The notes under the pieces: generated by a model
What the model was told of the DNA's origin: nothing
What the model saw: only the letters and a program-made list of their open reading frames with translations
Databases searched by the model: none
Shown here: piece after piece, positions 1 through 64,000 of the stretch
Numbering within the stretch: position 1 is the stretch's first letter
Layout of the letters: each line of letters starts with the position of its first letter
Made by a program: the position numbers and the translations under genes
From: Nocardioides scoriae
GTDB taxonomy: Bacteria > Actinomycetota > Actinomycetes > Propionibacteriales > Nocardioidaceae
Reading direction: 5' to 3'
Assembly (NCBI RefSeq): GCF_900104965.1
Contig: NZ_LT629757.1
Coordinates: forward strand, 2,542,001-2,606,000
DNA length: 64,000 nucleotides

Positions 1-72
1 ACCGCGAGCCCCGCACGACCGCCGGGGCCCGAGCCACGGACCCTGGCGGCCGCGCGACGCGCAGCCCTGGTC

Positions 73-103
73 CTCGCGCCCGGGTCCCAGTCCCGGGCGC
101 GAG
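73..103 (-). terminator. Hairpin terminator after araA
   Basis: A perfect 12-bp inverted repeat (CTCGCGCCCGGG at 73-84 and its complement at 92-103) with a 7-nt loop begins 9 nt past the araA stop. There is no T-run, which is common for GC-rich actinobacterial terminators. It closes the arabinose operon. Confidence 0.7.
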
Positions 104-111
104 TTCGAGTC

Positions 112-1617
112 TCAGATCCCGCGCGCCAGGCGGTGGTACGCCGCGTTCCAGCGCAGCTCCTTGGCGAAGCCGCGGGTCGTGGTGTCCTCGTCGATGACGA
201 GCAGCTCGGTGCGGCTCATCTCGGCGAAGTCCTCGAGCACCTCGGTGTCGAGCGCGGTGGACAGCACGGTGTGGTGGGGACCGCCGGCCATCAGCCACGA
301 CTCCGCGGAGGTGGACAGCGAGGGGTGGGGCTCCCAGACTGCACAGGCGACGGGGAGCTTCGGCAGCGCCTCGTCGGGCTCGACCACGTCGACCTCGTTG
401 AGGGTGAGGCGGAAGCGGTCGCCGAGGTCCGAGATGCCGACCACGACGGCGGGGCCGGGGTCGGCGGTGAAGCGCAGCCGCACCGGGTCCTCGCGGTCAC
501 CGATGGAGAGCGGGTGGATCTCGAGGGTCGCCCGGGCGGTGCTGATGCTGGGGCAGACCTCGAGCATGTGGGCGCCGAGGATCTTCTCCTCGCCCGGGAC
601 CAGGTGATAGGTGTAGTCCTCCATGAACGACGTGCCGCCCGGCATCCCGGTGGCCATCGTCTTCATGCCGCGCAGCAGCACCGAGGTCTTCCAGTCGCCC
701 TCGCCGCCGAAGCCGAAGCCGTCGCCCATGAGGCGCTGCACGGCCAGGCCGGGGAGCTGGCGCAGGCCGCCGAGGTCCTCGAAGTTGGTGGTGAAGGCCC
801 CGAAGCCGCCGTCGGTGAGGAAGCGACGCAGGCCGAGCTCGACGCGGGCGCCGTAGCGCAGCGACTCGTGGCGCTCGCCGCCCGGGAGCAGCTCGGGGGC
901 GACGCGGTAGAGGTCGGCGTACTCCGTGACCAGCTTGTCGACGTCGTCGTCGCCCTGGGCGTCGACCACGGCCACCAGCTCGCTGACGCCGTAGGTGTTG
1001 ACCGAGACCCCGAAGCGGTGCTGTGCCTCCACCTTGTCGCCCTCGGTGACCGCGACGTCGCGCATGTTGTCGCCGAACCGGGCCAGGCGCAGCTGGCGCA
1101 GCTCGTGGCGTCCGAGGGCCGCGCGGGCCCACGCCTCGACGCGGTGGCGCACCGACGGCGAGTCGACGTGGCCCGCGACCGTCTTGCGGGCCACGCCGAG
1201 GCGCGACTGCATGTAGCCGAACTCCCGGTCGCCGTGGGCGGCCTGGTTGAGGTTCATGAAGTCCATGTCGATGGACGACCACGGCAGCGCCATGCCGGCC
1301 TGGGTGTGCAGGTGGAGCATCGGCTTGGCCAGCGCGTCGAGGCCCGCGATCCACATCTTGGCCGGCGAGAAGGTGTGCATCCACACCACGACGCCGACGC
1401 AGTCGGGGTCGGCGTTCGCGTCCAGCACCTGGCGGTGGATGGCGACCGCGTCGAGCAGCACCGGCTTCCAGACCACCTCGACCGGGAGCTCGGAGCCGGC
1501 GAGCCGGGCCGCGATCCCCTGCGACTGGGCGGCGACCTGGTCGAGGGTCTCGGGACCGTAGAGGGACTGGCTGCCGGTGAGGAACCACACCTGCGGCGTG
1601 GAGGGGACGGACGTCAT
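112..1617 (-). CDS. araA: L-arabinose isomerase
   Basis: A 501-residue cytoplasmic enzyme that converts L-arabinose to L-ribulose, the first step of the AraABD route. The length is normal for the family. The metal-site motifs are all present in order: GEGDWK, the glutamate of [10 protein letters not shown], the histidine of LGAHMLEV, and the histidine pair of GGPHHTV near the C-terminus. The upstream [16 protein letters not shown] segment is also typical. It is the last gene of the araR-araB-araD-araA run. A gap of 67 nt separates it from araD, whereas the three genes upstream overlap each other. A strong hairpin follows the stop. Identity is secure. Confidence 0.97.
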
Positions 1618-1684
1618 GGGGGACCTCGTTCTGGTGGTGACGGGAGCGGGGGCGTGCGGGACGGGGTGGGGCGGGAGCCGGCGC

Positions 1685-2362
1685 TCAGCGCTGGCCGTAG
1701 ACGTTCTGGTAGCGGTCGAAGAGCGCGTCGACCTGCGGCTGCGAGATCGGCACCGGGGCGCCGAGCTGCCGCGAGACGTGCACCGTGCGGGCGACGTCCT
1801 CGCACATCACGGCCGCCTTGACGGCCGCCCGGGCGGTGGGCCCGATGGAGAAGACGCCGTGGTTCTGCATCAGCACGGCCGGCGAGCGGCTGCCGCGCAG
1901 GGTGTCGACGATGCCGCGGCCGATCGAGTCGTCGCCGATGACCGCGAACGGCCCGACGGGGATCTCCCCGCCGAACTCGTCGGCGCCCATCGTGAGCACG
2001 CACGGCACCGGCTCGGCGCGCGCCGCCCACGCCGTGGCGTACGTCGAGTGGGTGTGCACCACGCCGCCCACCTGGGGCATCTCGCGGTAGACGTAGGCCT
2101 GCGCCTCGGTGTCCGACGACGGCGCGTGCTGGCCGTCGACGACCCGGCCCTCGAGGTCGCACACGACCATGTTCTCGGGCGTGAGGTCGTCGTAGGACAC
2201 CCCGCTGGGCTTGATGACGAGCAGGTCGTGGCCCGGCACCCGGGCCGAGACGTTGCCGGCCGTCCAGACCACGAGCTGGTAGCGGGTCAGCTCGGCGTGC
2301 AGCGCGCACACCTCGCGGCGCAGCGTGCCGATCGTCGACTGGACCTCGGTGACCGCGGTCAT
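1685..2362 (-). CDS. araD: L-ribulose-5-phosphate 4-epimerase
   Basis: A 225-residue class II aldolase-fold epimerase that turns L-ribulose 5-phosphate into D-xylulose 5-phosphate for the pentose phosphate pathway. Zn ligands are visible in [12 protein letters not shown] and QNHGVF, and the phosphate-binding NVSAR and KPSG motifs lie near the N-terminus. The start at 2362 (MTAVTEVQ) was chosen because its ATG overlaps the araB stop (ATGA), as expected for translational coupling, and gives the family length. Confidence 0.96.
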
Positions 2363-4152
2363 GCCAGCGCCCCCTCGGTCTCGCGAGCCGCCTCGGGAAC
2401 CCCGGCGCCCGACCCGGCGCCCGACCCGTCGTCCGACCCCGCACCCGATCCGGGGGCGGAGCCACGGGACGCCACCGCCTCGCGGCGCAGCGCCCGGAGC
2501 CGGCGCATCAGGCCGTCGCCGCGGCCGAAGTGGTCGTGCAGCGCGACGTACTCCGCGTAGAGCCGGTCGTAGCGCAGCGCTGCAGCCTCGTCGGGCAGGA
2601 ACGCGCCGCGGCGCACCCGGCCCATCCGCTCGGCGGCCGCGGTGACGTCGGCGTACGCCCCGGCCGCGACCGCGGCGTGGATGGCGGACCCCAGTGCCGG
2701 GCCCTGGGCCGAGCCGATCACCGACAGCGGCAGCCGCAGCACGTCGGCGTAGACCTGCATGAGCAGGTGGTTCTTGGCCAGGCCGCCCGCCACCACGAAC
2801 TCCTCGACCGGCACGCCGGCGTGGCGGAAGGTCTCCACGATCACCCGGGCGCCGAAGGCGGTGGCCTCCAGCAGCGCGCGGTAGACGTCCTCGGGCCGGG
2901 TGCTGAGCGTCAGCCCCACGACGGTGCCCGAGAGCTCGTGGTCGACCAGCACCGAGCGGTTGCCGCTGTGCCAGTCGAGGGCCACCAGCCCGTGCTCGCC
3001 CACCTGCTGCGCCGACGCCAGGCGCGTCAGCAGCTCGTGGACGGTCTCCCCCGCCGCACGCGCCTGCTGCGCGTACGACGGGGGGACGCCGTGGTCGACG
3101 AACCACCCGAAGATGTCGCCGACGCCGCTCTGCCCGGCCTCGTAGCCGTAGCGGCCCGCCACGATGCCGCCGTCGACGACCCCGCACATGCCGGGGACCT
3201 CCCGCAGCACGTCGGCGTTCATCACGTGGCACGTCGAGGTGCCCATGATCGCGACCATCTGGCCCGGCTCGGTGGCGCGGGCCGCGGGAGCGGTCACGTG
3301 GGCGTCGACGTTGCCGACGGCGACCGCGATGCCCTCGGGCAGGCCGGTCCAGGCGGCGGCCTCGGCCGTGAGACCGCCCGCGCGCTCGCCCAGCTCGCCG
3401 ATCGGGTGCTCGACCTTGTCGACGACGAAGTCGGCGAAGCCGGGATCGAGCGCGGCCAGGAAGTCGCGCGAGGGGTAGGCGCCGTCCTGCAGCATCCCCT
3501 TGTAGCCCGCGGTGCAGGCGTTGCGGACGTAGCGGCCGCACAGCTGCCACACGATCCAGTCGGCGGCCTCGACCCAGCGCTCGGTGCGGGCGTAGAGCTC
3601 GGGGTCCTCCTCGAGCAGCTGCAGCCCCTTGGCGAACTCCCACTCCGAGGAGATCAGCCCGCCGTAGCGCGCCAGCCAGGTCTCGCCCCGCTCGGCCGCC
3701 AGGGCGGTGATGCGGTCGGCCTGCGGCTGCGCGGCGTGGTGCTTCCACAGCTTGGTGTAGGCGTGCGGACGGCCCTCCAGGCCCGGCACCTCGTCGAGCG
3801 GGGTGCCGTCGGCGAGCGTCGGGACCATGGTGCAGGCGGTGAAGTCGGTGGCGATGCCGACCACGTGCGCCGGGTCGACGCCGGCCTCGGCCAGGGCCGC
3901 CGGGACGGCGGTGCGCAGCACGTGGCGGTAGTCCTCGGGCACCTGCAGCGCCCAGTCCGGGGGCAGGCGCACCTCGGACCCGGGGAGCGTGGTCTCCAGG
4001 ACCGCGTGGGGGTACTCCGTGGTGGCCGTGCCCAGCTCGGCGCCGTCGCTCACCCGCACCACCAGGGCGCGGCCCGACAGCGTGCCGTAGTCGACGCCGA
4101 CGACGTAGGTCTCCTCGTGCCCGGCGGGCTCGGGGTGCGGTGCGGTGGTCAT
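2359..4152 (-). CDS. araB: Ribulokinase
   Basis: An FGGY-family sugar kinase of 597 residues that phosphorylates L-ribulose with ATP. The N-terminal VGVDYGTLSGRALVV is the phosphate-1 motif of the actin-like ATPase fold, and the C-terminal half carries the GGLAKNHLLMQVYADV adenosine-site segment. The ATG at 4152 is preceded by GAGAGGA and overlaps the stop of the LacI gene by four bases; the araD start overlaps its own stop in the same way, so regulator, kinase and epimerase are translationally coupled. The reading frame runs open further upstream, but that part overlaps the LacI gene and is not family-like. Confidence 0.96.
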   Translation of the reverse strand: MTTAPHPEPAGHEETYVVGVDYGTLSGRALVVRVSDGAELGTATTEYPHAVLETTLPGSEVRLPPDWALQVPEDYRHVLRTAVPAALAEAGVDPAHVVGIATDFTACTMVPTLADGTPLDEVPGLEGRPHAYTKLWKHHAAQPQADRITALAAERGETWLARYGGLISSEWEFAKGLQLLEEDPELYARTERWVEAADWIVWQLCGRYVRNACTAGYKGMLQDGAYPSRDFLAALDPGFADFVVDKVEHPIGELGERAGGLTAEAAAWTGLPEGIAVAVGNVDAHVTAPAARATEPGQMVAIMGTSTCHVMNADVLREVPGMCGVVDGGIVAGRYGYEAGQSGVGDIFGWFVDHGVPPSYAQQARAAGETVHELLTRLASAQQVGEHGLVALDWHSGNRSVLVDHELSGTVVGLTLSTRPEDVYRALLEATAFGARVIVETFRHAGVPVEEFVVAGGLAKNHLLMQVYADVLRLPLSVIGSAQGPALGSAIHAAVAAGAYADVTAAAERMGRVRRGAFLPDEAAALRYDRLYAEYVALHDHFGRGDGLMRRLRALRREAVASRGSAPGSGAGSDDGSGAGSGAGVPEAARETEGALA

Positions 4153-5261
4153 GGGGTCCTCTCGACGTGGATGGTGATGCTGGGGGTTGCGCGGGGCGGG
4201 CAGGTACTGCGGCGTACGACGAGCGTGGGTCGGAGCAACGTGCCGACCCGGTCGGTGAGCCCGCGCGAGCCGGCCGGCCCGCCGTGCTCGACAGCGGCTC
4301 GCAGCACCTCGATCGCGCGTTCTCCGACGGCTGGGAGGTCCTGGTGGACGGTGGTGAGCGGCGGGATCAGGTAGGCCGCCTCGGGCAGGTCGTCGAAGCC
4401 GACGACGCTGACGTCCTCGGGCACCCGCACCCCCGCCTCGTGCAGCGCGCGCAACACGCCGACGGCCATGTGGTCGTTGGCGACGAAGACGGCGGTGACG
4501 TCGCCCGTCGCGGCCATCGCAGCCAGGCGTACGCCGGCGGCGTGGCCGCTCCCGGCGCTCCAATCGCCCACCAGCGGCTCGGGCGGACGCAGCCCGGCGA
4601 CCTGCATCGCGTCGCGCCAGCCCGAGAGCCGTTCGCGCGCCTCGGCCCACCCCGCGGGGCCGGCCACGTGCTGGATCTCGGTGTGGCCGAGCGCGATCAG
4701 GTGCTCGGTCGCGATGGCTGCGCCGAGGCGGTTGTCCACGCCGGCGGTCAGCCGCACCCGGGACAGGTCGCCCTCCACCACCACCACGGGCAGCTCGCCG
4801 GCCGACCGAGCACGGACTGCCGTCAGCGCCTCGTCGTTGGCCGCGATCAGCACGATGCCCTCCACCCGCTGGTCACGTAGGTGTTCGACGGCCTGGGTCA
4901 CGTCGCCGCACGTGAACTCCGGCAGGTCGATCGCGCTGACGAAGTAACCCGCGGCCCTGGCGGCGGACTGGACTGACCGGTAGATCGTGGCGGGACCCCG
5001 GAACTCGCTCGCGGTGCAGATGACACCGACCGTGGCCGAGCGCTGGGTGACCAGCGCGCGAGCAGCGACGTTCGGCCGGTAGCCGAGCTGGGAGATCGCC
5101 TCGTCGACCCGCTTCCGGGTGGCGGGACGTACGTGGTCGGCGCCGTTGACCACCCGTGACACCGTCTGCAGGGACACCCCCGCGAGCCCGGCGACGTCCG
5201 CCATCACCGGCGACCTCCCTGCCGGCAGGAGGGCACCACCGGTGGAGCTCTTCTCCAGCAT
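4149..5261 (-). CDS. LacI-family regulator of the arabinose operon
   Basis: A 370-residue LacI/GalR repressor: helix-turn-helix at about residues 20-40 (VMADVAGLAGVSLQTVSRVVNG), hinge helix RPNVAARAL, then a periplasmic-binding-protein-like sugar domain. The start at 5261 (MLEKSS) has a GAGGGGA ribosome site; the frame is open further upstream but lacks one. It is the first gene of araR-araB-araD-araA, so it probably autoregulates and senses arabinose or a pathway intermediate (inference from position). It is not the GntR-type AraR of Bacillus. No clear operator palindrome was seen in 5262-5364. Confidence 0.88.
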   Translation of the reverse strand: MLEKSSTGGALLPAGRSPVMADVAGLAGVSLQTVSRVVNGADHVRPATRKRVDEAISQLGYRPNVAARALVTQRSATVGVICTASEFRGPATIYRSVQSAARAAGYFVSAIDLPEFTCGDVTQAVEHLRDQRVEGIVLIAANDEALTAVRARSAGELPVVVVEGDLSRVRLTAGVDNRLGAAIATEHLIALGHTEIQHVAGPAGWAEARERLSGWRDAMQVAGLRPPEPLVGDWSAGSGHAAGVRLAAMAATGDVTAVFVANDHMAVGVLRALHEAGVRVPEDVSVVGFDDLPEAAYLIPPLTTVHQDLPAVGERAIEVLRAAVEHGGPAGSRGLTDRVGTLLRPTLVVRRSTCPPRATPSITIHVERTP

Positions 5262-5364
5262 CGGTGTCCCCTCAGTCGCAGAGCAGCCGCACCGCGCTTC
5301 GAGGAGCCGGCGCAGGTGGGTGTTCGGGTGGCGCAGCCGGGGTCTCCGGCTGGTCATGGTGGGG

Positions 5365-5393
5365 CGCTCGCGTGGGGACGAGCCACGCGAGCG
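5365..5393 (-). terminator. Hairpin terminator after the GH127 gene
   Basis: A perfect 11-bp stem (CGCTCGCGTGG at 5365-5375 with its complement at 5383-5393) and 7-nt loop, 13 nt past the GH127 stop. It separates the transporter/GH127 unit from the araR-BDA unit on the same strand, implying a separate promoter for araR between 5262 and 5364. Confidence 0.7.
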
Positions 5394-5405
5394 GGCTCCC
5401 GCGGC

Positions 5406-7379
5406 CTAGCTGGGCGCCGTCGGCATCCAGACGCGCATCGTCGACGGGCCACGGGACGCCCAGTCGTGGTACGGAGTCAGGGCGACGTCGAAGCGCTCCG
5501 CAGCCGCCTGGGCACCCGGTGCGCCATAGGGCCATCCCGAGTTCGGCGGCGCCTCGACCAGATCGACCGTGACCTCGACCCTGCCGTCGCGCACACGTGG
5601 CGGTTCGGTGGTGTCCACTCGGACACGGTCCAGGTCCGTGTGTGTCAGGTGCTCGGGCAGGTCCGTCGACTCCAGGCACCAGACGAGGGGGCCACTCTCG
5701 ACCGCGACGCACCCACGGACGGCGTCGAGGCGATGGTCGGCCCATACGAAGCGGGGCCCGATGTCGAGCTCAAGGACCACGTTGTCTCCGATGCGCAACC
5801 CTGTGACATCCACCAAGCCCGGGGCGACTTCGACGATGTCGTGGCCGGGCCTGACGAGTCGAGCGGCACGGCACCAGTCAGGAACCCGGACGCTCAGGAC
5901 TGACGCTGAGCCCTGGTGCTCGTCCGGCCACTCGTCAACGCGGATGTCGACGCGGCCGTTGTGCGGGTAGTCGGTCTGCACGGTGAGCCGCACGGGCTGA
6001 TCGGCAAGCCGGGTCGACAGCTGCATAGGCATCAACTGGTGCAGCTGGACGCCGCGGTCACTGGTCGTAGCGGCATAGCTGGACAGGCTCGCGAAGGTGC
6101 GGGCGACGTTGGTGGGACAGCACGAGACCGCGAACCACGGCGCGCGCAGTGACGACTCTGCCCTTGCGCTGGCCACGTCAGTGGGCGCAACCTCGCCGGG
6201 TGCCCGCTGATGAAGGGTGTTGGAGTAGTAGAACGACGTGCCGTCGTCGGAAGGAGAGGTGGCGACGACGTTGTACAGGGCCCGTTCGATCAGGTCGGCG
6301 TACCGGGGCTCGCCGGTGGCGAGCAGGAGTCGCCAGGACAGCATGACGGAGCCGATGGCAGCGCAGGTCTCGGAGTAGGCGCGGTCGGGCGGTAGGAAGT
6401 AGTCCTCACCGAAGGCCTCGTCCTGGTGGCGTGACCCCTGCCCGCCGGTGAGGTACGTGCGGCGGTCCCGTGTGGTCTCCCACTGGAGCGCGAGAGCCTT
6501 GAGGAGGTCGCCGTCTTGGTGCTCGACAGCGACGTCGACGGCGGCAGCGGCCAGGTAGTTGGCCCGCACCGCGTGGCCGCGGAGCACGGTGGCATCGCGC
6601 ACGGGGACGTCGTCCTGAAAGTACGCGCGGCCAAACTCGATGTCGCCGAGGGTCTGGTGCCCGCGGCGCTCGACGAACAGCGCGGCCTGGGAGAGGTAGC
6701 GAGGCTCGCCCAGTGCGCGCCCCAGCTCGGCGAGGGCCACCTCGATCTCGGGGTGGCCGCACACCCCCTGGAGCCCGTCGGGCCCGAACACCTCGCAGAC
6801 GTGCTCGGCAGCCCATCGGGCGACGCGGACGAGCCTGTCGTAGTGACCCGTGCGGATCCGAGCGACCCCCGCCTGGATCAGGTGCCCGATGCAGTAGAGC
6901 TCGTGGCCCCACTCGAGGTCGGCCCAGCGCTCGGCCTGCCCGGGGCGACCGAACATCGTCCCGAGGTAGCCGTCGGCGTCCTGGGCCGCTGCGATGCGTT
7001 CGACGACGGAGTCGAAGCGGTCCTCAAGGTCGGGGTGGTGCTCCCGGCCGAGCTCCCAGGCCATGGCCTCGAGCAGCTTGTAGACCTCGGAGTCGCTGAA
7101 CTCGCGCCCGCGCCGGTCGGTCATGGCGAGCCCCGCAGCGGCGGCATCGAAGTTGCCCAGCCACCCCTCGCGCTCGAGCCAGTGCTCGATGTGGGCGAGG
7201 GTGGCGCCAGCGTTCACGGCTTGCCGGTGGCCCCAGAAGCCGCCGAGGATCCGTGCCTCGTCGAGTCCGAGCGGACGGAGCACGCCGTGCGTGGGGAGGA
7301 CGGGCGTGGCCGGCGCGCGCCGTTCGCGGTCGCTGCTGGGCTGGTCGACCATCGGCAGGCCAAGGGCTGGGGGTGTCAT
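5406..7379 (-). CDS. GH127 beta-L-arabinofuranosidase
   Basis: A 657-residue (alpha/alpha)6-barrel glycosidase of family GH127 (formerly DUF1680). The zinc/nucleophile cluster of the Bifidobacterium enzyme HypBA1 is conserved: Glu337 and Cys339 in SETCA, and the Cys420-Cys421 pair in SCCPTN, one of which is the catalytic nucleophile in that family. There is no signal peptide, so it acts on imported arabinosides or arabino-oligosaccharides in the cytoplasm and feeds L-arabinose to AraA. The ATG at 7379 has an AAAGG site. It follows the permease gene by 40 nt and ends in a hairpin, so it is the last gene of the transporter operon. The exact substrate linkage is inferred from family and neighbours. 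Confidence 0.92.
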   Translation of the reverse strand: MTPPALGLPMVDQPSSDRERRAPATPVLPTHGVLRPLGLDEARILGGFWGHRQAVNAGATLAHIEHWLEREGWLGNFDAAAAGLAMTDRRGREFSDSEVYKLLEAMAWELGREHHPDLEDRFDSVVERIAAAQDADGYLGTMFGRPGQAERWADLEWGHELYCIGHLIQAGVARIRTGHYDRLVRVARWAAEHVCEVFGPDGLQGVCGHPEIEVALAELGRALGEPRYLSQAALFVERRGHQTLGDIEFGRAYFQDDVPVRDATVLRGHAVRANYLAAAAVDVAVEHQDGDLLKALALQWETTRDRRTYLTGGQGSRHQDEAFGEDYFLPPDRAYSETCAAIGSVMLSWRLLLATGEPRYADLIERALYNVVATSPSDDGTSFYYSNTLHQRAPGEVAPTDVASARAESSLRAPWFAVSCCPTNVARTFASLSSYAATTSDRGVQLHQLMPMQLSTRLADQPVRLTVQTDYPHNGRVDIRVDEWPDEHQGSASVLSVRVPDWCRAARLVRPGHDIVEVAPGLVDVTGLRIGDNVVLELDIGPRFVWADHRLDAVRGCVAVESGPLVWCLESTDLPEHLTHTDLDRVRVDTTEPPRVRDGRVEVTVDLVEAPPNSGWPYGAPGAQAAAERFDVALTPYHDWASRGPSTMRVWMPTAPS

Positions 7380-7419
7380 CGGGAGACCTTTGTGGAGTGA
7401 GGGATCGGCGGCACGGGTG

Positions 7420-8316
7420 TCAGCCCTTTACGGCGCCGGACATGAACCCGCGGACGTAGTGCCGCTGGAGGACGATGAAGAGGAAGACGCACGGCACGGC
7501 CAGCACGACGACGCCGGCCTCGGTCGCGCCGTAGTCGACGACGCCCATCACCTGCTGACGCATGTTGGCCACGGCCAGGGGCAGCGGCGACTTCGCTGAG
7601 TCGGTGATGAGGATGAGCGGGGTGATGAAGTCGTTCCACGCAGCCAGGAACGCGAAGAGCCCGACGGTGATCATCCCGGGACGGACCGCGGGGAGCAGGA
7701 CGTGACGTAGCGCCGCGAGGGGTCCGCAGCCGTCGACCTGCGCGGCCTCGTCGAGCTCGCGCGGGACCGACTCGAAGGAGATCCGCATCAGGAAGGTCGC
7801 GAAGGGGAGCTGGAACAGCGTCATCACCAGGGCCAACCCCAGGAGCGAGTTGCCGAGCCCCAGGTCGTTGAGGAGCACGTAGAGCGGGATGAGCAGCGTG
7901 GCGTACGGGACCATCAAGATCCCCAGCGTGGCGAGGAAGAGGACGTTCTTGCCGGGGAACCGGAAGCGGGCGAACGCATACCCACCGAGCAGCGAGATCG
8001 TGAGCGTGAACAGCACGGTGAGGCCGGAGACGATGGTGGAGTTCAGGAGGTACTGCCACACGCCGTCCTGGTAGTCGGCCAGCGTGCGGTAGTTGGCCAG
8101 GCCCCACCCGTCGTTCTGCGCGCTGCCGGCCTGCGGTGAGACCGATGCCACGGTGGCCCAGAGCAGGGGGAAGGCGAAGACGACGGCCAGGCCCCCGGTC
8201 AGGACCCACCCGGGTGTGCGCACCACTCCCCCGCGGCGGCGCCGAGGTGGGGTGGACTCCGGGAGCGGTTCCAGAGGGCTCGTGTCTAGCGGCGGGGGCG
8301 TGAGCAGCTGGGCCAT
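7420..8316 (-). CDS. Carbohydrate ABC transporter permease (MalG type)
   Basis: A 298-residue inner-membrane permease with six predicted helices, a Pro/Arg-rich N-terminal cytoplasmic tail, and the ATPase-docking EAA loop (DEAAQVDGCGPLAALRHVLLP). It pairs with the upstream permease to form the channel of a CUT1-type sugar importer. The start is one base past the stop of its partner. No ATPase gene is present here; such importers in actinobacteria commonly share an MsiK-type ATPase encoded elsewhere (established for Streptomyces, inferred here). Confidence 0.93.
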   Translation of the reverse strand: MAQLLTPPPLDTSPLEPLPESTPPRRRRGGVVRTPGWVLTGGLAVVFAFPLLWATVASVSPQAGSAQNDGWGLANYRTLADYQDGVWQYLLNSTIVSGLTVLFTLTISLLGGYAFARFRFPGKNVLFLATLGILMVPYATLLIPLYVLLNDLGLGNSLLGLALVMTLFQLPFATFLMRISFESVPRELDEAAQVDGCGPLAALRHVLLPAVRPGMITVGLFAFLAAWNDFITPLILITDSAKSPLPLAVANMRQQVMGVVDYGATEAGVVVLAVPCVFLFIVLQRHYVRGFMSGAVKG

Positions 8317-8317
8317 G

Positions 8318-9241
8318 TCAGGAGTCCTCGGGGGATCGCATGAGGCGGAAGGTGGCGGCGTTGATCACGAGCAGGGCGACCAGGACGATCAGGGACAGGG
8401 CGGCGGCGATGCCGAGGTCGTTCTTGCCCTGGAAGGCCGTGGAGTAGATGAGCTGGACCACGGTGATCGTGCTGTTGTCGGGTGCGCCCTTGGTGAGGAT
8501 GTAGAACTGGTCGAACGCCAGCAGTGACCCGGTGACGCACATGATCACGCACAGCGCCAGGCTGGGTCGGATGAGCGGCAGCGTGATGTGCCGGAACGCC
8601 TGCCAGCGGTTGGCACCGTCGAGTTCGGCTGCCTCGTAGACGTCCCTGCTGATGCCTTGAAGACCGACCAGGAGCAGGAGCATGTAGAAGCCGGTGAAGC
8701 GCCACACGATGAGGAACACCGTCGACCACAGCGCACTGTCGGGGGTCCCCAGGAACGAGATCGGTTCGTCGATCAGCCCCAGCTTGATGAGCATCGGCGA
8801 GAACGGACCGCTCTGAGGTGAGTAGAGCGCATAGAAGAGCAGCGACGCCGAGGCCAGCCCGATGGCGCTGGGGACCAGGAAGACGGTGCGCAGGAAGCTC
8901 TTCCACCGCGTGGACTCCTGCACCAGCATCGCGAGCCCGAGTCCGAGCCCGAGCAACAGGACGGTGGTGATCACCGTGTACTTCACGGTGAACACGACCG
9001 AGGACCAGAAGAACCGGTCGTTGACGGCATCCGCGAAGTTCTGCGGCACGTTGGTGCCTTGCCTGCCGGCGAACAGCGGCCAGTCCGAGGCCGACATCTG
9101 CGTGACCAGCAGGATCGGGAGGACGAAGAGCACCACCACGAAGACCGCGGTGGGAGCGGCGAAGGCCCACCCCTGGCGCTTCTCGCGGGTCGGGACCCCC
9201 GGTGCTCGTCCCTTCCGGGTACCGAGCGGGACGACCGTCAT
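8318..9241 (-). CDS. Carbohydrate ABC transporter permease (MalF type)
   Basis: A 307-residue permease with about six membrane helices and the EAA loop YEAAELDGANRWQAFRHITLP. It is the first permease after the binding-protein gene and is separated from it by 94 nt containing a strong hairpin. It forms the heterodimeric channel with the following MalG-type gene. Arabino-oligosaccharide or arabinoside uptake is inferred from the GH127 and ara genes downstream. Confidence 0.93.
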   Translation of the reverse strand: MTVVPLGTRKGRAPGVPTREKRQGWAFAAPTAVFVVVLFVLPILLVTQMSASDWPLFAGRQGTNVPQNFADAVNDRFFWSSVVFTVKYTVITTVLLLGLGLGLAMLVQESTRWKSFLRTVFLVPSAIGLASASLLFYALYSPQSGPFSPMLIKLGLIDEPISFLGTPDSALWSTVFLIVWRFTGFYMLLLLVGLQGISRDVYEAAELDGANRWQAFRHITLPLIRPSLALCVIMCVTGSLLAFDQFYILTKGAPDNSTITVVQLIYSTAFQGKNDLGIAAALSLIVLVALLVINAATFRLMRSPEDS

Positions 9242-9289
9242 GGAGTGGCCTCGTTTCGACAGGTGTGGCTGGTGGAAGGTGGGGTGGAG

Positions 9290-9328
9290 CGCCCGGTACG
9301 CCGCTGCATCTGGACGGCGTACCGGGCG
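9290..9328 (-). other. Intercistronic hairpin between binding protein and permeases
   Basis: A perfect 14-bp inverted repeat (arms 9290-9303 and 9315-9328, 11-nt loop) starts 7 nt past the binding-protein stop. Such hairpins after solute-binding-protein genes stabilise or terminate part of the transcript, so that more binding protein than permease is made (known for malE-malF). That role is inferred here. Confidence 0.7.
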
Positions 9329-9335
9329 GATCGGG

Positions 9336-10634
9336 TTACTGCCCCAGGATCGAGTCGAGATCCTCGTTGGCAGCGTCGACCTTGGAGCCGTCGCCGAAGA
9401 CGGCGTCGCGGGTGAGCGTCAGCCAGGGGCTGTTGGGGGCGTTGAAGGCCTCCTGGAAGTTCCTCGCGATGGGGGTCTTGCCCTTGCCCGCGACCTCGTT
9501 GATGGTGACCAGTCGGGGGTCCTTCTCGGAGAACTCGTTGGAGGCCAGGTCAGCGCGCGCCGTGACGTCGCCGTTCTTGGCCAGCACCCCCACCTGGGCG
9601 TCCTCCGACATCAGCCAGGACATGAAGTTCCACGCCTGGGCGTCGTTCTTGCTGTCCTTCGACACCCCGACGCCGTCGCCTCCGACGAACGTCGACTCGC
9701 CACCGTCCGGCCCCGGGATCGGAGCCACACCCACATCGACCGACTGGTCGGCCGTGGCAAGCAGCGTGGCGGGGTAGGGCATCACGCCGACCTTGCCCTC
9801 CTGGAACGGTCCGACCCAGGTGGCGCCGGTCTCGTCCTTGGCGCCGGGCGCGACCGCCTCGGAGTCCACCAGGTCCTTGTAGGTCGAGTAGACCGCCTTG
9901 GCGCTGTCGCCGGTGAGCTCGGACTTCGTGCCGTCCTCGGCCAACACCTCGTCGCCCGCTGCCCAGACCATGGGGAACCAGGTGAAGACCTCGCAGCCAC
10001 CGCAGTTGCCGCCGAAGTAGGTGCCGTTGACCCCACCGCCGAGCGCGTCGACCTTCTTGGCCTGCTCCGCGAAGTCGGCCAGCGATGCCGGCCCCGTCTC
10101 GGGGTCCAGACCGGCCTTCTCGTACAGGTCCTTGTTCCACATCATCACCGACAGGTCGAGGACGAACGGGAGCACGTGCTCCTTGTCGTCGCCCATGCCT
10201 GCCTCGACGTGGCCCTGGTTGATCTCGTCCTTGAAGTCGAGCTGGTCGAAACGCGGGCTGATGTCCTTGAACAAGCCCTGCTCCACCCAGTTGGGCACGT
10301 AGACGATGTCGGCCGCGAACAGGTCGGGCAGACCGTTGCTCCCGGCGGCCGCACCCACCTTGGCGACGTAGTCGTCGTTGGGGACGACGGTGAGCTTGAC
10401 CTGGTTCTCGTGCGACTCGTTGTACGCCGCCACGAGGAGCTTGGCCTGCTTCTCCAGCGGCGCCCGGGTCCACAACGTCAGCTCGGTGCCGTCGTCCACA
10501 CCCTCGGCTCCCCCGTCGGTCGAGACGGCTGAGTCCTCAGCACCCGAGCCACCACCGCAGGCGGTAGTGCCCAGGGCCAGCGCCGCGGTCAGGGCCACGG
10601 CCCGCAGTACTGCGGCCTTGCGAATCTTGATCAT
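9336..10634 (-). CDS. Sugar ABC transporter substrate-binding lipoprotein
   Basis: A 432-residue extracellular solute-binding protein. The signal peptide (MIKIRK, then a hydrophobic stretch ALTAALALG) ends in TTAC, with Cys26 the likely lipidated residue, followed by a Gly/Ser/Asp linker. The family-1 binding-protein fold follows (VDDGTELTLWTRAPLEKQAKLLVAAYNESH). The start at 10634 has GAGGAG about 9 nt upstream; the open frame further upstream is not signal-peptide-like. It heads the transporter/GH127 operon and is divergent from a LacI gene. The ligand is probably an arabinose-containing sugar (inference from neighbours). Confidence 0.92.
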   Translation of the reverse strand: MIKIRKAAVLRAVALTAALALGTTACGGGSGAEDSAVSTDGGAEGVDDGTELTLWTRAPLEKQAKLLVAAYNESHENQVKLTVVPNDDYVAKVGAAAGSNGLPDLFAADIVYVPNWVEQGLFKDISPRFDQLDFKDEINQGHVEAGMGDDKEHVLPFVLDLSVMMWNKDLYEKAGLDPETGPASLADFAEQAKKVDALGGGVNGTYFGGNCGGCEVFTWFPMVWAAGDEVLAEDGTKSELTGDSAKAVYSTYKDLVDSEAVAPGAKDETGATWVGPFQEGKVGVMPYPATLLATADQSVDVGVAPIPGPDGGESTFVGGDGVGVSKDSKNDAQAWNFMSWLMSEDAQVGVLAKNGDVTARADLASNEFSEKDPRLVTINEVAGKGKTPIARNFQEAFNAPNSPWLTLTRDAVFGDGSKVDAANEDLDSILGQ

Positions 10635-10709
10635 GCATGTGCTCCTCGAGCAATCGGGTGGGTTGGCCTGGCGCGAACCACGACGGGCCGAGCCTTCCGG
10701 GCGGAAAGA

Positions 10710-10727
10710 CGAAAACTGCGGTTTTCG
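10710..10727. promoter_or_regulatory. Palindrome O1, candidate LacI operator
   Basis: CGAAAAC-TGCG-GTTTTCG, a perfect 7-bp dyad, lies 76-93 nt upstream of the binding-protein start. Its A/T runs stand out in the GC-rich surroundings. A related palindrome lies about 125 bp away (10836-10851). Likely bound by the divergent LacI protein. Confidence 0.6.
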
Positions 10728-10835
10728 GCGTAGTGCGTGAGTGCTAGCCTCGGGGTTCAGATCGGATCTCGGAGAACCCCAATGAGCTGGCATCTCGTAC
10801 CACTCGCCCGTTCCCGAGGTGGATGTAGTGAAGCG

Positions 10836-10851
10836 CCGAAAACCTTTTCGG
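10836..10851. promoter_or_regulatory. Palindrome O2, candidate LacI operator
   Basis: CCGAAAACCTTTTCGG is a perfect palindromic dyad apart from its CC centre and shares the CGAAAAC...TTTTCG core with the site at 10710. It lies 74-89 nt upstream of the LacI start, so binding could autoregulate the gene. A wider repeat, GTTCCCGA (10810-10817) and TCGGGAAC (10848-10855), overlaps it. Confidence 0.6.
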
Positions 10852-10924
10852 GAACCATAGGTGGCGCCTGTCACACCGTCAAGGGGGCGCGCCCGCTTTC
10901 CTCCACGCACCAGGAGACCCACCG

Positions 10925-11962
10925 ATGACCACCGAGAGCAGACGCGGTGCACGACGCAGTCGCGCGACCACCCTCACCGATGTCGCACGCCTCGCCGGAG
11001 TCTCTGTCGCCACGGCATCGAAGGCTCTGAACGGTCGCGATCAGGTCAAGGCCGAGACCCGCGTCCGAGTGGTCGAGGCCGCCGAACGGTTGTCCTTCTC
11101 CCCCAACGCACTGGCTCGCGGACTCCTGCAGGGCCGCAGCGGCACGGTCGGACTCATCACGAGTGACCTCGACGGGCGCTTCTCGATCCCAGTCCTGATG
11201 GGCGCCGAGGACGCGTTCGGCACGGGAAGCGTGTCGGTCTTCCTCTGCGACGCCCGAGGGGACGCCATCCGCGAGCGCCACCACGTCAACGCGTTGCTCT
11301 CGCAGCGTGTCGATGGCCTCATCGTCGTGGGTTACCAGACGGACCCTCGACCGTCCCTCGGCCCGGACCTGCCGGTTCCCGTCGTGTACGCATACGCCCC
11401 TTCGGAGTCCCCCGACGACGTCTCCATCACCGCCGACAACGTCGAGGCCGGCGCCATGGCCGTGGAGCACCTGCTCTCCTGCGGCCGCCGGCGGATCGCC
11501 CACATCTCGGGCGACCCGACCTACACCGCGGCACAGGACCGTTCGCGAGGCGCACTCCGCGCTCTGGACGACGCTGGCCTGTCCATGGTCGGCGACCAGA
11601 CCTACTTCGGAGCTTGGACCGAGGCCTGGGGCCGCGCCGCGGCCCGCCTGGTCCATCGCCAGCACCCCGACCTCGACGCCATCTTCTGCGGCAGCGACCA
11701 GATCGCTCGGGGCGTCCTGGACACGCTCGGCGAACTCGGCCGCGACGTGCCACGCGACGTCTCGGTCATCGGATTCGACAACTGGGAGGCGATCGCCACC
11801 GGCGCTCGACCCGCGCTGACCAGCATCGACATGAACCTCGAGACCATCGGCGAACGGGCAGCCAAACGGCTGTTCCGCGCCATCGACGGCGACGCCCCGA
11901 GCGGTGTCGAGTCCGTCTCCTGCCGGCTCGTCACCCGCGAATCGACCCTCACCTTGGACTAG
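10925..11962 (+). CDS. LacI-family regulator divergent from the sugar transporter
   Basis: A 345-residue LacI/GalR repressor with helix-turn-helix TLTDVARLAGVSVATASKALNG (about residues 16-37), hinge SPNALARGL, and a sugar-binding core ending in VIGFDNWEAIATGARPALTSIDMN. The ATG at 10925 follows an AGGAGA site. It is read away from the transporter/GH127 operon, and two similar palindromes sit in the shared 290-bp promoter region; control of both directions is the simplest reading. It differs clearly from the LacI protein at 4149-5261, so uptake and catabolism may answer to different effectors. Confidence 0.9.
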   Translation: MTTESRRGARRSRATTLTDVARLAGVSVATASKALNGRDQVKAETRVRVVEAAERLSFSPNALARGLLQGRSGTVGLITSDLDGRFSIPVLMGAEDAFGTGSVSVFLCDARGDAIRERHHVNALLSQRVDGLIVVGYQTDPRPSLGPDLPVPVVYAYAPSESPDDVSITADNVEAGAMAVEHLLSCGRRRIAHISGDPTYTAAQDRSRGALRALDDAGLSMVGDQTYFGAWTEAWGRAAARLVHRQHPDLDAIFCGSDQIARGVLDTLGELGRDVPRDVSVIGFDNWEAIATGARPALTSIDMNLETIGERAAKRLFRAIDGDAPSGVESVSCRLVTRESTLTLD

Positions 11963-12526
11963 GTGTCGCACCTCATGAGGTTGTTGACACCTCATGGATG
12001 CGTGTCTCGCCTTGCGGCGTGACACTCCCGGCGTCCACAACACGATCGCTAGGTCCGCGGTGGGTTCCGGTTTCATCGCCTGCTGCCCCACGGGTGAGCC
12101 TTATGCGTGGCTCCGCCGGTGTCGAACCCCGCCATGGGGTCCGTGCCGCCTACCACCGGCGCCGTCGTTGTCATCGGCGTGCAGCCAGGACACTTGGCAC
12201 CAGACCGTGTGGTTGCATGTTGACGACGGTGGTGGCTCCAGTCGCATGCCGGACGCACGCAGTACTGGTCGCGGGCCGGGTCTGGGCATTAGCAGCAGCT
12301 TGACGAGCGTGGCCCTCGGTTCAACGAGGACGTGGTGCCGCCGGCGAGGGTAAGGCCGCGGGACCAACGTCGCCAACGCAAGGTAGCGGCAGAGGCTGGC
12401 GCGCGGCCCGGCGCGATCTCTCACGGTCCAACATGCGGTTTAGTGCGAATAAACTGCGACCTGCCCGTCTGGGCCCACTATCTGATCCTTCAGGATGAGA
12501 CGTTTTTGCAGGTCAGCGAACTGTCG
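11963..12526. other. Non-coding stretch with repeats, possible old insertion remnant
   Basis: No convincing gene is seen. CACCTCATG occurs twice (11969-11977 and 11988-11996), the first copy inside the palindrome CCTCATGAGG (11971-11980). GTGTCTCGCC...GGCGTGACAC (12002-12025) forms a 10-bp hairpin with one mismatch, 39 nt past the LacI stop; it may terminate that gene. The open frames here read as low-complexity noise. The patchy base composition and the tRNA fragment that follows suggest a mobile-element scar, but no transposase can be read. Confidence 0.4.
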
Positions 12527-12572
12527 TGGAGCCGCCTGTCGGAATCGAACCGACGACCTTCTCATCACGAGT
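12527..12572 (-). repeat. attachment-site-like copy of the tRNA-Thr 3' half
   Basis: Forty-five of 46 bases match the intact tRNA-Thr at 21767-21812. The match starts exactly at the encoded CCA and stops in the anticodon loop; the only difference (12566) is tRNA position 37. The D arm and 5' acceptor strand are absent, so it is not a functional tRNA. Confidence 0.85.
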
Positions 12573-12586
12573 AGGTAAGTCGAACA

Positions 12587-12629
12587 CCCCAGGTCAGCAA
12601 GCTGCAACATCGCGCTGACCTGGGGTTTT
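12587..12629 (+). terminator. Hairpin with T-run beside the tRNA-Thr fragment
   Basis: A perfect 12-bp stem (CCCCAGGTCAGC at 12587-12598, complement at 12614-12625), 15-nt loop, then TTTT on the plus strand: a classic intrinsic terminator. Its CCCAGGTCAG core is repeated in the terminator at 12849-12876, suggesting duplicated sequence around the two tRNA fragments. Confidence 0.7.
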
Positions 12630-12680
12630 GTCACGCACGACCACCTGTCGCTACGCATCACTGCGCACCACCAGGCAACG

Positions 12681-12713
12681 TTTAGTGGGACTTTATTGGG
12701 AGTTTGTTGGGAC
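12681..12713. repeat. Three tandem 11-bp repeats (integrase arm-site-like)
   Basis: TTTAGTGGGAC (12681-12691), TTTATTGGGAG (12692-12702) and TTTGTTGGGAC (12703-12713) follow one another without gaps. They lie between the two tRNA fragments. Short tandem repeats near a tRNA-derived core are typical of the arm sites bound by phage and ICE tyrosine integrases. The assignment is inference from form and place. Confidence 0.55.
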
Positions 12714-12785
12714 CTCGCGGCCACCATCTCGCGCCAAGACGTGGGCGCGCCGATCGTCGAGAAGGGGTCCCAGACTGTCGCGGCC

Positions 12786-12839
12786 GAGCATCTGACTACG
12801 GATCAGAAGGTTAGGGGTTCGAACCCCTTCAGGCGCACC
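12786..12839 (+). pseudogene. Truncated tRNA-Arg(ACG), 3' part only
   Basis: From GAGCA onward the sequence gives a complete anticodon arm (TCTGA, loop CTACGGA, TCAGA; anticodon ACG), variable loop, T arm GGGG-TTCGAA-CCCC and 3' acceptor strand with ACC. The 5' acceptor strand and the first half of the D arm are missing; upstream DNA does not pair. This is the form left at the far end of an element integrated in tRNA-Arg. The last base of CCA reads G. Confidence 0.8.
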
Positions 12840-12848
12840 GATGACGGA

Positions 12849-12876
12849 GCCCCAGGTCAGTTCGCTGACCTGGGGC
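12849..12876 (+). terminator. Terminator behind the tRNA-Arg fragment
   Basis: A perfect 12-bp stem GCCCCAGGTCAG (12849-12860) closed by a TTCG tetraloop, followed by TTCTGT. This was presumably the terminator of the original tRNA-Arg gene carried with its 3' end. Confidence 0.75.
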
Positions 12877-13180
12877 TTCTGTCATCTCGCACGGCGCGCC
12901 ATGTCGCAGCGTGACCGAGCCGCGGTTCACGCTGGCCGCGACGGCACACGGAGGGCCCACGGAGGACGCAGCAGGCAGCCGGAGCCGCGCCGGTGGAGAC
13001 TCGAAGGGGTCCGAGGGTCGGCCCTCGGCGACCACCCACCACGACGCCGGGGGCCCAGGGACGCCTCCCCGTCGGAGCCGAGGACGTGGCTGACGCACGG
13101 CTGTACACGTGGCACACCTCGCCGTCGACCTGTCGCGGCTCCGGGCGGGGGCACGGCAGCGTCGTGGGCTCGGTCCCGTC
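12877..13180. other. Non-coding stretch, nothing recognised
   Basis: About 300 bases between the tRNA-Arg terminator and the MarR stop. Short open frames occur on both strands but have no ribosome sites and unlikely composition. No promoter, RNA or repeat was recognised. Confidence 0.5.
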
Positions 13181-13642
13181 TCACCAGGGTGGCGTGGCCC
13201 AGTCCGGGTCCTCGATCTCGCCGGCGGCCCGGTTGAACACCTCCAGGGCCTGGACCACCTGGGCGGTCTGCTCAGGTGTCATGCGGTCCAAGACCTTCTC
13301 GACCTCCACGTGGCGCCGGGCGGTCACGGCCCTGACCAGGTCAGCCCCTTGGGGGCTGAGGCTGATGACGACGACGCGTCTGTCCTGCTCGGAGCGGGTG
13401 CGTGAAATCAAGTTGAGTCGCTGGAGGCGGTCGCAGATGCGTGTGGCGTTGGAGGGGTTGACGCCGAGGCCGTCGGCGATGTCACCCACCGGCTGGTCGC
13501 CTCGGGCGGAGAGCAGGACCAGGACCCGGTGCTGGGCGAGCGTCACCTCGACGGGTGCCTCTGCGATGGTTCGGACCGCCAGGCTGAGCAGGGCCCGGCT
13601 GGCGGTCACGAACGCACTGGTCTGGTCTTGAGGTGATGCCAC
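13181..13642 (-). CDS. MarR-family transcriptional regulator
   Basis: A 153-residue winged-helix protein: dimerisation helix, then VTLAQHRVLVLLSARGDQPVGDIADGLGVNPSNATRICDRLQRLNLISRTRSEQDRRVVVISLSPQG, the MarR recognition helix and wing with the DxR(R) signature. GTG start at 13642 with GGAG about 11 nt upstream. It lies 97 nt past the ZIP gene on the same strand. It may sense a small molecule or oxidant and control the divergent ZIP / oxidoreductase promoter region, where an inverted repeat is found (14562-14597). The target is inferred. Confidence 0.88.
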   Translation of the reverse strand: MASPQDQTSAFVTASRALLSLAVRTIAEAPVEVTLAQHRVLVLLSARGDQPVGDIADGLGVNPSNATRICDRLQRLNLISRTRSEQDRRVVVISLSPQGADLVRAVTARRHVEVEKVLDRMTPEQTAQVVQALEVFNRAAGEIEDPDWATPPW

Positions 13643-13739
13643 GTCGATGATGCTCCTGTTCGTCGGTCGACCCTGACGCTAGTTCGTCCGATCACCTCCG
13701 CGGCGCCATCGCGGGACAGCTCAGCCGCTGGGCACGACG

Positions 13740-14492
13740 TCAGCCCAGCTTCTCCAGGGCGAAGGACAGTGCGAACCCGATGGTGGCGACGAAGCCGGCG
13801 TACAGGTGGGCCTTCTCGAACGCTTCGGGCAGCATCGTGTCGGCGACCATCGCCAAGATGGCACCGGCAGCGACTGCGGTGATGGCTGCGACCACGGCGG
13901 CGGGGGCGCCGCCGAGGAGGAGCACCCCCAGGGCCCCGGCAACGCCGCTGATGACGGCGATGCCGCACCAGACGCCGAACACGTGGCGGGCACTGCGGCC
14001 GGCCCGCTTCATCCCCGCAGCGCTGGACAGACCCTCGGGCAGGTTGGAGATGAACACCGCCGCCAGCACCGACAGGCCGACGCCGTGCCCGGCCAGGAGG
14101 GTCAGCCCCAGCACGATCGACTCCGGCACTCCATCAAGGAGGGCGCCGATGGCGATGGCCGTGCCGCTACCGGACTGCTCATCCTCCGACGGCTGCTGGT
14201 CGCCTGCCCGTTTGCGGTGGCGAGCGCCCTTCGCGGCTAGCGCGACATTGGCCGCCACGTAGACGGCTGCGCCACCGAGGAACCCGACCAGCGTGGGTGT
14301 CAGCCCGCCTTTCGACTCGGCCTCGGCCACGAGGTCGTAGGCAAGCGCCGAGATCAGCACCCCGGCGCCGAAGGCCATCACCCCGGCGACGACCGCGCGC
14401 GGGACCGAGACGAACCACGCGACCAGGGCGCCCAGGACCAGCGCGCCACCGGCCAGGACACCCCACAGCCCTGCCTGGATCCAGATCGGCAT
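13740..14492 (-). CDS. ZIP-family divalent metal transporter
   Basis: A 250-residue membrane protein with eight predicted helices. A charged, His/Lys/Asp-rich loop (RHRKRAGDQQPSEDEQ) sits between helices 3 and 4, as in ZIP proteins. The metal-path motifs are GALLDGVPESIVLG (helix 4) and AVFISNLPEGLSSA (helix 5), the prokaryotic version of HNxPEG / HExPHE. The ATG at 14492 has GGGGAG close by and removes an implausible 41-residue extension. It is divergent from the molybdopterin oxidoreductase and could supply a metal to the island's enzymes. The substrate (Zn, Fe, Mn) cannot be told from sequence. Confidence 0.88.
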   Translation of the reverse strand: MPIWIQAGLWGVLAGGALVLGALVAWFVSVPRAVVAGVMAFGAGVLISALAYDLVAEAESKGGLTPTLVGFLGGAAVYVAANVALAAKGARHRKRAGDQQPSEDEQSGSGTAIAIGALLDGVPESIVLGLTLLAGHGVGLSVLAAVFISNLPEGLSSAAGMKRAGRSARHVFGVWCGIAVISGVAGALGVLLLGGAPAAVVAAITAVAAGAILAMVADTMLPEAFEKAHLYAGFVATIGFALSFALEKLG

Positions 14493-14561
14493 GTGCTCTC
14501 CCCACGTCTCGTGCGACGGCCGCGCGAGGTCGGCGCAGCGGCGTCGGATCTCGTCAACATT

Positions 14562-14597
14562 TACTTGCGCATCAGCATAGTTGCGTGTAAGCAAGTA
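14562..14597. promoter_or_regulatory. Inverted repeat in the ZIP / oxidoreductase divergent promoter
   Basis: TACTTGC (14562-14568) and GCAAGTA (14591-14597) form a 7-bp dyad with a 22-nt spacer; inside it TTGC-GTGTAA-GCAA (14581-14594) is a second, tighter dyad. The site is 42 nt or more upstream of the oxidoreductase start and 70 nt or more upstream of the ZIP start. It is a candidate operator for the nearby MarR protein. Confidence 0.45.
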
Positions 14598-14638
14598 GTG
14601 CAACCCTTCCACCACCCGTACGACGACGAGGACATGTC

Positions 14639-17170
14639 ATGGCCGACCGCATCAACGACATCTGGGTAGAGCGCACGCCCCACGCACGGGGGACCACCTG
14701 GCCGGCGCGGGTCGACCAGTACCTCGACGAGGGCGTCACGGAGGCCGATGTGGAGAAGTGGGTGCAGTCGGCGTGCCTGTTGTGCAGCAACGGCTGCGGG
14801 GCCGACATCGCGGTCAAGGACGGACGCATGGTCGGCATCCGGGGCCGTGCCGGCGACACCGTCAACCACGGCCGCCTGGGTCCCAAGGGTCTGTACGGCA
14901 GCACCCCGTGGGCGTCGTCGCCCGACCGGCTCACCCGTCCGTTGGTCCGTGAAGGCGGGCGGCTGGTCGAGACCGACTGGGAGACCGCGATGGGTCGCGT
15001 CGTCGAGGTCTCCAAGAAGTTGCTGGCCGAGAAGGGGCCGCTCTCGCACGGGTTCTACACCAGCGGCCAGCTGTTCCTGGAGGAGTACTACACGCTGGCG
15101 GTCATCGGGAAGGCCGGTCTCGGCACCCCCCACATGGACGGCAACACCCGGCTGTGCACCGCCACGAGTGCGGCGGCGTTCAAGGAGTCCTTCGGCGCCG
15201 ACGGACAGCCCGGCTCCTACACCGACATCGAGGCGTGCGACGCGATCTTCCTGTTCGGGCACAACATGCCCGAGACCCAGACCGTGCTCTGGGCACGAAT
15301 CCTGGACCGCACCCGCGGCGATGACCCGCCCCGCATCGTCTGCGTCGACCCCCGGCGGACCATGGTGGCGATGGAGGCCGAGCGCACCGGCGGCGTCCAC
15401 CTCGCCCCCCGGGTGGGCACGAACCTGGCGCTGATGAACGGCCTGACCCGCGAGCTCTTCGCCCACGACTGGGTCGACGAGGCCTGGGTCGCCGGGCACA
15501 CGATGGGCGTGGAGGAGCTGCGGGCCACCGTCGCGCCGTACACGCCGACCCGGGTCGCCGAGATCTGCGGTGTCGAGTCCGAGGACGTACGCCGCGCGGC
15601 CCGCATCTTCGGTGAGTCGCAGGCCGTGCTGTCGACCGTCCTGCAGGGGTTCTACCAGTCCCACCGGGCCACCGCCGCGTCCGTGGCGGTGCACAACCTG
15701 CACCTGCTACGTGGCCAGATCGGGCGGCCCGGCAGCGGGGTGCTGCAGATGAACGGCCAGCCCACCGCGCAGAACAACCGCGAGTGCGGCGCCGACGGCG
15801 ACCTGCCCGGATTCCGCAACTGGGACAACCCCGCCCACGTCCAGCAGCTCGCCGACCTGTGGAACGTCGACGTGATGACGGTCCCGCACTGGGCGCCGCC
15901 GACCCACGCGATGCAGATCATGCGCTACGCCGAGACCGGCTCCATCGGCTTCTTGTGGATCTCCGCGACCAACCCGGCGGTGTCCATGCCGGAGTCGGCT
16001 CGCATCCGCAAGATCCTCACCGGCGACCAGTGCTTCACCGTGGTCCAGGACCTGTTCCTCACCGAGACCGCCGAGCTCGCTGACGTGGTCCTGCCCGCGG
16101 CCGGTTGGGGTGAGAAGACCGGGTGCTTCACCAACGTCAACCGCACCGTCCACCTCTCCGAGCAAGCCGTCGAACCTCCCGGGGAGGCCCGCAGCGACCT
16201 CGACATCTTCTTGGCCTACGCCAACGCCATGGGGTTCACCGACAAGGACGGCGACCCGCTGATCACCTGGCGTACCTCCGAGGAGGCGTTCGACGCCTGG
16301 AGGGGGGCCACCCGCGGCCGGCCCGTCGACTACACCGGGCTGTCCTACGACAAGCTTCGCGGCCCCACCGGCATCCCGTGGCCGGTCAACGACGAGCACC
16401 CCGACGGCACCGACCGGCTGTACGCCGACGGCGTCTTCCCGACCGACACCGACACGTGCGAGACCTACGGCCACGACCTGCTCACCGGCGGCACCGTCAC
16501 CGAGACCGAGCACCGGGCGATGAACCCCGCTGGGCGGGCGTTCCTCAAGGGAGCCGACTGGACCCCGGCGCACGAGGAGCCGTCGGTGGACTACCCGCTG
16601 CGCTACACCACCGGGCGCACCGCCTACCAGTTCCACACCCGCACCAAGACCGGCCGCTCCACGGCTCTGCACCGAGCCGCACCCGACGCGTGGGTCGAGC
16701 TCAACCCCGCCGACGCGGAGCCGCTGGGCATCGCGGAGGGCGACTGGGTGCGGGTGGAGTCACCCCGCGGGTCCATCGAGGTCCGTGCCCGCATCGGCCA
16801 GGTCATGGAAGGTGCGGTGTTCGCACCGTTCCACTACGGCCACTGGGACCCCGACGAACTGACCGCCGCTGAGCCGGCCGACCGCGACCACCGGTTGGCG
16901 AACGAGCTGACGATGACGGTGTGGGACCCGGTGTCCAAGCAGCCGTACTTCAAGACGGCGGCCTGCAGGGTTACGAAGGTTCGTGACGGTGACGGTCCTG
17001 CTCCGGCTCCGACGACCACGGCCTCGGCCCCCCGCCCCAGCCTCAGCTCGGACCGGGGACCAGGTGGCACCGGAGGGGTGCCTTCGCCGCCGCCGGGCCC
17101 CGCCACCACGTCCTACGTGCTCGAGACCACCCCCACCTACCCGCTCGACCCGACCCAAGGGAGGTCCTGA
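14639..17170 (+). CDS. Molybdopterin oxidoreductase lacking one Fe-S cysteine
   Basis: An 843-residue protein of the DMSO-reductase superfamily, closest in layout to NarB/NasA-type nitrate reductases and formate dehydrogenases. The N-terminal [4Fe-4S] motif has Cys46, Cys49 and Cys53 (ACLLCSNGC), but the fourth ligand, normally in G-x-L-C-x-K-G, is Gly81 (GRLGPKG). The presumed Mo-ligating cysteine is present, Cys173 in NTRLCTATSAAA. A molybdopterin-dinucleotide binding domain lies at about residues 650-780, followed by a Pro/Ser/Thr-rich tail of about 60 residues unlike the family. There is no Tat signal, so it is cytoplasmic. GAGGA precedes the ATG. It heads a six-gene coupled operon; the next start overlaps its stop (TGATG). 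Substrate and electron partner are unknown. Confidence 0.85.
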   Translation: MADRINDIWVERTPHARGTTWPARVDQYLDEGVTEADVEKWVQSACLLCSNGCGADIAVKDGRMVGIRGRAGDTVNHGRLGPKGLYGSTPWASSPDRLTRPLVREGGRLVETDWETAMGRVVEVSKKLLAEKGPLSHGFYTSGQLFLEEYYTLAVIGKAGLGTPHMDGNTRLCTATSAAAFKESFGADGQPGSYTDIEACDAIFLFGHNMPETQTVLWARILDRTRGDDPPRIVCVDPRRTMVAMEAERTGGVHLAPRVGTNLALMNGLTRELFAHDWVDEAWVAGHTMGVEELRATVAPYTPTRVAEICGVESEDVRRAARIFGESQAVLSTVLQGFYQSHRATAASVAVHNLHLLRGQIGRPGSGVLQMNGQPTAQNNRECGADGDLPGFRNWDNPAHVQQLADLWNVDVMTVPHWAPPTHAMQIMRYAETGSIGFLWISATNPAVSMPESARIRKILTGDQCFTVVQDLFLTETAELADVVLPAAGWGEKTGCFTNVNRTVHLSEQAVEPPGEARSDLDIFLAYANAMGFTDKDGDPLITWRTSEEAFDAWRGATRGRPVDYTGLSYDKLRGPTGIPWPVNDEHPDGTDRLYADGVFPTDTDTCETYGHDLLTGGTVTETEHRAMNPAGRAFLKGADWTPAHEEPSVDYPLRYTTGRTAYQFHTRTKTGRSTALHRAAPDAWVELNPADAEPLGIAEGDWVRVESPRGSIEVRARIGQVMEGAVFAPFHYGHWDPDELTAAEPADRDHRLANELTMTVWDPVSKQPYFKTAACRVTKVRDGDGPAPAPTTTASAPRPSLSSDRGPGGTGGVPSPPPGPATTSYVLETTPTYPLDPTQGRS

Positions 17171-17631
17171 TGCCACACCTGTCCACCTACGTCGGCCTGG
17201 CCGACCACAGCGAGCAGACCTTGGCCGACTCCTTCCGTGCCGTCGCTGAGGGCCACGCCGCCGAGGCAGACGTGTTCCACACCTGCCACCTCCTGGCCCA
17301 GATGAGCGACCACCATCGCGACGCCTTGGCCGAGGCCGTCGAGCGGTACGGCGAGGACGACCTCGACGAGCCCGAACGACTTCACGCGTCCGGGTTGGTC
17401 GAGGTCAGGAGCGGTCCGATCGGGTTGCTGCGCGACCTCCAGGACCTCCACGTCCTGGCCACGCTGGTCCAGACGACGTGGACGGTCATCGCCCAAGGCG
17501 CCCAGGGCCTGCGCGACCACGACCTCCTCGACGTCGCCACCTCCTCCTCCGCGCAGACCACCCGGCAGCTGTCCTGGTTGAACACCCGGATGAAGGCCGC
17601 CGCCCCCCAAGCCCTGATCGTCGCGCCGTGA
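17170..17631 (+). CDS. Small His-rich helical protein, partner of the oxidoreductase (unknown)
   Basis: A 153-residue, nearly all-helical protein without signal or membrane segment. His and acidic residues are spaced along the first helices (His13, Glu15, His29, Glu32, His37, His40, His48, His49), which resembles a ferritin-like or hemerythrin-like four-helix bundle; a bound metal is possible but not shown. It starts within the stop codon of the molybdo-enzyme gene and its stop overlaps the GH15 start, so it is made with both. It could be an electron-transfer or assembly subunit. I do not recognise a named family. Confidence 0.7.
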   Translation: MPHLSTYVGLADHSEQTLADSFRAVAEGHAAEADVFHTCHLLAQMSDHHRDALAEAVERYGEDDLDEPERLHASGLVEVRSGPIGLLRDLQDLHVLATLVQTTWTVIAQGAQGLRDHDLLDVATSSSAQTTRQLSWLNTRMKAAAPQALIVAP

Positions 17632-19406
17632 ACCGCCCCACCCACCTCCCGGTCCCGCTGCGTCAGTACGCCCTGCTCGCCGACGGCGAGCGCGGCGCGC
17701 TCATCGGGCCCCACGGGAACATCGCGTTCCTGTGCGCTCCTCGCTGGCACGACGACGCCATCTTCTCCTCCCTGCTCGGCGGGTCGGGGCGCTACGTCGT
17801 GAGCCCACAGGACCCCCGCTACGTCTGGGGCGGCCACTACGAGGCCGACACCCTGATCTGGCGCAGCCGCTGGGTCGCGACGGGCGCCATCATCGAGTGC
17901 CGCGAGACACTCGCGTTCCCCGGCGACCCCGACACGCTCGTCCTCCTCCGTCGCATCGAGGCCACCCACGGCGATGCCCACGTCGAGGTCGAGCTCGACT
18001 GCCGTGCCGAGTTCGGAGCACGCGCCATGATCGTCAGCCGCAGCACCGACGGCACCTGGTCCGGCCACACCGGCGACCTGCACTTCCGGTGGTCCGGTGC
18101 GCCCACCTGGGCACACCTCGACAACGACACCCTGCGGGTCACCATCGACGTCCCCGCCGGCGGCCACCACGACCTCGTCCTCGAGATCAGCCGCCAACGG
18201 CCGACCGGGCCGCTTCCCGACGCGGGCCGGGCGTGGGAACGCACCGAGCGTGCCTGGGCCGCTGCCCGACCCGACGTGTCGGCCTCCGCCGCCCCCGGGG
18301 ACTCCCGCCACTCCCACGCCGTCCTGCGCGGTCTCACCGGCTCGACCGGCGCGATGGTCGCCGCCGCGACGACGGCCCTGTCCGAACGAGCCGACAAGGG
18401 CCGCAACTACGACTACCGCTACGCCTGGATCCGCGACCAGTGCTACGCCGGCCAAGCCGCCGCCGCCATCGGCAGCCACGACCTCCTCGACGCCGCCGTC
18501 CGGTTCGTGTCCGAACGGGTCCTCGACGACGGCGCCATGCTGAGGCCCGCCTACACCGTGACCGGTGACCCGGTCCCCGACGAACGCTCCGTGGCCCTTC
18601 CCGGCTACCCGGGCGCACCCGTCCGGGTCGGGAACCACGCCAACACCCAGTTCCAGCTCGACTCGCTCGGGGAGTCGCTGCTCCTCCTCGCCACCGCCGA
18701 CCAGGGTGGCCGGCTCGACGCAGCAGGTCAGAGAGCCATCGAGGTGCTGGTCGATGCGGTCGAGAAACGACGCCACGACCCGGACGCCGGCATCTGGGAG
18801 CTCGAGGACCGCCACTGGGCCCACTCCCGCCTCATGTGCGCCGCGGGCCTCCGCGCAGCAGCCGACCGACGCGGCGGCCGCGTCGGTGTCGAGTGGGAGC
18901 AGCGGGCGGACCGGCTCGTAGCCTCCGTCGACGCCGACTGCCTTCACCCGACCGGTCGCTGGCAACGCTCACCCCACGACCCGGGCGTCGACGCCGCCCT
19001 CCTCCTGCCCGGGATCCGCGGCGCCGTCTCCGCCCAGGACCCGCGCAACCTGGCCACCATCGACGCCGTCATCACAGACCTCACCGACGACGGCTACGTC
19101 TACCGGTTCCGTCAGCACGACGACACCGCGATGCACGACGCCGAGGGCGCGTTCGTCCTGTCCGGCTTCCACCTCGCCCTGGCCAGCCTGGGACGTGGCG
19201 ACGTCCTGGGCGCCACGCGGTGGTTCGAGCGCAACCGCGGCTCGCTCGGCCCACCCGGGCTGTTCACCGAGGAGTACGACGTCGTCCAGCGCCAGCTCCG
19301 CGGCAACGTGCCCCAAGCCTTCGTCCACGCCCTGCTCATCGAGACCGCCCAACGCCTCGGCGAGGCCGGCCTCGGCAGCCAAGGCTTCACCGCCCGCCGG
19401 CGCTGA
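17628..19406 (+). CDS. GH15 family glucosidase (glucoamylase/trehalase type)
   Basis: A 592-residue protein: N-terminal beta-sandwich domain, then an (alpha/alpha)6 barrel. Family marks are NYDYRYAWIRDQCYAG in the barrel, the general acid in GIWELEDRHWAHSRLMCAAGL, and the general base in LFTEEYDVVQRQLRGNVPQAFVHALLI. The GTG at 17628 overlaps the previous stop (GTGA) and begins the conserved RQYALLADGERGALIGPHGNIAFLCAPRW segment; the frame further upstream lies inside the preceding gene. No signal peptide, so intracellular. GH15 includes glucoamylases, glucodextranases and the mycobacterial trehalase; which activity applies is open. Confidence 0.88.
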   Translation: MNRPTHLPVPLRQYALLADGERGALIGPHGNIAFLCAPRWHDDAIFSSLLGGSGRYVVSPQDPRYVWGGHYEADTLIWRSRWVATGAIIECRETLAFPGDPDTLVLLRRIEATHGDAHVEVELDCRAEFGARAMIVSRSTDGTWSGHTGDLHFRWSGAPTWAHLDNDTLRVTIDVPAGGHHDLVLEISRQRPTGPLPDAGRAWERTERAWAAARPDVSASAAPGDSRHSHAVLRGLTGSTGAMVAAATTALSERADKGRNYDYRYAWIRDQCYAGQAAAAIGSHDLLDAAVRFVSERVLDDGAMLRPAYTVTGDPVPDERSVALPGYPGAPVRVGNHANTQFQLDSLGESLLLLATADQGGRLDAAGQRAIEVLVDAVEKRRHDPDAGIWELEDRHWAHSRLMCAAGLRAAADRRGGRVGVEWEQRADRLVASVDADCLHPTGRWQRSPHDPGVDAALLLPGIRGAVSAQDPRNLATIDAVITDLTDDGYVYRFRQHDDTAMHDAEGAFVLSGFHLALASLGRGDVLGATRWFERNRGSLGPPGLFTEEYDVVQRQLRGNVPQAFVHALLIETAQRLGEAGLGSQGFTARRR

Positions 19407-19456
19407 CCCGCACCCAGGCCAGCACCCCGACCATCGCAACCCACCAGGAGCACCCC

Positions 19457-20476
19457 ATGTCAGACCCCCACCCCCACCGTTCACGCGTCGTCGTCATCAC
19501 CGGAGCATCCGGAGGCATCGGCCGCGCCAGCGCCCGCATGTTCGCCGCCCGCGGCGACCGCGTCGCCCTCCTCGCCCGCGGCACCACCGGCCTCGAGGCC
19601 GCCGCCGCCGAGATCCGCGCCGGCGGCGGCACCGCCCTGCTCATCAGCGTCGACACGGCCGACCACGGGGCCCTCGAGGCGGCCGCCGACCAGGTCGAGG
19701 CCGAGCTGGGACCCATCGACGTGTGGGTCAACGACGCGTTCACCTCGGTCTTCGCCCGCTTCGTCGACATCACCCCCGAGGAGTTCGACCGCGTCACCCA
19801 GGTCACCTACCTGGGCTTCGTCAACGGCACCCGCACCGCGTTGACGCGGATGCTGCCCCGCGACCGCGGCATCATCGTCCAGGTCGGCTCCGCCCTGGCG
19901 CACCGCGGCATCCCGCTGCAGTCGGCGTACTGCGGCGCCAAGCACGCCATGTGGGGGTTCCACGAGTCGCTGCTGACGGAGCTGCGCCACGACCGCACCC
20001 ACGTCCAGGTGACCTCGGTCGCCATGCCCGGGGTCAACACCCCCCAGTTCACCTGGGTGCTGTCCAAGCTCCCGATGAAGGCCCAACCGGTACCGCCGTT
20101 CTACCAGCCCGAGGTCGCCGCCCGCGGAGTCCTCCACGCTGCCGACCACCCCGAACGACGCGCCTACTGGGTCGGCGCCGCCACCGCCGGAACCATCCTC
20201 GCCAACCGCGTCGCCGGCGGCCTCCTGGACCGCTACCTCGCGAAGACCGGCATCGGCTCCCAGCAGACCGACCAGAGGCGGCCCGCCGAGCACCCGACGA
20301 ACCTGTGGGAACCCGCCGACGGCCCCGACGGGCACGACTACGGCGCTCACGGCCCGTTCGACGACCGCGCCCTGGCCCACTCACCCCAGCAGTGGGCCTC
20401 CCAGCACCGGCGTGCCCTCGGCCTCGGCGCCGGCCTTGCCGCAGCCGCCGCAGTTGCCGCCCGGCGGGCAGCATGA
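19457..20476 (+). CDS. Short-chain dehydrogenase/reductase
   Basis: A 339-residue classical SDR with the NAD(P) motif TGASGGIG at about residues 15-22, an NDAF segment in place of the usual NNAG, the catalytic serine in VQVGSALA and Tyr-x3-Lys in SAYCGAKH. About 80 C-terminal residues beyond the SDR core end in an Ala-rich hydrophobic helix (ALGLGAGLAAAAAVAARRAA), which could anchor it to the membrane. The ATG at 19457 follows CAGGAG and lies 50 nt past the GH15 stop, the only real gap in the operon. The next gene overlaps by four bases. Substrate unknown. Confidence 0.88.
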   Translation: MSDPHPHRSRVVVITGASGGIGRASARMFAARGDRVALLARGTTGLEAAAAEIRAGGGTALLISVDTADHGALEAAADQVEAELGPIDVWVNDAFTSVFARFVDITPEEFDRVTQVTYLGFVNGTRTALTRMLPRDRGIIVQVGSALAHRGIPLQSAYCGAKHAMWGFHESLLTELRHDRTHVQVTSVAMPGVNTPQFTWVLSKLPMKAQPVPPFYQPEVAARGVLHAADHPERRAYWVGAATAGTILANRVAGGLLDRYLAKTGIGSQQTDQRRPAEHPTNLWEPADGPDGHDYGAHGPFDDRALAHSPQQWASQHRRALGLGAGLAAAAAVAARRAA

Positions 20477-20835
20477 CGCCGCCACGAGCGGTTGACCTCG
20501 CCCGCTTCGCCGTGGGCGCCGTCGCACTGACGCGGCCGCAGACGCTGCTGATGTCGAGCCCGGGTGACGACAGCGATGGCACACGCCGCGTCGTCCGCAT
20601 CCTCGGCGCCCGTTACGTCGTTCAAGCGGCCGGTGGCACGCTCGCCCGCCGCCCCTGGGTGACCGCCGTCGACGCCGGCGTCGACGTCGTCCACGCCGTG
20701 TCCATGGCCGGTGTTGCGGCCCTGGCGCCCCGGCACCGCCGACTCGCCCTCACCAGCCTGGCCGCGGCGCTCGTGTTCGCCGCCGCCGACCTCAGCGACC
20801 AACGAGCGCCGTCCAGGGCGGAGGTCCGGTCGTGA
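20473..20835 (+). CDS. Small membrane protein of unknown function
   Basis: A 120-residue protein with two or three hydrophobic segments (about residues 10-25, 70-85 and 90-108), joined by a soluble loop (SSPGDDSDGTRRVVRILGARYVVQ). Its ATG overlaps the SDR stop (ATGA), and its stop overlaps the next GTG, so it is a real member of the coupled operon. No family was recognised with confidence. Confidence 0.7.
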   Translation: MTPPRAVDLARFAVGAVALTRPQTLLMSSPGDDSDGTRRVVRILGARYVVQAAGGTLARRPWVTAVDAGVDVVHAVSMAGVAALAPRHRRLALTSLAAALVFAAADLSDQRAPSRAEVRS

Positions 20836-21647
20836 CCGTCCCGCCGCGCCATGGACCAGACGCCACGCCAGCCTCGTCGGCCTCCCCCGAGGAAGGGGCC
20901 GGCAGCAGCCCTGCCCACGGCACCGGATCGACCTCGAGCACCCGGCGCCACACGCTGGTGAGACCGCGCCTCGTCTGGAGCGGCCTGGCCCTGGCGCTCC
21001 TGGGAGTCGTGGTGGCAGGCGTCGGCCTGATGTCCTCGGCCTGGCTCCTGGTCGGCGGCGCAGTACTCGTCCTGGTCATCGGCGCATGCCTCAGCTGGGC
21101 GGGTGGCGCCATGCACGACGCCACGACCGGCCTGGACCTGCGCGACGAGCTCCGGGCCGTCCGGGACGGCACCACCCATCCCGGGGTCAGGGCGGGCGCC
21201 CAGACCGGCAGCCCCGCAGCCCGTGCGGAAGCGGCACGGCAGACCCGGGTCACCCAGCAGGTCCTCGACCAGGCGCGCCACACGTCTGCCTCCGACTGGA
21301 CGAAGCCAGCCGGCTGGACCCTGCTGCTCGTGGCCGCGGTGCTCCTGGTCTCCCAGTGGGAGCTGGTCGCGCACTCCGCAACCGGGCGGAGCAACAGCTA
21401 CCTCGACACCGCCGTCGCGACCGTGCTCGCCCTCGTCGGCCTGCGCCAGGCCCTCACCCCAGGCCCCCACCGCATCGCCGCAGCGCTGGGCGGCCTCAGC
21501 GGGCTCGGGCTCACCCTGAACGGTGTCCTCGCGCCCCACGACCACCTGAGCCTGGCGGTCGTCGAGACGGTCGGGGGCCTGGTGGCACTGCTGTGCGCCG
21601 CCGCGGCGACACTCTCGACCCGGACCAGGACCAGGCCAGGCAGCTGA
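20832..21647 (+). CDS. Six-helix membrane protein of unknown function
   Basis: A 271-residue protein with a disordered Ser/Pro/Gly N-terminus (about 45 residues), two close membrane helices (about 50-90), a charged cytoplasmic stretch (HDATTGLDLRDELRAVRDG ... QVLDQARH) and three or four more helices (about 160-260). The GTG overlaps the preceding stop. It is the last operon gene before the tRNA-Thr repeat. No named family was recognised; it could anchor or regulate the soluble enzymes upstream. Confidence 0.7.
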   Translation: MTVPPRHGPDATPASSASPEEGAGSSPAHGTGSTSSTRRHTLVRPRLVWSGLALALLGVVVAGVGLMSSAWLLVGGAVLVLVIGACLSWAGGAMHDATTGLDLRDELRAVRDGTTHPGVRAGAQTGSPAARAEAARQTRVTQQVLDQARHTSASDWTKPAGWTLLLVAAVLLVSQWELVAHSATGRSNSYLDTAVATVLALVGLRQALTPGPHRIAAALGGLSGLGLTLNGVLAPHDHLSLAVVETVGGLVALLCAAAATLSTRTRTRPGS

Positions 21648-21766
21648 GAACACATGACCTCCCCGGACGACGTCGAGTCCACCGACGATTCTCAGTCCAC
21701 GACGGCCCGCTGGCTCAGGCCCCAGGCCCCTGGAGTGCGACGTCGCAGGTGGGAGGCCCCTCCTCC

Positions 21767-21842
21767 TGGAGCCGCCTGTCGGAATCGAACCGACGACCTT
21801 CTCATTACGAGTGAGACGCTCTACCGACTGAGCTAAGGCGGC
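21767..21842 (-). tRNA. tRNA-Thr(CGT)
   Basis: Cloverleaf read on the minus strand: acceptor GCCGCCT/AGGCGGC, D arm GCTC-GAGC, anticodon stem TCTCA/TGAGA with loop CTCGTAA (anticodon CGT, Thr), T arm GTCGG-TTCGATT-CCGAC, discriminator T and an encoded CCA (21769-21767). Its 3' 46 bases are repeated at 12527-12572. Confidence 0.96.
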
Positions 21843-21845
21843 GCA

Positions 21846-21869
21846 GTGCCCGGCCGGTCAGCCGGGCAC
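21846..21869 (-). terminator. Hairpin between the hydrolase gene and tRNA-Thr
   Basis: GTGCCCGGC (21846-21854) pairs perfectly with 21861-21869 around a 6-nt loop, about 50 nt past the hydrolase stop and 4 nt from the tRNA 5' end. Probably the hydrolase terminator. Confidence 0.55.
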
Positions 21870-21921
21870 GCCGCAAGAGCATAGCGGCGGTCGGGGCACG
21901 AGGACCAACTCGGGTCCGAGC

Positions 21922-23550
21922 TCAGCAGGAGAGGCCGTCGCGCGGCACGGTGCCGGCCACGAGGTAGGACTCGATCGCGGTGTCGACGCACTCGTTGCCC
22001 TGGCGGAAGCCGGTGTGGCCGTCGCCGTCCCGGCTGACCAGGACGCCCGACCGCAGCTCCTCCGCCAGCCCCTGGGCCCACTTGTACGGCGTCGCCGGGT
22101 CGCGGGTGGTGCCGACCACCACGATCGGCGGGGCGCCGGCCCCGTCGATGGTCAGCGGCTTCTCCGTCGCCTCGATGGGCCACGACCCACAGGTCGTCAG
22201 CCCCCAGGCGAAGACGCGGGCGAAGGCCGGCGCGACCTTCTCGAAGGCCCCGACCTGGCCCGGCACCTCGCTGGCCGGGGTGGAGTCGGTCGCGTCGAGG
22301 CAGTTGACGGCGTATAGCGCCTCGGTCTGGTTGCCCTCGTAGGCGCCGTTGCGGCGCTGGACGTACTCGTCGCTCAGCCGCAGCAGCCCGGAGCCGTCGC
22401 CGCCGTCGATGGCCTGGCGCAGGGCGTCGGTCAGCAGCGGCCAGTAGTCCTTGACGTAGAGCGGCAGGAACAGCCCGTAGACCGCCAGCCCCTCGGTCAG
22501 CGGGCGGTCGGTGCCGGTGGGCAGCGGGTCGGCGTCGACGCGGTCCAGGAAGGCACGGACGTTGCGGTTGCCCTCGTCGACGCTGTCGCCCAGGGGGCAG
22601 TCGCCGCGGTCCACGCAGTCCTGGAGGTACGCCGACAGGGCGGTCTGGAACCCGCCCGCCTGGTCGAGTCCGGCCTGGGCGTCGGAGATGCCGGGGTCGA
22701 CGGCGCCGTCGAGCACCATGCGGCGCAGCCGGTCGGGGAACAGCTCGGCGTACGTCGCGCCGATCGTGGTGCCGTAGGACGCCCCGAAGTAGTCGAGCTT
22801 GCGCTCCCCCAGCGCGGCCCGCAGCACGTCCATGTCCTTGGCGACCTCGATGGTCGACACGTGGCGGGCCAGGTCGCCGCTGCGCTGCAGGCACCCCTCG
22901 CCGAAGGCCCTGGTCAGCTGGTCGAGCCGGCGCACCTCGGCGGCGTCGTCGGGGCTCGGGTCGGCGGCGAGGAACTCGTCGGTCTGGGCCGTGGTCGAGC
23001 ACTCCAGCGGGGTGCTGCGGCCGACACCACGGGGGTCGAACCCGACGATGTCGAAGTAGCGGGTCAGGGTGCGGCCCCAGGTGAGGTCGCCGGAGGCGGC
23101 GTACTCCACGCCGGAGCCGCCGGGCCCGCCCGGGTTGACCACGAGCTGGCCGACGCGGCGGTCCTGGTCGGTGGCGGGCGAGCGCAGCACCGAGATCTGG
23201 ATCGTCCGGCCCGACGGAGCGGCGTAGTCGAGGGGCACGGTCATCGTCGTGCACTGGTTGCTGCCGCAGTCGGTCCAGTCGAGCTGCTGGTCGTAGAACC
23301 GCTCCAGGCCCGAGGGCACCGACGGCGAGGGACCGGTCTCGCTCGGGGACGGGGAGACGGGCACCGGCGGGCTGGCCGAGGTGTCGCCCTCGTCGCCCCC
23401 ACCGGCCAGCCGGTAGGTGACGAGCCCGGCCACCGCCACCAGGGCGAAGCCCGCCACCAGCGCCAGCACGACGGTCAGCGCGATCGCACGGGTGCTGCGT
23501 CCGGCGCGGGGCGGGCTGGGCGGAGCCGGGGGGCCGGCCGGGTAGGACAT
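21922..23550 (-). CDS. Secreted tripeptidyl-aminopeptidase-type alpha/beta hydrolase
   Basis: A 542-residue protein with a Pro-rich N-terminus, one hydrophobic segment (about residues 22-45; signal anchor or uncleaved signal), and a Ser/Pro linker. The alpha/beta-hydrolase core has NPGGPGGSG (oxyanion region), nucleophile elbow FGASYGT, Asp in TTRDPATP, and His in DGDGHTGF. A C-terminal TAP-like domain with cysteines is typical of Streptomyces SlpD/SlpE-type peptidases and related lipases. It would act outside the membrane on peptides or esters. It is the last gene of the left-pointing topA-tmk-holB group, 22 nt past the holB start-side neighbour's stop. Confidence 0.85.
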   Translation of the reverse strand: MSYPAGPPAPPSPPRAGRSTRAIALTVVLALVAGFALVAVAGLVTYRLAGGGDEGDTSASPPVPVSPSPSETGPSPSVPSGLERFYDQQLDWTDCGSNQCTTMTVPLDYAAPSGRTIQISVLRSPATDQDRRVGQLVVNPGGPGGSGVEYAASGDLTWGRTLTRYFDIVGFDPRGVGRSTPLECSTTAQTDEFLAADPSPDDAAEVRRLDQLTRAFGEGCLQRSGDLARHVSTIEVAKDMDVLRAALGERKLDYFGASYGTTIGATYAELFPDRLRRMVLDGAVDPGISDAQAGLDQAGGFQTALSAYLQDCVDRGDCPLGDSVDEGNRNVRAFLDRVDADPLPTGTDRPLTEGLAVYGLFLPLYVKDYWPLLTDALRQAIDGGDGSGLLRLSDEYVQRRNGAYEGNQTEALYAVNCLDATDSTPASEVPGQVGAFEKVAPAFARVFAWGLTTCGSWPIEATEKPLTIDGAGAPPIVVVGTTRDPATPYKWAQGLAEELRSGVLVSRDGDGHTGFRQGNECVDTAIESYLVAGTVPRDGLSC

Positions 23551-23572
23551 GCGCCCACCCTAGGGGCGGCTC

Positions 23573-24730
23573 CTAGGCGTGCGGGGCGACCTGGAGCGCG
23601 ACCATCATCGACTCGAGCGCGAGCAGCGGCGGCACGTTGAACTCCAGCATCTGCTCGCGTGCCTCGAACACCGCCGTGATCCGCGCCAGGGTCTGCTCCG
23701 CGGTGCCCAGCCGGGCCAGGCCGACCACCTCGCCGCGCAGCTCCTCGTTGACCAGCTCGGTGCCGGTCTGCAGCTGCAGCACGAGGACGTCGCGGTAGAC
23801 CGAGACCAGGTCCATCAGGCCCCGGTCGACGACGTCGAGGACGCGGCGCTTGCCGCGCGTCTTCTGGCCCTTCTCCAGGTCGCGCAGGGCGGGGGCGTAC
23901 TCGCGGGGCCGACGGCCGCGCTCGACCACGCCGTAGGAGCGGTCGAGCTCGGTCTTCTCGCGCTGGTCGCTGACGCTGGTCAGCGACTCGGCCTCCTCCT
24001 TGGCCAGGTCGTGCAGGTCGGCGGCGGCCGCCATGCAGGCGCCCAGCGAGCGCAGCCGACCCGGGATCGCGACGACCTCGCGCCGTCGGCGGCGGGTGTC
24101 CTCGTCGCGGGCCAGCGCCCGGGCACGGCCGATGTGGCCCTGCGAGGCGCGGGCGGCGTACGACGCGGTCTCGACCGGCAGGCCGTCGGTGCGGACCAGG
24201 AAGTCGGTCACGTCGTCGGTCGACGGCGTCGCGAGCACCACCAACCGGGTGCGCGAGCGGATCGTCGGCAGCACGTCCTCGACGGTGGGCGCGCACAGCA
24301 GCCACACGGTGCGCTCGGTCGGCTCCTCGATGGCCTTGAGCAGCGCGTTGGCGGCCTGGTCGGTGAGCCGGTCGGCGTCCTCGACGACCATCACCTGCCA
24401 GCGCCGCCCGACCGGGGCCAGCGCCGAGGTGCGGACCAGCTCGCGGACCTCGTCGACGCCGATGGACAGCTTCTCGGTGCGGGTCAGGCGCACGTCGGGG
24501 TGGGAGCCGACGGTGACCTCGTGGCAGGAGTGGCACTGCCCGCAGCCGCCGCGCTCGCACTGCAGCGCGGCCGCGAACGCCAGGGCGGCGTTGGAGCGGC
24601 CCGACCCCGGCGGGCCGGTGAACAGCCAGGCGTGGGTCATGTCGCCGCCCACCGCGCGGCGCAGCGTCTCGACCACGGCGCGCTGCCCGACCAGGCCGTC
24701 CCAGACCGTGCCGCTCGGCGCGACCGTCAC
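23573..24730 (-). CDS. holB: DNA polymerase III subunit delta-prime
   Basis: A 385-residue AAA+ clamp-loader subunit. The P-loop is GPPGSGRSN, with Arg in place of the catalytic Lys, as tolerated in delta-prime, which does not hydrolyse ATP. The zinc module is CERGGCGQCHSC, followed by SIGVDEVRELV, VVEDADRLTDQAANALLKAIEEP and the sensor SRTRLV. The GTG at 24730 overlaps the tmk stop; the frame upstream lies inside tmk. The tmk-holB pairing is conserved in many bacteria. Confidence 0.93.
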   Translation of the reverse strand: MTVAPSGTVWDGLVGQRAVVETLRRAVGGDMTHAWLFTGPPGSGRSNAALAFAAALQCERGGCGQCHSCHEVTVGSHPDVRLTRTEKLSIGVDEVRELVRTSALAPVGRRWQVMVVEDADRLTDQAANALLKAIEEPTERTVWLLCAPTVEDVLPTIRSRTRLVVLATPSTDDVTDFLVRTDGLPVETASYAARASQGHIGRARALARDEDTRRRRREVVAIPGRLRSLGACMAAAADLHDLAKEEAESLTSVSDQREKTELDRSYGVVERGRRPREYAPALRDLEKGQKTRGKRRVLDVVDRGLMDLVSVYRDVLVLQLQTGTELVNEELRGEVVGLARLGTAEQTLARITAVFEAREQMLEFNVPPLLALESMMVALQVAPHA

Positions 24731-25365
24731 GGCAGCAGCCCCTCGACGCGGGCCCACACCTGGTCGGCCAGCTCGTCCTGCGGCGTGCGGGCGTCGAGCA
24801 CCAGGTAGTGCGCGGGGTCCGCCTCGGCCAGGACCAGGAACGCCGCGCGCACCCGCTCGTGGAACTCCAGCGACTCGCCCTCGATCCGGTCGCGGGCGGT
24901 GAAGCGGCCCATCCCCCGGCTCGGCTCGAGGTCGAGCAGCACCGTCAGGTGGGGCCGCAGGTCGGCGGTCGCCCACCGGGCCACCTGCTCCAGCTCCGCG
25001 GGGTCGAGCGAGCGGCCGGCGCCCTGGTAGGCCAGCGTCGAGTCGACGTAGCGGTCGGTCACCACGACCTCGCCCCGGTCGAGGGCGGGCCGCACGACGG
25101 CCGCGACGTGCTCGGCCTTGTCGGCGGCGTACAGCAGGGCCTCGGTGCGGTCGTCGAGCGCTCCCGTCGCCGGGTCGAGCACGATCCGCCGCACCTCCGC
25201 CCCCGCGGGCGTGCCACCCGGCTCGCGGGTCAGCAGCACCGTGCGACCGGCCGCCTCGAGACGCTCGCGCAGCAGCCCCGACTGGGTCGACTTGCCGGCC
25301 CCGTCGCCGCCCTCGAAGCACACGAAGAGGCCGCGGTCGGCGTACGTCCCGGGGAAGTCCTGCAC
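24727..25365 (-). CDS. tmk: Thymidylate kinase
   Basis: A 212-residue kinase making dTDP from dTMP. It has the P-loop FEGGDGAGKSTQ, the DR(Y) motif VVTDRYVDSTLAYQG, the TREPGGTP segment and a lid RDRIEGES. Normal length for the family. Coupled to holB by a GTGA overlap. Confidence 0.95.
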   Translation of the reverse strand: MQDFPGTYADRGLFVCFEGGDGAGKSTQSGLLRERLEAAGRTVLLTREPGGTPAGAEVRRIVLDPATGALDDRTEALLYAADKAEHVAAVVRPALDRGEVVVTDRYVDSTLAYQGAGRSLDPAELEQVARWATADLRPHLTVLLDLEPSRGMGRFTARDRIEGESLEFHERVRAAFLVLAEADPAHYLVLDARTPQDELADQVWARVEGLLP

Positions 25366-25451
25366 GCGCCCACCCTAGGCGGGGACACCGACGGCGTGCG
25401 GGTGTGGTCGGTGGGGTGGGGTGGGGAGTGCTGGGGTGACGGGCCCCGGAT

Positions 25452-25523
25452 GATCGGTAGTCCGAGACGTTCGGCACCCGTTTCGGGCCGGATCGGGTGC
25501 CGAACGTCGCGGACTACCCGATC
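25452..25523. repeat. Long near-perfect inverted repeat (REP-like) between topA and tmk
   Basis: The left arm (25452-25480) and right arm (25494-25523) are complementary over about 29 bp with one mismatch and one extra base, enclosing a 13-nt loop. It starts 35 nt past the topA stop on the minus strand, so it may terminate topA. The arms are longer than a usual terminator and lack a T-run, so a REP/MITE-like element is also possible. Confidence 0.75.
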
Positions 25524-25557
25524 CGGGGGGTGGCAGGGCCCGCGACCGACCCCGCCC

Positions 25558-28284
25558 CTAGGCCTTCTTGGCCGCCGTCTTCTTGGCGGTCGTCTTCTTC
25601 GCGGCCGTCTTCTTGGCCGCCGTCTTCTTGGTGGCGGTCTTCTTCGCCGGGGCCTTGCGGGCGCCCTTCTTGGCCGCCTTCTTGGCCGGGCCCTTCTCGC
25701 GGCGCTCGGCCAGCAGCTCGGCCGCCCGCTCGGGGGTCAGCTGCTCGACCGAGTCGTCCTTGCGAAGGGTGGCGTTGTACTCGCCGTCGGTGACGTACTC
25801 GCCGAAGCGGCCCGCCTTGACGACCATCGGCTGGCCCGAGACGGGGTCGTTGCCGAGCTCCTTGAGCGGCGGGGCGGCCGCGGCGCGACCCCGCTGCTTG
25901 GGCTGGGCGTAGATCTCGAGCGCCTCGGTCAGCGTGATGTCGAACAGCTGCTGCTCGCTGGCCAGCGAGCGCGAGTCGGTGCCGCGCTTGAGGTAGGGGC
26001 CGTAGCGGCCGTTCTGCGCGGTGATGGTCTCGCCGTCGTCGTCGACGCCGACCACGCGCGGCAGCGAGAGCAGCTGGACCGCCTGGTCGAGGGTCAGCGT
26101 CTCCAGGGACATGTCCTTGAACAGCGAACCGGTGCGCGGCTTGGCCTTCTTGGGGGCGTCCTCGGGCAGCAGCTCGGTGACGAACGGGCCGTAGCGGCCG
26201 TTCTTGGCCACCACCGTCAGGCCGGTCTCCGGGTGCTCGCCGAGCACCTGCTCCTCGCCGGCCGGGGTGGCCAGCAGCTCCTGCGCCCGGTCGAGGGTGA
26301 GCTCGTCGGGCGGCAGGTCGTCGGGCACGTTGGCCTTGGTGGCGAAGGCGTTGCCCTCGTCGTCGGGCCCCTCGAGGTAGGGGCCGTACTTGCCGACCCG
26401 CAGGTGCACGCCGCTGTCGGGGCCGCCGATCGGGAAGGTGGCCAGCTCCTTGGCGTCGATGTCGCCGAGCTCGTTGACCAGCTTCTGCAGGCCCTCGACC
26501 TGGTCGTTGCCGAAGTAGAAGGCCGCCAGCTCGGTGTTGCGGTCGCGGCGACCGCCGGCGACGTCGTCGAGCACGTCCTCCATCTCGGCGGTGAACTCGT
26601 AGCTCACCAGCCGCGCGAAGTGCTCCTCGAGCAGCCGCACCACCGAGAACGCCAGCCACGCCGGGACCAGCGCGGTGCCCTTCTTGTAGACGTAGCCGCG
26701 GTTGAGGATCGTCCCGATGATCGAGGCGTACGTCGAGGGGCGGCCGATCTCGCGCTCCTCGAGCTCCTTGATCAGGGTCGCCTCGGTGTAGCGCGCCGGG
26801 GGCTTGGTCGAGTGGCCCTCGGCCGTGAGGGTCGCGGCGCTGACCGAGTCGCCCTCGCCGACGTTGGGCAGGCGGGTCTCCTGGTCGTCGGAGGTGCCGC
26901 CGTCGTCGTTGCCCTCGACGTAGGCCTTGAGGAAGCCGTGGAAGGTGATGACGCGGCCGCTCGCGGAGAACACCACGTCCTCGCCGGTGCTGGCGGCGCC
27001 GCCGAGGCGGATCGTCACCGACTGGCCCTGGGCGTCGCGCATCTGGCTGGCGATGGTGCGCATCCAGATCAGCTCGTAGAGCCGGAACTGGTCGCCGGTC
27101 AGGCCGGTCTGGGCGGGGGTGCGGAAGGAGTCGCCGGCGGGGCGGACGGCCTCGTGCGCCTCCTGGGCGTTCTTGACCTTGGAGGTGTAGACCCGCGGGC
27201 TGTCGGGGAGGTACTCCGCGCCGTACAGGTCGCGGGCCTGGTTGCGCGCCGCCGTGATCGCCGTCTCCGACAGCGTCGTGGAGTCGGTGCGCATGTAGGT
27301 GATGAAGCCGTTCTCGTAGAGCCGCTGCGCGACCGACATGGTCGAGGAGGCGCTGAAGCCGAGCTTGCGGCTGGCCTCCTGCTGCAGGGTCGTGGTGCGG
27401 AACGGCGCGTAGGGCTTGCGGGTGTAGGGCCGCGACTCCCGCGAGCGGATCGAGAACTCGGTGTCGTGCAGGCCCTCGACCAGCGCCTCGGCGCGGGTCT
27501 TGGTCAGGTGGACCACGGCCTTGCTGCCGGAGGCGGCGCCCGCCTTGAGCTCGCCGTCGGGCCCGAAGTCGGAGCCGCGCGCCACCCGGACGTCGTCGAC
27601 GGAGTGCAGCCGGGCGGGGAACATCCGCTGCTCGTGACGGGAGCCGGCGTCGAAGGTGCCCTCGAGGTCCCAGTACGACGCGACGCGGAACCTGATGCGC
27701 TCGCGCTCCCGGTCGACCACGAGGCGGGTCGCCACGGACTGCACGCGGCCGGCCGACAGCCCCGACATCACCTTGCGCCACAGCACGGGCGAGACCTCGT
27801 AGCCGTAGAGCCGGTCGAGGATCCGCCGCGCCTCCTGGGCCTCGACGAGGTCCATGTCGATCTCGCGGGGGTTGGCCACCGCGGCGTTGATCGCGGCCGG
27901 GGTGATCTCGTGGAAGACCATCCGGTGGACGGGGATGTTCTTGGGCTTCAGCTCGTCGAGCAGGTGCCACGCGATGGCCTCGCCCTCGCGGTCCTCGTCG
28001 GTGGCGAGGTAGAGCTCGTCGGCGTCCTTGAGCAGGCCCTTGAGCTTGGTCATGTGCGACTTCTTGTCGCGGGAGACGACGTAGACGGGCTCGAAGTCGT
28101 GGTCGACGTCGACGCCGAGACGGGCCCAGGGCTCGCCCTTGAGCTTGGCCGGGATGTCCGCGGCGCTCTGCGGGAGGTCGCGGATGTGCCCGATGGAGGA
28201 CTCCACGACGTAGCCCCGGCCGAGGTAGCCCTCGATGGTGCGGGCCTTGGCCGGCGACTCCACGATCACGAGCTTGTGTGCCAC
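25558..28284 (-). CDS. topA: DNA topoisomerase I
   Basis: A 908-residue type IA topoisomerase that relaxes negative supercoils. TOPRIM domain: VIVESPAKARTIEGYLG at the N-terminus and ATDEDREGEAIAWHL. The active tyrosine is in GFITYMRTDSTTLS. C-terminal repeats rich in GRYGPY/F replace zinc fingers, as in actinobacteria. The last 50 residues are Lys/Ala-rich (AAKKTAAKK type), a known actinobacterial tail that aids processivity. GTG start; the ribosome site is weak. GTCACC-N9-GGTGAC at 28351-28371 lies about 70 nt upstream. Confidence 0.96.
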   Translation of the reverse strand: MAHKLVIVESPAKARTIEGYLGRGYVVESSIGHIRDLPQSAADIPAKLKGEPWARLGVDVDHDFEPVYVVSRDKKSHMTKLKGLLKDADELYLATDEDREGEAIAWHLLDELKPKNIPVHRMVFHEITPAAINAAVANPREIDMDLVEAQEARRILDRLYGYEVSPVLWRKVMSGLSAGRVQSVATRLVVDRERERIRFRVASYWDLEGTFDAGSRHEQRMFPARLHSVDDVRVARGSDFGPDGELKAGAASGSKAVVHLTKTRAEALVEGLHDTEFSIRSRESRPYTRKPYAPFRTTTLQQEASRKLGFSASSTMSVAQRLYENGFITYMRTDSTTLSETAITAARNQARDLYGAEYLPDSPRVYTSKVKNAQEAHEAVRPAGDSFRTPAQTGLTGDQFRLYELIWMRTIASQMRDAQGQSVTIRLGGAASTGEDVVFSASGRVITFHGFLKAYVEGNDDGGTSDDQETRLPNVGEGDSVSAATLTAEGHSTKPPARYTEATLIKELEEREIGRPSTYASIIGTILNRGYVYKKGTALVPAWLAFSVVRLLEEHFARLVSYEFTAEMEDVLDDVAGGRRDRNTELAAFYFGNDQVEGLQKLVNELGDIDAKELATFPIGGPDSGVHLRVGKYGPYLEGPDDEGNAFATKANVPDDLPPDELTLDRAQELLATPAGEEQVLGEHPETGLTVVAKNGRYGPFVTELLPEDAPKKAKPRTGSLFKDMSLETLTLDQAVQLLSLPRVVGVDDDGETITAQNGRYGPYLKRGTDSRSLASEQQLFDITLTEALEIYAQPKQRGRAAAAPPLKELGNDPVSGQPMVVKAGRFGEYVTDGEYNATLRKDDSVEQLTPERAAELLAERREKGPAKKAAKKGARKAPAKKTATKKTAAKKTAAKKTTAKKTAAKKA

Positions 28285-28350
28285 TTGTTGCTTACTCGTC
28301 CCTGTCGACTGCTGTGCATGGGTGCGGCCCCGGCCGTTACCGGGTGCGGC

Positions 28351-28371
28351 GTCACCGTAACGCCTGGTGAC
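28351..28371. promoter_or_regulatory. Inverted repeat upstream of topA
   Basis: GTCACC-N9-GGTGAC, a 6-bp dyad 67-87 nt upstream of the topA start and just past the ABC gene stop (28394). It could be an operator or a weak terminator hairpin; no factor is suggested. Confidence 0.35.
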
Positions 28372-28393
28372 AACGCAGGAGCAAACTCGGTGT

Positions 28394-30196
28394 CTAGTGC
28401 TGGTCCACTCCCGGGTCCCGCGGCCGACCGGCCGGCGGGTCGGGCTCGAGGCCGTTCCAGCTCGCCCACAGGGCGGCGTACGACCCGCCGGCGGCCACCA
28501 GCTCGTCGTGCGGGCCGAGCTCGGAGATCCGCCCGTCCTCGACCACCGCGACCCGGTCGGCGTCGTGCGCGGAGAACAGCCGGTGCGCGATCGCGATCAC
28601 CGTGCGGCCCTCCAGCACCGCCGCCAGCGAGCGCTCGAGGTGGCGCGCCGCACGGGGGTCGATGAGCGAGGTGGCCTCGTCGAGCACCAGCGTGTGGGGG
28701 TCGGCCAGCACCAGCCGGGCCAGCGCGACCTGCTGCGCCTGGGGCGCGGTCAGGGCCAGGCCGCCCGAGCCCACCACGGTGTCGAGGCCCGCGGGCAGCA
28801 GGTCGACCCAGTCGAGGGCGTCGACGGCCCCGAGCGCGCGCCGCACCTGCTCGTCGGTGGCGTCGGCCTCCCCCTGGCCCGCGACGGCCAGGGCGAGGTT
28901 CTCCCGGAGCGTGCCGACGAAGACGTGGTGCTCCTGGGTGACCAGTGCGACGTGGCCGCGCAGCTCCTCCAGCGGCAGCTCGACGAGCGGCGCCCCGCCC
29001 ACGCGCACGCTGCCCGCGCCGGGCGGGTGGATGCCCGCGAGCAGCCGGCCCAGCGTCGACTTGCCTGCGCCCGAGGGGCCGACCATCGCGACCCGCTCGC
29101 CGGGGGCCACGTGCAGGTCGACGCCGTGCAGCACCTCGCGGCCCTCGACGTAGGAGAAGCGGACGCCGTCGGCGGCGAGGTCCTCGCCGCGGGCGGCGAC
29201 GCCGGTCGCGGTGCGGTCGTCGGGCACCTGCGCCACCCCGAGCAGCCGGGCGAGCGCCGCCGCGCCGAGCTGGAGCTCGTCGAGGATCGACACGATCCGG
29301 TCGACCGGGTCGATGAGCATCTGGACGTAGAGCGTCGCGGTCGTGACGTCGCCGAGCGAGACCTGGCCCTGGGTGTAGAGGTAGCCGCCCAGCAGCAGCG
29401 TCCCGACCGTGGGGACGAGGTAGGACAGCTCCATGCTCGGGAAGAAGACGGTGCGCAGGTGCAGCGTGTAGCGCTCGGCCCGGTACGACGCCGCGATGTC
29501 GTCGTCGGTCGCCTCCACCCGCGCGCGGCCCAGGCCCAGCGACTCGACGGTGCGGGCCCCCTCGACGGTCTCGGTCAGGGTCGCGTTGATCCGGGAGTAC
29601 GACGCGCTCTCGGCCAGGTAGCCGTCCTTGGCCCGGGCGAGGTACCACCGCAGGCCCGCCACCAGCGGCGGCATGCCGAGCAGGCACGGGAGCAGCACCC
29701 ACCAGCCGACGCTCAGCGCGGCCACGAAGGTGACCACGGCGGTGATGAGCGCGATCGTCCACTCGGGCAGCGCCCAGCGCACCGACCACGCCAGCTGGTC
29801 GGTGTCGCGTCCGGTCCGGGTGAGCAGGTCGCCGGAGCCCGCCGACTCGACGGTGCCGAGCGGCAGCCGCAGCACGTGGCCCACGAAGTCCTCGCGCAGC
29901 TCGGCCAGCACCCGCTCGCCGAAGACCTGGCTCAGGTAGCGCGCGAACCGGGTCAGCACCGTCTGCAGCACGAGGAACCCCGCCAGCAGCAGCACGATCC
30001 GGTCGACGGCCGCGACCGTGGTGCCGGTCTCGACCGCCTGGACCAGGTCGCCGAGCAGCCGCGGTGCGGCCAGGCCGGCGAGCGCGGCGAGGCCGTGCAG
30101 GAGCAGCGCCCCGCCCAGCATCCGGGGGTGGCGGCGGGCGAGGTCGGCGGCGTAGCGGCGCACGCCGTGGCCGTCGGCGACGGGCAGCGCGGTCAC
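28394..30196 (-). CDS. ABC exporter half-transporter, subunit with intact Walker motifs
   Basis: A 600-residue type IV (exporter-type) half-transporter: six membrane helices to about residue 320, then an NBD. Walker A GPSGAGKST (373-381), Q-loop Gln421, Walker B TLVLDEATS (502-510) and the H-loop His538 are intact. The signature is degenerate (LTAPQ at 482-486 for LSGGQ). The GTG at 30196 overlaps the stop of the partner gene. The defect matches the partner's, so the two must form a heterodimer with one working ATP site. The cargo (drug, lipid or peptide) is not predictable. Confidence 0.92.
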   Translation of the reverse strand: MTALPVADGHGVRRYAADLARRHPRMLGGALLLHGLAALAGLAAPRLLGDLVQAVETGTTVAAVDRIVLLLAGFLVLQTVLTRFARYLSQVFGERVLAELREDFVGHVLRLPLGTVESAGSGDLLTRTGRDTDQLAWSVRWALPEWTIALITAVVTFVAALSVGWWVLLPCLLGMPPLVAGLRWYLARAKDGYLAESASYSRINATLTETVEGARTVESLGLGRARVEATDDDIAASYRAERYTLHLRTVFFPSMELSYLVPTVGTLLLGGYLYTQGQVSLGDVTTATLYVQMLIDPVDRIVSILDELQLGAAALARLLGVAQVPDDRTATGVAARGEDLAADGVRFSYVEGREVLHGVDLHVAPGERVAMVGPSGAGKSTLGRLLAGIHPPGAGSVRVGGAPLVELPLEELRGHVALVTQEHHVFVGTLRENLALAVAGQGEADATDEQVRRALGAVDALDWVDLLPAGLDTVVGSGGLALTAPQAQQVALARLVLADPHTLVLDEATSLIDPRAARHLERSLAAVLEGRTVIAIAHRLFSAHDADRVAVVEDGRISELGPHDELVAAGGSYAALWASWNGLEPDPPAGRPRDPGVDQH

Positions 30197-31938
30197 CGGG
30201 TCACCTCCTCGGTCTGCTCCTGCTCGCGGGTCACCGTCAGGCGGTACGCCGCGTCGCCCTCGAGCAGCTCCCGGTGCCGGCCGCTGGCGACCACCCGGCC
30301 GTCGCGCACCAGCGCCACCTCGTCGACCGCGTCGAGCAGCAGCGGGCTGGTGGTCACGACCACCGTGGTCCGGCCCCGGCGGTGGGAGCGCAGCCGCGCG
30401 GCCACGAACGCCTCGGTGTGGGCGTCGACGGCCGAGGTCGGCTCGACCAGCACCAGCACCTCGGGGTCGAGGGCCAGGGCCCGCGCCAGCACCAGCCGCT
30501 GGCGCTGGCCGCCGGAGAAGGTCCGGCCGCGCTCGGCGACGACCGAGTCCAGGCCCTCGGGCAGGCTCGTCACGACGTCGTCGGCCGCCGCGGTCGCCAC
30601 GGCCGCGTCGACGTCGCCGTCGCCGTGCACGTCGACGACCTCGCGCAGCCGGCCGGAGAACAGCGACGACCCGGTGTCGGAGACGACGACGCGGCGGCGC
30701 ACCTCCTCCAGCGGCAGGCGCGTCAGCGGCACGCCGCCCAGGGTCACCGTCTCGTCGGGGGCGCCGTCGACCAGCGGGGTGGCCAGGCCGAGGCGGTCGG
30801 CGAGCCCGGCCGTCTCGTCGGGCCGCTCGCTGACCAGCGCGAGCAGCGACCCGGCGCGCACGTGCAGCCCGCTGAGCGAGTCGCGCAGGTCGGACCCGAC
30901 CGGCGGCGAGGGGGCCACCTCGGCGGCGTCGACGTGGTCGGGCTGCAGGCCCAGGAAGCCGGTCACCCGCTGCGCCGAGACCCGGGCCCGGATCAGCCGG
31001 TTGGCGAACTCGGTGGCGGTGCGCAGCGGGATCATGAGGAAGGCGGAGTAGCCGTAGAAGGCGACCAGCTCCCCGGCGCTGATCTCGCCGGCCACGGCGT
31101 ACCTCGCGCCGAGCCAGACCACCACGACGACGAAGACGCCGGGCAGGAACACCTGGAGCGCGTCGAGCACCGACTGCAGGCGCGCCACCGCCACGCCGGC
31201 CACCCGCGCCTGCTGCGACTCGCGCCGGTAGCGGCGCCAGAACACGTCCTCGCCGCCGATCCCGCGCAGCACCCGCAGGCCCGCGACGATGTCGCTGGCG
31301 GTGTTGGACAGCCCGCTCATCAGCTCGCGCTGCTCCTCGCTGCGGCGCTGCAGCGGCGAGAGCAGCGGGCCGACCAGCAGCATCAGCAGCGGCACCCCGA
31401 CCAGGACGACCAGGCCCAGGGTGACCGAGGTCTGCAGCAGGATCACCGCGACCAGCACGAAGGACACGACCGCGCCGGCGAAGCGGGCCATCACGTCCAT
31501 CAGGTGGCCCAGGTGGCTCAGGTCGGTGGTGCCGATCGCGACCACCTCGCCGGTGGAGGTCTGGCGCGCCAGCGAGCCGCCGAGCCGTGTCGTCTGCCGC
31601 GCGACCAGCTGGACCGTGCGGTAGGCCGCGGTCAGCCAGTTGGTCACCGCGAACCGGTGGCGCATGATCCCGCTGCCGGCCTGGAGCAGGCCGATCGCGA
31701 GCATGAGGGCGCCGTACTGCCACAGGGCCCGCAGGTCGCGCTCGGCGACCCCGCGGTCGATGGCGCGACCGATCACCGCCGGCATCACGGCCTGGGTGCC
31801 CATCCACACGATCCCGAACAGCATCCCGCCGACCAGCGTGAGGCGCTGCCCGCGCGCCAGCCACCACAGGAAGGCTCCCGGCGAGCGCGTCTGCGCGGTG
31901 CCGGGGTGGGTGAGGGGGAGGTGGCGCACCAGCCCCAC
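30193..31938 (-). CDS. ABC exporter half-transporter, subunit with degenerate Walker motifs
   Basis: A 581-residue half-transporter with six helices to about residue 310. The NBD keeps a perfect signature FSGGQRQR (474-481) and D-loop, but the Walker A position reads LVSERPDETAG (368-378, no GxxGxGK[ST]), Walker B reads VLVLVEP (Asp replaced by Val, about 499), and the switch His is lost (VVVTTSPLLL). It therefore contributes only its signature to ATP hydrolysis. Translationally coupled to the next subunit. The reading frame is intact throughout, so it is not a pseudogene. Confidence 0.92.
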   Translation of the reverse strand: MGLVRHLPLTHPGTAQTRSPGAFLWWLARGQRLTLVGGMLFGIVWMGTQAVMPAVIGRAIDRGVAERDLRALWQYGALMLAIGLLQAGSGIMRHRFAVTNWLTAAYRTVQLVARQTTRLGGSLARQTSTGEVVAIGTTDLSHLGHLMDVMARFAGAVVSFVLVAVILLQTSVTLGLVVLVGVPLLMLLVGPLLSPLQRRSEEQRELMSGLSNTASDIVAGLRVLRGIGGEDVFWRRYRRESQQARVAGVAVARLQSVLDALQVFLPGVFVVVVVWLGARYAVAGEISAGELVAFYGYSAFLMIPLRTATEFANRLIRARVSAQRVTGFLGLQPDHVDAAEVAPSPPVGSDLRDSLSGLHVRAGSLLALVSERPDETAGLADRLGLATPLVDGAPDETVTLGGVPLTRLPLEEVRRRVVVSDTGSSLFSGRLREVVDVHGDGDVDAAVATAAADDVVTSLPEGLDSVVAERGRTFSGGQRQRLVLARALALDPEVLVLVEPTSAVDAHTEAFVAARLRSHRRGRTTVVVTTSPLLLDAVDEVALVRDGRVVASGRHRELLEGDAAYRLTVTREQEQTEEVTR

Positions 31939-31981
31939 GCTACGGACCCAGGGGCGTCCGGTGCGAACCGTTTTCGCCCGG

Positions 31982-33541
31982 CTAGAGCGTGAGGAACCCC
32001 TCGGTCACCAGCTCGCGCACCACCGGGGCGTACGCCGCCCGCAGCTCGGCCTCGTCGCGCTCGAGCAGCTGGGCCAGCGCGCCGAGCACCTGGCCGACGG
32101 TGAGGTCGCCGTCGCAGGCGCCGACCAGGGCCGCCTCGACGGTGTCGACCTGCCGGGCCCGGCGCAGCAGCCGCTGCTGGCGCACCACGATCTCCTCGGG
32201 GTCCTCGGCCCCCGGTCCGCCGTACGTCTCCTGGCGCAGGTCGACGCGCGCCACCGGCCGCGTCGCCAGCAGCGCGTCGTCGTCCAGCCCGCGCAGGCCG
32301 GCGACCCGGTCGAGGAGGCCGTCGACCTCGGGGCCGATCGGCTGCTCCACGTCATAGGGCCACTCCTCGAGGCGCAGCGTCGGCGTGGCATCGGTGCGCC
32401 GCAGGTTGATCCAGCCGAACCCCACCCCCTCGGCGCCCTGCTCCTCGAACCACGACAGCCAGGTGTCGTAGCGCTCGAGGTACGCCGCCGGCTCGATCCG
32501 CCCCGTCGCCGGGTGCAGGCCGGCGTCCTTGAGCCAGAGCTCGACGTACGTCGGCAGGTCGACCACCTCGCGCTGCAGCACCCACGCGTCGCAGGCGTCC
32601 TCGGACCCGGTCACGGGCAGCCACGAGGCGAGCCGCTCGTCCCAGGGCTGGTCGCGGCGGATCATCCAGTTGGCCAGCACCTGGCCGGTGCCGCCCTCGG
32701 CGAGCACGCCCGGGAGGCCGCGCACGATGTGCTCGACGACCTGGTCGCCCGGCAGGCCGGAGTCGCGGTAGACCAGCCGCTCCCCCGTGGCCGGGGAGAT
32801 GACGAACGGCGGGTTGGTCGCCACCAGGTCGAACCGCTCCCCCGCGACCGGCTCGAAGAAGGAGCCCTCCCGGGTCTCGATCCAGCCCGCGCTGCCCGGG
32901 CCGGTCGGGCCGGTCGGGCCGGTCGGGCCGGTCGGGCCGGTCGCGACGCCGTTCAGCTCGGCGTTGACCCGCGTCAGCCACAGCGCGCGGGTGTTGACGT
33001 CGGTGGCGACCGTGTGGCGGGCGTGGCCGGCGAGGTGGAGCGCCTGGACGCCGCAGCCGGTGCCGAGGTCGAGCGCGCGGCCGACCGGTCGGCGCGAGGT
33101 GAGCTGGGCCAGCGAGGTCGCGGCCGAGGAGATGCCGAGCACGTGGTCGGCGCTGACGTGCGAGGCCCGGCCGTCGAGCCCGGGCGTGAGGTCGCTGGCC
33201 ACCCACAGGTCGCGGTCCTCGGTGGCGTAGGGGCGCACGTCGACCCGCGCCCGCACCTCGCTCACCGACCGCTCGAGCAGCCCGGCGTTGCACAGCGGGT
33301 CGACCAGCCCGGGCAGCGCCGCCCCGACCTCGTCGACCGGCAGCGTGGCCTGCAGCAGCCACAGCCGGGTCAGCGTCTCGACGGGGCTGCCCCCGGTCGT
33401 GGCGCGCAGCCCCGGCATCGTCTCGTTGCGCGACAGCGCGGCGTGGGCCACCGGCCCCAGCGCCGCGGCGACCCGGTCGTAGGTGAACCCCGCCGTCGTC
33501 AGCGCCTCGCGCAGCCGACCCGTCCAGCCCGTCGTGTCCAT
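31982..33541 (-). CDS. SAM-dependent methyltransferase with NPPF motif and Gly-Pro-Thr insertion
   Basis: A 519-residue class I methyltransferase. An all-alpha N-terminal domain (about residues 1-130) precedes the Rossmann domain: SAM loop ALDLGTGCGVQALHLA (156-171), acidic end of strand 2 ATDVN, and catalytic VATNPPFVIS (240-249), the signature of N-methyltransferases acting on adenine, guanine or glutamine. The fold resembles RsmC/PrmC-type enzymes with a long C-terminal extension. Between strand 2 and the NPPF motif, residues 202-216 are a collagen-like GPT repeat encoded by a 9-bp tandem repeat. Stands alone, 43 nt from the ABC gene. Substrate unknown. Confidence 0.85.
   Translation of the reverse strand: MDTTGWTGRLREALTTAGFTYDRVAAALGPVAHAALSRNETMPGLRATTGGSPVETLTRLWLLQATLPVDEVGAALPGLVDPLCNAGLLERSVSEVRARVDVRPYATEDRDLWVASDLTPGLDGRASHVSADHVLGISSAATSLAQLTSRRPVGRALDLGTGCGVQALHLAGHARHTVATDVNTRALWLTRVNAELNGVATGPTGPTGPTGPTGPGSAGWIETREGSFFEPVAGERFDLVATNPPFVISPATGERLVYRDSGLPGDQVVEHIVRGLPGVLAEGGTGQVLANWMIRRDQPWDERLASWLPVTGSEDACDAWVLQREVVDLPTYVELWLKDAGLHPATGRIEPAAYLERYDTWLSWFEEQGAEGVGFGWINLRRTDATPTLRLEEWPYDVEQPIGPEVDGLLDRVAGLRGLDDDALLATRPVARVDLRQETYGGPGAEDPEEIVVRQQRLLRRARQVDTVEAALVGACDGDLTVGQVLGALAQLLERDEAELRAAYAPVVRELVTEGFLTL
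32898..32942. repeat. Five exact 9-bp tandem repeats inside the methyltransferase gene
   Basis: GGGCCGGTC is repeated five times without change, encoding (Gly-Pro-Thr)n on the minus strand. Because the unit is a multiple of three, slippage would alter linker length without a frameshift. Confidence 0.9.
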
Positions 33542-33608
33542 CCGCGCACGCTATCCACCCCGCCCCCACCCCCCGCCGACCGGGCGATCCCCGCACGCCC
33601 AGGCACCC

Positions 33609-33704
33609 CGAGCGGGCACTTCCCGCACGCCCGCGAACGCCGACCGGGCACTTCCGGCACGCCCGCGCACGCCGACCGGGCACTTCCGGCACGCCGGCGT
33701 ACGC
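33609..33704. repeat. Three tandem 32-bp repeats downstream of hppA
   Basis: Units 33609-33640, 33641-33672 and 33673-33704 share the frame CGACCGGGCACTTCCGGCAC followed by a diverged GCCCGCGCACGC. The second and third differ at only two or three bases. A fourth partial copy starts the hairpin at 33704-33751. It is not a CRISPR: the units are contiguous with no spacers. Confidence 0.85.
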
Positions 33705-33751
33705 CGACCGGGCAGCCTCGCAGGCGGGTGCCTGCGGGACTGCCCGGTCGG
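33704..33751 (-). terminator. Compound hairpin after hppA
   Basis: Outer stem CCGACCGGGCAG (33704-33715) with 33740-33751, inner stem CGCAGGC (33719-33725) with 33730-33736, loop GGGT. It lies 46 nt past the hppA stop and is the likely terminator. The left arm is the start of the tandem-repeat unit next to it. Confidence 0.75.
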
Positions 33752-33796
33752 AGGTGCGGTCGGTGGTGCGGTCGGTGGTGCGGGGACCCGCTCGGG

Positions 33797-36100
<2,304 letters not shown>

Positions 36101-36163
36101 GTCTCTCCTCGGTGGTTCGGGGTACGGCCATGCCGGACTCTACGTGTGCTGCGTCACAGTGGG

Positions 36164-36179
36164 CGTGACGTGCGTCACA
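36164..36179. promoter_or_regulatory. CRP-like site upstream of hppA
   Basis: CGTGA-CGTGCG-TCACA matches the TGTGA-N6-TCACA consensus at nine of ten positions and lies 64-79 nt before the hppA start. TGCGTCACAG occurs at 36150-36159 and again at 36171-36180, exactly two helical turns apart. Confidence 0.55.
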
Positions 36180-36251
36180 GCGTCGCGTGTCGTGGGTACG
36201 CCGGACCGCCGGGCGTCGTGGACGACCGGCGGGAGGAGCCCCGAGGCAGGG

Positions 36252-36587
36252 TCAGCGCGCGAGCGCGTCGGCCTCGGTGTCGTGGATCGTGAAGACCTTG
36301 GCCAGCCCGGTGATCCGGAAGATCTTGAGCAGCCGGTCCTGGGAGCAGATCAGCTCCATGGACCCGTCGTGGGCGCGCACCTTCTTCAGGCCGCCCACCA
36401 GGACGCCGAGGCCGGTGGAGTCGAGGAAGTCGACGCCCTCCATGTCGATGACGAGGTCGTGGTGCCCCTCGCCGACGAGCTCGGTGATCTTGTCGCGCAG
36501 CTTGGGCGCGGTGTAGACGTCGATCTCACCGCCGACGGCGACGATCGTGCGGCTGTCGACCTCACGGGTCTGCAGCGAAAGATCCAC
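36252..36587 (-). CDS. STAS-domain anti-sigma factor antagonist
   Basis: A 111-residue single STAS domain. The phosphorylatable serine is Ser57 in [14 protein letters not shown]. Such proteins bind an anti-sigma kinase when unphosphorylated and free a SigB/SigF-type sigma factor. GTG start behind a strong GGAGGTGA site. No kinase or sigma gene is adjacent. The equivalent M. tuberculosis neighbourhood also contains such genes (from memory). Confidence 0.92.
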
Positions 36588-36716
36588 GTCAATCTCACCT
36601 CCGAGCGAGGCTCAGCCCCGGCCCTCGCCCCTTGTGTGCCTACGACCCGGACATCTAACCACGCGGTGCTGGCCCGCCGCGGCGCAACTGTCGGACCGCG
36701 CTGAGAGACTTGAGCG

Positions 36717-39038
36717 GTGACCGTGCTCGACGTGGACTCCGTGATCGCCCGCCTCAGCGGCGCGCCGGGGCGCGAGGACGGCCTAACCCACCTCGAGGTG
36801 CTCCCGGCCCGCGAGGCCCGCCACGCGGAGTGGCCCACCTGGCTGGCGCCGTCGGTGCGCGACGCGTTCGTCGCGGCCGGGGTGCCGCGGCCCTGGACCC
36901 ACCAGCGTGAGGCGGCCGACCTGGCCCACGCGGGCGGGCACGTCGTGGTGTCGACCGGCACCGCGTCGGGCAAGTCCCTGGCCTACCTGCTGCCCGCCCT
37001 CCACGACGTCGAGACCAGCCGCGGCCCCAAGGGGCAGCGCGGCGCTGGGGTGCTCTACCTCTCGCCGACCAAGGCACTGGCGCAGGACCAGCTGGCCGGC
37101 GTGCGCCGGCTGGGGCTCGAGCACCTGCGCGTCGGCACCCACGACGGCGACTCCACGCCCGAGCAGCGCGAGTGGACCCGCGACCACGCGGAGTACGTCC
37201 TCACCAACCCCGACATGCTCCACCGGTCGCTGCTGCCGGGCCACACCCGCTGGTCGCGCTTCTTCGCCTCGCTGCGCTACGTCGTGGTCGACGAGTGCCA
37301 CCACTACCGCGGGGTGTTCGGCGCTCACGTGGCCCAGGTGCTGCGGCGGCTGCGCCGGGTCGCGGCCCTGCACGGCGCCCACCCCACCTTCGTCCTCGCC
37401 TCCGCCACCGTCGCCGACCCCGAGGTCTCCGCCGGCCGGCTCACCGGTCTCGACGTCGTCGCGGTCACCGACGACGGGTCGCCGCGCGGCCGCACGGCCG
37501 TCGCGCTGTGGGAGCCCCCCTTCGTGCCGGGGGTCGGGGAGAACGGCGCCCCCACCCGCCGCTCGGCGGCCAGCGAGGTCGCCGACCTGATGACCGACCT
37601 GGTCGTCGACCGGGTCCGCACGCTCGCCTTCGTCCGGTCGCGCCGGGGCGTGGAGACGGTCGCGGCGGCCTGCCGGCGCATGCTCGCCGAGGTCGACCCG
37701 TCGCTGGTCGACCAGGTCGCGGCCTACCGCGGCGGCTACCTGCCCGAGGAGCGGCGCGCACTGGAACAGGCGCTGCGCGAGGGCCGGTTGACCGGCCTGG
37801 CCGCCACCAACGCCCTCGAGCTCGGCATCGACATCAGCGGGCTCGACGCCGTGCTCCTGGCCGGCTTCCCCGGCACCCGCGCGGCGTGGTGGCAGCAGGT
37901 GGGCCGGGCGGGGCGGTCGGCGACCGACGCTCTCGGCGTGCTCGTGGCCCGCGACGACCCGCTTGACACCTACCTCGTGCACCACCCCGAGGCCCTGCTC
38001 GGGGCGCCGGTCGAGGCCAACGTCTTCGACCCCGACAACCCCTACGTCCTGGGCCCCCACCTGTGCGCGGCGGCCGCCGAGTCGCCGCTGCGCCTGGTCG
38101 ACCTGCCCATGTTCGGTCCGGCCGCCCGCGCCGCCGTCGACGCGCTGACCGCCGGCGGCCTGCTGCGCCGCCGGCCGCACGGCTGGTTCTGGACCGACCG
38201 GCGCCGCGCCAGCGACCTCGCCGACATCCGCTCGACCGGGGGGCCACCGGTCCGGCTCGTCGAGGACGTCACCGGGCGCGTGCTCGGCACGGTCGACCAC
38301 TCCGCGTCCCACGGCACCGCCCACCCCGGCGCGGTCTACGTCCACCAGGGCGAGACCTGGCTGGTGCGCGAGCTCGACCTCGACGAGTCGGTCGCGGTGG
38401 TCGTGCGCGACGACCCCGACTACTCCACCTCGGCGCGCGAGGTGGTCGACATCGAGATCCTCGCGGAGCGCGAGGCGACCGCCTGGGGCCGCGCCCGGCT
38501 CAGCCTGGGACAGGTGCGGGTCACCCACCAGGTGGTCTCCTTCCTCAAGCGCCGGATCCCCTCGGGCGACGTCATCGCCGAGGAGCCGCTCGACCTGCCC
38601 GAGCAGACGCTGGAGACGGCCGCCGTGTGGTGGACCCTGCCCCCGGCCGTGCTGGAGGACTCGGGCCTGGCCGCGACCGACCTGCCCGGCGCCGCGCACG
38701 CCGCGGAGCACGCCTCCATCGGCCTGCTCCCCCTCTTCGCCACCTGCGACCGCTGGGACATCGGCGGCGTCTCGACGGCGCTGCACGCCGACACGGGCAT
38801 GCTCACGGTCTTCGTCCACGACGGCCACCCGGGCGGCGCCGGCTTCGCCGAGCGGGGGTACGCCGCCGCCGCCGCCTGGCTGCAGGCCACCCGCGACGCC
38901 ATCGCCTCGTGCGGCTGCGCCGAGGGGTGCCCCTCCTGCGTCCAATCGCCCAAGTGCGGCAACCAGAACAACCCCCTCGACAAGGCCGGCGCGGTCGTCC
39001 TGCTCGACCTGCTGCTCGCGGGTGCCCCCCGGGACTGA
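36717..39038 (+). CDS. DEAH-type helicase, MrfA/Hrq1-like, with DUF1998 zinc cluster
   Basis: A 773-residue superfamily 2 helicase. Motif I TGTASGKS (about residue 80), motif II DECHH, motif III SATVADP, motif VI QQVGRAGRS. The C-terminal DUF1998 region carries four cysteines in CGCAEGCPSCVQSPKCGNQN, as in Bacillus MrfA (mitomycin-lesion repair) and RecQ4-like Hrq1. It matches the helicase/secretion neighbourhood DEAH helicase described for actinobacteria (TIGR03817), always beside the Tad-type locus that follows, on the opposite strand here. Probable role in DNA repair; the reason for the linkage is not known. Confidence 0.93.
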   Translation: MTVLDVDSVIARLSGAPGREDGLTHLEVLPAREARHAEWPTWLAPSVRDAFVAAGVPRPWTHQREAADLAHAGGHVVVSTGTASGKSLAYLLPALHDVETSRGPKGQRGAGVLYLSPTKALAQDQLAGVRRLGLEHLRVGTHDGDSTPEQREWTRDHAEYVLTNPDMLHRSLLPGHTRWSRFFASLRYVVVDECHHYRGVFGAHVAQVLRRLRRVAALHGAHPTFVLASATVADPEVSAGRLTGLDVVAVTDDGSPRGRTAVALWEPPFVPGVGENGAPTRRSAASEVADLMTDLVVDRVRTLAFVRSRRGVETVAAACRRMLAEVDPSLVDQVAAYRGGYLPEERRALEQALREGRLTGLAATNALELGIDISGLDAVLLAGFPGTRAAWWQQVGRAGRSATDALGVLVARDDPLDTYLVHHPEALLGAPVEANVFDPDNPYVLGPHLCAAAAESPLRLVDLPMFGPAARAAVDALTAGGLLRRRPHGWFWTDRRRASDLADIRSTGGPPVRLVEDVTGRVLGTVDHSASHGTAHPGAVYVHQGETWLVRELDLDESVAVVVRDDPDYSTSAREVVDIEILAEREATAWGRARLSLGQVRVTHQVVSFLKRRIPSGDVIAEEPLDLPEQTLETAAVWWTLPPAVLEDSGLAATDLPGAAHAAEHASIGLLPLFATCDRWDIGGVSTALHADTGMLTVFVHDGHPGGAGFAERGYAAAAAWLQATRDAIASCGCAEGCPSCVQSPKCGNQNNPLDKAGAVVLLDLLLAGAPRD

Positions 39039-39120
39039 GCAGACCGAGCCGTCCCCCCGAACCGTCCACCGAGCCGTCCGCCGACGGCCAGCGGGTCGTC
39101 GGCGCGCGGGCCCGCGCCGG

Positions 39121-39537
39121 TCAGCCCGGCGGCTCCAGCGACGTCGTGGGCCCGGCCCGGGCGCGGGCGTGGAGCTCCAGCGGCCCACCGGGGAGCCGAC
39201 CGGTCCGGGCCACCGCCTCGACGGTCACCTCCCAGCCGGACACCCGGCACGACCCGAGCCGTGCCCGGTTGGCCGTGGCGATGCCGGCTGCGGCGGCGCA
39301 GGGGTCACGACCGTCCTGGACGGCCCGGGCGGCTGCCAGCGCGGCGAGGTCGGCGGCCGACTGGGCCACGCGGTGGGCGGCCACGACGCCGACCACCCCG
39401 CCCGCGGCCAGGGTCGCGGTCAGGAGCACCCCGAGCAGGGCCGTGGCCACGACCGCCGCCGCGCCGCACTCACCGGCCCGGCCGACGCCGCGAGCGGCAG
39501 CCCGACCGGAGGCCGGCGCAGCCCGGCCGGTGCTCAC
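39121..39537 (-). CDS. Helicase/secretion-neighbourhood TadE-like protein (Rv3654c type)
   Basis: A 138-residue pseudopilin-like protein: basic N-terminus, GECGAAAVVATALLGVLLTATLAAGGVVGVVAAHRVAQSAADLAALAAA (one membrane helix followed by an amphipathic stretch), then a small extracellular domain with two cysteines (DPCA, GSCR) likely to form a disulfide. The GTG at 39537 overlaps the preceding gene's stop. Last gene of the tad operon. Confidence 0.85.
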   Translation of the reverse strand: MSTGRAAPASGRAAARGVGRAGECGAAAVVATALLGVLLTATLAAGGVVGVVAAHRVAQSAADLAALAAARAVQDGRDPCAAAAGIATANRARLGSCRVSGWEVTVEAVARTGRLPGGPLELHARARAGPTTSLEPPG

Positions 39538-39905
39538 GAGGGCTCCTGCACGGCGACCGCGCTGGCCTGCACCTCGACCCCGCCGAGGTGGCGGAGCAGG
39601 CCGCCGGGGCCTCGCAGCGGGCTGGTGACCTGGGCCCGGACGGTGCCGTCGACCCGGCTCACGCTGATGCGGCTTCCCTCCGGGGCGACCCGGTGGCCCA
39701 GGGCCACGGCCTCCGCGGCGGAGTCGGACCGGGCAGCCGCCCGGGCGACCTCCCGCGCGGCGTCGACGGCCCGGACCTGGGTCACCCCCAGCCCCACGAG
39801 CCACACCATCGCCAGGGTGAACAGGACCAGGGCGGGCAGTGCCATCGCCGCCTCGGCGGTGACGGCGCCGCGCTCGCCACGCGGACCTCGGGGGACCTGG
39901 CTCAC
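39534..39905 (-). CDS. TadE-like minor pilin
   Basis: A 123-residue protein with the prepilin-like start RGERGAVTAEAAMALPALVLFTLAMVWLVGLG: cleavage after Gly, Glu at +5 and a hydrophobic helix. A short extracellular domain follows. Equivalent to Rv3655c (from memory). The GTG start is weakly supported by a ribosome site. It follows the Flp gene by 113 nt. Confidence 0.87.
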   Translation of the reverse strand: MSQVPRGPRGERGAVTAEAAMALPALVLFTLAMVWLVGLGVTQVRAVDAAREVARAAARSDSAAEAVALGHRVAPEGSRISVSRVDGTVRAQVTSPLRGPGGLLRHLGGVEVQASAVAVQEPS

Positions 39906-40018
39906 GGTGGTGCTCCTCTGCAGGACGGGGGTGACGGACCGGTGGGGACGAGCGGGCCGCGGGGTGGTGCACCGGCGGGGCGGGGCAGCCCGTCCCGCGC
40001 CGCCGGTCGCGGGGCCGC

Positions 40019-40297
40019 TCAGAACGGCAGCAGCGACTTGACCGCGTCGAAGATCAGCGACAGCAGCTGCTGGCCGGAGTCGCTGGTGAGGAACTTGTAG
40101 AGCAGGCCGGCGAAGCCGACGCCGCAGCCGGTGACCGTGGCGTACTCCGCGGTCGTGGCGCCGTCCTCGCCGCGACGGCGCGCCGCCTGCGGCACCACCG
40201 CGAGGTGGAGGCGGGCCGGCGCGGCGAGGGGCCGGACGACGGGCTGGGCGACGGGCTGGGCGACGGCGAGGTCGAGGGCCGGAGCGGTGGTGTGCAT
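40019..40297 (-). CDS. Flp-type major pilin (DUF4244)
   Basis: A 92-residue prepilin. A long leader ends in RRRGEDG, with the processing site before ATTAEYATV; Glu at +5 and Tyr at +6 are the Flp signature. A hydrophobic helix GCGVGFAGLLYKFL and a short tail follow. The ATG at 40297 has AGGAGA. The 149-nt gap from the tadC stop suggests its own promoter, as expected for the major subunit. Confidence 0.9.
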   Translation of the reverse strand: MHTTAPALDLAVAQPVAQPVVRPLAAPARLHLAVVPQAARRRGEDGATTAEYATVTGCGVGFAGLLYKFLTSDSGQQLLSLIFDAVKSLLPF

Positions 40298-40445
40298 GAG
40301 TTCTCCTGGGTGCTGACCGGGCCGCGCGGCCCGGTGGGGTTGGTTGTCGTGGACGAGGTTGGGTGCGGAGGACCGGCCCCGGCGACGACCGGTCCGCGAT
40401 CCGTGGAGAACCCCGGTCGCGGACGGGGCTGTGGACGCCAAGTGG

Positions 40446-41189
40446 TCACCCGAAGACCCGCATCGCACCGAACACGCCGGCGACCATCGGCACGATGCCG
40501 AGCAGCACGAAGGCGGGCAGGAGGCAGGCGCCGAGCGGAGCGGCGGCCCTCACCTCGATCCGTCGCGCCCGGGCCTCGACCTCTGCCTCGGTGCGCAGCC
40601 GCAGCTCGGCGGCGAGCTGGTGGACCGCCTCGGCGACCGAGGCGCCGCTGTCGTGGGCGCGGGCCACGGTGCGGCCCAGCGGGGCCAGCTGCGGGTGCCG
40701 CCCCAGGTCGTGCCACACCGCGCGCGGGTCGACACCCAGCTCGAGGCGGGCGTGGACGGCGTCGAGCTCCTCGGCGACGGGACCGCCCAGCGCTCGTCCC
40801 ACGGTGCCCAGCGCCTGCTCGGGAGCCGCACCGGCGTCGAGGCAGCACCCCAGCAGGTCGACCGCCGTGGGCAGCTCCTCGGTCAGGCGCTCGCGCCGCC
40901 GCACGGCACCCGGGTCCTCCGCGCGCCCCAGGACCACCCAGGCGACCAGCCCGGCCACCACACCGCCGACGACGCCGAGCGGGCCGCCCAGGAAGGCCCA
41001 CGCGCCGGCGCCCGCGAGCGCCCCGAGGGGCAGCCGGAGCCGGGCGAGCAGCGCCCGCTCGGACGACTCCCGACCGGACGCCACCGCCGGGCCGGCCCCG
41101 GACGGCCGCGGCCAGGGCCGGGCACCTGTGGGCCACGCGAGCGCGGCGGCCAGCGCGGCGAGCGTCGCGACCGCCAGCACGGGGCTCAC
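40446..41189 (-). CDS. tadC: TadC-type pilus platform protein
   Basis: A 247-residue type II secretion F-domain protein: two N-terminal helices, cytoplasmic LTEELPTAVDLLGCCLDAGAAPEQAL, and two C-terminal helices (PLGACLLPAFVLLGIVPMVAGVFGAM). The GTG overlaps the tadB stop. With TadB it forms the inner-membrane platform for pilus assembly. Confidence 0.9.
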   Translation of the reverse strand: MSPVLAVATLAALAAALAWPTGARPWPRPSGAGPAVASGRESSERALLARLRLPLGALAGAGAWAFLGGPLGVVGGVVAGLVAWVVLGRAEDPGAVRRRERLTEELPTAVDLLGCCLDAGAAPEQALGTVGRALGGPVAEELDAVHARLELGVDPRAVWHDLGRHPQLAPLGRTVARAHDSGASVAEAVHQLAAELRLRTEAEVEARARRIEVRAAAPLGACLLPAFVLLGIVPMVAGVFGAMRVFG

Positions 41190-41965
41190 CGCAGCACCCC
41201 GTCGGCGATCCGCTCGAGCCACCACAGGCCGAGCCAGGACAGGGTCAGCCCCAGGCCCAGGCACACCAGTCCTCCGGTGGTGCCGGTGAGGAAGCCGATC
41301 GGGTCGGCCCCGATGCCGACCGCCATCAGCATCACCAGGCCGGGCAGCACGGCGAGGGTGCGGGCGGTGGCGTGGGCGGCCGCCAGCTCCGAGGCGACCA
41401 GGCGCGAGGTGCGCCGCCGCGCCCGCGCGGCGTCGGCCGCGCGCGAGACCGACGGGGCGAGCGGCGCCCCGGTCTCGTGGGCGACCTGCCAGGCGGCGGC
41501 CAGGGTCCGCAGGTCGGCGGCCCCCGGCAGTCCACCGACCCGGCGCAGGGCCTGGGGCACGTCGGCGTCCATGAGTCCGGCCGTCAGCACCGGCGCGAGC
41601 TCGGACCACTCCTCCACCGCCGCCCGCAGGGCCCGCACGGGCGGCTGACCGGCCGTCAGGTCGGCCGCCATCGACTCGCAGGCCTCGAGCACCCGGTCGC
41701 GGCGCAGGTCGGCGGCCCGCGCGCGGCGCCGTCGACGTGCGCCGCGGACCACGCCGAGCGTGACGGCGGTGGCCATCAGGGCCAGCACGAGGTGCCGCGG
41801 CTCCAGCCAGGCCCAGGCCAGCGGCACCGCCAGCGCGACGGCCACCGCCTGGAGCGGGCGCGGCACCCCGCCGGCGCCCCCGGTCGGGACGGGCAGGGGG
41901 CGGGCGGGCCGCAGCAGCAGGGCGACGGCCAGCGCCACCAGCAGCGCGACCGGCGCGCCGGTCAC
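41186..41965 (-). CDS. tadB: TadB-type pilus platform protein
   Basis: A 259-residue F-domain protein: N-terminal helices (ALLVALAVALLLR; LQAVAVALAVPLAWAW), cytoplasmic core VLEACESMAADLTAGQPPVRALRAA, and two C-terminal helices. The GTG overlaps the tadA stop. Confidence 0.9.
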   Translation of the reverse strand: MTGAPVALLVALAVALLLRPARPLPVPTGGAGGVPRPLQAVAVALAVPLAWAWLEPRHLVLALMATAVTLGVVRGARRRRRARAADLRRDRVLEACESMAADLTAGQPPVRALRAAVEEWSELAPVLTAGLMDADVPQALRRVGGLPGAADLRTLAAAWQVAHETGAPLAPSVSRAADAARARRRTSRLVASELAAAHATARTLAVLPGLVMLMAVGIGADPIGFLTGTTGGLVCLGLGLTLSWLGLWWLERIADGVLR

Positions 41966-43122
41966 GGCTCGACCAGGGCGCCGAGCCGCTCCAGGCCGGG
42001 ACCGGGGACCAGCGTCCCGTCGTCGGCGAAGCGCACCCCACAGCCCACCTGCACCGTCCCGTCGCGGGACCCGGACGGCTCGACGACGCCGATCTCGCGG
42101 ACCCTCCGGCGCCCGTCGGACCCCCGGCCGAGGTGCACCACGACGTCGACCGCCGACGCGAGCTGGCTGTGGGTGGCCTCGCGGGTCAGGCCCGCCGCCA
42201 GGCCGAGTGCCTCGACGCGGCTGGGCACGTCGGCGGCCGAGTTGGCGTGCACCGTGGCGCACCCGCCCTCGTGGCCGGTGTTCATCGCGGCAAGCATGTC
42301 GACGACCTCGGCCCCGCGGACCTCCCCGACCACGAGCCGGTCGGGCCGCATCCGCAGCGCCTGGCGCACCAGGGTCCGCAGCGTCACCTCGCCGGCACCC
42401 TCGATGTTGGCGGGCCGCGCCTCGAGCGCGACCACGTGCGGGTGCTCGGGCCGCAGCTCCGAGGCGTCCTCGACCAGCACCAGCCGCTCCTGGGGCCCCG
42501 CCAGGCTGAGCAGGGCGTTGAGCAGGGTCGTCTTGCCCGAGCCCGTGCCGCCCGAGACCAGGAACGCCAGGCGTCGGTCCACCACCTGCTCGAGCAGGCC
42601 GGCTCCCTCCCGTCCGAGGGCACCGGCGTCGACGAGCTCGCCCAGCGTGAAGACGCGCGAGCGCGGGACCCGCAGCGAGAGCACGGTGCCCGGCCGGGAG
42701 ATGGGGGCCAGCACGGCGTGGAAGCGGGAGCCGTCCGGGAGCCGGAGGTCGACGTACGGCGACGCGTCGTCGAGCCGCCGTCCCGCCGACGCCGCCAGGC
42801 GCTGGGCCAGCCGCCGCACGGCCTGGTCGTCGTCGAACCGGATCCCGGTGCGCTCCAGCCCGGCCCCGCGATCGACGAAGACCTGCTCCGGACCGTTCAC
42901 CAGCACGTCGGTCACGCCGGGCAACCGCAGCAGCGGCTCCAGCGGACCCGCCCCGACCACGTCGCGGTGCAGCGCGTCGTGCACCGCGAGCACGGTCGCG
43001 TCGCCGACGGGCCGGCCCTGCTCGCGCAGCGCCCGCGCGACCAGCTGCGGGGTCAGCGGGGCCGCGTCGCGGGCCAGGCGCTCGCGGACGACGTCGACGA
43101 GCTCGCCGACCGGCGCGGTCAC
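41962..43122 (-). CDS. tadA: TadA-type pilus assembly ATPase
   Basis: A 386-residue GspE/CpaF-family ATPase powering pilus assembly. Walker A GGTGSGKTT (191-199), Asp box region VLVEDASELRPEHPHVVALEARPAN, Walker B LRMRPDRLVVGEVRGAEVVDML, and His box GHEGGCATVHANS. It matches the heli_sec_ATPase family (TIGR03819). The GTG overlaps the CpaE-like stop. Confidence 0.95.
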   Translation of the reverse strand: MTAPVGELVDVVRERLARDAAPLTPQLVARALREQGRPVGDATVLAVHDALHRDVVGAGPLEPLLRLPGVTDVLVNGPEQVFVDRGAGLERTGIRFDDDQAVRRLAQRLAASAGRRLDDASPYVDLRLPDGSRFHAVLAPISRPGTVLSLRVPRSRVFTLGELVDAGALGREGAGLLEQVVDRRLAFLVSGGTGSGKTTLLNALLSLAGPQERLVLVEDASELRPEHPHVVALEARPANIEGAGEVTLRTLVRQALRMRPDRLVVGEVRGAEVVDMLAAMNTGHEGGCATVHANSAADVPSRVEALGLAAGLTREATHSQLASAVDVVVHLGRGSDGRRRVREIGVVEPSGSRDGTVQVGCGVRFADDGTLVPGPGLERLGALVEP

Positions 43123-44309
43123 GCCACGGCTCCCGCCCGCGTCGCGGTCCTCGGGGCAGGCGCCGAGCCGGGCAGGTCCGGCAGCAGCTCGCGCACCGCG
43201 GTCGCGGCGGCCCGTGCCAACGGGCCCCGGCGGGGGTGGCCGGGCCCGGCACCCAGGTCGACGGACTCGTCGAGGCCGCGCTGCGAGGTCATGGCGCACA
43301 GCAGCGGCACCTGCAGCAACCGGCTCACCGACTCGGGCGTCACCCCGCCCCGTCCCGCCCGGGTCACGAGGTGGCGCGTGGGGGTGGGGCCGGGCAGCCG
43401 GGCCGCCACCCGGGCCGCGGCGCTCACGGCCGGGACCGTCAGCGTCGAGACGAGCACCACGTGGTCGCAGCGCACCACCGCCTCCTCGGCCACCGGGTCG
43501 GGATGGCGCGGCAGGTCGACCACGACCGCCCCGAAGCCGCGCCGCGCCGCGGAGAGCACCTCCCGGAGCACGTCCGCCTGCGGCGCGGTGGTGCGCTCGG
43601 CGGGCCAGGTGAGGACCGACAGCCCACCGCCGCCGGGCAGGGCCTCGCGGAGCGAGCGCGAGCTGAGCCGCCCGCTCGTGTGGTGCAGGGCGTCCCACCG
43701 GATGCCGCCCGAGTCCTCCAGCCCGAGCACGCGGTCGACCCCCGCGCCGAGCGGGTCGGCGTCGACCAGCAGCGTCGGGCCGATCGTGGCAGCGGCGCGC
43801 GCAAGCGCCGCGGCGAACACCGTGGCCCCGGCGCCGCCGCTGCCGCCGAGCACCCCGACGGTGACCCCGGGGGCGTCGCCCGCGTCGCCGACGTCGGTCA
43901 GCATCTCGACCAGCCAGGTCTCGGCCTCGGGCAGCGACAGCACGCCCTCGGCGCCGACCCCGAGCGCCCGGCGGAAGCTCGCGTCGCCGACCGGGGCCCG
44001 GCCCAGCACGTGCACCCGGGGTCGTCGCGGCGGGCTGCAGGCGGCGAGCGACGCCGCGGCGTCGTCGCCCACCAGGACGACCGGGGCGGCGGCCCAGGCG
44101 CGCAGCGCTCCGACGGCGTCCGGGACCACCCGGGGCACCACCCCCGCCGCGGCGCACAGCCGCTGCACCTCGGCCACCAGCAGCGGGTCGTCCGAGACCA
44201 GCACGGGCGCCCGCGCCTCGGCGTGGCCCCGCTCGGCGCGCTCGCGCACCGGGTCGCGGGTCGGGTCGCTGCTGGGGTCGCCGGCCGGGCGGGCGCGTCT
44301 CCTGGACAT
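43119..44309 (-). CDS. CpaE/Ssd-like MinD-type protein without Walker lysines
   Basis: A 396-residue protein: a receiver-like N-terminal half (about 35-140) and a MinD/ParA-like half. The deviant Walker A region reads GGSGGAGAT (155-163), where K-G-G-x-G-K-T would be expected: both lysines are replaced (Ser157, Ala162). DADPLGAG and VVVDLPRH follow. It corresponds to the CpaE-homologue family (TIGR03815) and M. tuberculosis Rv3660c (Ssd). It probably positions the Tad machine. I chose ATG 44309; a GTG five codons upstream is possible. Confidence 0.88.
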   Translation of the reverse strand: MSRRRARPAGDPSSDPTRDPVRERAERGHAEARAPVLVSDDPLLVAEVQRLCAAAGVVPRVVPDAVGALRAWAAAPVVLVGDDAAASLAACSPPRRPRVHVLGRAPVGDASFRRALGVGAEGVLSLPEAETWLVEMLTDVGDAGDAPGVTVGVLGGSGGAGATVFAAALARAAATIGPTLLVDADPLGAGVDRVLGLEDSGGIRWDALHHTSGRLSSRSLREALPGGGGLSVLTWPAERTTAPQADVLREVLSAARRGFGAVVVDLPRHPDPVAEEAVVRCDHVVLVSTLTVPAVSAAARVAARLPGPTPTRHLVTRAGRGGVTPESVSRLLQVPLLCAMTSQRGLDESVDLGAGPGHPRRGPLARAAATAVRELLPDLPGSAPAPRTATRAGAVA

Positions 44310-44449
44310 GCGGGCAGGCTCCACCGCGGACGTACGCCGCTGCGGCCACCGCCGCCCACCTGTGGACCGAGCCCCTGCCGAGGGGGCCTGTGGACCCGAA
44401 CTGGCCGGACCGACCCGGACAAACCGGGAACCGACCTAGACTCAGTGAC

Positions 44450-45280
44450 ATGGAACCGGACGCCGGACCGACACCCGCACCTGCGGGCGGGCCGACCGCC
44501 GCCTTCTTCGACCTCGACAAGACGATCATCGCGAAGTCGAGCACGCTGGCCTTCAGCCGCGAGTTCCAGGCGGGCGGGCTGATCAGCCGCGGGGCGGTGC
44601 TGCGATCGGCGTACGCCCAGTTCGTCTACCTCGTCGGGGGCGCCGACCACGACCAGATGGAGAAGCTGCGCCAGTTCATGTCGTCGATGAGCGCCGGCTG
44701 GGACGTCGCCACGGTGCGCACGATCGTCGCCGACGCGCTCCACAACATCGTCGACCCGCTCGTGTACGACGAGGCGGTCGGCCTCATCGAGGACCACCAC
44801 GCGGCCGGCCGCGACGTCATCATCGTGTCCACCTCCGGCTCCGAGGTCGTCGAGCCCATCGGGGAGATGCTCGGCGCCGACCACGTCGTGGCCACCCGTC
44901 TCGAGGTGGTGGACGGGCGCTACACCGGCGAGATCACCTTCTACGCGTACGCCGAGAACAAGGCCTCGGCGATCCGCGGGCTCGCCGACGAGCGGGGCTA
45001 CGACCTCGAGCGCTGCTACGCCTACAGCGACTCGGTGACCGACGTGCCGATGCTGGAGACCGTCGGCCACCCGTACGCCGTCAACCCCGACAAGGACCTG
45101 CGTCGGATCGCCCGCGACCGGGGCTGGCCCGTGCTGGTCTTCGACAAGCCGGTCGCCCTGCGCAGCCGGGTCCGGCTGCCCGCCGCACGCCAGGCGGCGG
45201 CGGTCCTCAGCCTGGGCGGGCTGGTGGCGCTGGGCGCCAGCCTGTGGGTCGGCGCCCGCCGCCGCCGCGCCACCGCCTGA
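44450..45280 (+). CDS. HAD-IB family phosphatase (SerB-like, Rv3661 type)
   Basis: A 276-residue HAD hydrolase: motif I FFDLDKTII, motif II IVSTSGSE, motif IV YAYSDSVTDVPMLE, and a C-terminal hydrophobic helix (VLSLGGLVALGASLWVG) that may anchor it to the membrane. ATG 44450 was taken because the earlier in-frame start lacks a ribosome site and lies in the promoter region. It is divergent from the Tad operon, an arrangement shared with other actinobacteria. The substrate is a phosphomonoester, not known. Confidence 0.9.
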   Translation: MEPDAGPTPAPAGGPTAAFFDLDKTIIAKSSTLAFSREFQAGGLISRGAVLRSAYAQFVYLVGGADHDQMEKLRQFMSSMSAGWDVATVRTIVADALHNIVDPLVYDEAVGLIEDHHAAGRDVIIVSTSGSEVVEPIGEMLGADHVVATRLEVVDGRYTGEITFYAYAENKASAIRGLADERGYDLERCYAYSDSVTDVPMLETVGHPYAVNPDKDLRRIARDRGWPVLVFDKPVALRSRVRLPAARQAAAVLSLGGLVALGASLWVGARRRRATA

Positions 45281-45599
45281 GCCGCCCCGACCCGGCTCCG
45301 CGCGACACGCGCGCGCCCCTGTGGACGGCGAATGTCAAGCCTTGTGGTGCCCGTCACAGCGGCGTACAAAGGAGGCACGACAACTCCACAGGACCACACA
45401 CGGAGCCGTTACCCACGCGGCGATCCACCCTTCCTACAGGGGGCTGGTCATCCGGTTCATCCGGGGGCCACAACTGAGAGAATGCACGCTTGGTCATCAG
45501 GCCCGTGTGTCCGAGCGGCACCGCGCATGCGCAGACACAGCTACGCACGCACGGTGCCGCTCACCTGTGTCCGGGGTGCCCCGTCCTCCCGAGGGAAGC
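45281..45599. other. Intergenic stretch with a CRP-like site and a hairpin
   Basis: No credible gene in 319 bases. TGTGG-TGCCCG-TCACA (45343-45358) differs from the CRP consensus at one base. GAGCGGCACCG (45513-45523) pairs perfectly with 45552-45562; this is 38 nt past the Fic-like gene's stop and may be its terminator. The middle part is less GC-rich than its surroundings. A CRP-regulated small RNA would fit (mycobacteria and Streptomyces have conserved sRNAs near this gene pair, from memory), but I could not recognise one. Confidence 0.45.
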
Positions 45600-46322
45600 T
45601 CAGCGCCTGAGCGGGCTCGCCTCGGCGCCGCGGGCGTGGGCCTCGGCGGCGTAGAGCAGCCAGGCGTGGAGGCCGGCGCGGGTGCCGCCGGCGTACCCCC
45701 GCAGGTTGGACTCGTACTCCGCGCGCAGCGCGAGGTGCCCGGCCTCCGGCACCACGAGCGACGCCGGGTCGACCCCGCGGGCGACCAGCACCAGCCGCTC
45801 GGCGGCCCGCGCGACCAGGCCGTTGTGGGCCGAGAACGGCGCAGCGGCCACGACCTCGGCGTGGACGAGCGAGGCCACCAGCAGCGCCGGCACCCTGGTG
45901 GCGACCACGGCCTGCCCCAGGGACTGCAGCCGCGAGGCCGCCTCGGGCGTGGTGGGGCGACCGGGGTCGGCGGCCCCGGTCAGCGCGTGGATCCTCGCCA
46001 GCGCCTGCAGGGGCGAGCGGCCCAGCACCGGCACCAGACCGAGCAGCTCGGTGCTGACGCGCACCGCCGCCTGGGCCGGGGCGTCGCCCCCACCGTCGCG
46101 GACCTGCTCCAGGGTCGACCCCGACCCCTCGAGCACCGCGCTGGCGTGGGCGCCGCGCAGCAGCGAGTCGGCCGTCTGCTCGGGCGTGCTGCGGCGCAGG
46201 CCGCGGTCGCGGAGCAGGGCGTCGATGCCGTCGCGGGTCGCGGCGAAGGCCGACGGGACGCCCTCGAGGCCCTCGAGCCACCCGAGCGGGTCGGGCGAGA
46301 GGTCGGGGGGCGAGGAGGGCAC
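45600..46322 (-). CDS. Fic-fold protein with degenerate active site (Rv3662c type)
   Basis: A 240-residue helical protein. SAVLEG (61-66) matches the Fic inhibitory motif (S/T)xxxE(G/N). The active-site loop reads AAAPFSAHNGLVAR (about 159-172), where AMPylators have HPFxxGNGRxxR: the catalytic His is Ala, the first Gly is His, and the Arg of GNGR is Leu. The fold looks kept but AMP transfer is unlikely. GTG start, no good ribosome site, a possible TATA-like -10 just upstream (perhaps leaderless). Divergent from the methyltransferase at 46349. Confidence 0.7.
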   Translation of the reverse strand: MPSSPPDLSPDPLGWLEGLEGVPSAFAATRDGIDALLRDRGLRRSTPEQTADSLLRGAHASAVLEGSGSTLEQVRDGGGDAPAQAAVRVSTELLGLVPVLGRSPLQALARIHALTGAADPGRPTTPEAASRLQSLGQAVVATRVPALLVASLVHAEVVAAAPFSAHNGLVARAAERLVLVARGVDPASLVVPEAGHLALRAEYESNLRGYAGGTRAGLHAWLLYAAEAHARGAEASPLRR

Positions 46323-46348
46323 GGCTGGGAGGGTATCTTCGGCGCAGC

Positions 46349-47272
46349 ATGAGCGAGTCGAGCCCCACCCCCGCAGCGTCGTTCGGCTCCGTGGCCGACG
46401 CTTACGACCGAGCCCGGCCGTCCTACCCCGACGCCGCCGTCGACTGGCTGACCGGCGGGGGCCGCTCGCACGTCCTGGAGCTCGGCGCCGGCACCGGCAA
46501 GCTGACCGAGGTGCTGCACCGCCGCGGGCACCACGTGCTGGCCACCGACCCGCTCCCGCCGATGCTGCAGCTGCTCGGCCGCCGGGTGCCGGCGCCCCAC
46601 GTCGCCGCGGCCGCCGAGCACCTGCCGGTGCGCTCGCGCTCGGTCGACGCCGTCGTGTGCGGCCAGTCCTTCCACTGGTTCGACCACGACCGCGCGCTGC
46701 TCGAGGCGGCGCGGGTGCTGCGTCCCGGCGGCGTGATCGCCCTGGCCTGGAACGGCCTCGACACCTCGATCCCCTGGGTCAAGCGCCTCGACCGGCTGAT
46801 CTCGCCGCAGGCCGACCCCGCCCTGGCCCGTCCCGATGCCCGCACCGCGGAGCGCGCCGACCCGCTCATGGGCACGCCGTACTTCGGCTTCGTGGACACC
46901 GCGTCGTTCCGGATCTGGGCCACCCACACCCGCGCCACCCTGCTCGACCTCGCGCGCTCGGTCTCCCACGTCGCGACCATGTCGCCGACCGCCCGCGACC
47001 GCGTCCTGGCCCAGGTCGGCGCGCTGTACGACGACTACGGCCGCGGCCACGACGGCATGCAGGTGCCCTACGTGACCCGCTGCTACCGCGCCGTCGTGCG
47101 CCACCAGGAGCTGCCGCCGGAGGAGACCGCCCGGCCGGAGCAGCCGCCGCGGCCGCAGCGCTCCGGGGCCGACATCCCCCCGCCGGGCCTCGAGGACGAC
47201 GGCGAGCCCACCGGTCCGATCACCCGGGAGCCGCCCGAGGACCCCGGCATGCAGCTCATCGACTTCCGGTAG
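46349..47272 (+). CDS. Class I SAM-dependent methyltransferase
   Basis: A 307-residue methyltransferase_11-type enzyme: SAM loop VLELGAGTGKLTEVL (42-56), ATDPLPPM at strand 2, and FHWFDHDRALLEAARVLRPGGVIAL. The last 60 residues are Pro/Glu-rich. It ends 4 nt before the histidine kinase gene, so the two are probably one transcript. Substrate unknown. Confidence 0.88.
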   Translation: MSESSPTPAASFGSVADAYDRARPSYPDAAVDWLTGGGRSHVLELGAGTGKLTEVLHRRGHHVLATDPLPPMLQLLGRRVPAPHVAAAAEHLPVRSRSVDAVVCGQSFHWFDHDRALLEAARVLRPGGVIALAWNGLDTSIPWVKRLDRLISPQADPALARPDARTAERADPLMGTPYFGFVDTASFRIWATHTRATLLDLARSVSHVATMSPTARDRVLAQVGALYDDYGRGHDGMQVPYVTRCYRAVVRHQELPPEETARPEQPPRPQRSGADIPPPGLEDDGEPTGPITREPPEDPGMQLIDFR

Positions 47273-47276
47273 TCCC

Positions 47277-48431
47277 GTGGTCCTCGACGCCCTGCGCGCC
47301 CGCTGGCACGACCGCCGCGCGGGCGCGCGCACCGGCCCGCAGCTGGGCTCGGACGCCGACGTCGCGACCTTCCGCACCCTGCACACCGCCTCGCTGGCCT
47401 CACCGGCGCTGCGCCGCGGGCTGACCGAGGAGTCGGCCGAGCGGGCGCTGCGCCACCTGCGCAGCCTGCTCGGCACCGCGGCGGTCGCCCTGGCCGACAC
47501 CGAGCGCCTGCTGGGGTACGACGGCCTGTCGCGCCACCACGCCGACCACGCGGAGCAGCTGGCCGCACGCGCGGTGGCCGGCAGCCGCACGGTCGTCGCC
47601 GGGCGCGACGAGCTGGCCTGCGCGACCGAGGGCTGCCTGGTGCGCCACGCCATCGCCAGCCCGCTGGTCATCGACGACCGGGTCGCGGGCGCGCTGGTCG
47701 CGCTGGCCGAGTCGCCCTCGGCCAACCTGCTGCGCGCCACCGAGGAGGTCGCTGCGTGGGCCTCGGGCCAGCTGGAGCTGGCCGAGCTCGACGAGCAGCG
47801 CCACCGGCTCTCGCGCGCCGAGGTGCGGGCGCTGCGGGCCCAGATCAGCCCCCACTTCGTCTACAACTCCCTGGGCGCGATCGCCTCCTTCGTCCGCACC
47901 GACCCCGACCGGGCCCGCGAGCTGCTGCTGGAGTTCGCCGACTTCACCCGCTACTCCTTCCGCCAGCACGGCGAGTTCACGACGCTGGCCGAGGAGCTGC
48001 GCTCCATCGAGCGCTACCTGCTGCTCGAGCAAGCCCGCTTCGGCGACCGGCTCCGGGTGCGGCTCCAGGTCGCCCCCGAGGTGCTGGGCGTGAGCATCCC
48101 CTTCCTGTGCCTGCAGCCGCTGGTCGAGAACGCCGTCAAGCACGGGCTCGAGGCGGCCTCCGGCGGCGGCACCATCACCATCGAGGCCCGCGACGTCGAC
48201 CGCGAGTGCGTGATCGCGGTCGAGGACGACGGCGCCGGTCAGGACCCCGAGCGGATCCGCGAGGTGCTGGCGGGCGAGTCGACGGGCGACTCCGTGGGAC
48301 TCGCCAACGTCGACGAGAGGCTGCGCACGACGTTCGGCGACGACTACGGTCTGGTCGTGGAGACCGCACCCGGCGCCGGCACCAGGGTCGTCGTGCGCGT
48401 CCCCAAGTTCGCGCCCGGGACGACCCCGTGA
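47277..48431 (+). CDS. Cytosolic LytS/BtsS-type sensor histidine kinase
   Basis: A 384-residue kinase of the His_kinase/HATPase type. It has no membrane segment: residues 30-165 look like a GAF domain with CATEGC cysteines (115-120) that could sense a ligand or metal. The phospho-acceptor His193 lies in RAQISPHFVYNSL; the ATP lid is PLVENAVKHGLEAASGGG and DDGAGQDPERI. GTG start. The GTGA overlap with the LytTR gene fixes the pair. E. coli relatives sense pyruvate through membrane domains; the soluble form here suggests an internal signal. Confidence 0.9.
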   Translation: MVLDALRARWHDRRAGARTGPQLGSDADVATFRTLHTASLASPALRRGLTEESAERALRHLRSLLGTAAVALADTERLLGYDGLSRHHADHAEQLAARAVAGSRTVVAGRDELACATEGCLVRHAIASPLVIDDRVAGALVALAESPSANLLRATEEVAAWASGQLELAELDEQRHRLSRAEVRALRAQISPHFVYNSLGAIASFVRTDPDRARELLLEFADFTRYSFRQHGEFTTLAEELRSIERYLLLEQARFGDRLRVRLQVAPEVLGVSIPFLCLQPLVENAVKHGLEAASGGGTITIEARDVDRECVIAVEDDGAGQDPERIREVLAGESTGDSVGLANVDERLRTTFGDDYGLVVETAPGAGTRVVVRVPKFAPGTTP

Positions 48432-49198
48432 GCTCGTCGGCCGCCCCGGCCACCGGGTCGGGCACGGCTCCCGCCGCCGAGGAGCCGGGGCTGCGCGTCC
48501 TGGTCATCGACGACGAGCGCCCGGCGCTCGACGAGCTCGGCTACCTGCTCGGCCGCGACCCCCGGGTGGGCGAGGTGCACGCCACCGGCTCCCCCACCGA
48601 GGCGCTGCGGCTGCTGCAGCACCTCGAGGTCGACGCGGTCTTCCTCGACGTCCAGATGCCCGGCCTCAGCGGCATCGACCTGGCCCAGGTGCTGACCCGC
48701 TTCCGCACGCCCCCGGCCCTGGTCTTCGTGACCGCCCACGACGAGCACGCCGTGGAGGCCTTCGACCTCGACGCCGTCGACTACGTCCTCAAGCCGGTGC
48801 GCGAGCAGCGGCTGGCCGACGCCGTGCGACGCGTGGTCGCCCACGCCCGGCCCGAGGCCGTGGCGCAGGAGCAGGTGCCCGTCGAGCGCGGCGGCGTCAC
48901 CCGGTTCGTGCCTGTCGCCCAGATCCGCTACGTCGAGGCCGAGGGCGACTACGCCCGGCTGCACACCGGCGAGGAGAGCCACCTGCTGCGGGTGCCGCTC
49001 GGCCAGCTCGAGCAGGAGTGGGCCGAGGCCGGCTTCGTGCGGATCCACCGCTCCCTGCTCATCTCCACGGCGTACGTCGAGGAGCTGCGGGTGGACTCCG
49101 GGCGCTGCTCGGTCGTGGTCGGCGGACGGGAGCTGCAGGTCAGCCGCCGCCACACCCGCGAGCTGCGCGACCTGCTGGTGCGCCGGGCCCGGCCGTGA
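48428..49198 (+). CDS. LytTR-family response regulator
   Basis: A 256-residue regulator: receiver domain with acidic pocket IDDE, phospho-acceptor Asp74 in VFLDVQMPG and Lys in YVLKPV, then a LytTR DNA-binding domain (RFVPVAQIRYVEAEGDYARLHTGEESHLLRVPL ... FVRIHRSLLI). It probably controls the symporter genes that follow. The GTG at 48428 overlaps the kinase stop and its own stop overlaps the next start. Confidence 0.93.
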   Translation: MSSSAAPATGSGTAPAAEEPGLRVLVIDDERPALDELGYLLGRDPRVGEVHATGSPTEALRLLQHLEVDAVFLDVQMPGLSGIDLAQVLTRFRTPPALVFVTAHDEHAVEAFDLDAVDYVLKPVREQRLADAVRRVVAHARPEAVAQEQVPVERGGVTRFVPVAQIRYVEAEGDYARLHTGEESHLLRVPLGQLEQEWAEAGFVRIHRSLLISTAYVEELRVDSGRCSVVVGGRELQVSRRHTRELRDLLVRRARP

Positions 49199-49581
49199 CC
49201 GACCCGACCGGCGGGCCCCCGGCCCGCGTCCGGGTCACCAGCCCCCGCACCGCCCGGCCGCGCCTGGGCCCGCGACCCAGCCCGGCCTCGGAGATCGACG
49301 CGCAGAGCGAGCTCGGCGAGATCTACCTGCGCACCCTGCTGCGCGCCCAGCTGCGACTGGGCCTGGGCGTGCTGCTGGCGCTCGCGCTCACCATCGGGCT
49401 GCTGCCGCTGGCGTTCTGGCTGGTGCCGTGGCTGACCGAGGTGCACGTGCTGGGCATGCCGCTGTCGTGGGGCGTGCTGGCCTTCGGCTGCTACCCCGTG
49501 CTGGTGCTGCTGGCCTGGCGCTACGTGCGGCTGGCCGAGCGCAACGAGCGCGCTTTCGCCCGCGTCGTCGAGCGGACCTGA
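49195..49581 (+). CDS. Two-helix membrane protein, symporter partner
   Basis: A 128-residue protein with two membrane helices (about 55-78 and 87-108) and the sequence LGEIYLRTLLRAQLRLGLGVLLALALTIGLLPLAFWLVP. Its position directly before a sodium/solute symporter, with overlaps on both sides, mirrors the DUF485-ActP pair at 51297-53299, so it is likely a small accessory subunit. Confidence 0.8.
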   Translation: MTDPTGGPPARVRVTSPRTARPRLGPRPSPASEIDAQSELGEIYLRTLLRAQLRLGLGVLLALALTIGLLPLAFWLVPWLTEVHVLGMPLSWGVLAFGCYPVLVLLAWRYVRLAERNERAFARVVERT

Positions 49582-51122
49582 TGGACCCCGGCGCCGCCGC
49601 CGGCGAGGGCAACCTGGTCCTGGGGCTGGTCGCGGTCGCGCTGGTGACGGTCGCGACGCTGGCCATCGGCAGCTGGGGGCTGCGCCTCTCGCGCACCACC
49701 TCGGACTTCTTCGTCGCCTCGCGCTCGGTGCGCCCCGGCCTCAACGCCTCGGCGATCAGCGGGGAGTACCTCTCGGGCGCCTCCTTCCTCGGCATCGCCG
49801 GTCTCGTGCTCAGCAACGGCGCCGAGATGCTCTGGTACCCCGTCGGCTGGACCGCGGGCTACCTCGTGCTGCTCTGCCTGGTGGCCGCTCCGCTGCGGCG
49901 CTCGGGGGCCTACACGCTGCCCGACTTCGCCGAGGCCCGGCTGCGCTCGCGAGGGGTGCGCCGCGCCAGCTCGCTGCTGGTGGTGGCGATCGGGTGGCTC
50001 TACCTGATGCCGCAGTTCCAGGGCGCCGGCGTCGCCCTGGAGACGACCACCGGGCTGCCGCCGTGGTCCGGCGGCCTGGCGGTCGCGGTGGTGGTGCTGC
50101 TCAACGTGCTGGCCGGCGGGATGCGCTCGGTGACCTTCGTCCAGGCCTTCCAGTACTGGCTGAAGCTGACCGCGCTGCTCGTCCCGCTGGTCTTCCTCGT
50201 GGTGGTGTGGATCGGCGACGGCGCCCGGTCGCCGGCCGACCCGTCGCTGCTGGTCGGGGGCGCCGACGGCCTGGCCTGGGCCGACCCGATCGACTTCGCG
50301 GGCGACCACCCGCTGTACTCGACGTACTCCCTCATGGTGGCGACGTTCCTGGGCGTCATGGGCCTGCCCCACGTGGTGGTGCGCTACTACACCAACCCCG
50401 ACGGCCGGGCCGCGCGGCAGACCACGCTGACGGTGCTGGCGATGCTCGGGCTGTTCTACGTCGTCCCGCCGGTGTACGGCGCGCTCGGACGCCTCTACGC
50501 CCCCGACCTCGCGGCGGGTGGCAGCGACTCCGTGGTGCTGGCGCTGCCGGCCCGCATGGTCGGTGGCCTGGGCGGCGACCTGCTCGTCGCGCTGCTGACC
50601 GCGGGGGCGTTCGCGGCCTTCCTCGCGACCTCGTCGGGGCTGACGGTCGCGGTGGCCGGCGTGCTGACCCAGGACGTGACCGCCAAGCGGCTCGAGCCGG
50701 TGACCGGCTTCCGGGTGGCGGCCGTGGTCGCCGTGGTGGTGCCCTTCTCGCTGGCGTTCCTGGCCCGCGACGTGGGCGTGGCCACGGTGGTGGGACTGGC
50801 CTTCGCGATGGCCGCGGCCACCTTCTGCCCGCTGCTGCTGCTCGGGATCTGGTGGCGCGGCCTGACCGCGACCGGCGCGCTGGCCGGGCTGGTGGTCGGC
50901 GGGGCGCTGACGGGCGCGGCCGTGCTCGATAACCTGCTCGTCGACCGGCAGAGCGGCTGGCTGGCGGCGCTGGTCGGGCAGCCCGCCGCGTGGGCGGTGC
51001 CGGCGGCGTTCGCCACCATGGTCCTGGTCTCGCGGGCCACCCGCTCGCGCGTCCCGGCCCACGCCTCGCGGTTCATGGTCCGGCTGCACACCCCCGAGCA
51101 CGTCCAGCTCGACCGCGACTGA
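49581..51122 (+). CDS. Sodium:solute symporter (ActP/MctP-like), first copy
   Basis: A 513-residue SSS-family transporter with about 13 helices: SGEYLSGASFLGIAGLV (sodium-site region), GGMRSVTFVQAFQYWLK and GLPHVVVRYYTNPDGR. ATG 49581 sits inside the previous stop (TGATG). It is transcribed with the two-component genes and is probably their target and/or co-sensor. A monocarboxylate such as acetate, pyruvate or lactate is the likely substrate from family and the nearby acs. Confidence 0.9.
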   Translation: MDPGAAAGEGNLVLGLVAVALVTVATLAIGSWGLRLSRTTSDFFVASRSVRPGLNASAISGEYLSGASFLGIAGLVLSNGAEMLWYPVGWTAGYLVLLCLVAAPLRRSGAYTLPDFAEARLRSRGVRRASSLLVVAIGWLYLMPQFQGAGVALETTTGLPPWSGGLAVAVVVLLNVLAGGMRSVTFVQAFQYWLKLTALLVPLVFLVVVWIGDGARSPADPSLLVGGADGLAWADPIDFAGDHPLYSTYSLMVATFLGVMGLPHVVVRYYTNPDGRAARQTTLTVLAMLGLFYVVPPVYGALGRLYAPDLAAGGSDSVVLALPARMVGGLGGDLLVALLTAGAFAAFLATSSGLTVAVAGVLTQDVTAKRLEPVTGFRVAAVVAVVVPFSLAFLARDVGVATVVGLAFAMAAATFCPLLLLGIWWRGLTATGALAGLVVGGALTGAAVLDNLLVDRQSGWLAALVGQPAAWAVPAAFATMVLVSRATRSRVPAHASRFMVRLHTPEHVQLDRD

Positions 51123-51249
51123 CGCGGCCCGGTCCCCGGAGCGGCCGGGCGACCGCTCGTCGCGCGGGAGCGACCGTTCGCCGACTGCTCGCCCCCGCCC
51201 GCCGCGTGGGGGTCGCGCGGCCCTGCCGCGCGGCCCACGTCGGTGGCAC

Positions 51250-51265
51250 GGTGACGTCGATCACA
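51250..51265. promoter_or_regulatory. CRP-like site upstream of the DUF485-actP unit
   Basis: GGTGA-CGTCGA-TCACA matches the CRP consensus at nine of ten positions and lies 32-47 nt before the DUF485 start, in an otherwise plain 174-nt intergenic gap. Confidence 0.6.
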
Positions 51266-51296
51266 GCCCGACTCCCGCTGCTCCGAAGGGTGCCCC

Positions 51297-51674
51297 ATGA
51301 CCGAGACCGACGCCGCCGCCCAGGCGGCTCGCCACGACCCCGTCTACGACCGGCTGCACGAGACGGCCGAGTTCGCCGAGCTCCGCCGTCGCTACCGGGG
51401 GTTCGTCTTCCCCGCGACCGCGGCGTTCCTGGTGTGGTACCTGCTCTACGTCGTCCTCAGCAACTGGGCGCCCGGCTTCATGGGGGCCAAGCTGTTCGGC
51501 AACATCAACGTGGCGCTGGTCTTCGGCCTGCTGCAGTTCGTGACGACGTTCCTGCTGGCCTACCTCTACAGCTCCTACTCCAACCGCAAGCTCGACCCGC
51601 TGGCCCGCCAGCTCAACGAGGAGTACGAGCGCGGTCGCCGCGGCGGCTCGGACGAGCGGGAGGCCCGGGCATGA
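51297..51674 (+). CDS. DUF485 inner-membrane protein (YjcH type)
   Basis: A 125-residue protein with two helices ([38 protein letters not shown]) and the [13 protein letters not shown] motif of DUF485. It is the standard partner of ActP. ATGA overlap with actP. A ribosome site GAAGGG precedes the ATG. Confidence 0.93.
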
Positions 51675-53299
51675 ACCACCAGGTGCTGACCACGACCCTG
51701 TTCCTCGCCGTCGTCGCGCTGACGATCGGCATCACCTTCTGGGCCAGCCGGCAGTCCTCCGGCGCGGCCGACTACTACGCCGGCGGGCGCAACTTCTCCG
51801 GCTTCCAGAACGGCCTGGCCATCGGCGGCGACTACATGTCGGCCGCGTCGTTCCTCGGCATCTCCGGCGCCATCGCGCTTTCGGGCTACGACGGCTTCCT
51901 CTACTCCATCGGCTTCCTCGTGGCCTGGCTGGTGGCGCTGCTCCTGGTCGCAGAGGTGCTGCGCAACTCGGGCCGCTACACGATGGCCGACCAGCTGGCG
52001 TACCGCATGAAGCAGCGCCCCGTGCGCACCGCGGCCGCCACCTCGACCGTCGTGGTCTCGATCTTCTACCTGCTCGCGCAGATGGTCGGTGCCGGTGCGC
52101 TGGTCTCGCTGCTGCTCGGCGTCGACGGCCGGTTCGCCACCAACGTCACCATCTTCGGCGTCGGCATCCTCATGGTCTTCTACGTGACCGTCGGCGGCAT
52201 GAAGGGCACCACCTGGGTCCAGATCGTCAAGGCCGTGCTGCTGATGGCCGGCTCCGCGCTGATCGTGGTGCTGGTGCTCGCGCAGTTCAGCTTCAACCTC
52301 TCCGACCTGCTCGGCACCGCCGCCAGCAACAGCGGCAAGGGCTCGGCGTTCCTGGAGCCCGGCCTGAAGTACGGCGTCTCGACCACCAGCAAGATCGACT
52401 TCCTGTCCCTCGGCCTCGCGCTGGTGCTCGGCACGGCCGGCCTGCCGCACATCCTGATCCGCTTCTACACCACCCCGACCTCGCGGGACGCCCGCAAGTC
52501 GGTGCTGTGGGCGATCGGCCTGATCGGCGTGTTCTACCTGTTCACGCTGGTCCTGGGCTTCGGTGCCGCCGCGCTGCTGGGCGACTCCGACAAGGAGCGC
52601 GTCACCGCCTCGGGCGGCAACCTGGCCTCGCCGCTGCTCGCCGAGACCGTGGGTGGTGGCTCCGGCTCCACCGGCGGCGCCATCCTGCTCGCGGTGATCG
52701 CCGCGGTCGCCTTCGCCACCATCCTCGCGGTGGTCGCCGGACTGACCCTGACCTCGAGCGTCAGCGTCGCCCACGACCTCTACAACAGCGTGTGGCGCAA
52801 GGGCGAGGCCACCGAGAAGGAGGAGCTCAAGGTCGCCCGGATCGCCGCGGGCGCCATCGGCCTGGTCGCCATCATCCTGGCCATCCCGGCCCAGAAGCTC
52901 AACATCGCCTTCCTGGTGGCGCTGGCCTTCGCCATCGCGGCCTCGGCCAACCTGCCGGCCATCGTCTACAACATGTTCTGGAAGCGCTTCAACACGCGCG
53001 GCGCGGTCTGGAGCATCTACGGCGGCCTGGTCAGCTCGGTCGGCCTGGTGATCTTCTCGCCCATCATGTCTGGCAAGACGGACGCCGCGACCGGCGCCAA
53101 CCTGTCGCTGCTGCCGGCCTCGATCGACATCTCGTGGTTCCCCCTGGAGAACCCCGGCATCGTGTCGATCCCGCTCGGCTTCCTGCTCGGCTACCTGGGC
53201 TCGATCACGTCCAAGGAGCCCGAGGCGGTCGACCGCTACACCGAGCTCGAGGTGCGGGCGCTCACCGGCGCCGGCGCCGAGGCCTCGGTCCAGCACTGA
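51671..53299 (+). CDS. actP: Cation/acetate symporter
   Basis: A 542-residue SSS-family carrier close to E. coli Act[53 protein letters not shown], and [21 protein letters not shown]. About 13 helices. It is followed by a strong terminator and then acs, forming an uptake-and-activation pair for acetate. Separate from the first symporter, it has its own CRP-like promoter site. Confidence 0.93.
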
Positions 53300-53337
53300 C
53301 CGAGGGTCCGTTCCCGCAGCACCCGCACGACCCGCGA

Positions 53338-53383
53338 GCCCCGCCGCGGACGCACCTGATCGGAGGGTCGTCCGCGGCGGGGC
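53338..53383 (+). terminator. Terminator after actP
   Basis: A perfect 15-bp stem, GCCCCGCCGCGGACG (53338-53352) with 53369-53383, loop 16 nt, 39 nt past the actP stop. Confidence 0.75.
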
Positions 53384-53405
53384 GCGGGAGTAGGTTCGCC
53401 ACGAG

Positions 53406-53421
53406 CGTGAGGCGTGTCACC
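53406..53421. promoter_or_regulatory. CRP-like site upstream of acs
   Basis: CGTGA-GGCGTG-TCACC holds a perfect GTGA-N6-TCAC core, 25-40 nt before the acs start. The close spacing would make a bound CRP a repressor, or the transcript leader is very short. Confidence 0.45.
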
Positions 53422-53445
53422 CCGACGAAGAGGAGATCCGAGTCC

Positions 53446-55449
<2,004 letters not shown>

Positions 55450-55471
55450 GCCCCCACCACGTGCGTCGTGC

Positions 55472-55499
55472 GCCCCCGGCCGCTCCTGCGGCCGGGGGC
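55472..55499. terminator. Bidirectional terminator between acs and the FMN reductase gene
   Basis: A perfect 12-bp stem GCCCCCGGCCGC with TCCT loop, centred between two convergent stops. Confidence 0.8.
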
Positions 55500-55521
55500 T
55501 GCGACGTCTCGGGTCCGGGCC

Positions 55522-56070
55522 TCAGGCCGCGGGACGCTCGCGACCCGCGTCGACCAACCGGCCGACCAGGGTGCGCAGCGCGGTCTCGACCTCGGCGTCG
55601 GCGATCCGGCCGTCGACCACGGTCTCGTGCACCGTCGCGACGCCGACGGCGTCCTCCAGCGGCACGGCGCCGGCGACGCGGAGCACCTTCACGAGGTCCT
55701 CGCGGGCCCACTGGGCACCCCGGGGGGACGGGCTGACCGAGACGACCGCGGCGGGCAGGCCGTCCAGCGGCGAGGCGCCGCGCGGCCGCGAGGCCCAGTC
55801 GACCGCGTTCTTGAGCACGCCGGGGATCGAGCCGTTGTACTCCGGCGTGGCCACGACCAGCGCGTCCGCGCCGCGCAGCGCCTCGCGGAAGGCCACGACC
55901 GCCGCGGGGGCGTCGTCGCCGTCGAGGTCCTGGTCGTAGTGCGGGAGGTCCGCCAGGCCGTCGTACGCCGCGGCCTCGACGCCGGCGGGCAGCAGCGCCG
56001 GCAGCGTGCCGACCAGTTCCCCGGTCCAGGAGCCGGTGCGCAGGCTGCCGACGAGCATCAGGATCTTCAT
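55522..56070 (-). CDS. NADPH-dependent FMN reductase (SsuE/YieF-like)
   Basis: A 182-residue flavodoxin-like reductase: LVGSLRTGSWTGELVGTL at the FMN phosphate site and TPEYNGSIPGVLKNAVDW, the family hallmark. Cytoplasmic; reduces FMN, quinones or similar. ATG 56070 has AGAGGA; the longer frame upstream lacks one and runs through the operator palindrome. At least two regulatory palindromes lie in its promoter, suggesting stress-inducible expression. Confidence 0.92.
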   Translation of the reverse strand: MKILMLVGSLRTGSWTGELVGTLPALLPAGVEAAAYDGLADLPHYDQDLDGDDAPAAVVAFREALRGADALVVATPEYNGSIPGVLKNAVDWASRPRGASPLDGLPAAVVSVSPSPRGAQWAREDLVKVLRVAGAVPLEDAVGVATVHETVVDGRIADAEVETALRTLVGRLVDAGRERPAA

Positions 56071-56096
56071 GGGGGTCCTCTTCCGTTGCCGAGACG

Positions 56097-56110
56097 CTTG
56101 AACGTTCAAG
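56097..56110. promoter_or_regulatory. Perfect palindrome CTTGAACGTTCAAG upstream of the FMN reductase gene
   Basis: A 14-bp perfect dyad 27-40 nt before the start, typical in size and A/T content of MarR-family or similar dimer operators. A GTGA-N6-TCAC CRP-like dyad (CGTGA-ACCGCG-TCACG) follows at 56138-56153. Confidence 0.6.
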
Positions 56111-56160
56111 AGAACCCGCACCGGCCGCCGTCTGTTCCGTGAACCGCGTCACGCCGCCAC

Positions 56161-56236
56161 GCATGTAACGCTCCGTTCCAGTGCCTGAGTGCCCGCCCAG
56201 ACGGGTGTACGGCGCTGGTAACGGAGCGTTACATGC
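56161..56236. repeat. Inverted repeat carrying two TAACG-type half operators
   Basis: Arms 56161-56181 and 56215-56236 are complementary (17 bp, one bulged A, 4 bp). The right arm holds GTAACG-GAG-CGTTAC, itself a perfect dyad, and the left arm a near copy (GTAACG-CTC-CGTTCC). It starts 19 nt past the terC stop, so it may act as a terminator. The inner dyads look like TetR-family operators for the FMN reductase promoter. Confidence 0.6.
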
Positions 56237-56254
56237 GGCGGGGCGGACCCGGCC

Positions 56255-57259
56255 TCAGAGGCTCTTGACGCCCGGCTTCTCGTCCTTGCCGGGCAGACCG
56301 GTCTTGGCCAGGCTCGCGACGGTCGTGATGACCAGGGTGCCGACGATGACGCCGAGCGAGACCAGGGTCGGGATGTCGGGGGCCCACGAGATGTGCTCGC
56401 CTCCGTTGATGAAGGGCAGCTCGTTCTCGTGCATCGCGTGCAGGATGAGCTTGACGCCGATGAAGGCGAGCAGGAACGCCAGGCCGAACGAGAGGTAGAT
56501 GAGCCGCTCGAGCAGGCCGCCGATGAGGAAGTAGAGCTGGCGCAGGCCCATCAGGGCGAAGATGTTGGCCGTCAGGACCAGGAACGGCTCCTCGGTGAGG
56601 CCGTAGATGGCCGGGATCGAGTCGAGCGCGAACAGCAGGTCGGTCGTCCCGAGCGCGATGATCACGATGAACATCGGCGTGATGACGCGCTTGCCGTTCT
56701 CCTTGGTGAGGATCTTCGAGCCGTGCCACTCGGCGGTCGCGGGGAAGCGCTGCTCGACGAACTTGATGAGGCGGTTCTCCTCGAACTCCTCGTCCTCGTC
56801 GCTGGCGCCCTCCTTGGCGAGCTTGGCCGCCGTCCAGATGAGGAAGATGCCGAACAGGTAGAAGATCCAGCTGAACTGCTCGATGGCCGCGGCGCCGACG
56901 AAGATGAAGATGCCGCGCATGATCAGCGCCAGCACGATGCCGACGAGCAGCGCGCTCTGCTGCAGCTCCTTGGGCACGCCGAACTTGGCCATGATGATGA
57001 GGAAGATGAACAGGTTGTCCACCGAGAGGGAGTACTCGGTGAGCCAGCCGGCGAAGAACTCGGTGCCGTACTGGTGGCCGGCGAAGATCCACACGCCGAT
57101 GCCGAAGGCGATCGCGAGGCCGACGTACGCCGCCAGGGCGACGCTGACCTCCTTCTTGGAGGGCTCGTGCGGGCGGCGCCCGATGACGAGGATGTCGAAG
57201 AGGAGCACGGCGACGGTGACGCCGATCGTGAGCCACCAGACCAGAGGGGTTACAACCAC
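56255..57259 (-). CDS. TerC-family membrane protein (probable Mn2+ exporter)
   Basis: A 334-residue protein with about nine helices. Conserved acidic membrane motifs LSVDNLFIFLIIMAKF and TTDLLFALDSIPAI are the TerC hallmarks and likely metal sites. The acidic loop DEDEEFEENR lies between them. GTG start, with GAAGG about 14 nt upstream. A manganese riboswitch precedes the gene, which supports Mn2+ export or Mn2+ loading of secreted proteins rather than tellurite resistance. Confidence 0.92.
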   Translation of the reverse strand: MVVTPLVWWLTIGVTVAVLLFDILVIGRRPHEPSKKEVSVALAAYVGLAIAFGIGVWIFAGHQYGTEFFAGWLTEYSLSVDNLFIFLIIMAKFGVPKELQQSALLVGIVLALIMRGIFIFVGAAAIEQFSWIFYLFGIFLIWTAAKLAKEGASDEDEEFEENRLIKFVEQRFPATAEWHGSKILTKENGKRVITPMFIVIIALGTTDLLFALDSIPAIYGLTEEPFLVLTANIFALMGLRQLYFLIGGLLERLIYLSFGLAFLLAFIGVKLILHAMHENELPFINGGEHISWAPDIPTLVSLGVIVGTLVITTVASLAKTGLPGKDEKPGVKSL

Positions 57260-57309
57260 GTGAGGGACGACCTTCGGTGTCGAGCTGCGCCACGCGCGCA
57301 GCGATGTCC

Positions 57310-57421
57310 GGAGGTCTCTTCCGCCGCGTCGCCCCGATGCGCGGCACGAACGACCGACGCGTCCGGGTCAGGCTGGGCCTGACCGTGATGACGAGCGCGC
57401 CGCGAGGGAATACTCCCCTCC
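57310..57421 (-). ncRNA. yybP-ykoY manganese riboswitch
   Basis: Read on the minus strand: GGAGGGGAGTA at the 5' end (57421-57411), a C/G-rich paired middle with CGTCATCACGG, and AGACCTCC at the 3' end (to 57310), which pairs with the 5' GGAGG to close P1. GGGGAGTA and the closing CCTCC are the conserved parts of the yybP-ykoY Mn2+ aptamer. It ends 50 nt before a terC gene, the classic target. Recognised by eye; a covariance model would settle it. Confidence 0.75.
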
Positions 57422-57532
57422 CGAGGAGCCACTTTCTCACGGTGCCCGCCCCACGCCCAACCGCGGCGAGGGGCGGACGGGCGGGCGGTAGGGTGCGAGG
57501 GTCCCAGGCGTCCTACCCCGAAGGCAGCATCC

Positions 57533-57937
57533 ATGGCACACCGCGAGCCCGTCGTCGTCACCGACGAACCCACCATCGGCAAGCTGGTGGTCGACGCCAG
57601 CCGCGACGTCTCCGGCCTGATCCAGAAGGAGATCGCGCTCGCCAAGTCCGAGCTGCGGGTCTCGGTCAAGGCGGGCGGCCTGAGCATCGGGCTCTTCGCC
57701 GGCGCCGCCTTCCTGGGCCTGCTCGCGATCATCATGCTGTCGGTCGCGATCGCCCACTTCATCTCGTTCACCGGCCTGGACCTGGCCTGGGGCTTCCTGA
57801 TCGTGTTCTTCCTCTACGTGCTGCTGGCGGGCCTGCTCGCCTTCGTCGGCCTGAAGAAGGTCAAGAAGGTCCGCCCGCCCGAGAAGGCCATCGGCCAGGC
57901 CAAGGCCATCCCCGGCGCCTTCAAGGGCAAGAGCTAG
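57533..57937 (+). CDS. Phage-holin-fold membrane protein (holin superfamily III type)
   Basis: A 134-residue protein: an amphipathic helix with IQKEIALAKSELRVSVKAGG, two long helices (IGLFAGAAFLGLLAIIMLSVAIAHFI and LIVFFLYVLLAGLLAFVGL), and a basic Lys-rich tail. This pattern is common in actinobacterial chromosomes and is not evidence of a prophage. Single gene, convergent with the protease gene. Confidence 0.85.
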   Translation: MAHREPVVVTDEPTIGKLVVDASRDVSGLIQKEIALAKSELRVSVKAGGLSIGLFAGAAFLGLLAIIMLSVAIAHFISFTGLDLAWGFLIVFFLYVLLAGLLAFVGLKKVKKVRPPEKAIGQAKAIPGAFKGKS

Positions 57938-57970
57938 CCGAGCAGGGCGTACGCCGCGGCCCCGGCCGCC

Positions 57971-59143
57971 TCAGGCGCAGTTGCCCGACGACACCCGCTC
58001 GGAGGCCTCGAGCCCGGTGGCGGCGGCGCGGCTGACCTGGCGGGCGGTCAGGGCGTAGCCGGTGTCACGGTCGCTGACCGAGGCGGCGAAGACGACCCCG
58101 AGGACGCGGCCGTCGGTGCCGACGACGGGGCCACCGGAGTTGCCGGGCCGCACCAGGCCGCGCATCGAGTAGACGTCGCGGGTCACGGTGCCGTTGCCGT
58201 AGATGTCGGGCGAGCGCAGCCGCTGGTCGGCGCGGATCCGGACGGGCTGGGCGTCGAAGGGGCCGTCCTGCGGGTAGCCGAGCACGGCGCCCTGCTGGCG
58301 CTCGCGCCCCTGCAGGTCGAACTGCAGCGGCTGGCCGCGCAGGCCCGGCACGTCGAGCACCGCGACGTCCACGTCGGGGTCGTAGTAGACGACCGTCGCG
58401 GCGAGGGTGCGGTCGCCCGCGACCACGCGCGGCTCGGTGACGCCGGCGACGACGTGGGCGTTGGTCATCAGCTTGCCGGGCGAGTAGACGAAGCCGGAGC
58501 CCTCGACGCCGCTGCCGCAGCGGTTGGCGCTGCGGATCTTGTAGACGCTGTCGGCCGCCGCCACGACGTCGGGGTCGCGCAGCACGCGGCGCTGGGCCGG
58601 GGCGACGCTGACGATGCGCTCGCGGGCGAACGGCTCGAGGTAGCGCGGGAAGAAGCTGGACCCGACGACGTCGTCGAAGGACCGCAGCGCCTGCTGGGCC
58701 CGGGCGGGCATCAGGTCGTTGACCTTGACCAGGACCTGGCTCTCGCGGACCTGCGGGCCGATGCCGGGGATCTGCGAGCCGCTGATGGCCACGCCCAGCA
58801 TCCAGGCCACGATCAGCACCGCCACCACGCTCAGCGCCGCGCCACCGATGGCGTCGACCGCGCGCACGGGCTGCCAGGTGATGGTGTCGCGGATCCGGCT
58901 GCCGCCGAACTGCAGCAGCGCCTGCCCGATCGAGGCGACGACGAGCACGACGAACAGCGCCCCCAGGGAGACCCACAGCGAGGGCGCGGCGTCGCCGAGC
59001 AGCATCGGCGCGAGCCAGATGCCGAGCAGGCCGCCGAGCACCAGCCCGGTCGTGGCGAAGGCACCGGTGATGAACCCCTGCCAGTAGCCCGAGAGCGCGT
59101 AGGCGAGCACCAGCGCGACCAGGCACCAGTCGAGGAAGTTCAT
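57971..59143 (-). CDS. marP: MarP-type membrane serine protease
   Basis: A 390-residue protein: four CvpA-like helices (1-125), then a trypsin-fold periplasmic protease. Triad: His in LMTNAHVV, Asp in DPDVDVAVLD, Ser in PGNSGGPVV. Cysteines in NRCGSG and at the C-terminus (SGNCA) match the disulfide of M. tuberculosis MarP. It helps survival in acid and oxidative stress in that species. Conserved position before Nudix-TlpA-nth-crp. Confidence 0.92.
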   Translation of the reverse strand: MNFLDWCLVALVLAYALSGYWQGFITGAFATTGLVLGGLLGIWLAPMLLGDAAPSLWVSLGALFVVLVVASIGQALLQFGGSRIRDTITWQPVRAVDAIGGAALSVVAVLIVAWMLGVAISGSQIPGIGPQVRESQVLVKVNDLMPARAQQALRSFDDVVGSSFFPRYLEPFARERIVSVAPAQRRVLRDPDVVAAADSVYKIRSANRCGSGVEGSGFVYSPGKLMTNAHVVAGVTEPRVVAGDRTLAATVVYYDPDVDVAVLDVPGLRGQPLQFDLQGRERQQGAVLGYPQDGPFDAQPVRIRADQRLRSPDIYGNGTVTRDVYSMRGLVRPGNSGGPVVGTDGRVLGVVFAASVSDRDTGYALTARQVSRAAATGLEASERVSSGNCA

Positions 59144-59193
59144 GGGAGTGCTCTCGGGTCGGGGAAGGAGCGCGGGTCACCCGTCAGGGGTGG

Positions 59194-59853
59194 TCAATCT
59201 TGGCGTACGCCCAGCATGTAGTCCGGTAATGGATGCTCCACCGTCGCGTCCCAGTCGCGGGTCAGCCCCACGTGGTCGAACAGCTTGTTGATCAGCCCGG
59301 CGGTGAAGCCCCACAGCACGAGGTCCTTGTCGTCGCCGATCAGCCAGCCCGGGCTGCGGTAGCCGCGCGGGTGGGTGACCGTCACGCGGTGACGCGGGTC
59401 GAGGAGCTCCTCCAGCGGCACCCGCAGCACCGTGCGGACCTCGCCGGGGTCGACCACGGCCACCGGCGTCGGGTCGGCCCACCAGCCCAGCACCGCGGTC
59501 ACGGCGAAGTTGCTGGGCGGCAGCCACAGCTCGGGCAGCCGGCCGAAGACCTCGACGCCGGCCGGGTCGAGGCCGGTCTCCTCCTCGGCCTCGCGCAGCG
59601 CCGCGGCGACCGGGCCGCTGTCGGCCGGGTCGATCGAGCCACCCGGGAAGGAGATCTGGCCGGGGTGGCTGCGCATGTCGTGGGAGCGCTCGGTCAGCAG
59701 CAGGTCGGGACCCGTGGGCCCCTCCCCGAACAGCATCAGCACCGCTCCCTTGCGGGTGCTGGCGCCCTCGGGCGGCACGAACCGGCTGATGTCCTCGGCG
59801 GTGATCGACGCGGCGCCCTCGCGGATCGGCTCCAGCCAGGCGGGCAGGCTCAC
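59194..59853 (-). CDS. Nudix hydrolase, CoA pyrophosphatase type
   Basis: A 219-residue Nudix protein. The box GGSIDPADSGPVAAALREAEEETGL and the preceding LLTERSHDMRSHPGQISFPGG (UPF0035 element) identify the CoA diphosphatase (NudL) branch. The GTG overlaps the thioredoxin-like stop. Confidence 0.92.
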   Translation of the reverse strand: MSLPAWLEPIREGAASITAEDISRFVPPEGASTRKGAVLMLFGEGPTGPDLLLTERSHDMRSHPGQISFPGGSIDPADSGPVAAALREAEEETGLDPAGVEVFGRLPELWLPPSNFAVTAVLGWWADPTPVAVVDPGEVRTVLRVPLEELLDPRHRVTVTHPRGYRSPGWLIGDDKDLVLWGFTAGLINKLFDHVGLTRDWDATVEHPLPDYMLGVRQD

Positions 59854-60395
59854 GGGGCCACCCCGAGGTGCTCGGCGACCAGGTCCTCGATCTGCTGCAC
59901 CGAGGTGATCTTCATCGGCCGCGCGAACCTCACCCGGCCCTCGGCGTCGACCAGGACGATCTGCGGCAGCGTGCGGGCGCGGGTGAGGCCGTCGGGGTCG
60001 GCGTAGAGCGGGTAGTCGACCCCCGAGTCCTCGGCCAGCGCCACGGCCTGGTCGACCTGGGTGTCCTGGAAGTCGATGCCGATGACGTCGACGCTGCCCG
60101 CGTGCTTGCGGGCGTACGCCGCGTAGTCCGGCAGCTCCGCGCGGCACGGCGCGCACCAGCTGGCCCACAGGTTGACCACGGCCGGACCCCGGATCGAGCC
60201 GAGGTCGAGCTCGCCGGAGCCCTGCAGGGCCTCCAGCGTCACGTCGGGCAGCGCCCGGGGCGACGTCGGCCGCGCGGGCCCGTCGTCGGCGCCGCCCGAC
60301 CCGCACCCGGCCGTCACGACGGCGAGCAGGACCGCCAGCAGCCCCACGACCAGCGGTCGCGCGCTCCGCCCGGTCCCCCGGCGGCGGCGCCTCAC
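59850..60395 (-). CDS. TlpA-like thioredoxin lipoprotein
   Basis: A 181-residue protein: basic start, hydrophobic segment and lipobox VTAGC (Cys31), then a thioredoxin fold with the redox pair Cys81 and Cys84 in [13 protein letters not shown] and the cis-Pro in TLPQIV. A membrane-attached extracytoplasmic thiol reductase or oxidase. Coupled on both sides by GTGA overlaps. Confidence 0.92.
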
Positions 60396-61120
60396 GCCGG
60401 CCCCTGGGTCTTGACGAGCTTCGCCGCGGCCTCGGCGTCGGTCGGACCCGCGCCGTACGCCGGGCACCAGCGCGCGACCGTGCACGCCCCGCAGGCCGGC
60501 TTCTTGGCGTGGCAGACCCGACGGCCGTGCCAGATCAGGTGGTGGCTCAGCAGGGTCCAGTCGCGGCGCTCGAACAGCGCCCCCACGGCGTGCTCGGCCT
60601 TGACCGGGTCGGTCTCCTCGGTCCAGCCGAGCCGGCGGGCCAGCCGACCGAAGTGGGTGTCGACGGTGATGCCGGGGACGTCGAAGGCGTTGCCGAGCAC
60701 CACGTTGGCGGTCTTGCGCCCGACGCCGGGCAGCTTCACGAGGTCGTCGAGGCGTGGCGGCACCTGCCCGTCGTGGTCCTCCACGAGCGCTGCCGACAGC
60801 TTGAGCAGCGACTCGGTCTTGGCGCGGAAGAACCCCAGCGGCCCGATGATGCGCTCCAGGTCCTCGCGCGGGGCCGAGGCCATCGCGCGGGGGTCGGGGT
60901 AGGCCGCGAACAGCGTCGGGCGGACCGCGTTGACCCGGCGGTCGGTCGTCTGCGCGCTGAGCACGGTCACCACGAGCAGCTCGAACGGGTTGGCGAAGTC
61001 GAGCTCGCAGCGCGCGTCGGGGTAGGTCTCGCCCAGGACGCGGTCGACCTTGCGGGCGCGGCGGACCAGGGCGGTCGACGGGCGTGCGGCGGCGTCGGCC
61101 GCGGACACAGGAGCAGGCAC
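60392..61120 (-). CDS. nth: Endonuclease III
   Basis: A 242-residue DNA glycosylase/AP lyase for oxidised pyrimidines. Helix-hairpin-helix [12 protein letters not shown] with the catalytic Lys, catalytic Asp in [13 protein letters not shown], and the C-terminal [4Fe-4S] motif C-x6-C-x2-C-x5-C ([17 protein letters not shown]). First gene of the nth-tlpA-Nudix group. Confidence 0.95.
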
Positions 61121-61278
61121 CGGCCCAGGGTACGGCGCGCCCCCGACGGTCCCCGCGGGGCGGAGGCGGGCCCGCCGCGGAGTGGCCGCATGGCGAATGC
61201 CTGGTGGATGCGACAGACTGTGACCCGTGGCACCCGTCCGTGCGTGGCGGGTGCTGCCGACGAGAAGGGACTTCCCGG

Positions 61279-61956
61279 GTGACCAATGACGTGCTCCGCC
61301 AGGCGCCGCTGTTCAGCGCGCTCGACGACGAGGCTGCCTCCGCGCTGCGCTCCTCGATGGGCGAGAACCGGCTGCGTCGGGGAGAGGTGCTCTTCCACGA
61401 GGGCGACCCCGGCGACAAGCTCTACATCGTCACCGACGGCAAGGTGAAGCTCGGCCGCACCTCCTCGGACGGCCGCGAGAACCTGCTGGCGATCCTCGGC
61501 CCCGGCCAGATGTTCGGCGAGCTCTCGCTCTTCGACCCGGGCCCGCGCTCGGCCACGGTCACGGCCGTCACCGAGACCACCTTCCTCTCGCTGTCCCACG
61601 ACGACCTGCTGCGCTGGCTCGAGGGGCGCCCCGGCGTCTCCCTGGGTCTGCTCGCCCAGCTGGCCGGCCGGCTGCGCAAGACCAACGAGGTCGTCGCCGA
61701 CCTGGTCTTCTCCGACGTCCCCGGCCGCGTGGCCAAGGCGCTGCTCGACCTCGCCGACCGCTTCGGCCGCACGGCCGACGACGGCGTCCACGTGCACCAC
61801 GACCTCACGCAGGAGGAGCTCGCCCAGCTGGTGGGCGCCTCCCGCGAGACGGTCAACAAGGCGCTGGCCGACTTCGCGTCGCGCGGCTGGCTGCGCCTGG
61901 AGCCCCGCTCGGTCGTCATCCACGACGTCGAGCGGATGCGTCGCCGGGCCCGCTAG
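61279..61956 (+). CDS. crp: Crp/Fnr-family cAMP receptor regulator
   Basis: A 225-residue regulator: cyclic-nucleotide domain with [17 protein letters not shown] (phosphate-binding cassette, Glu and Arg kept), dimer helix, and [27 protein letters not shown]. Length and neighbours match M. tuberculosis Rv3676 (CRP). The GTG at 61279 follows AGAAGGGA; the frame is open upstream but unsupported. TGTGA-CCCGTG-GCACC at 61219-61234 may be an imperfect autoregulatory site. Its consensus site recurs upstream of hppA, actP and acs in this window. Confidence 0.94.
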
Positions 61957-62924
61957 TCCTCGTCCGCCTGGTCCGACCCAGCGCCGGGCCGCCGCGCCCG
62001 CGGGAAGTCGGCGGCGTCGATGCGGGCTCCGACCACGACCACCGGGTGGTCCGTCGTACGACGCACCAGGGCGTCGCGGTGCACGTCGTACGACGTCCAG
62101 CGCACGCCCGGGCTGCCGAACACCTGGTCGATCCCGGTCTCCGGCGGTCGGCAGCGGCCGCCGTCGTGGCTGCCGCCGGCCGGTGAGGTGAGCGGGGTGG
62201 CCGCGGTGACCCGGCAGAAGTAGTGGCCCCGCTCGTTCATGTCGCCGGTGACCAGCTGCGGCACCCCGGTGGCCTCGAGCCGGAGGAACAGCGCGATCTC
62301 GGCGTCGGTGGCCGCGTCGCGGTGCACCTGCTGGCCGGGGTTGCGTGGCGTGCTCGCCGGGTTGTGGAAGGTCGACAGCCACACCCGCAGGCCGGTCTCC
62401 CGGTGGCGCAGCAGCACGTACGGCGCCCGCACCAGCCGTCCGCGGAAGTAGGGCACCTCGACCAGCTCGGTGCGCACCGGGGCCCAGGTGTCGCTGCGCC
62501 AAGCGACGCTGTTCTCGCCCACGCCGGGCCCGAGCGTCGTCCCGGGGAAGGCCCGCCAGCCGGTGGCCCGCGCCGCGAAGGCGGCCCGCTGGTCGCCCTC
62601 GAACTCCTGGAGGCCCACGAGGGTGAGGTCGTGGCGGGCCAGGACCTCCAGCACCCCGCCCATCCGCTCCTCGGCCGGCGCGAAGCCGGGCCGGTCGCCG
62701 CCCGGACGGGTGTGGCGCGAGGCGAGCAGGTTGAAGGTCGCCAGCCGAAGGTCGACCACCGGCGGCACCTCCTCCGACGGGGTCGGCGCGGGGGTGCTGG
62801 GGGCCGCACCGGGGTCGGGCGCACCGCCGGGAGCGGGGCGTCGCACCCACCAGCCGGTGACCACCACGGCCGCCACCAGGACGGCGACGACCGCCAGGAG
62901 CGTCCGCCTCGGGACGCCCGTCAC
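61953..62924 (-). CDS. Endonuclease/exonuclease/phosphatase-family protein, membrane anchored
   Basis: A 323-residue protein: one N-terminal helix (LLAVVAVLVAAVVVTGWWV), Pro/Ser linker, then an EEP domain with ATFNLLAS, LVGLQEFEGDQ, STFHNPAS, VTGDMNERG and the terminal TTDHPVVV catalytic His. It would act outside the membrane on nucleic acid, phosphodiesters or lipids. GTG 62924 lies 7 nt past the neighbouring stop; a start 14 codons earlier is possible. Convergent with crp, with 4 nt overlap of stops. Confidence 0.85.
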   Translation of the reverse strand: MTGVPRRTLLAVVAVLVAAVVVTGWWVRRPAPGGAPDPGAAPSTPAPTPSEEVPPVVDLRLATFNLLASRHTRPGGDRPGFAPAEERMGGVLEVLARHDLTLVGLQEFEGDQRAAFAARATGWRAFPGTTLGPGVGENSVAWRSDTWAPVRTELVEVPYFRGRLVRAPYVLLRHRETGLRVWLSTFHNPASTPRNPGQQVHRDAATDAEIALFLRLEATGVPQLVTGDMNERGHYFCRVTAATPLTSPAGGSHDGGRCRPPETGIDQVFGSPGVRWTSYDVHRDALVRRTTDHPVVVVGARIDAADFPRARRPGAGSDQADED

Positions 62925-62931
62925 GGGCGCC

Positions 62932-63780
62932 TCAGGAGCGGGGACCCGGACCCGCGGCCCGGCCACCCCGCTCGAGGTGGGCCAGCTGCGCCCGGACCGA
63001 CAGCTCGGCCGCGCCCCACAGCACCGGGTCGACGTCGGCGTAGACGATCTCCACGACGCGGCGGGGCAGCACCTCGTCGGTGACCTGGCCCTCGGCGCGG
63101 GCGTCGGCGAGCCCGACCAGGGCCGCCTCCACCTGTGCCAACCGGTCGCGCCGGTGGGCGCGGTAGTGGTCCAGCACCCCGAGGGCGTCGTCGACCACGG
63201 GACCGTGGCCGGGCCAGATCGCGCGCAGGCCCTGCGCCTCGGCCAGCGCGTGCAGCCGGTCCAGCGAGCCGAGGTAGGCGCCGAGCTCGCCGTCGGGGTG
63301 GGCGACCACGGTGGTGCCGCGGCCCAGGACGGTGTCGCCGGTCAGCACGGCGTCCTCGGCGGGCAGCACGAACGACAGCGAGTCGGCCGTGTGTCCGGGG
63401 GTGGCCACCACCCGCACCTCGAGGCCGTCGACCTCCACGACGTCGCCGTCGCCGAGCCCCTCGTCGCCCAGGCGGTACGCCGGGTCGAGCGCCCGCACGC
63501 CGCAGCCCACCCGCTCCGCGAACTCGCGAGCGGCCTCGGAGTGGTCGAGGTGGTGGTGGGTCAGCAGCACCACGGCGACCTCGCCGGCCGCCGCCGCGAC
63601 GGCGTCGAGGTGGCCCTGGTCGGAGGGTCCCGGGTCGACGACCACCGAGCGCCGGGCGCCGGGCTCGCGCAGCACCCAGGTGTTGGTGCCGTCGAGCGTC
63701 ATCACGTCGGCGTTCGGCGCCAGCAGGCACCGGGCCCGCTCGCCGAAGCTCCCGCCGGTCCAGGAGGACGCCGTGCTCAC
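62932..63780 (-). CDS. Metallo-beta-lactamase-fold hydrolase (Rv3677c/LACTB2 type)
   Basis: A 282-residue MBL protein: TLDGTNTWVL start strand, metal motif THHHLDHSEAA, ATPGHTADSLSFVL, LTGDTVLGRGTTVV and WPGHGPVVDD, plus a C-terminal winged-helix region as in LACTB2-like nucleases. The GTG at 63780 overlaps the previous stop. Probable RNA or small-molecule hydrolase. Confidence 0.9.
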   Translation of the reverse strand: MSTASSWTGGSFGERARCLLAPNADVMTLDGTNTWVLREPGARRSVVVDPGPSDQGHLDAVAAAAGEVAVVLLTHHHLDHSEAAREFAERVGCGVRALDPAYRLGDEGLGDGDVVEVDGLEVRVVATPGHTADSLSFVLPAEDAVLTGDTVLGRGTTVVAHPDGELGAYLGSLDRLHALAEAQGLRAIWPGHGPVVDDALGVLDHYRAHRRDRLAQVEAALVGLADARAEGQVTDEVLPRRVVEIVYADVDPVLWGAAELSVRAQLAHLERGGRAAGPGPRS

Positions 63781-64000
63781 GCGCGGGAGTCCAGCAGGTC
63801 GTGCATCCACGGCGGTGCGCTCAGGGTGGCGCCGCCGTCGCCCGCCCCGGGGTCCTCGACCAGCTCGGGCATGAACATCTCCACGCGCCGCCCGCGGGCC
63901 TCGGCGAGGACCGAGGCGGGGTCGGCGTGCTGCCCGACCTCGAGGCAGGTCATGTAGGTGGGGGGCAGCATCATCAGCTCCTCGGCCTCGACGTCGGCGA
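63777..64000 (-). CDS. Nudix hydrolase, C-terminal part (gene cut by window edge)
   Basis: The frame is open to the window end and reads ADVEAEELMMLPPTYMTCLEVG, then EMFMPELVEDPG and a C-terminus overlapping the MBL start. LMMLPPTYMTC is typical of the last helix/strand region of actinobacterial Nudix proteins beside the crp/MBL genes. The Nudix box lies outside the window, so the call rests on this C-terminal pattern. Confidence 0.6.
   Translation of the reverse strand, partial: ADVEAEELMMLPPTYMTCLEVGQHADPASVLAEARGRRVEMFMPELVEDPGAGDGGATLSAPPWMHDLLDSRA

Follow-up and report, generated by a model that had tools for sequence, protein, structure and literature searches.

A tRNA-Thr-bounded insert of Nocardioides scoriae carries a molybdoenzyme with incomplete FS0 ligands and a GH15-SDR-E120 module behind a putative MarR operator

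Six coupled genes in a 64-kb stretch of Nocardioides scoriae DNA (the window) are best read, though tentatively, as two separately conserved modules lying in one tRNA-Thr-bounded stretch of 9.2 kb. One module is a molybdoenzyme with incomplete FS0 ligands (MO) and its small partner (B); the other comprises a GH15 protein, an SDR and a small protein, E120. Both would be controlled by what is likely one MarR repressor acting at WTGC-N6-GCAW sites, with MO a likely oxyanion reductase and B helping in its assembly.

Results

The right border of the insert is an intact tRNA-Thr (CGT) gene (21767..21842, minus strand), which is attR-like, and the left border is an attL-like copy of the tRNA-Thr 3' end (12527..12572, minus strand) identical to 21767-21812 at 45 of 46 bp. 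Eight genes, the regulator included, lie between the 46-bp repeat and the tRNA, and this direct repeat bears out the proposal of the sequence-only reading that the genes sit in an island with its own MarR. The hydrolase-tRNA side is free of cargo in the 24 other loci of the genus that we looked at. In two loci (L189 and L196) additional incomplete tRNA copies lie past the tRNA gene, hinting at an insertion hotspot. No integrase gene stood out in the ORF list of the insert.

The coupled order of the six genes was confirmed: they overlap by 1, 4, 4 and 4 nt, with a single 50-nt gap between the GH15 and SDR genes, and none has an internal stop. MO (14639..17170, plus strand) is an 843-aa NapA/NasC-type molybdoenzyme with Pfam Molybdopterin, Molydop_binding and Fe4S4 domains. 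Its fold matched that of NapA/NasC over 691 residues (rmsd 2.0), and its scores fall under the NCBIfam cut-offs for both NasC (379.8 vs 1100 bits) and NapA (326.2 vs 904 bits). A four-cysteine relative that adjoins NirB (L126) is also under the NasC cut-off (539 vs 1100 bits). C173 occupies the molybdenum-ligand position (15155..15157, plus strand) and is Cys in 73/73 rows of the family alignment; T174 follows it in 71/73. R381 and K83, the FS0 lysine, are likewise invariant. The conserved tail motif DGPAPAPTTTASAP (16991..17032, plus strand), recognized from alignment column counts, lies outside the NapA core. The motif tally comprises 73 rows and the MO tree 72; loci with no MO called or with an MO of more than 1000 aa (L024, L026, L031, L059, L079, L080, L084 and L087) were left out of the tally.

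The FS0 site of MO has three cysteines, C46, C49 and C53 (14774..14797, plus strand), a pattern found in 31 family rows. Another 39 rows form a no-cysteine clade in which Ser/Thr-His-Asp replaces these three residues, with H49 and D53 in all 39. The position of the fourth FS0 cysteine in NapA, identified by alignment to 2jim, is G81 in MO (14879..14881, plus strand), and across the family this cysteine occurs in 0 of 70 readable rows, each of which has G or D instead. C200 is Cys in 30/31 three-cysteine rows and in 4/39 no-cysteine rows.

The second gene, B (17170..17631, plus strand), encodes a 153-aa protein for which a ferritin-like four-helix bundle is predicted. It follows MO in 73/80 loci of one set and in 33/34 of a second, which may share species with the first. 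The seven loci without B comprise two with N runs at the expected B site (L031 and L050), three with a partial MO match (L079, L084 and L087) and two four-cysteine Acidobacteriota (L085 and L086). Because MO is split in L080 and L148, more than 1 kb separates B from the top MO match there. An apparent MO-B fusion in L024 and L068 was rejected because what reads as a single frame contains either a frame shift or stretches of N. The B of the window has no Pfam family, and a Foldseek search with B gave no match at E <= 0.001. Ferritin homology by profile comparison was dropped, the comparison with an actinobacterial ferritin not being significant (E 0.17, probability 0.4%). DUF892 matched 3 of 59 members of the B family with a best E of 1e-4; unrelated families reached 0.002-0.02. 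The conserved polar positions of B are E15, H29, H49, D89 and Q133. Helix order would put Q133 and W136 at the positions of the ferritin Glu and His, provided that the fold alignment is right. No haem-binding motif was noticed in B.

Genes for nitrite- or anion-type permeases adjoin the MO-B pair in 27/114 loci. These recurrent neighbors are small-anion permeases, and we found no support for the earlier suggestion that a glucoside aglycone is oxidized. Flavin, Rieske or ferredoxin partner genes were not recurrent in the clustered MO-B neighborhoods.

The remaining four genes begin with a 592-aa GH15 protein (17628..19406, plus strand, GTG start) of TREH_N + GH15 architecture (PF00723, 131.3 bits, cut-off 22; PF19291, 52.6 bits). 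It scores 174.8 against the TreH1 model (cut-off 820), and no solved-structure relative was found at E <= 0.001. E391 and E549, presumably the catalytic acidic residues, are invariant in 13 rows. The 339-aa SDR (19457..20476, plus strand) has the Pfam adh_short domain and belongs to the NCBIfam PRK07109 subfamily (NF005495, 445.4 bits vs cut-off 264). E120 (120 aa; 20473..20835, plus strand) and F271 (271 aa; 20832..21647, plus strand, GTG start) are of no recognized family, with nothing above noise in Pfam even at E up to 5. Homologues of E120 lie beside SDR/GH15 in 11/12 loci compared, and those of F271 were found in L010, L012, L016 and L173. Both had been described as membrane proteins; in a simple hydropathy scan membrane stretches are present in F271 and absent from E120. 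A glucose dehydrogenase accompanies the GH15/SDR module in some relatives.

A MarR-family regulator of 153 aa (13181..13642, minus strand; PF01047, 58.6 bits, cut-off 24.6) and a ZIP-like metal transporter of 250 aa (13740..14492, minus strand; PF02535, 29.9 bits, under the cut-off of 35.1), the start of which is a conserved MPIW, are divergent to MO in the window. Eleven further loci have a MarR homologue oriented divergently from MO. The intervening region contains a putative tandem operator (14565..14594), likely bound by MarR, of two WTGC-N6-GCAW sites with 2 bp between them. These are the only such sites in the window, and the tandem arrangement occurs once in the whole genome. The motif is found before MO in 12/12 MarR-linked loci. 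L012, L016 and L173 also have it ahead of the GH15 module, as do four loci from a different family in which MarR is beside GH15 (L090-L092 and L094). As the motif was derived from the MO promoters themselves, the non-circular tests are the GH15 promoters, L173 and a 149-genome scan; the operator scan covered 14 of the 20 three-cysteine loci lacking a divergent MarR. Our first operator guess, the ACTTGC...GCAAGT palindrome of the window, was absent from the other loci tested and was replaced by WTGC-N6-GCAW. Since the motif precedes MO and, in several relatives, the GH15 module, the two modules likely share one regulon under the predicted MarR operator.

As one conserved operon the six genes are ruled out by the neighborhood comparison together with the genome counts. 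GH15 lies within the fetched stretch in 4/80 MO loci (L009, L010, L012 and L016) and also in L173. Among 117 genomes of the order, 8 have GH15 and 19 an MO of the MO-B type, and both occur only in the genome of the window; in 7 of the 8 GH15 genomes the GH15-SDR pair is without MO. The order of the six genes in L010 is identical to that in the window, and in L012, L016 and L173 both modules lie inside one 18-kb stretch. Thus the sequence-only reading of one six-gene pathway largely fails, the genes not being conserved together, and what stands of it is the island with its MarR and some functional tie through the operator common to both modules.

Discussion

Our results suggest that MO is likely a cytoplasmic enzyme with its ancestry in the assimilatory nitrate reductases, and that it reduces nitrate, nitrite or a comparable small oxyanion. 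Nitrate itself is a guess because T174 stands where NapA has Met beside the molybdenum cysteine. MO would work with a cluster bound by three cysteines or, in the no-cysteine clade, with no cluster. B is proposed to bind MO at its FS0-poor N-terminal half, to take over the part of the cluster in folding and cofactor insertion, and then either to be retained as a subunit or to depart as a chaperone. A MarR ligand or stress would allow transcription of both operons. The GH15/SDR module, joined in some relatives by glucose dehydrogenase, would convert a stored glucoside to sugar and reducing power. More speculatively, this Cys-type family of the NapA/NasC branch may be losing FS0 in two steps, from four to three to no cysteines, after recruiting a ferritin-fold protein that takes over the part of the cluster in assembling and feeding the molybdenum center, with MarR coupling MO to the sugar module in some actinobacteria.

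A somewhat doubtful alternative is that B is a four-helix redox or metal subunit that passes electrons to the molybdenum center in place of FS0, and not a maturation partner. The predicted ferritin-like fold, the conserved polar positions, the nearly invariable co-encoding with MO and the absence of B beside the four-cysteine relatives examined are all consistent with this; Q133 and W136 at the places of the ferritin Glu and His, going by helix order, would argue against a di-iron site. It is less probable that MO is simply a nitrate reductase of the ordinary assimilatory type, holding its FS0 cluster through another ligand, with the sugar genes as chance neighbors in an insertion hotspot. Such a reading draws on the strong NapA/NasC similarity, on C200 as a possible substitute ligand given its distribution between the two clades, and on the partial tRNA copies. 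Against it are the no-cysteine clade, which lacks all four cysteines and has H49 and D53 throughout, the absence of NirB and NarK genes among the scanned genes of the window, and the operator shared by the modules in L012, L016 and L173 and seen also in L090-L092 and L094.

That MO has ceased to be a redox enzyme, and is a redox-neutral molybdenum enzyme or a binding or sensor protein, seems improbable: the electron relay is lost and recurrent redox partners are missing from its neighborhoods, but the invariant C173, R381 and K83 fit a working molybdenum center and, according to PMC10100899, known cluster-less family members are active reductases. At least as improbable is one dedicated pathway of all six genes, such as oxidation of a glucoside-derived aglycone. 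It would account for the coupled order in the window and L010, the 18-kb neighborhoods and the common operator, but MO-B is without GH15 in 76/80 loci within the fetched stretches, and GH15-SDR mostly occurs without MO in the order. The preferred reading, an oxyanion reductase assembled with B in a regulon with the sugar module, also has points against it: T174 in place of the NapA Met, a NarK-Mo-NirB-type locus already present in the genome of the window, no HPP, YaaH-like or recognized SLAC1 gene adjoining MO in the window, one intact-looking MO without B (G197, L133/L153), a ferritin likeness of B that comes from a predicted fold, and the rare co-occurrence of the two modules.

The widespread MO family appears to be shedding a cofactor on which the assembly of related enzymes depends; in NarG, according to a passage of PMC10609526, FS0 insertion is a prerequisite for Moco insertion. 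If this is true, the coexisting three-cysteine and no-cysteine forms would allow a direct test of a molybdenum enzyme without its cluster and of replacement by a new protein, and the unnamed family of B, with more than 1,700 database relatives, would gain a function-linked home. Our searches of the open-licence PMC literature listed no paper on the MO-B family.

Among known systems, B is like the NarJ/TorD/DmsD chaperones in being a small helical protein co-encoded with a molybdenum enzyme, and NarJ matures NasC (PMC6618116). It differs from them in its predicted ferritin-like fold; no Pfam chaperone family was found in the window member or listed among the 59 members. From the ferritin-like stress proteins YciF / DUF892 it differs in that the B of the window matches no Pfam family and in the strict linkage of B to a molybdenum enzyme. 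MO shares with NapA/NasC the overall fold, the molybdenum-ligand cysteine, the region of the invariant R381 and the FS0 lysine, but the fourth FS0 cysteine is absent from the whole MO-B family and all four from one clade, Thr replaces the NapA Met after the molybdenum cysteine, and MO has neither a signal nor a NarK/NirB partner, having instead its own partner B and the conserved tail. C173-T174 sets MO apart from the formate dehydrogenase alpha subunit, in which Cys or Sec is followed by His (C-H in FdhF, 7qv7). AioA has no amino-acid ligand to molybdenum, whereas C173 is present in 73/73 rows of the MO family; MO resembles the iodate reductase IdrA in its incomplete-cysteine FS0, and PMC10100899 reports a [3Fe-4S] cluster at this site in IdrA and [3Fe-4S] clusters in the AioA/IdrA clade. 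DorA, TorA and BisC have also lost the N-terminal cluster, as excerpts of PMC10100899 and PMC10609526 describe. These enzymes are of the Ser-coordinated molybdenum branch and MO is of the Cys-coordinated NapA/NasC branch, and therefore the loss of the cluster in the MO family would be a separate event.

A probable tRNA-bordered insert

Six genes lie on the forward strand in the order that the sequence-only reading had described: MO, encoding an 843-aa NapA/NasC-type molybdoenzyme (14639-17170), B, encoding a predicted ferritin-like helical protein (17170-17631), GH15 (17628-19406), SDR (19457-20476), E120 (20473-20835) and the membrane protein gene F271 (20832-21647). Two more genes, ZIP-like (13740-14492) and MarR (13181-13642), are divergent to MO. 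The last 46 bp of a tRNA-Thr gene (21767-21842) are repeated at 12527-12572 with 45/46 positions identical, and the 9,240 bp from 12527 to 21766 contain eight genes, the six-gene set plus ZIP-like and MarR. The hydrolase gene right of tRNA-Thr is present in 24/24 genomes of the genus and adjoins tRNA-Thr in 17 of 24 other genus loci fetched; among the genus loci compared, E120/F271-region genes adjoin it only in N. scoriae. These findings would fit an insert at the tRNA-Thr end.

Just inside the left border, 12808-12839 resembles the 3' end of another tRNA, its type a guess, and is possibly a second, nested insertion scar. Two relatives (L189, L196) carry partial second copies of the tRNA-Thr end (42-43 bp) beyond the tRNA, as in an insertion hotspot. 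The region left of the insert (5406-11962) encodes a GH127 protein (beta-L-arabinofuranosidase family), components of a sugar ABC transporter and a regulator of the LacI type.

Two separate modules

Among the best 80 loci of a pattern scan over one-genome-per-species contigs, B follows MO in 73. Whole-genome searches supplied another 34 loci, 33 of which have this order, and most loci show start/stop junctions common to the two genes. MO at ≥57% identity occurs in 19 of 296 genomes drawn from the phylum, with B adjoining in 17. In one of the other two, G141, MO lies at the end of a contig; the second, G197, is a true exception, its MO having the tail motif with B absent downstream. One assembly, 82% complete, has a B fragment without an MO match (G270). 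Sequence distances of MO and B are correlated (r = 0.85, n = 54 loci), and the nearest neighbour is identical for both in 28 of the 54. MO plus B is the real unit. Nocardioides sp. Soil774 has two MO-B copies on separate contigs (L012, L013). In G326, MO is broken into four fragments on three contigs, of which two are N-terminal and two are C-terminal. N. scoriae carries, in addition, a set of NarK-type, four-Cys-type Mo and NirB-like genes (L134:2607-7654).

Of 117 genomes sampled from the order, 8 have GH15, each with SDR within about 2 kb, and 19 have MO-B-type MO. The two occur together in N. scoriae only (1/117), making the single six-gene pathway first proposed unlikely. E120 homologues are present in 6 of 7 foreign GH15 loci (L090-L095), and E391 and E549 of GH15 are kept in 13 rows. 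A glucose dehydrogenase gene (PF16912) adjoins MarR, divergent to MO, in L012, L013, L015, L016 and L173.

A probable shared MarR operator

All 12 loci that have a divergent MarR carry the motif WTGC-N6-GCAW in the 250 bp before MO, and so does 1 of 14 other loci of the three-Cys class (cysteines at FS0, the N-terminal iron-sulfur cluster site of MO), against a background of 26 sites in 592 kb outside those upstream regions. L083 has a thirteenth member of this MarR cluster, which is not near MO. The only two sites in the 64-kb window are in tandem at 14565-14594. Tandem sites also precede GH15 in L012 and L016, and each of the four foreign GH15 loci with MarR (L090, L091, L092, L094) has a single site in the gap from MarR to GH15; the GH15 loci without MarR (L093, L095) have zero. 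The one site inside SDR of L089 is probably chance. These sites before MO and before GH15 in relatives support the earlier idea of a regulon.

The tandem form occurs in 3 of 149 family genomes, in which a reversed control pattern gave zero tandem matches: at the MO promoter in N. scoriae, in the GH15-ZIP gap of G498 (L173, also with MO-B) and at the MarR-ZIP promoter of G446 (L174), where MO is absent in the 18 kb read. This last MarR-ZIP pair (L174:9017-10326), with its own tandem operator and MO absent nearby, shows that the switch exists apart from MO.

Neighbours and proposed function

Anion-permease genes adjoin 27 of 114 MO-B loci: HPP-family (4 of the best 80 loci, 6 of the further 34), YaaH-like (6 and 6) and SLAC1-type (5 and 0). 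In the 34 genomes of the latter set, 6 of 10 HPP and 6 of 12 YaaH-like genes adjoin MO-B, the YaaH assignment being weak (22.8 bits vs a cut-off of 25). All three types are absent next to MO in the window. HPP proteins are nitrite transporters in cyanobacteria and plastids, according to PMC10605003. The neighbours of MO-B point to small anions. A DUF6766 gene is found near MO-B in L008, L023, L028, L079, L081 and L154.

The most likely reading is that the insert carries a stress or nutrient regulon under MarR control and that this regulon has two effectors. One would be MO, a cytoplasmic enzyme reducing a small oxyanion although it lacks a normal FS0; the other would be GH15 with SDR, serving to mobilise sugar. 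B may stand in for what FS0 provides in other enzymes, because loss of an FS0 ligand blocks Moco insertion in NarG (PMC10609526) and NasC requires the chaperone NarJ (PMC6618116).
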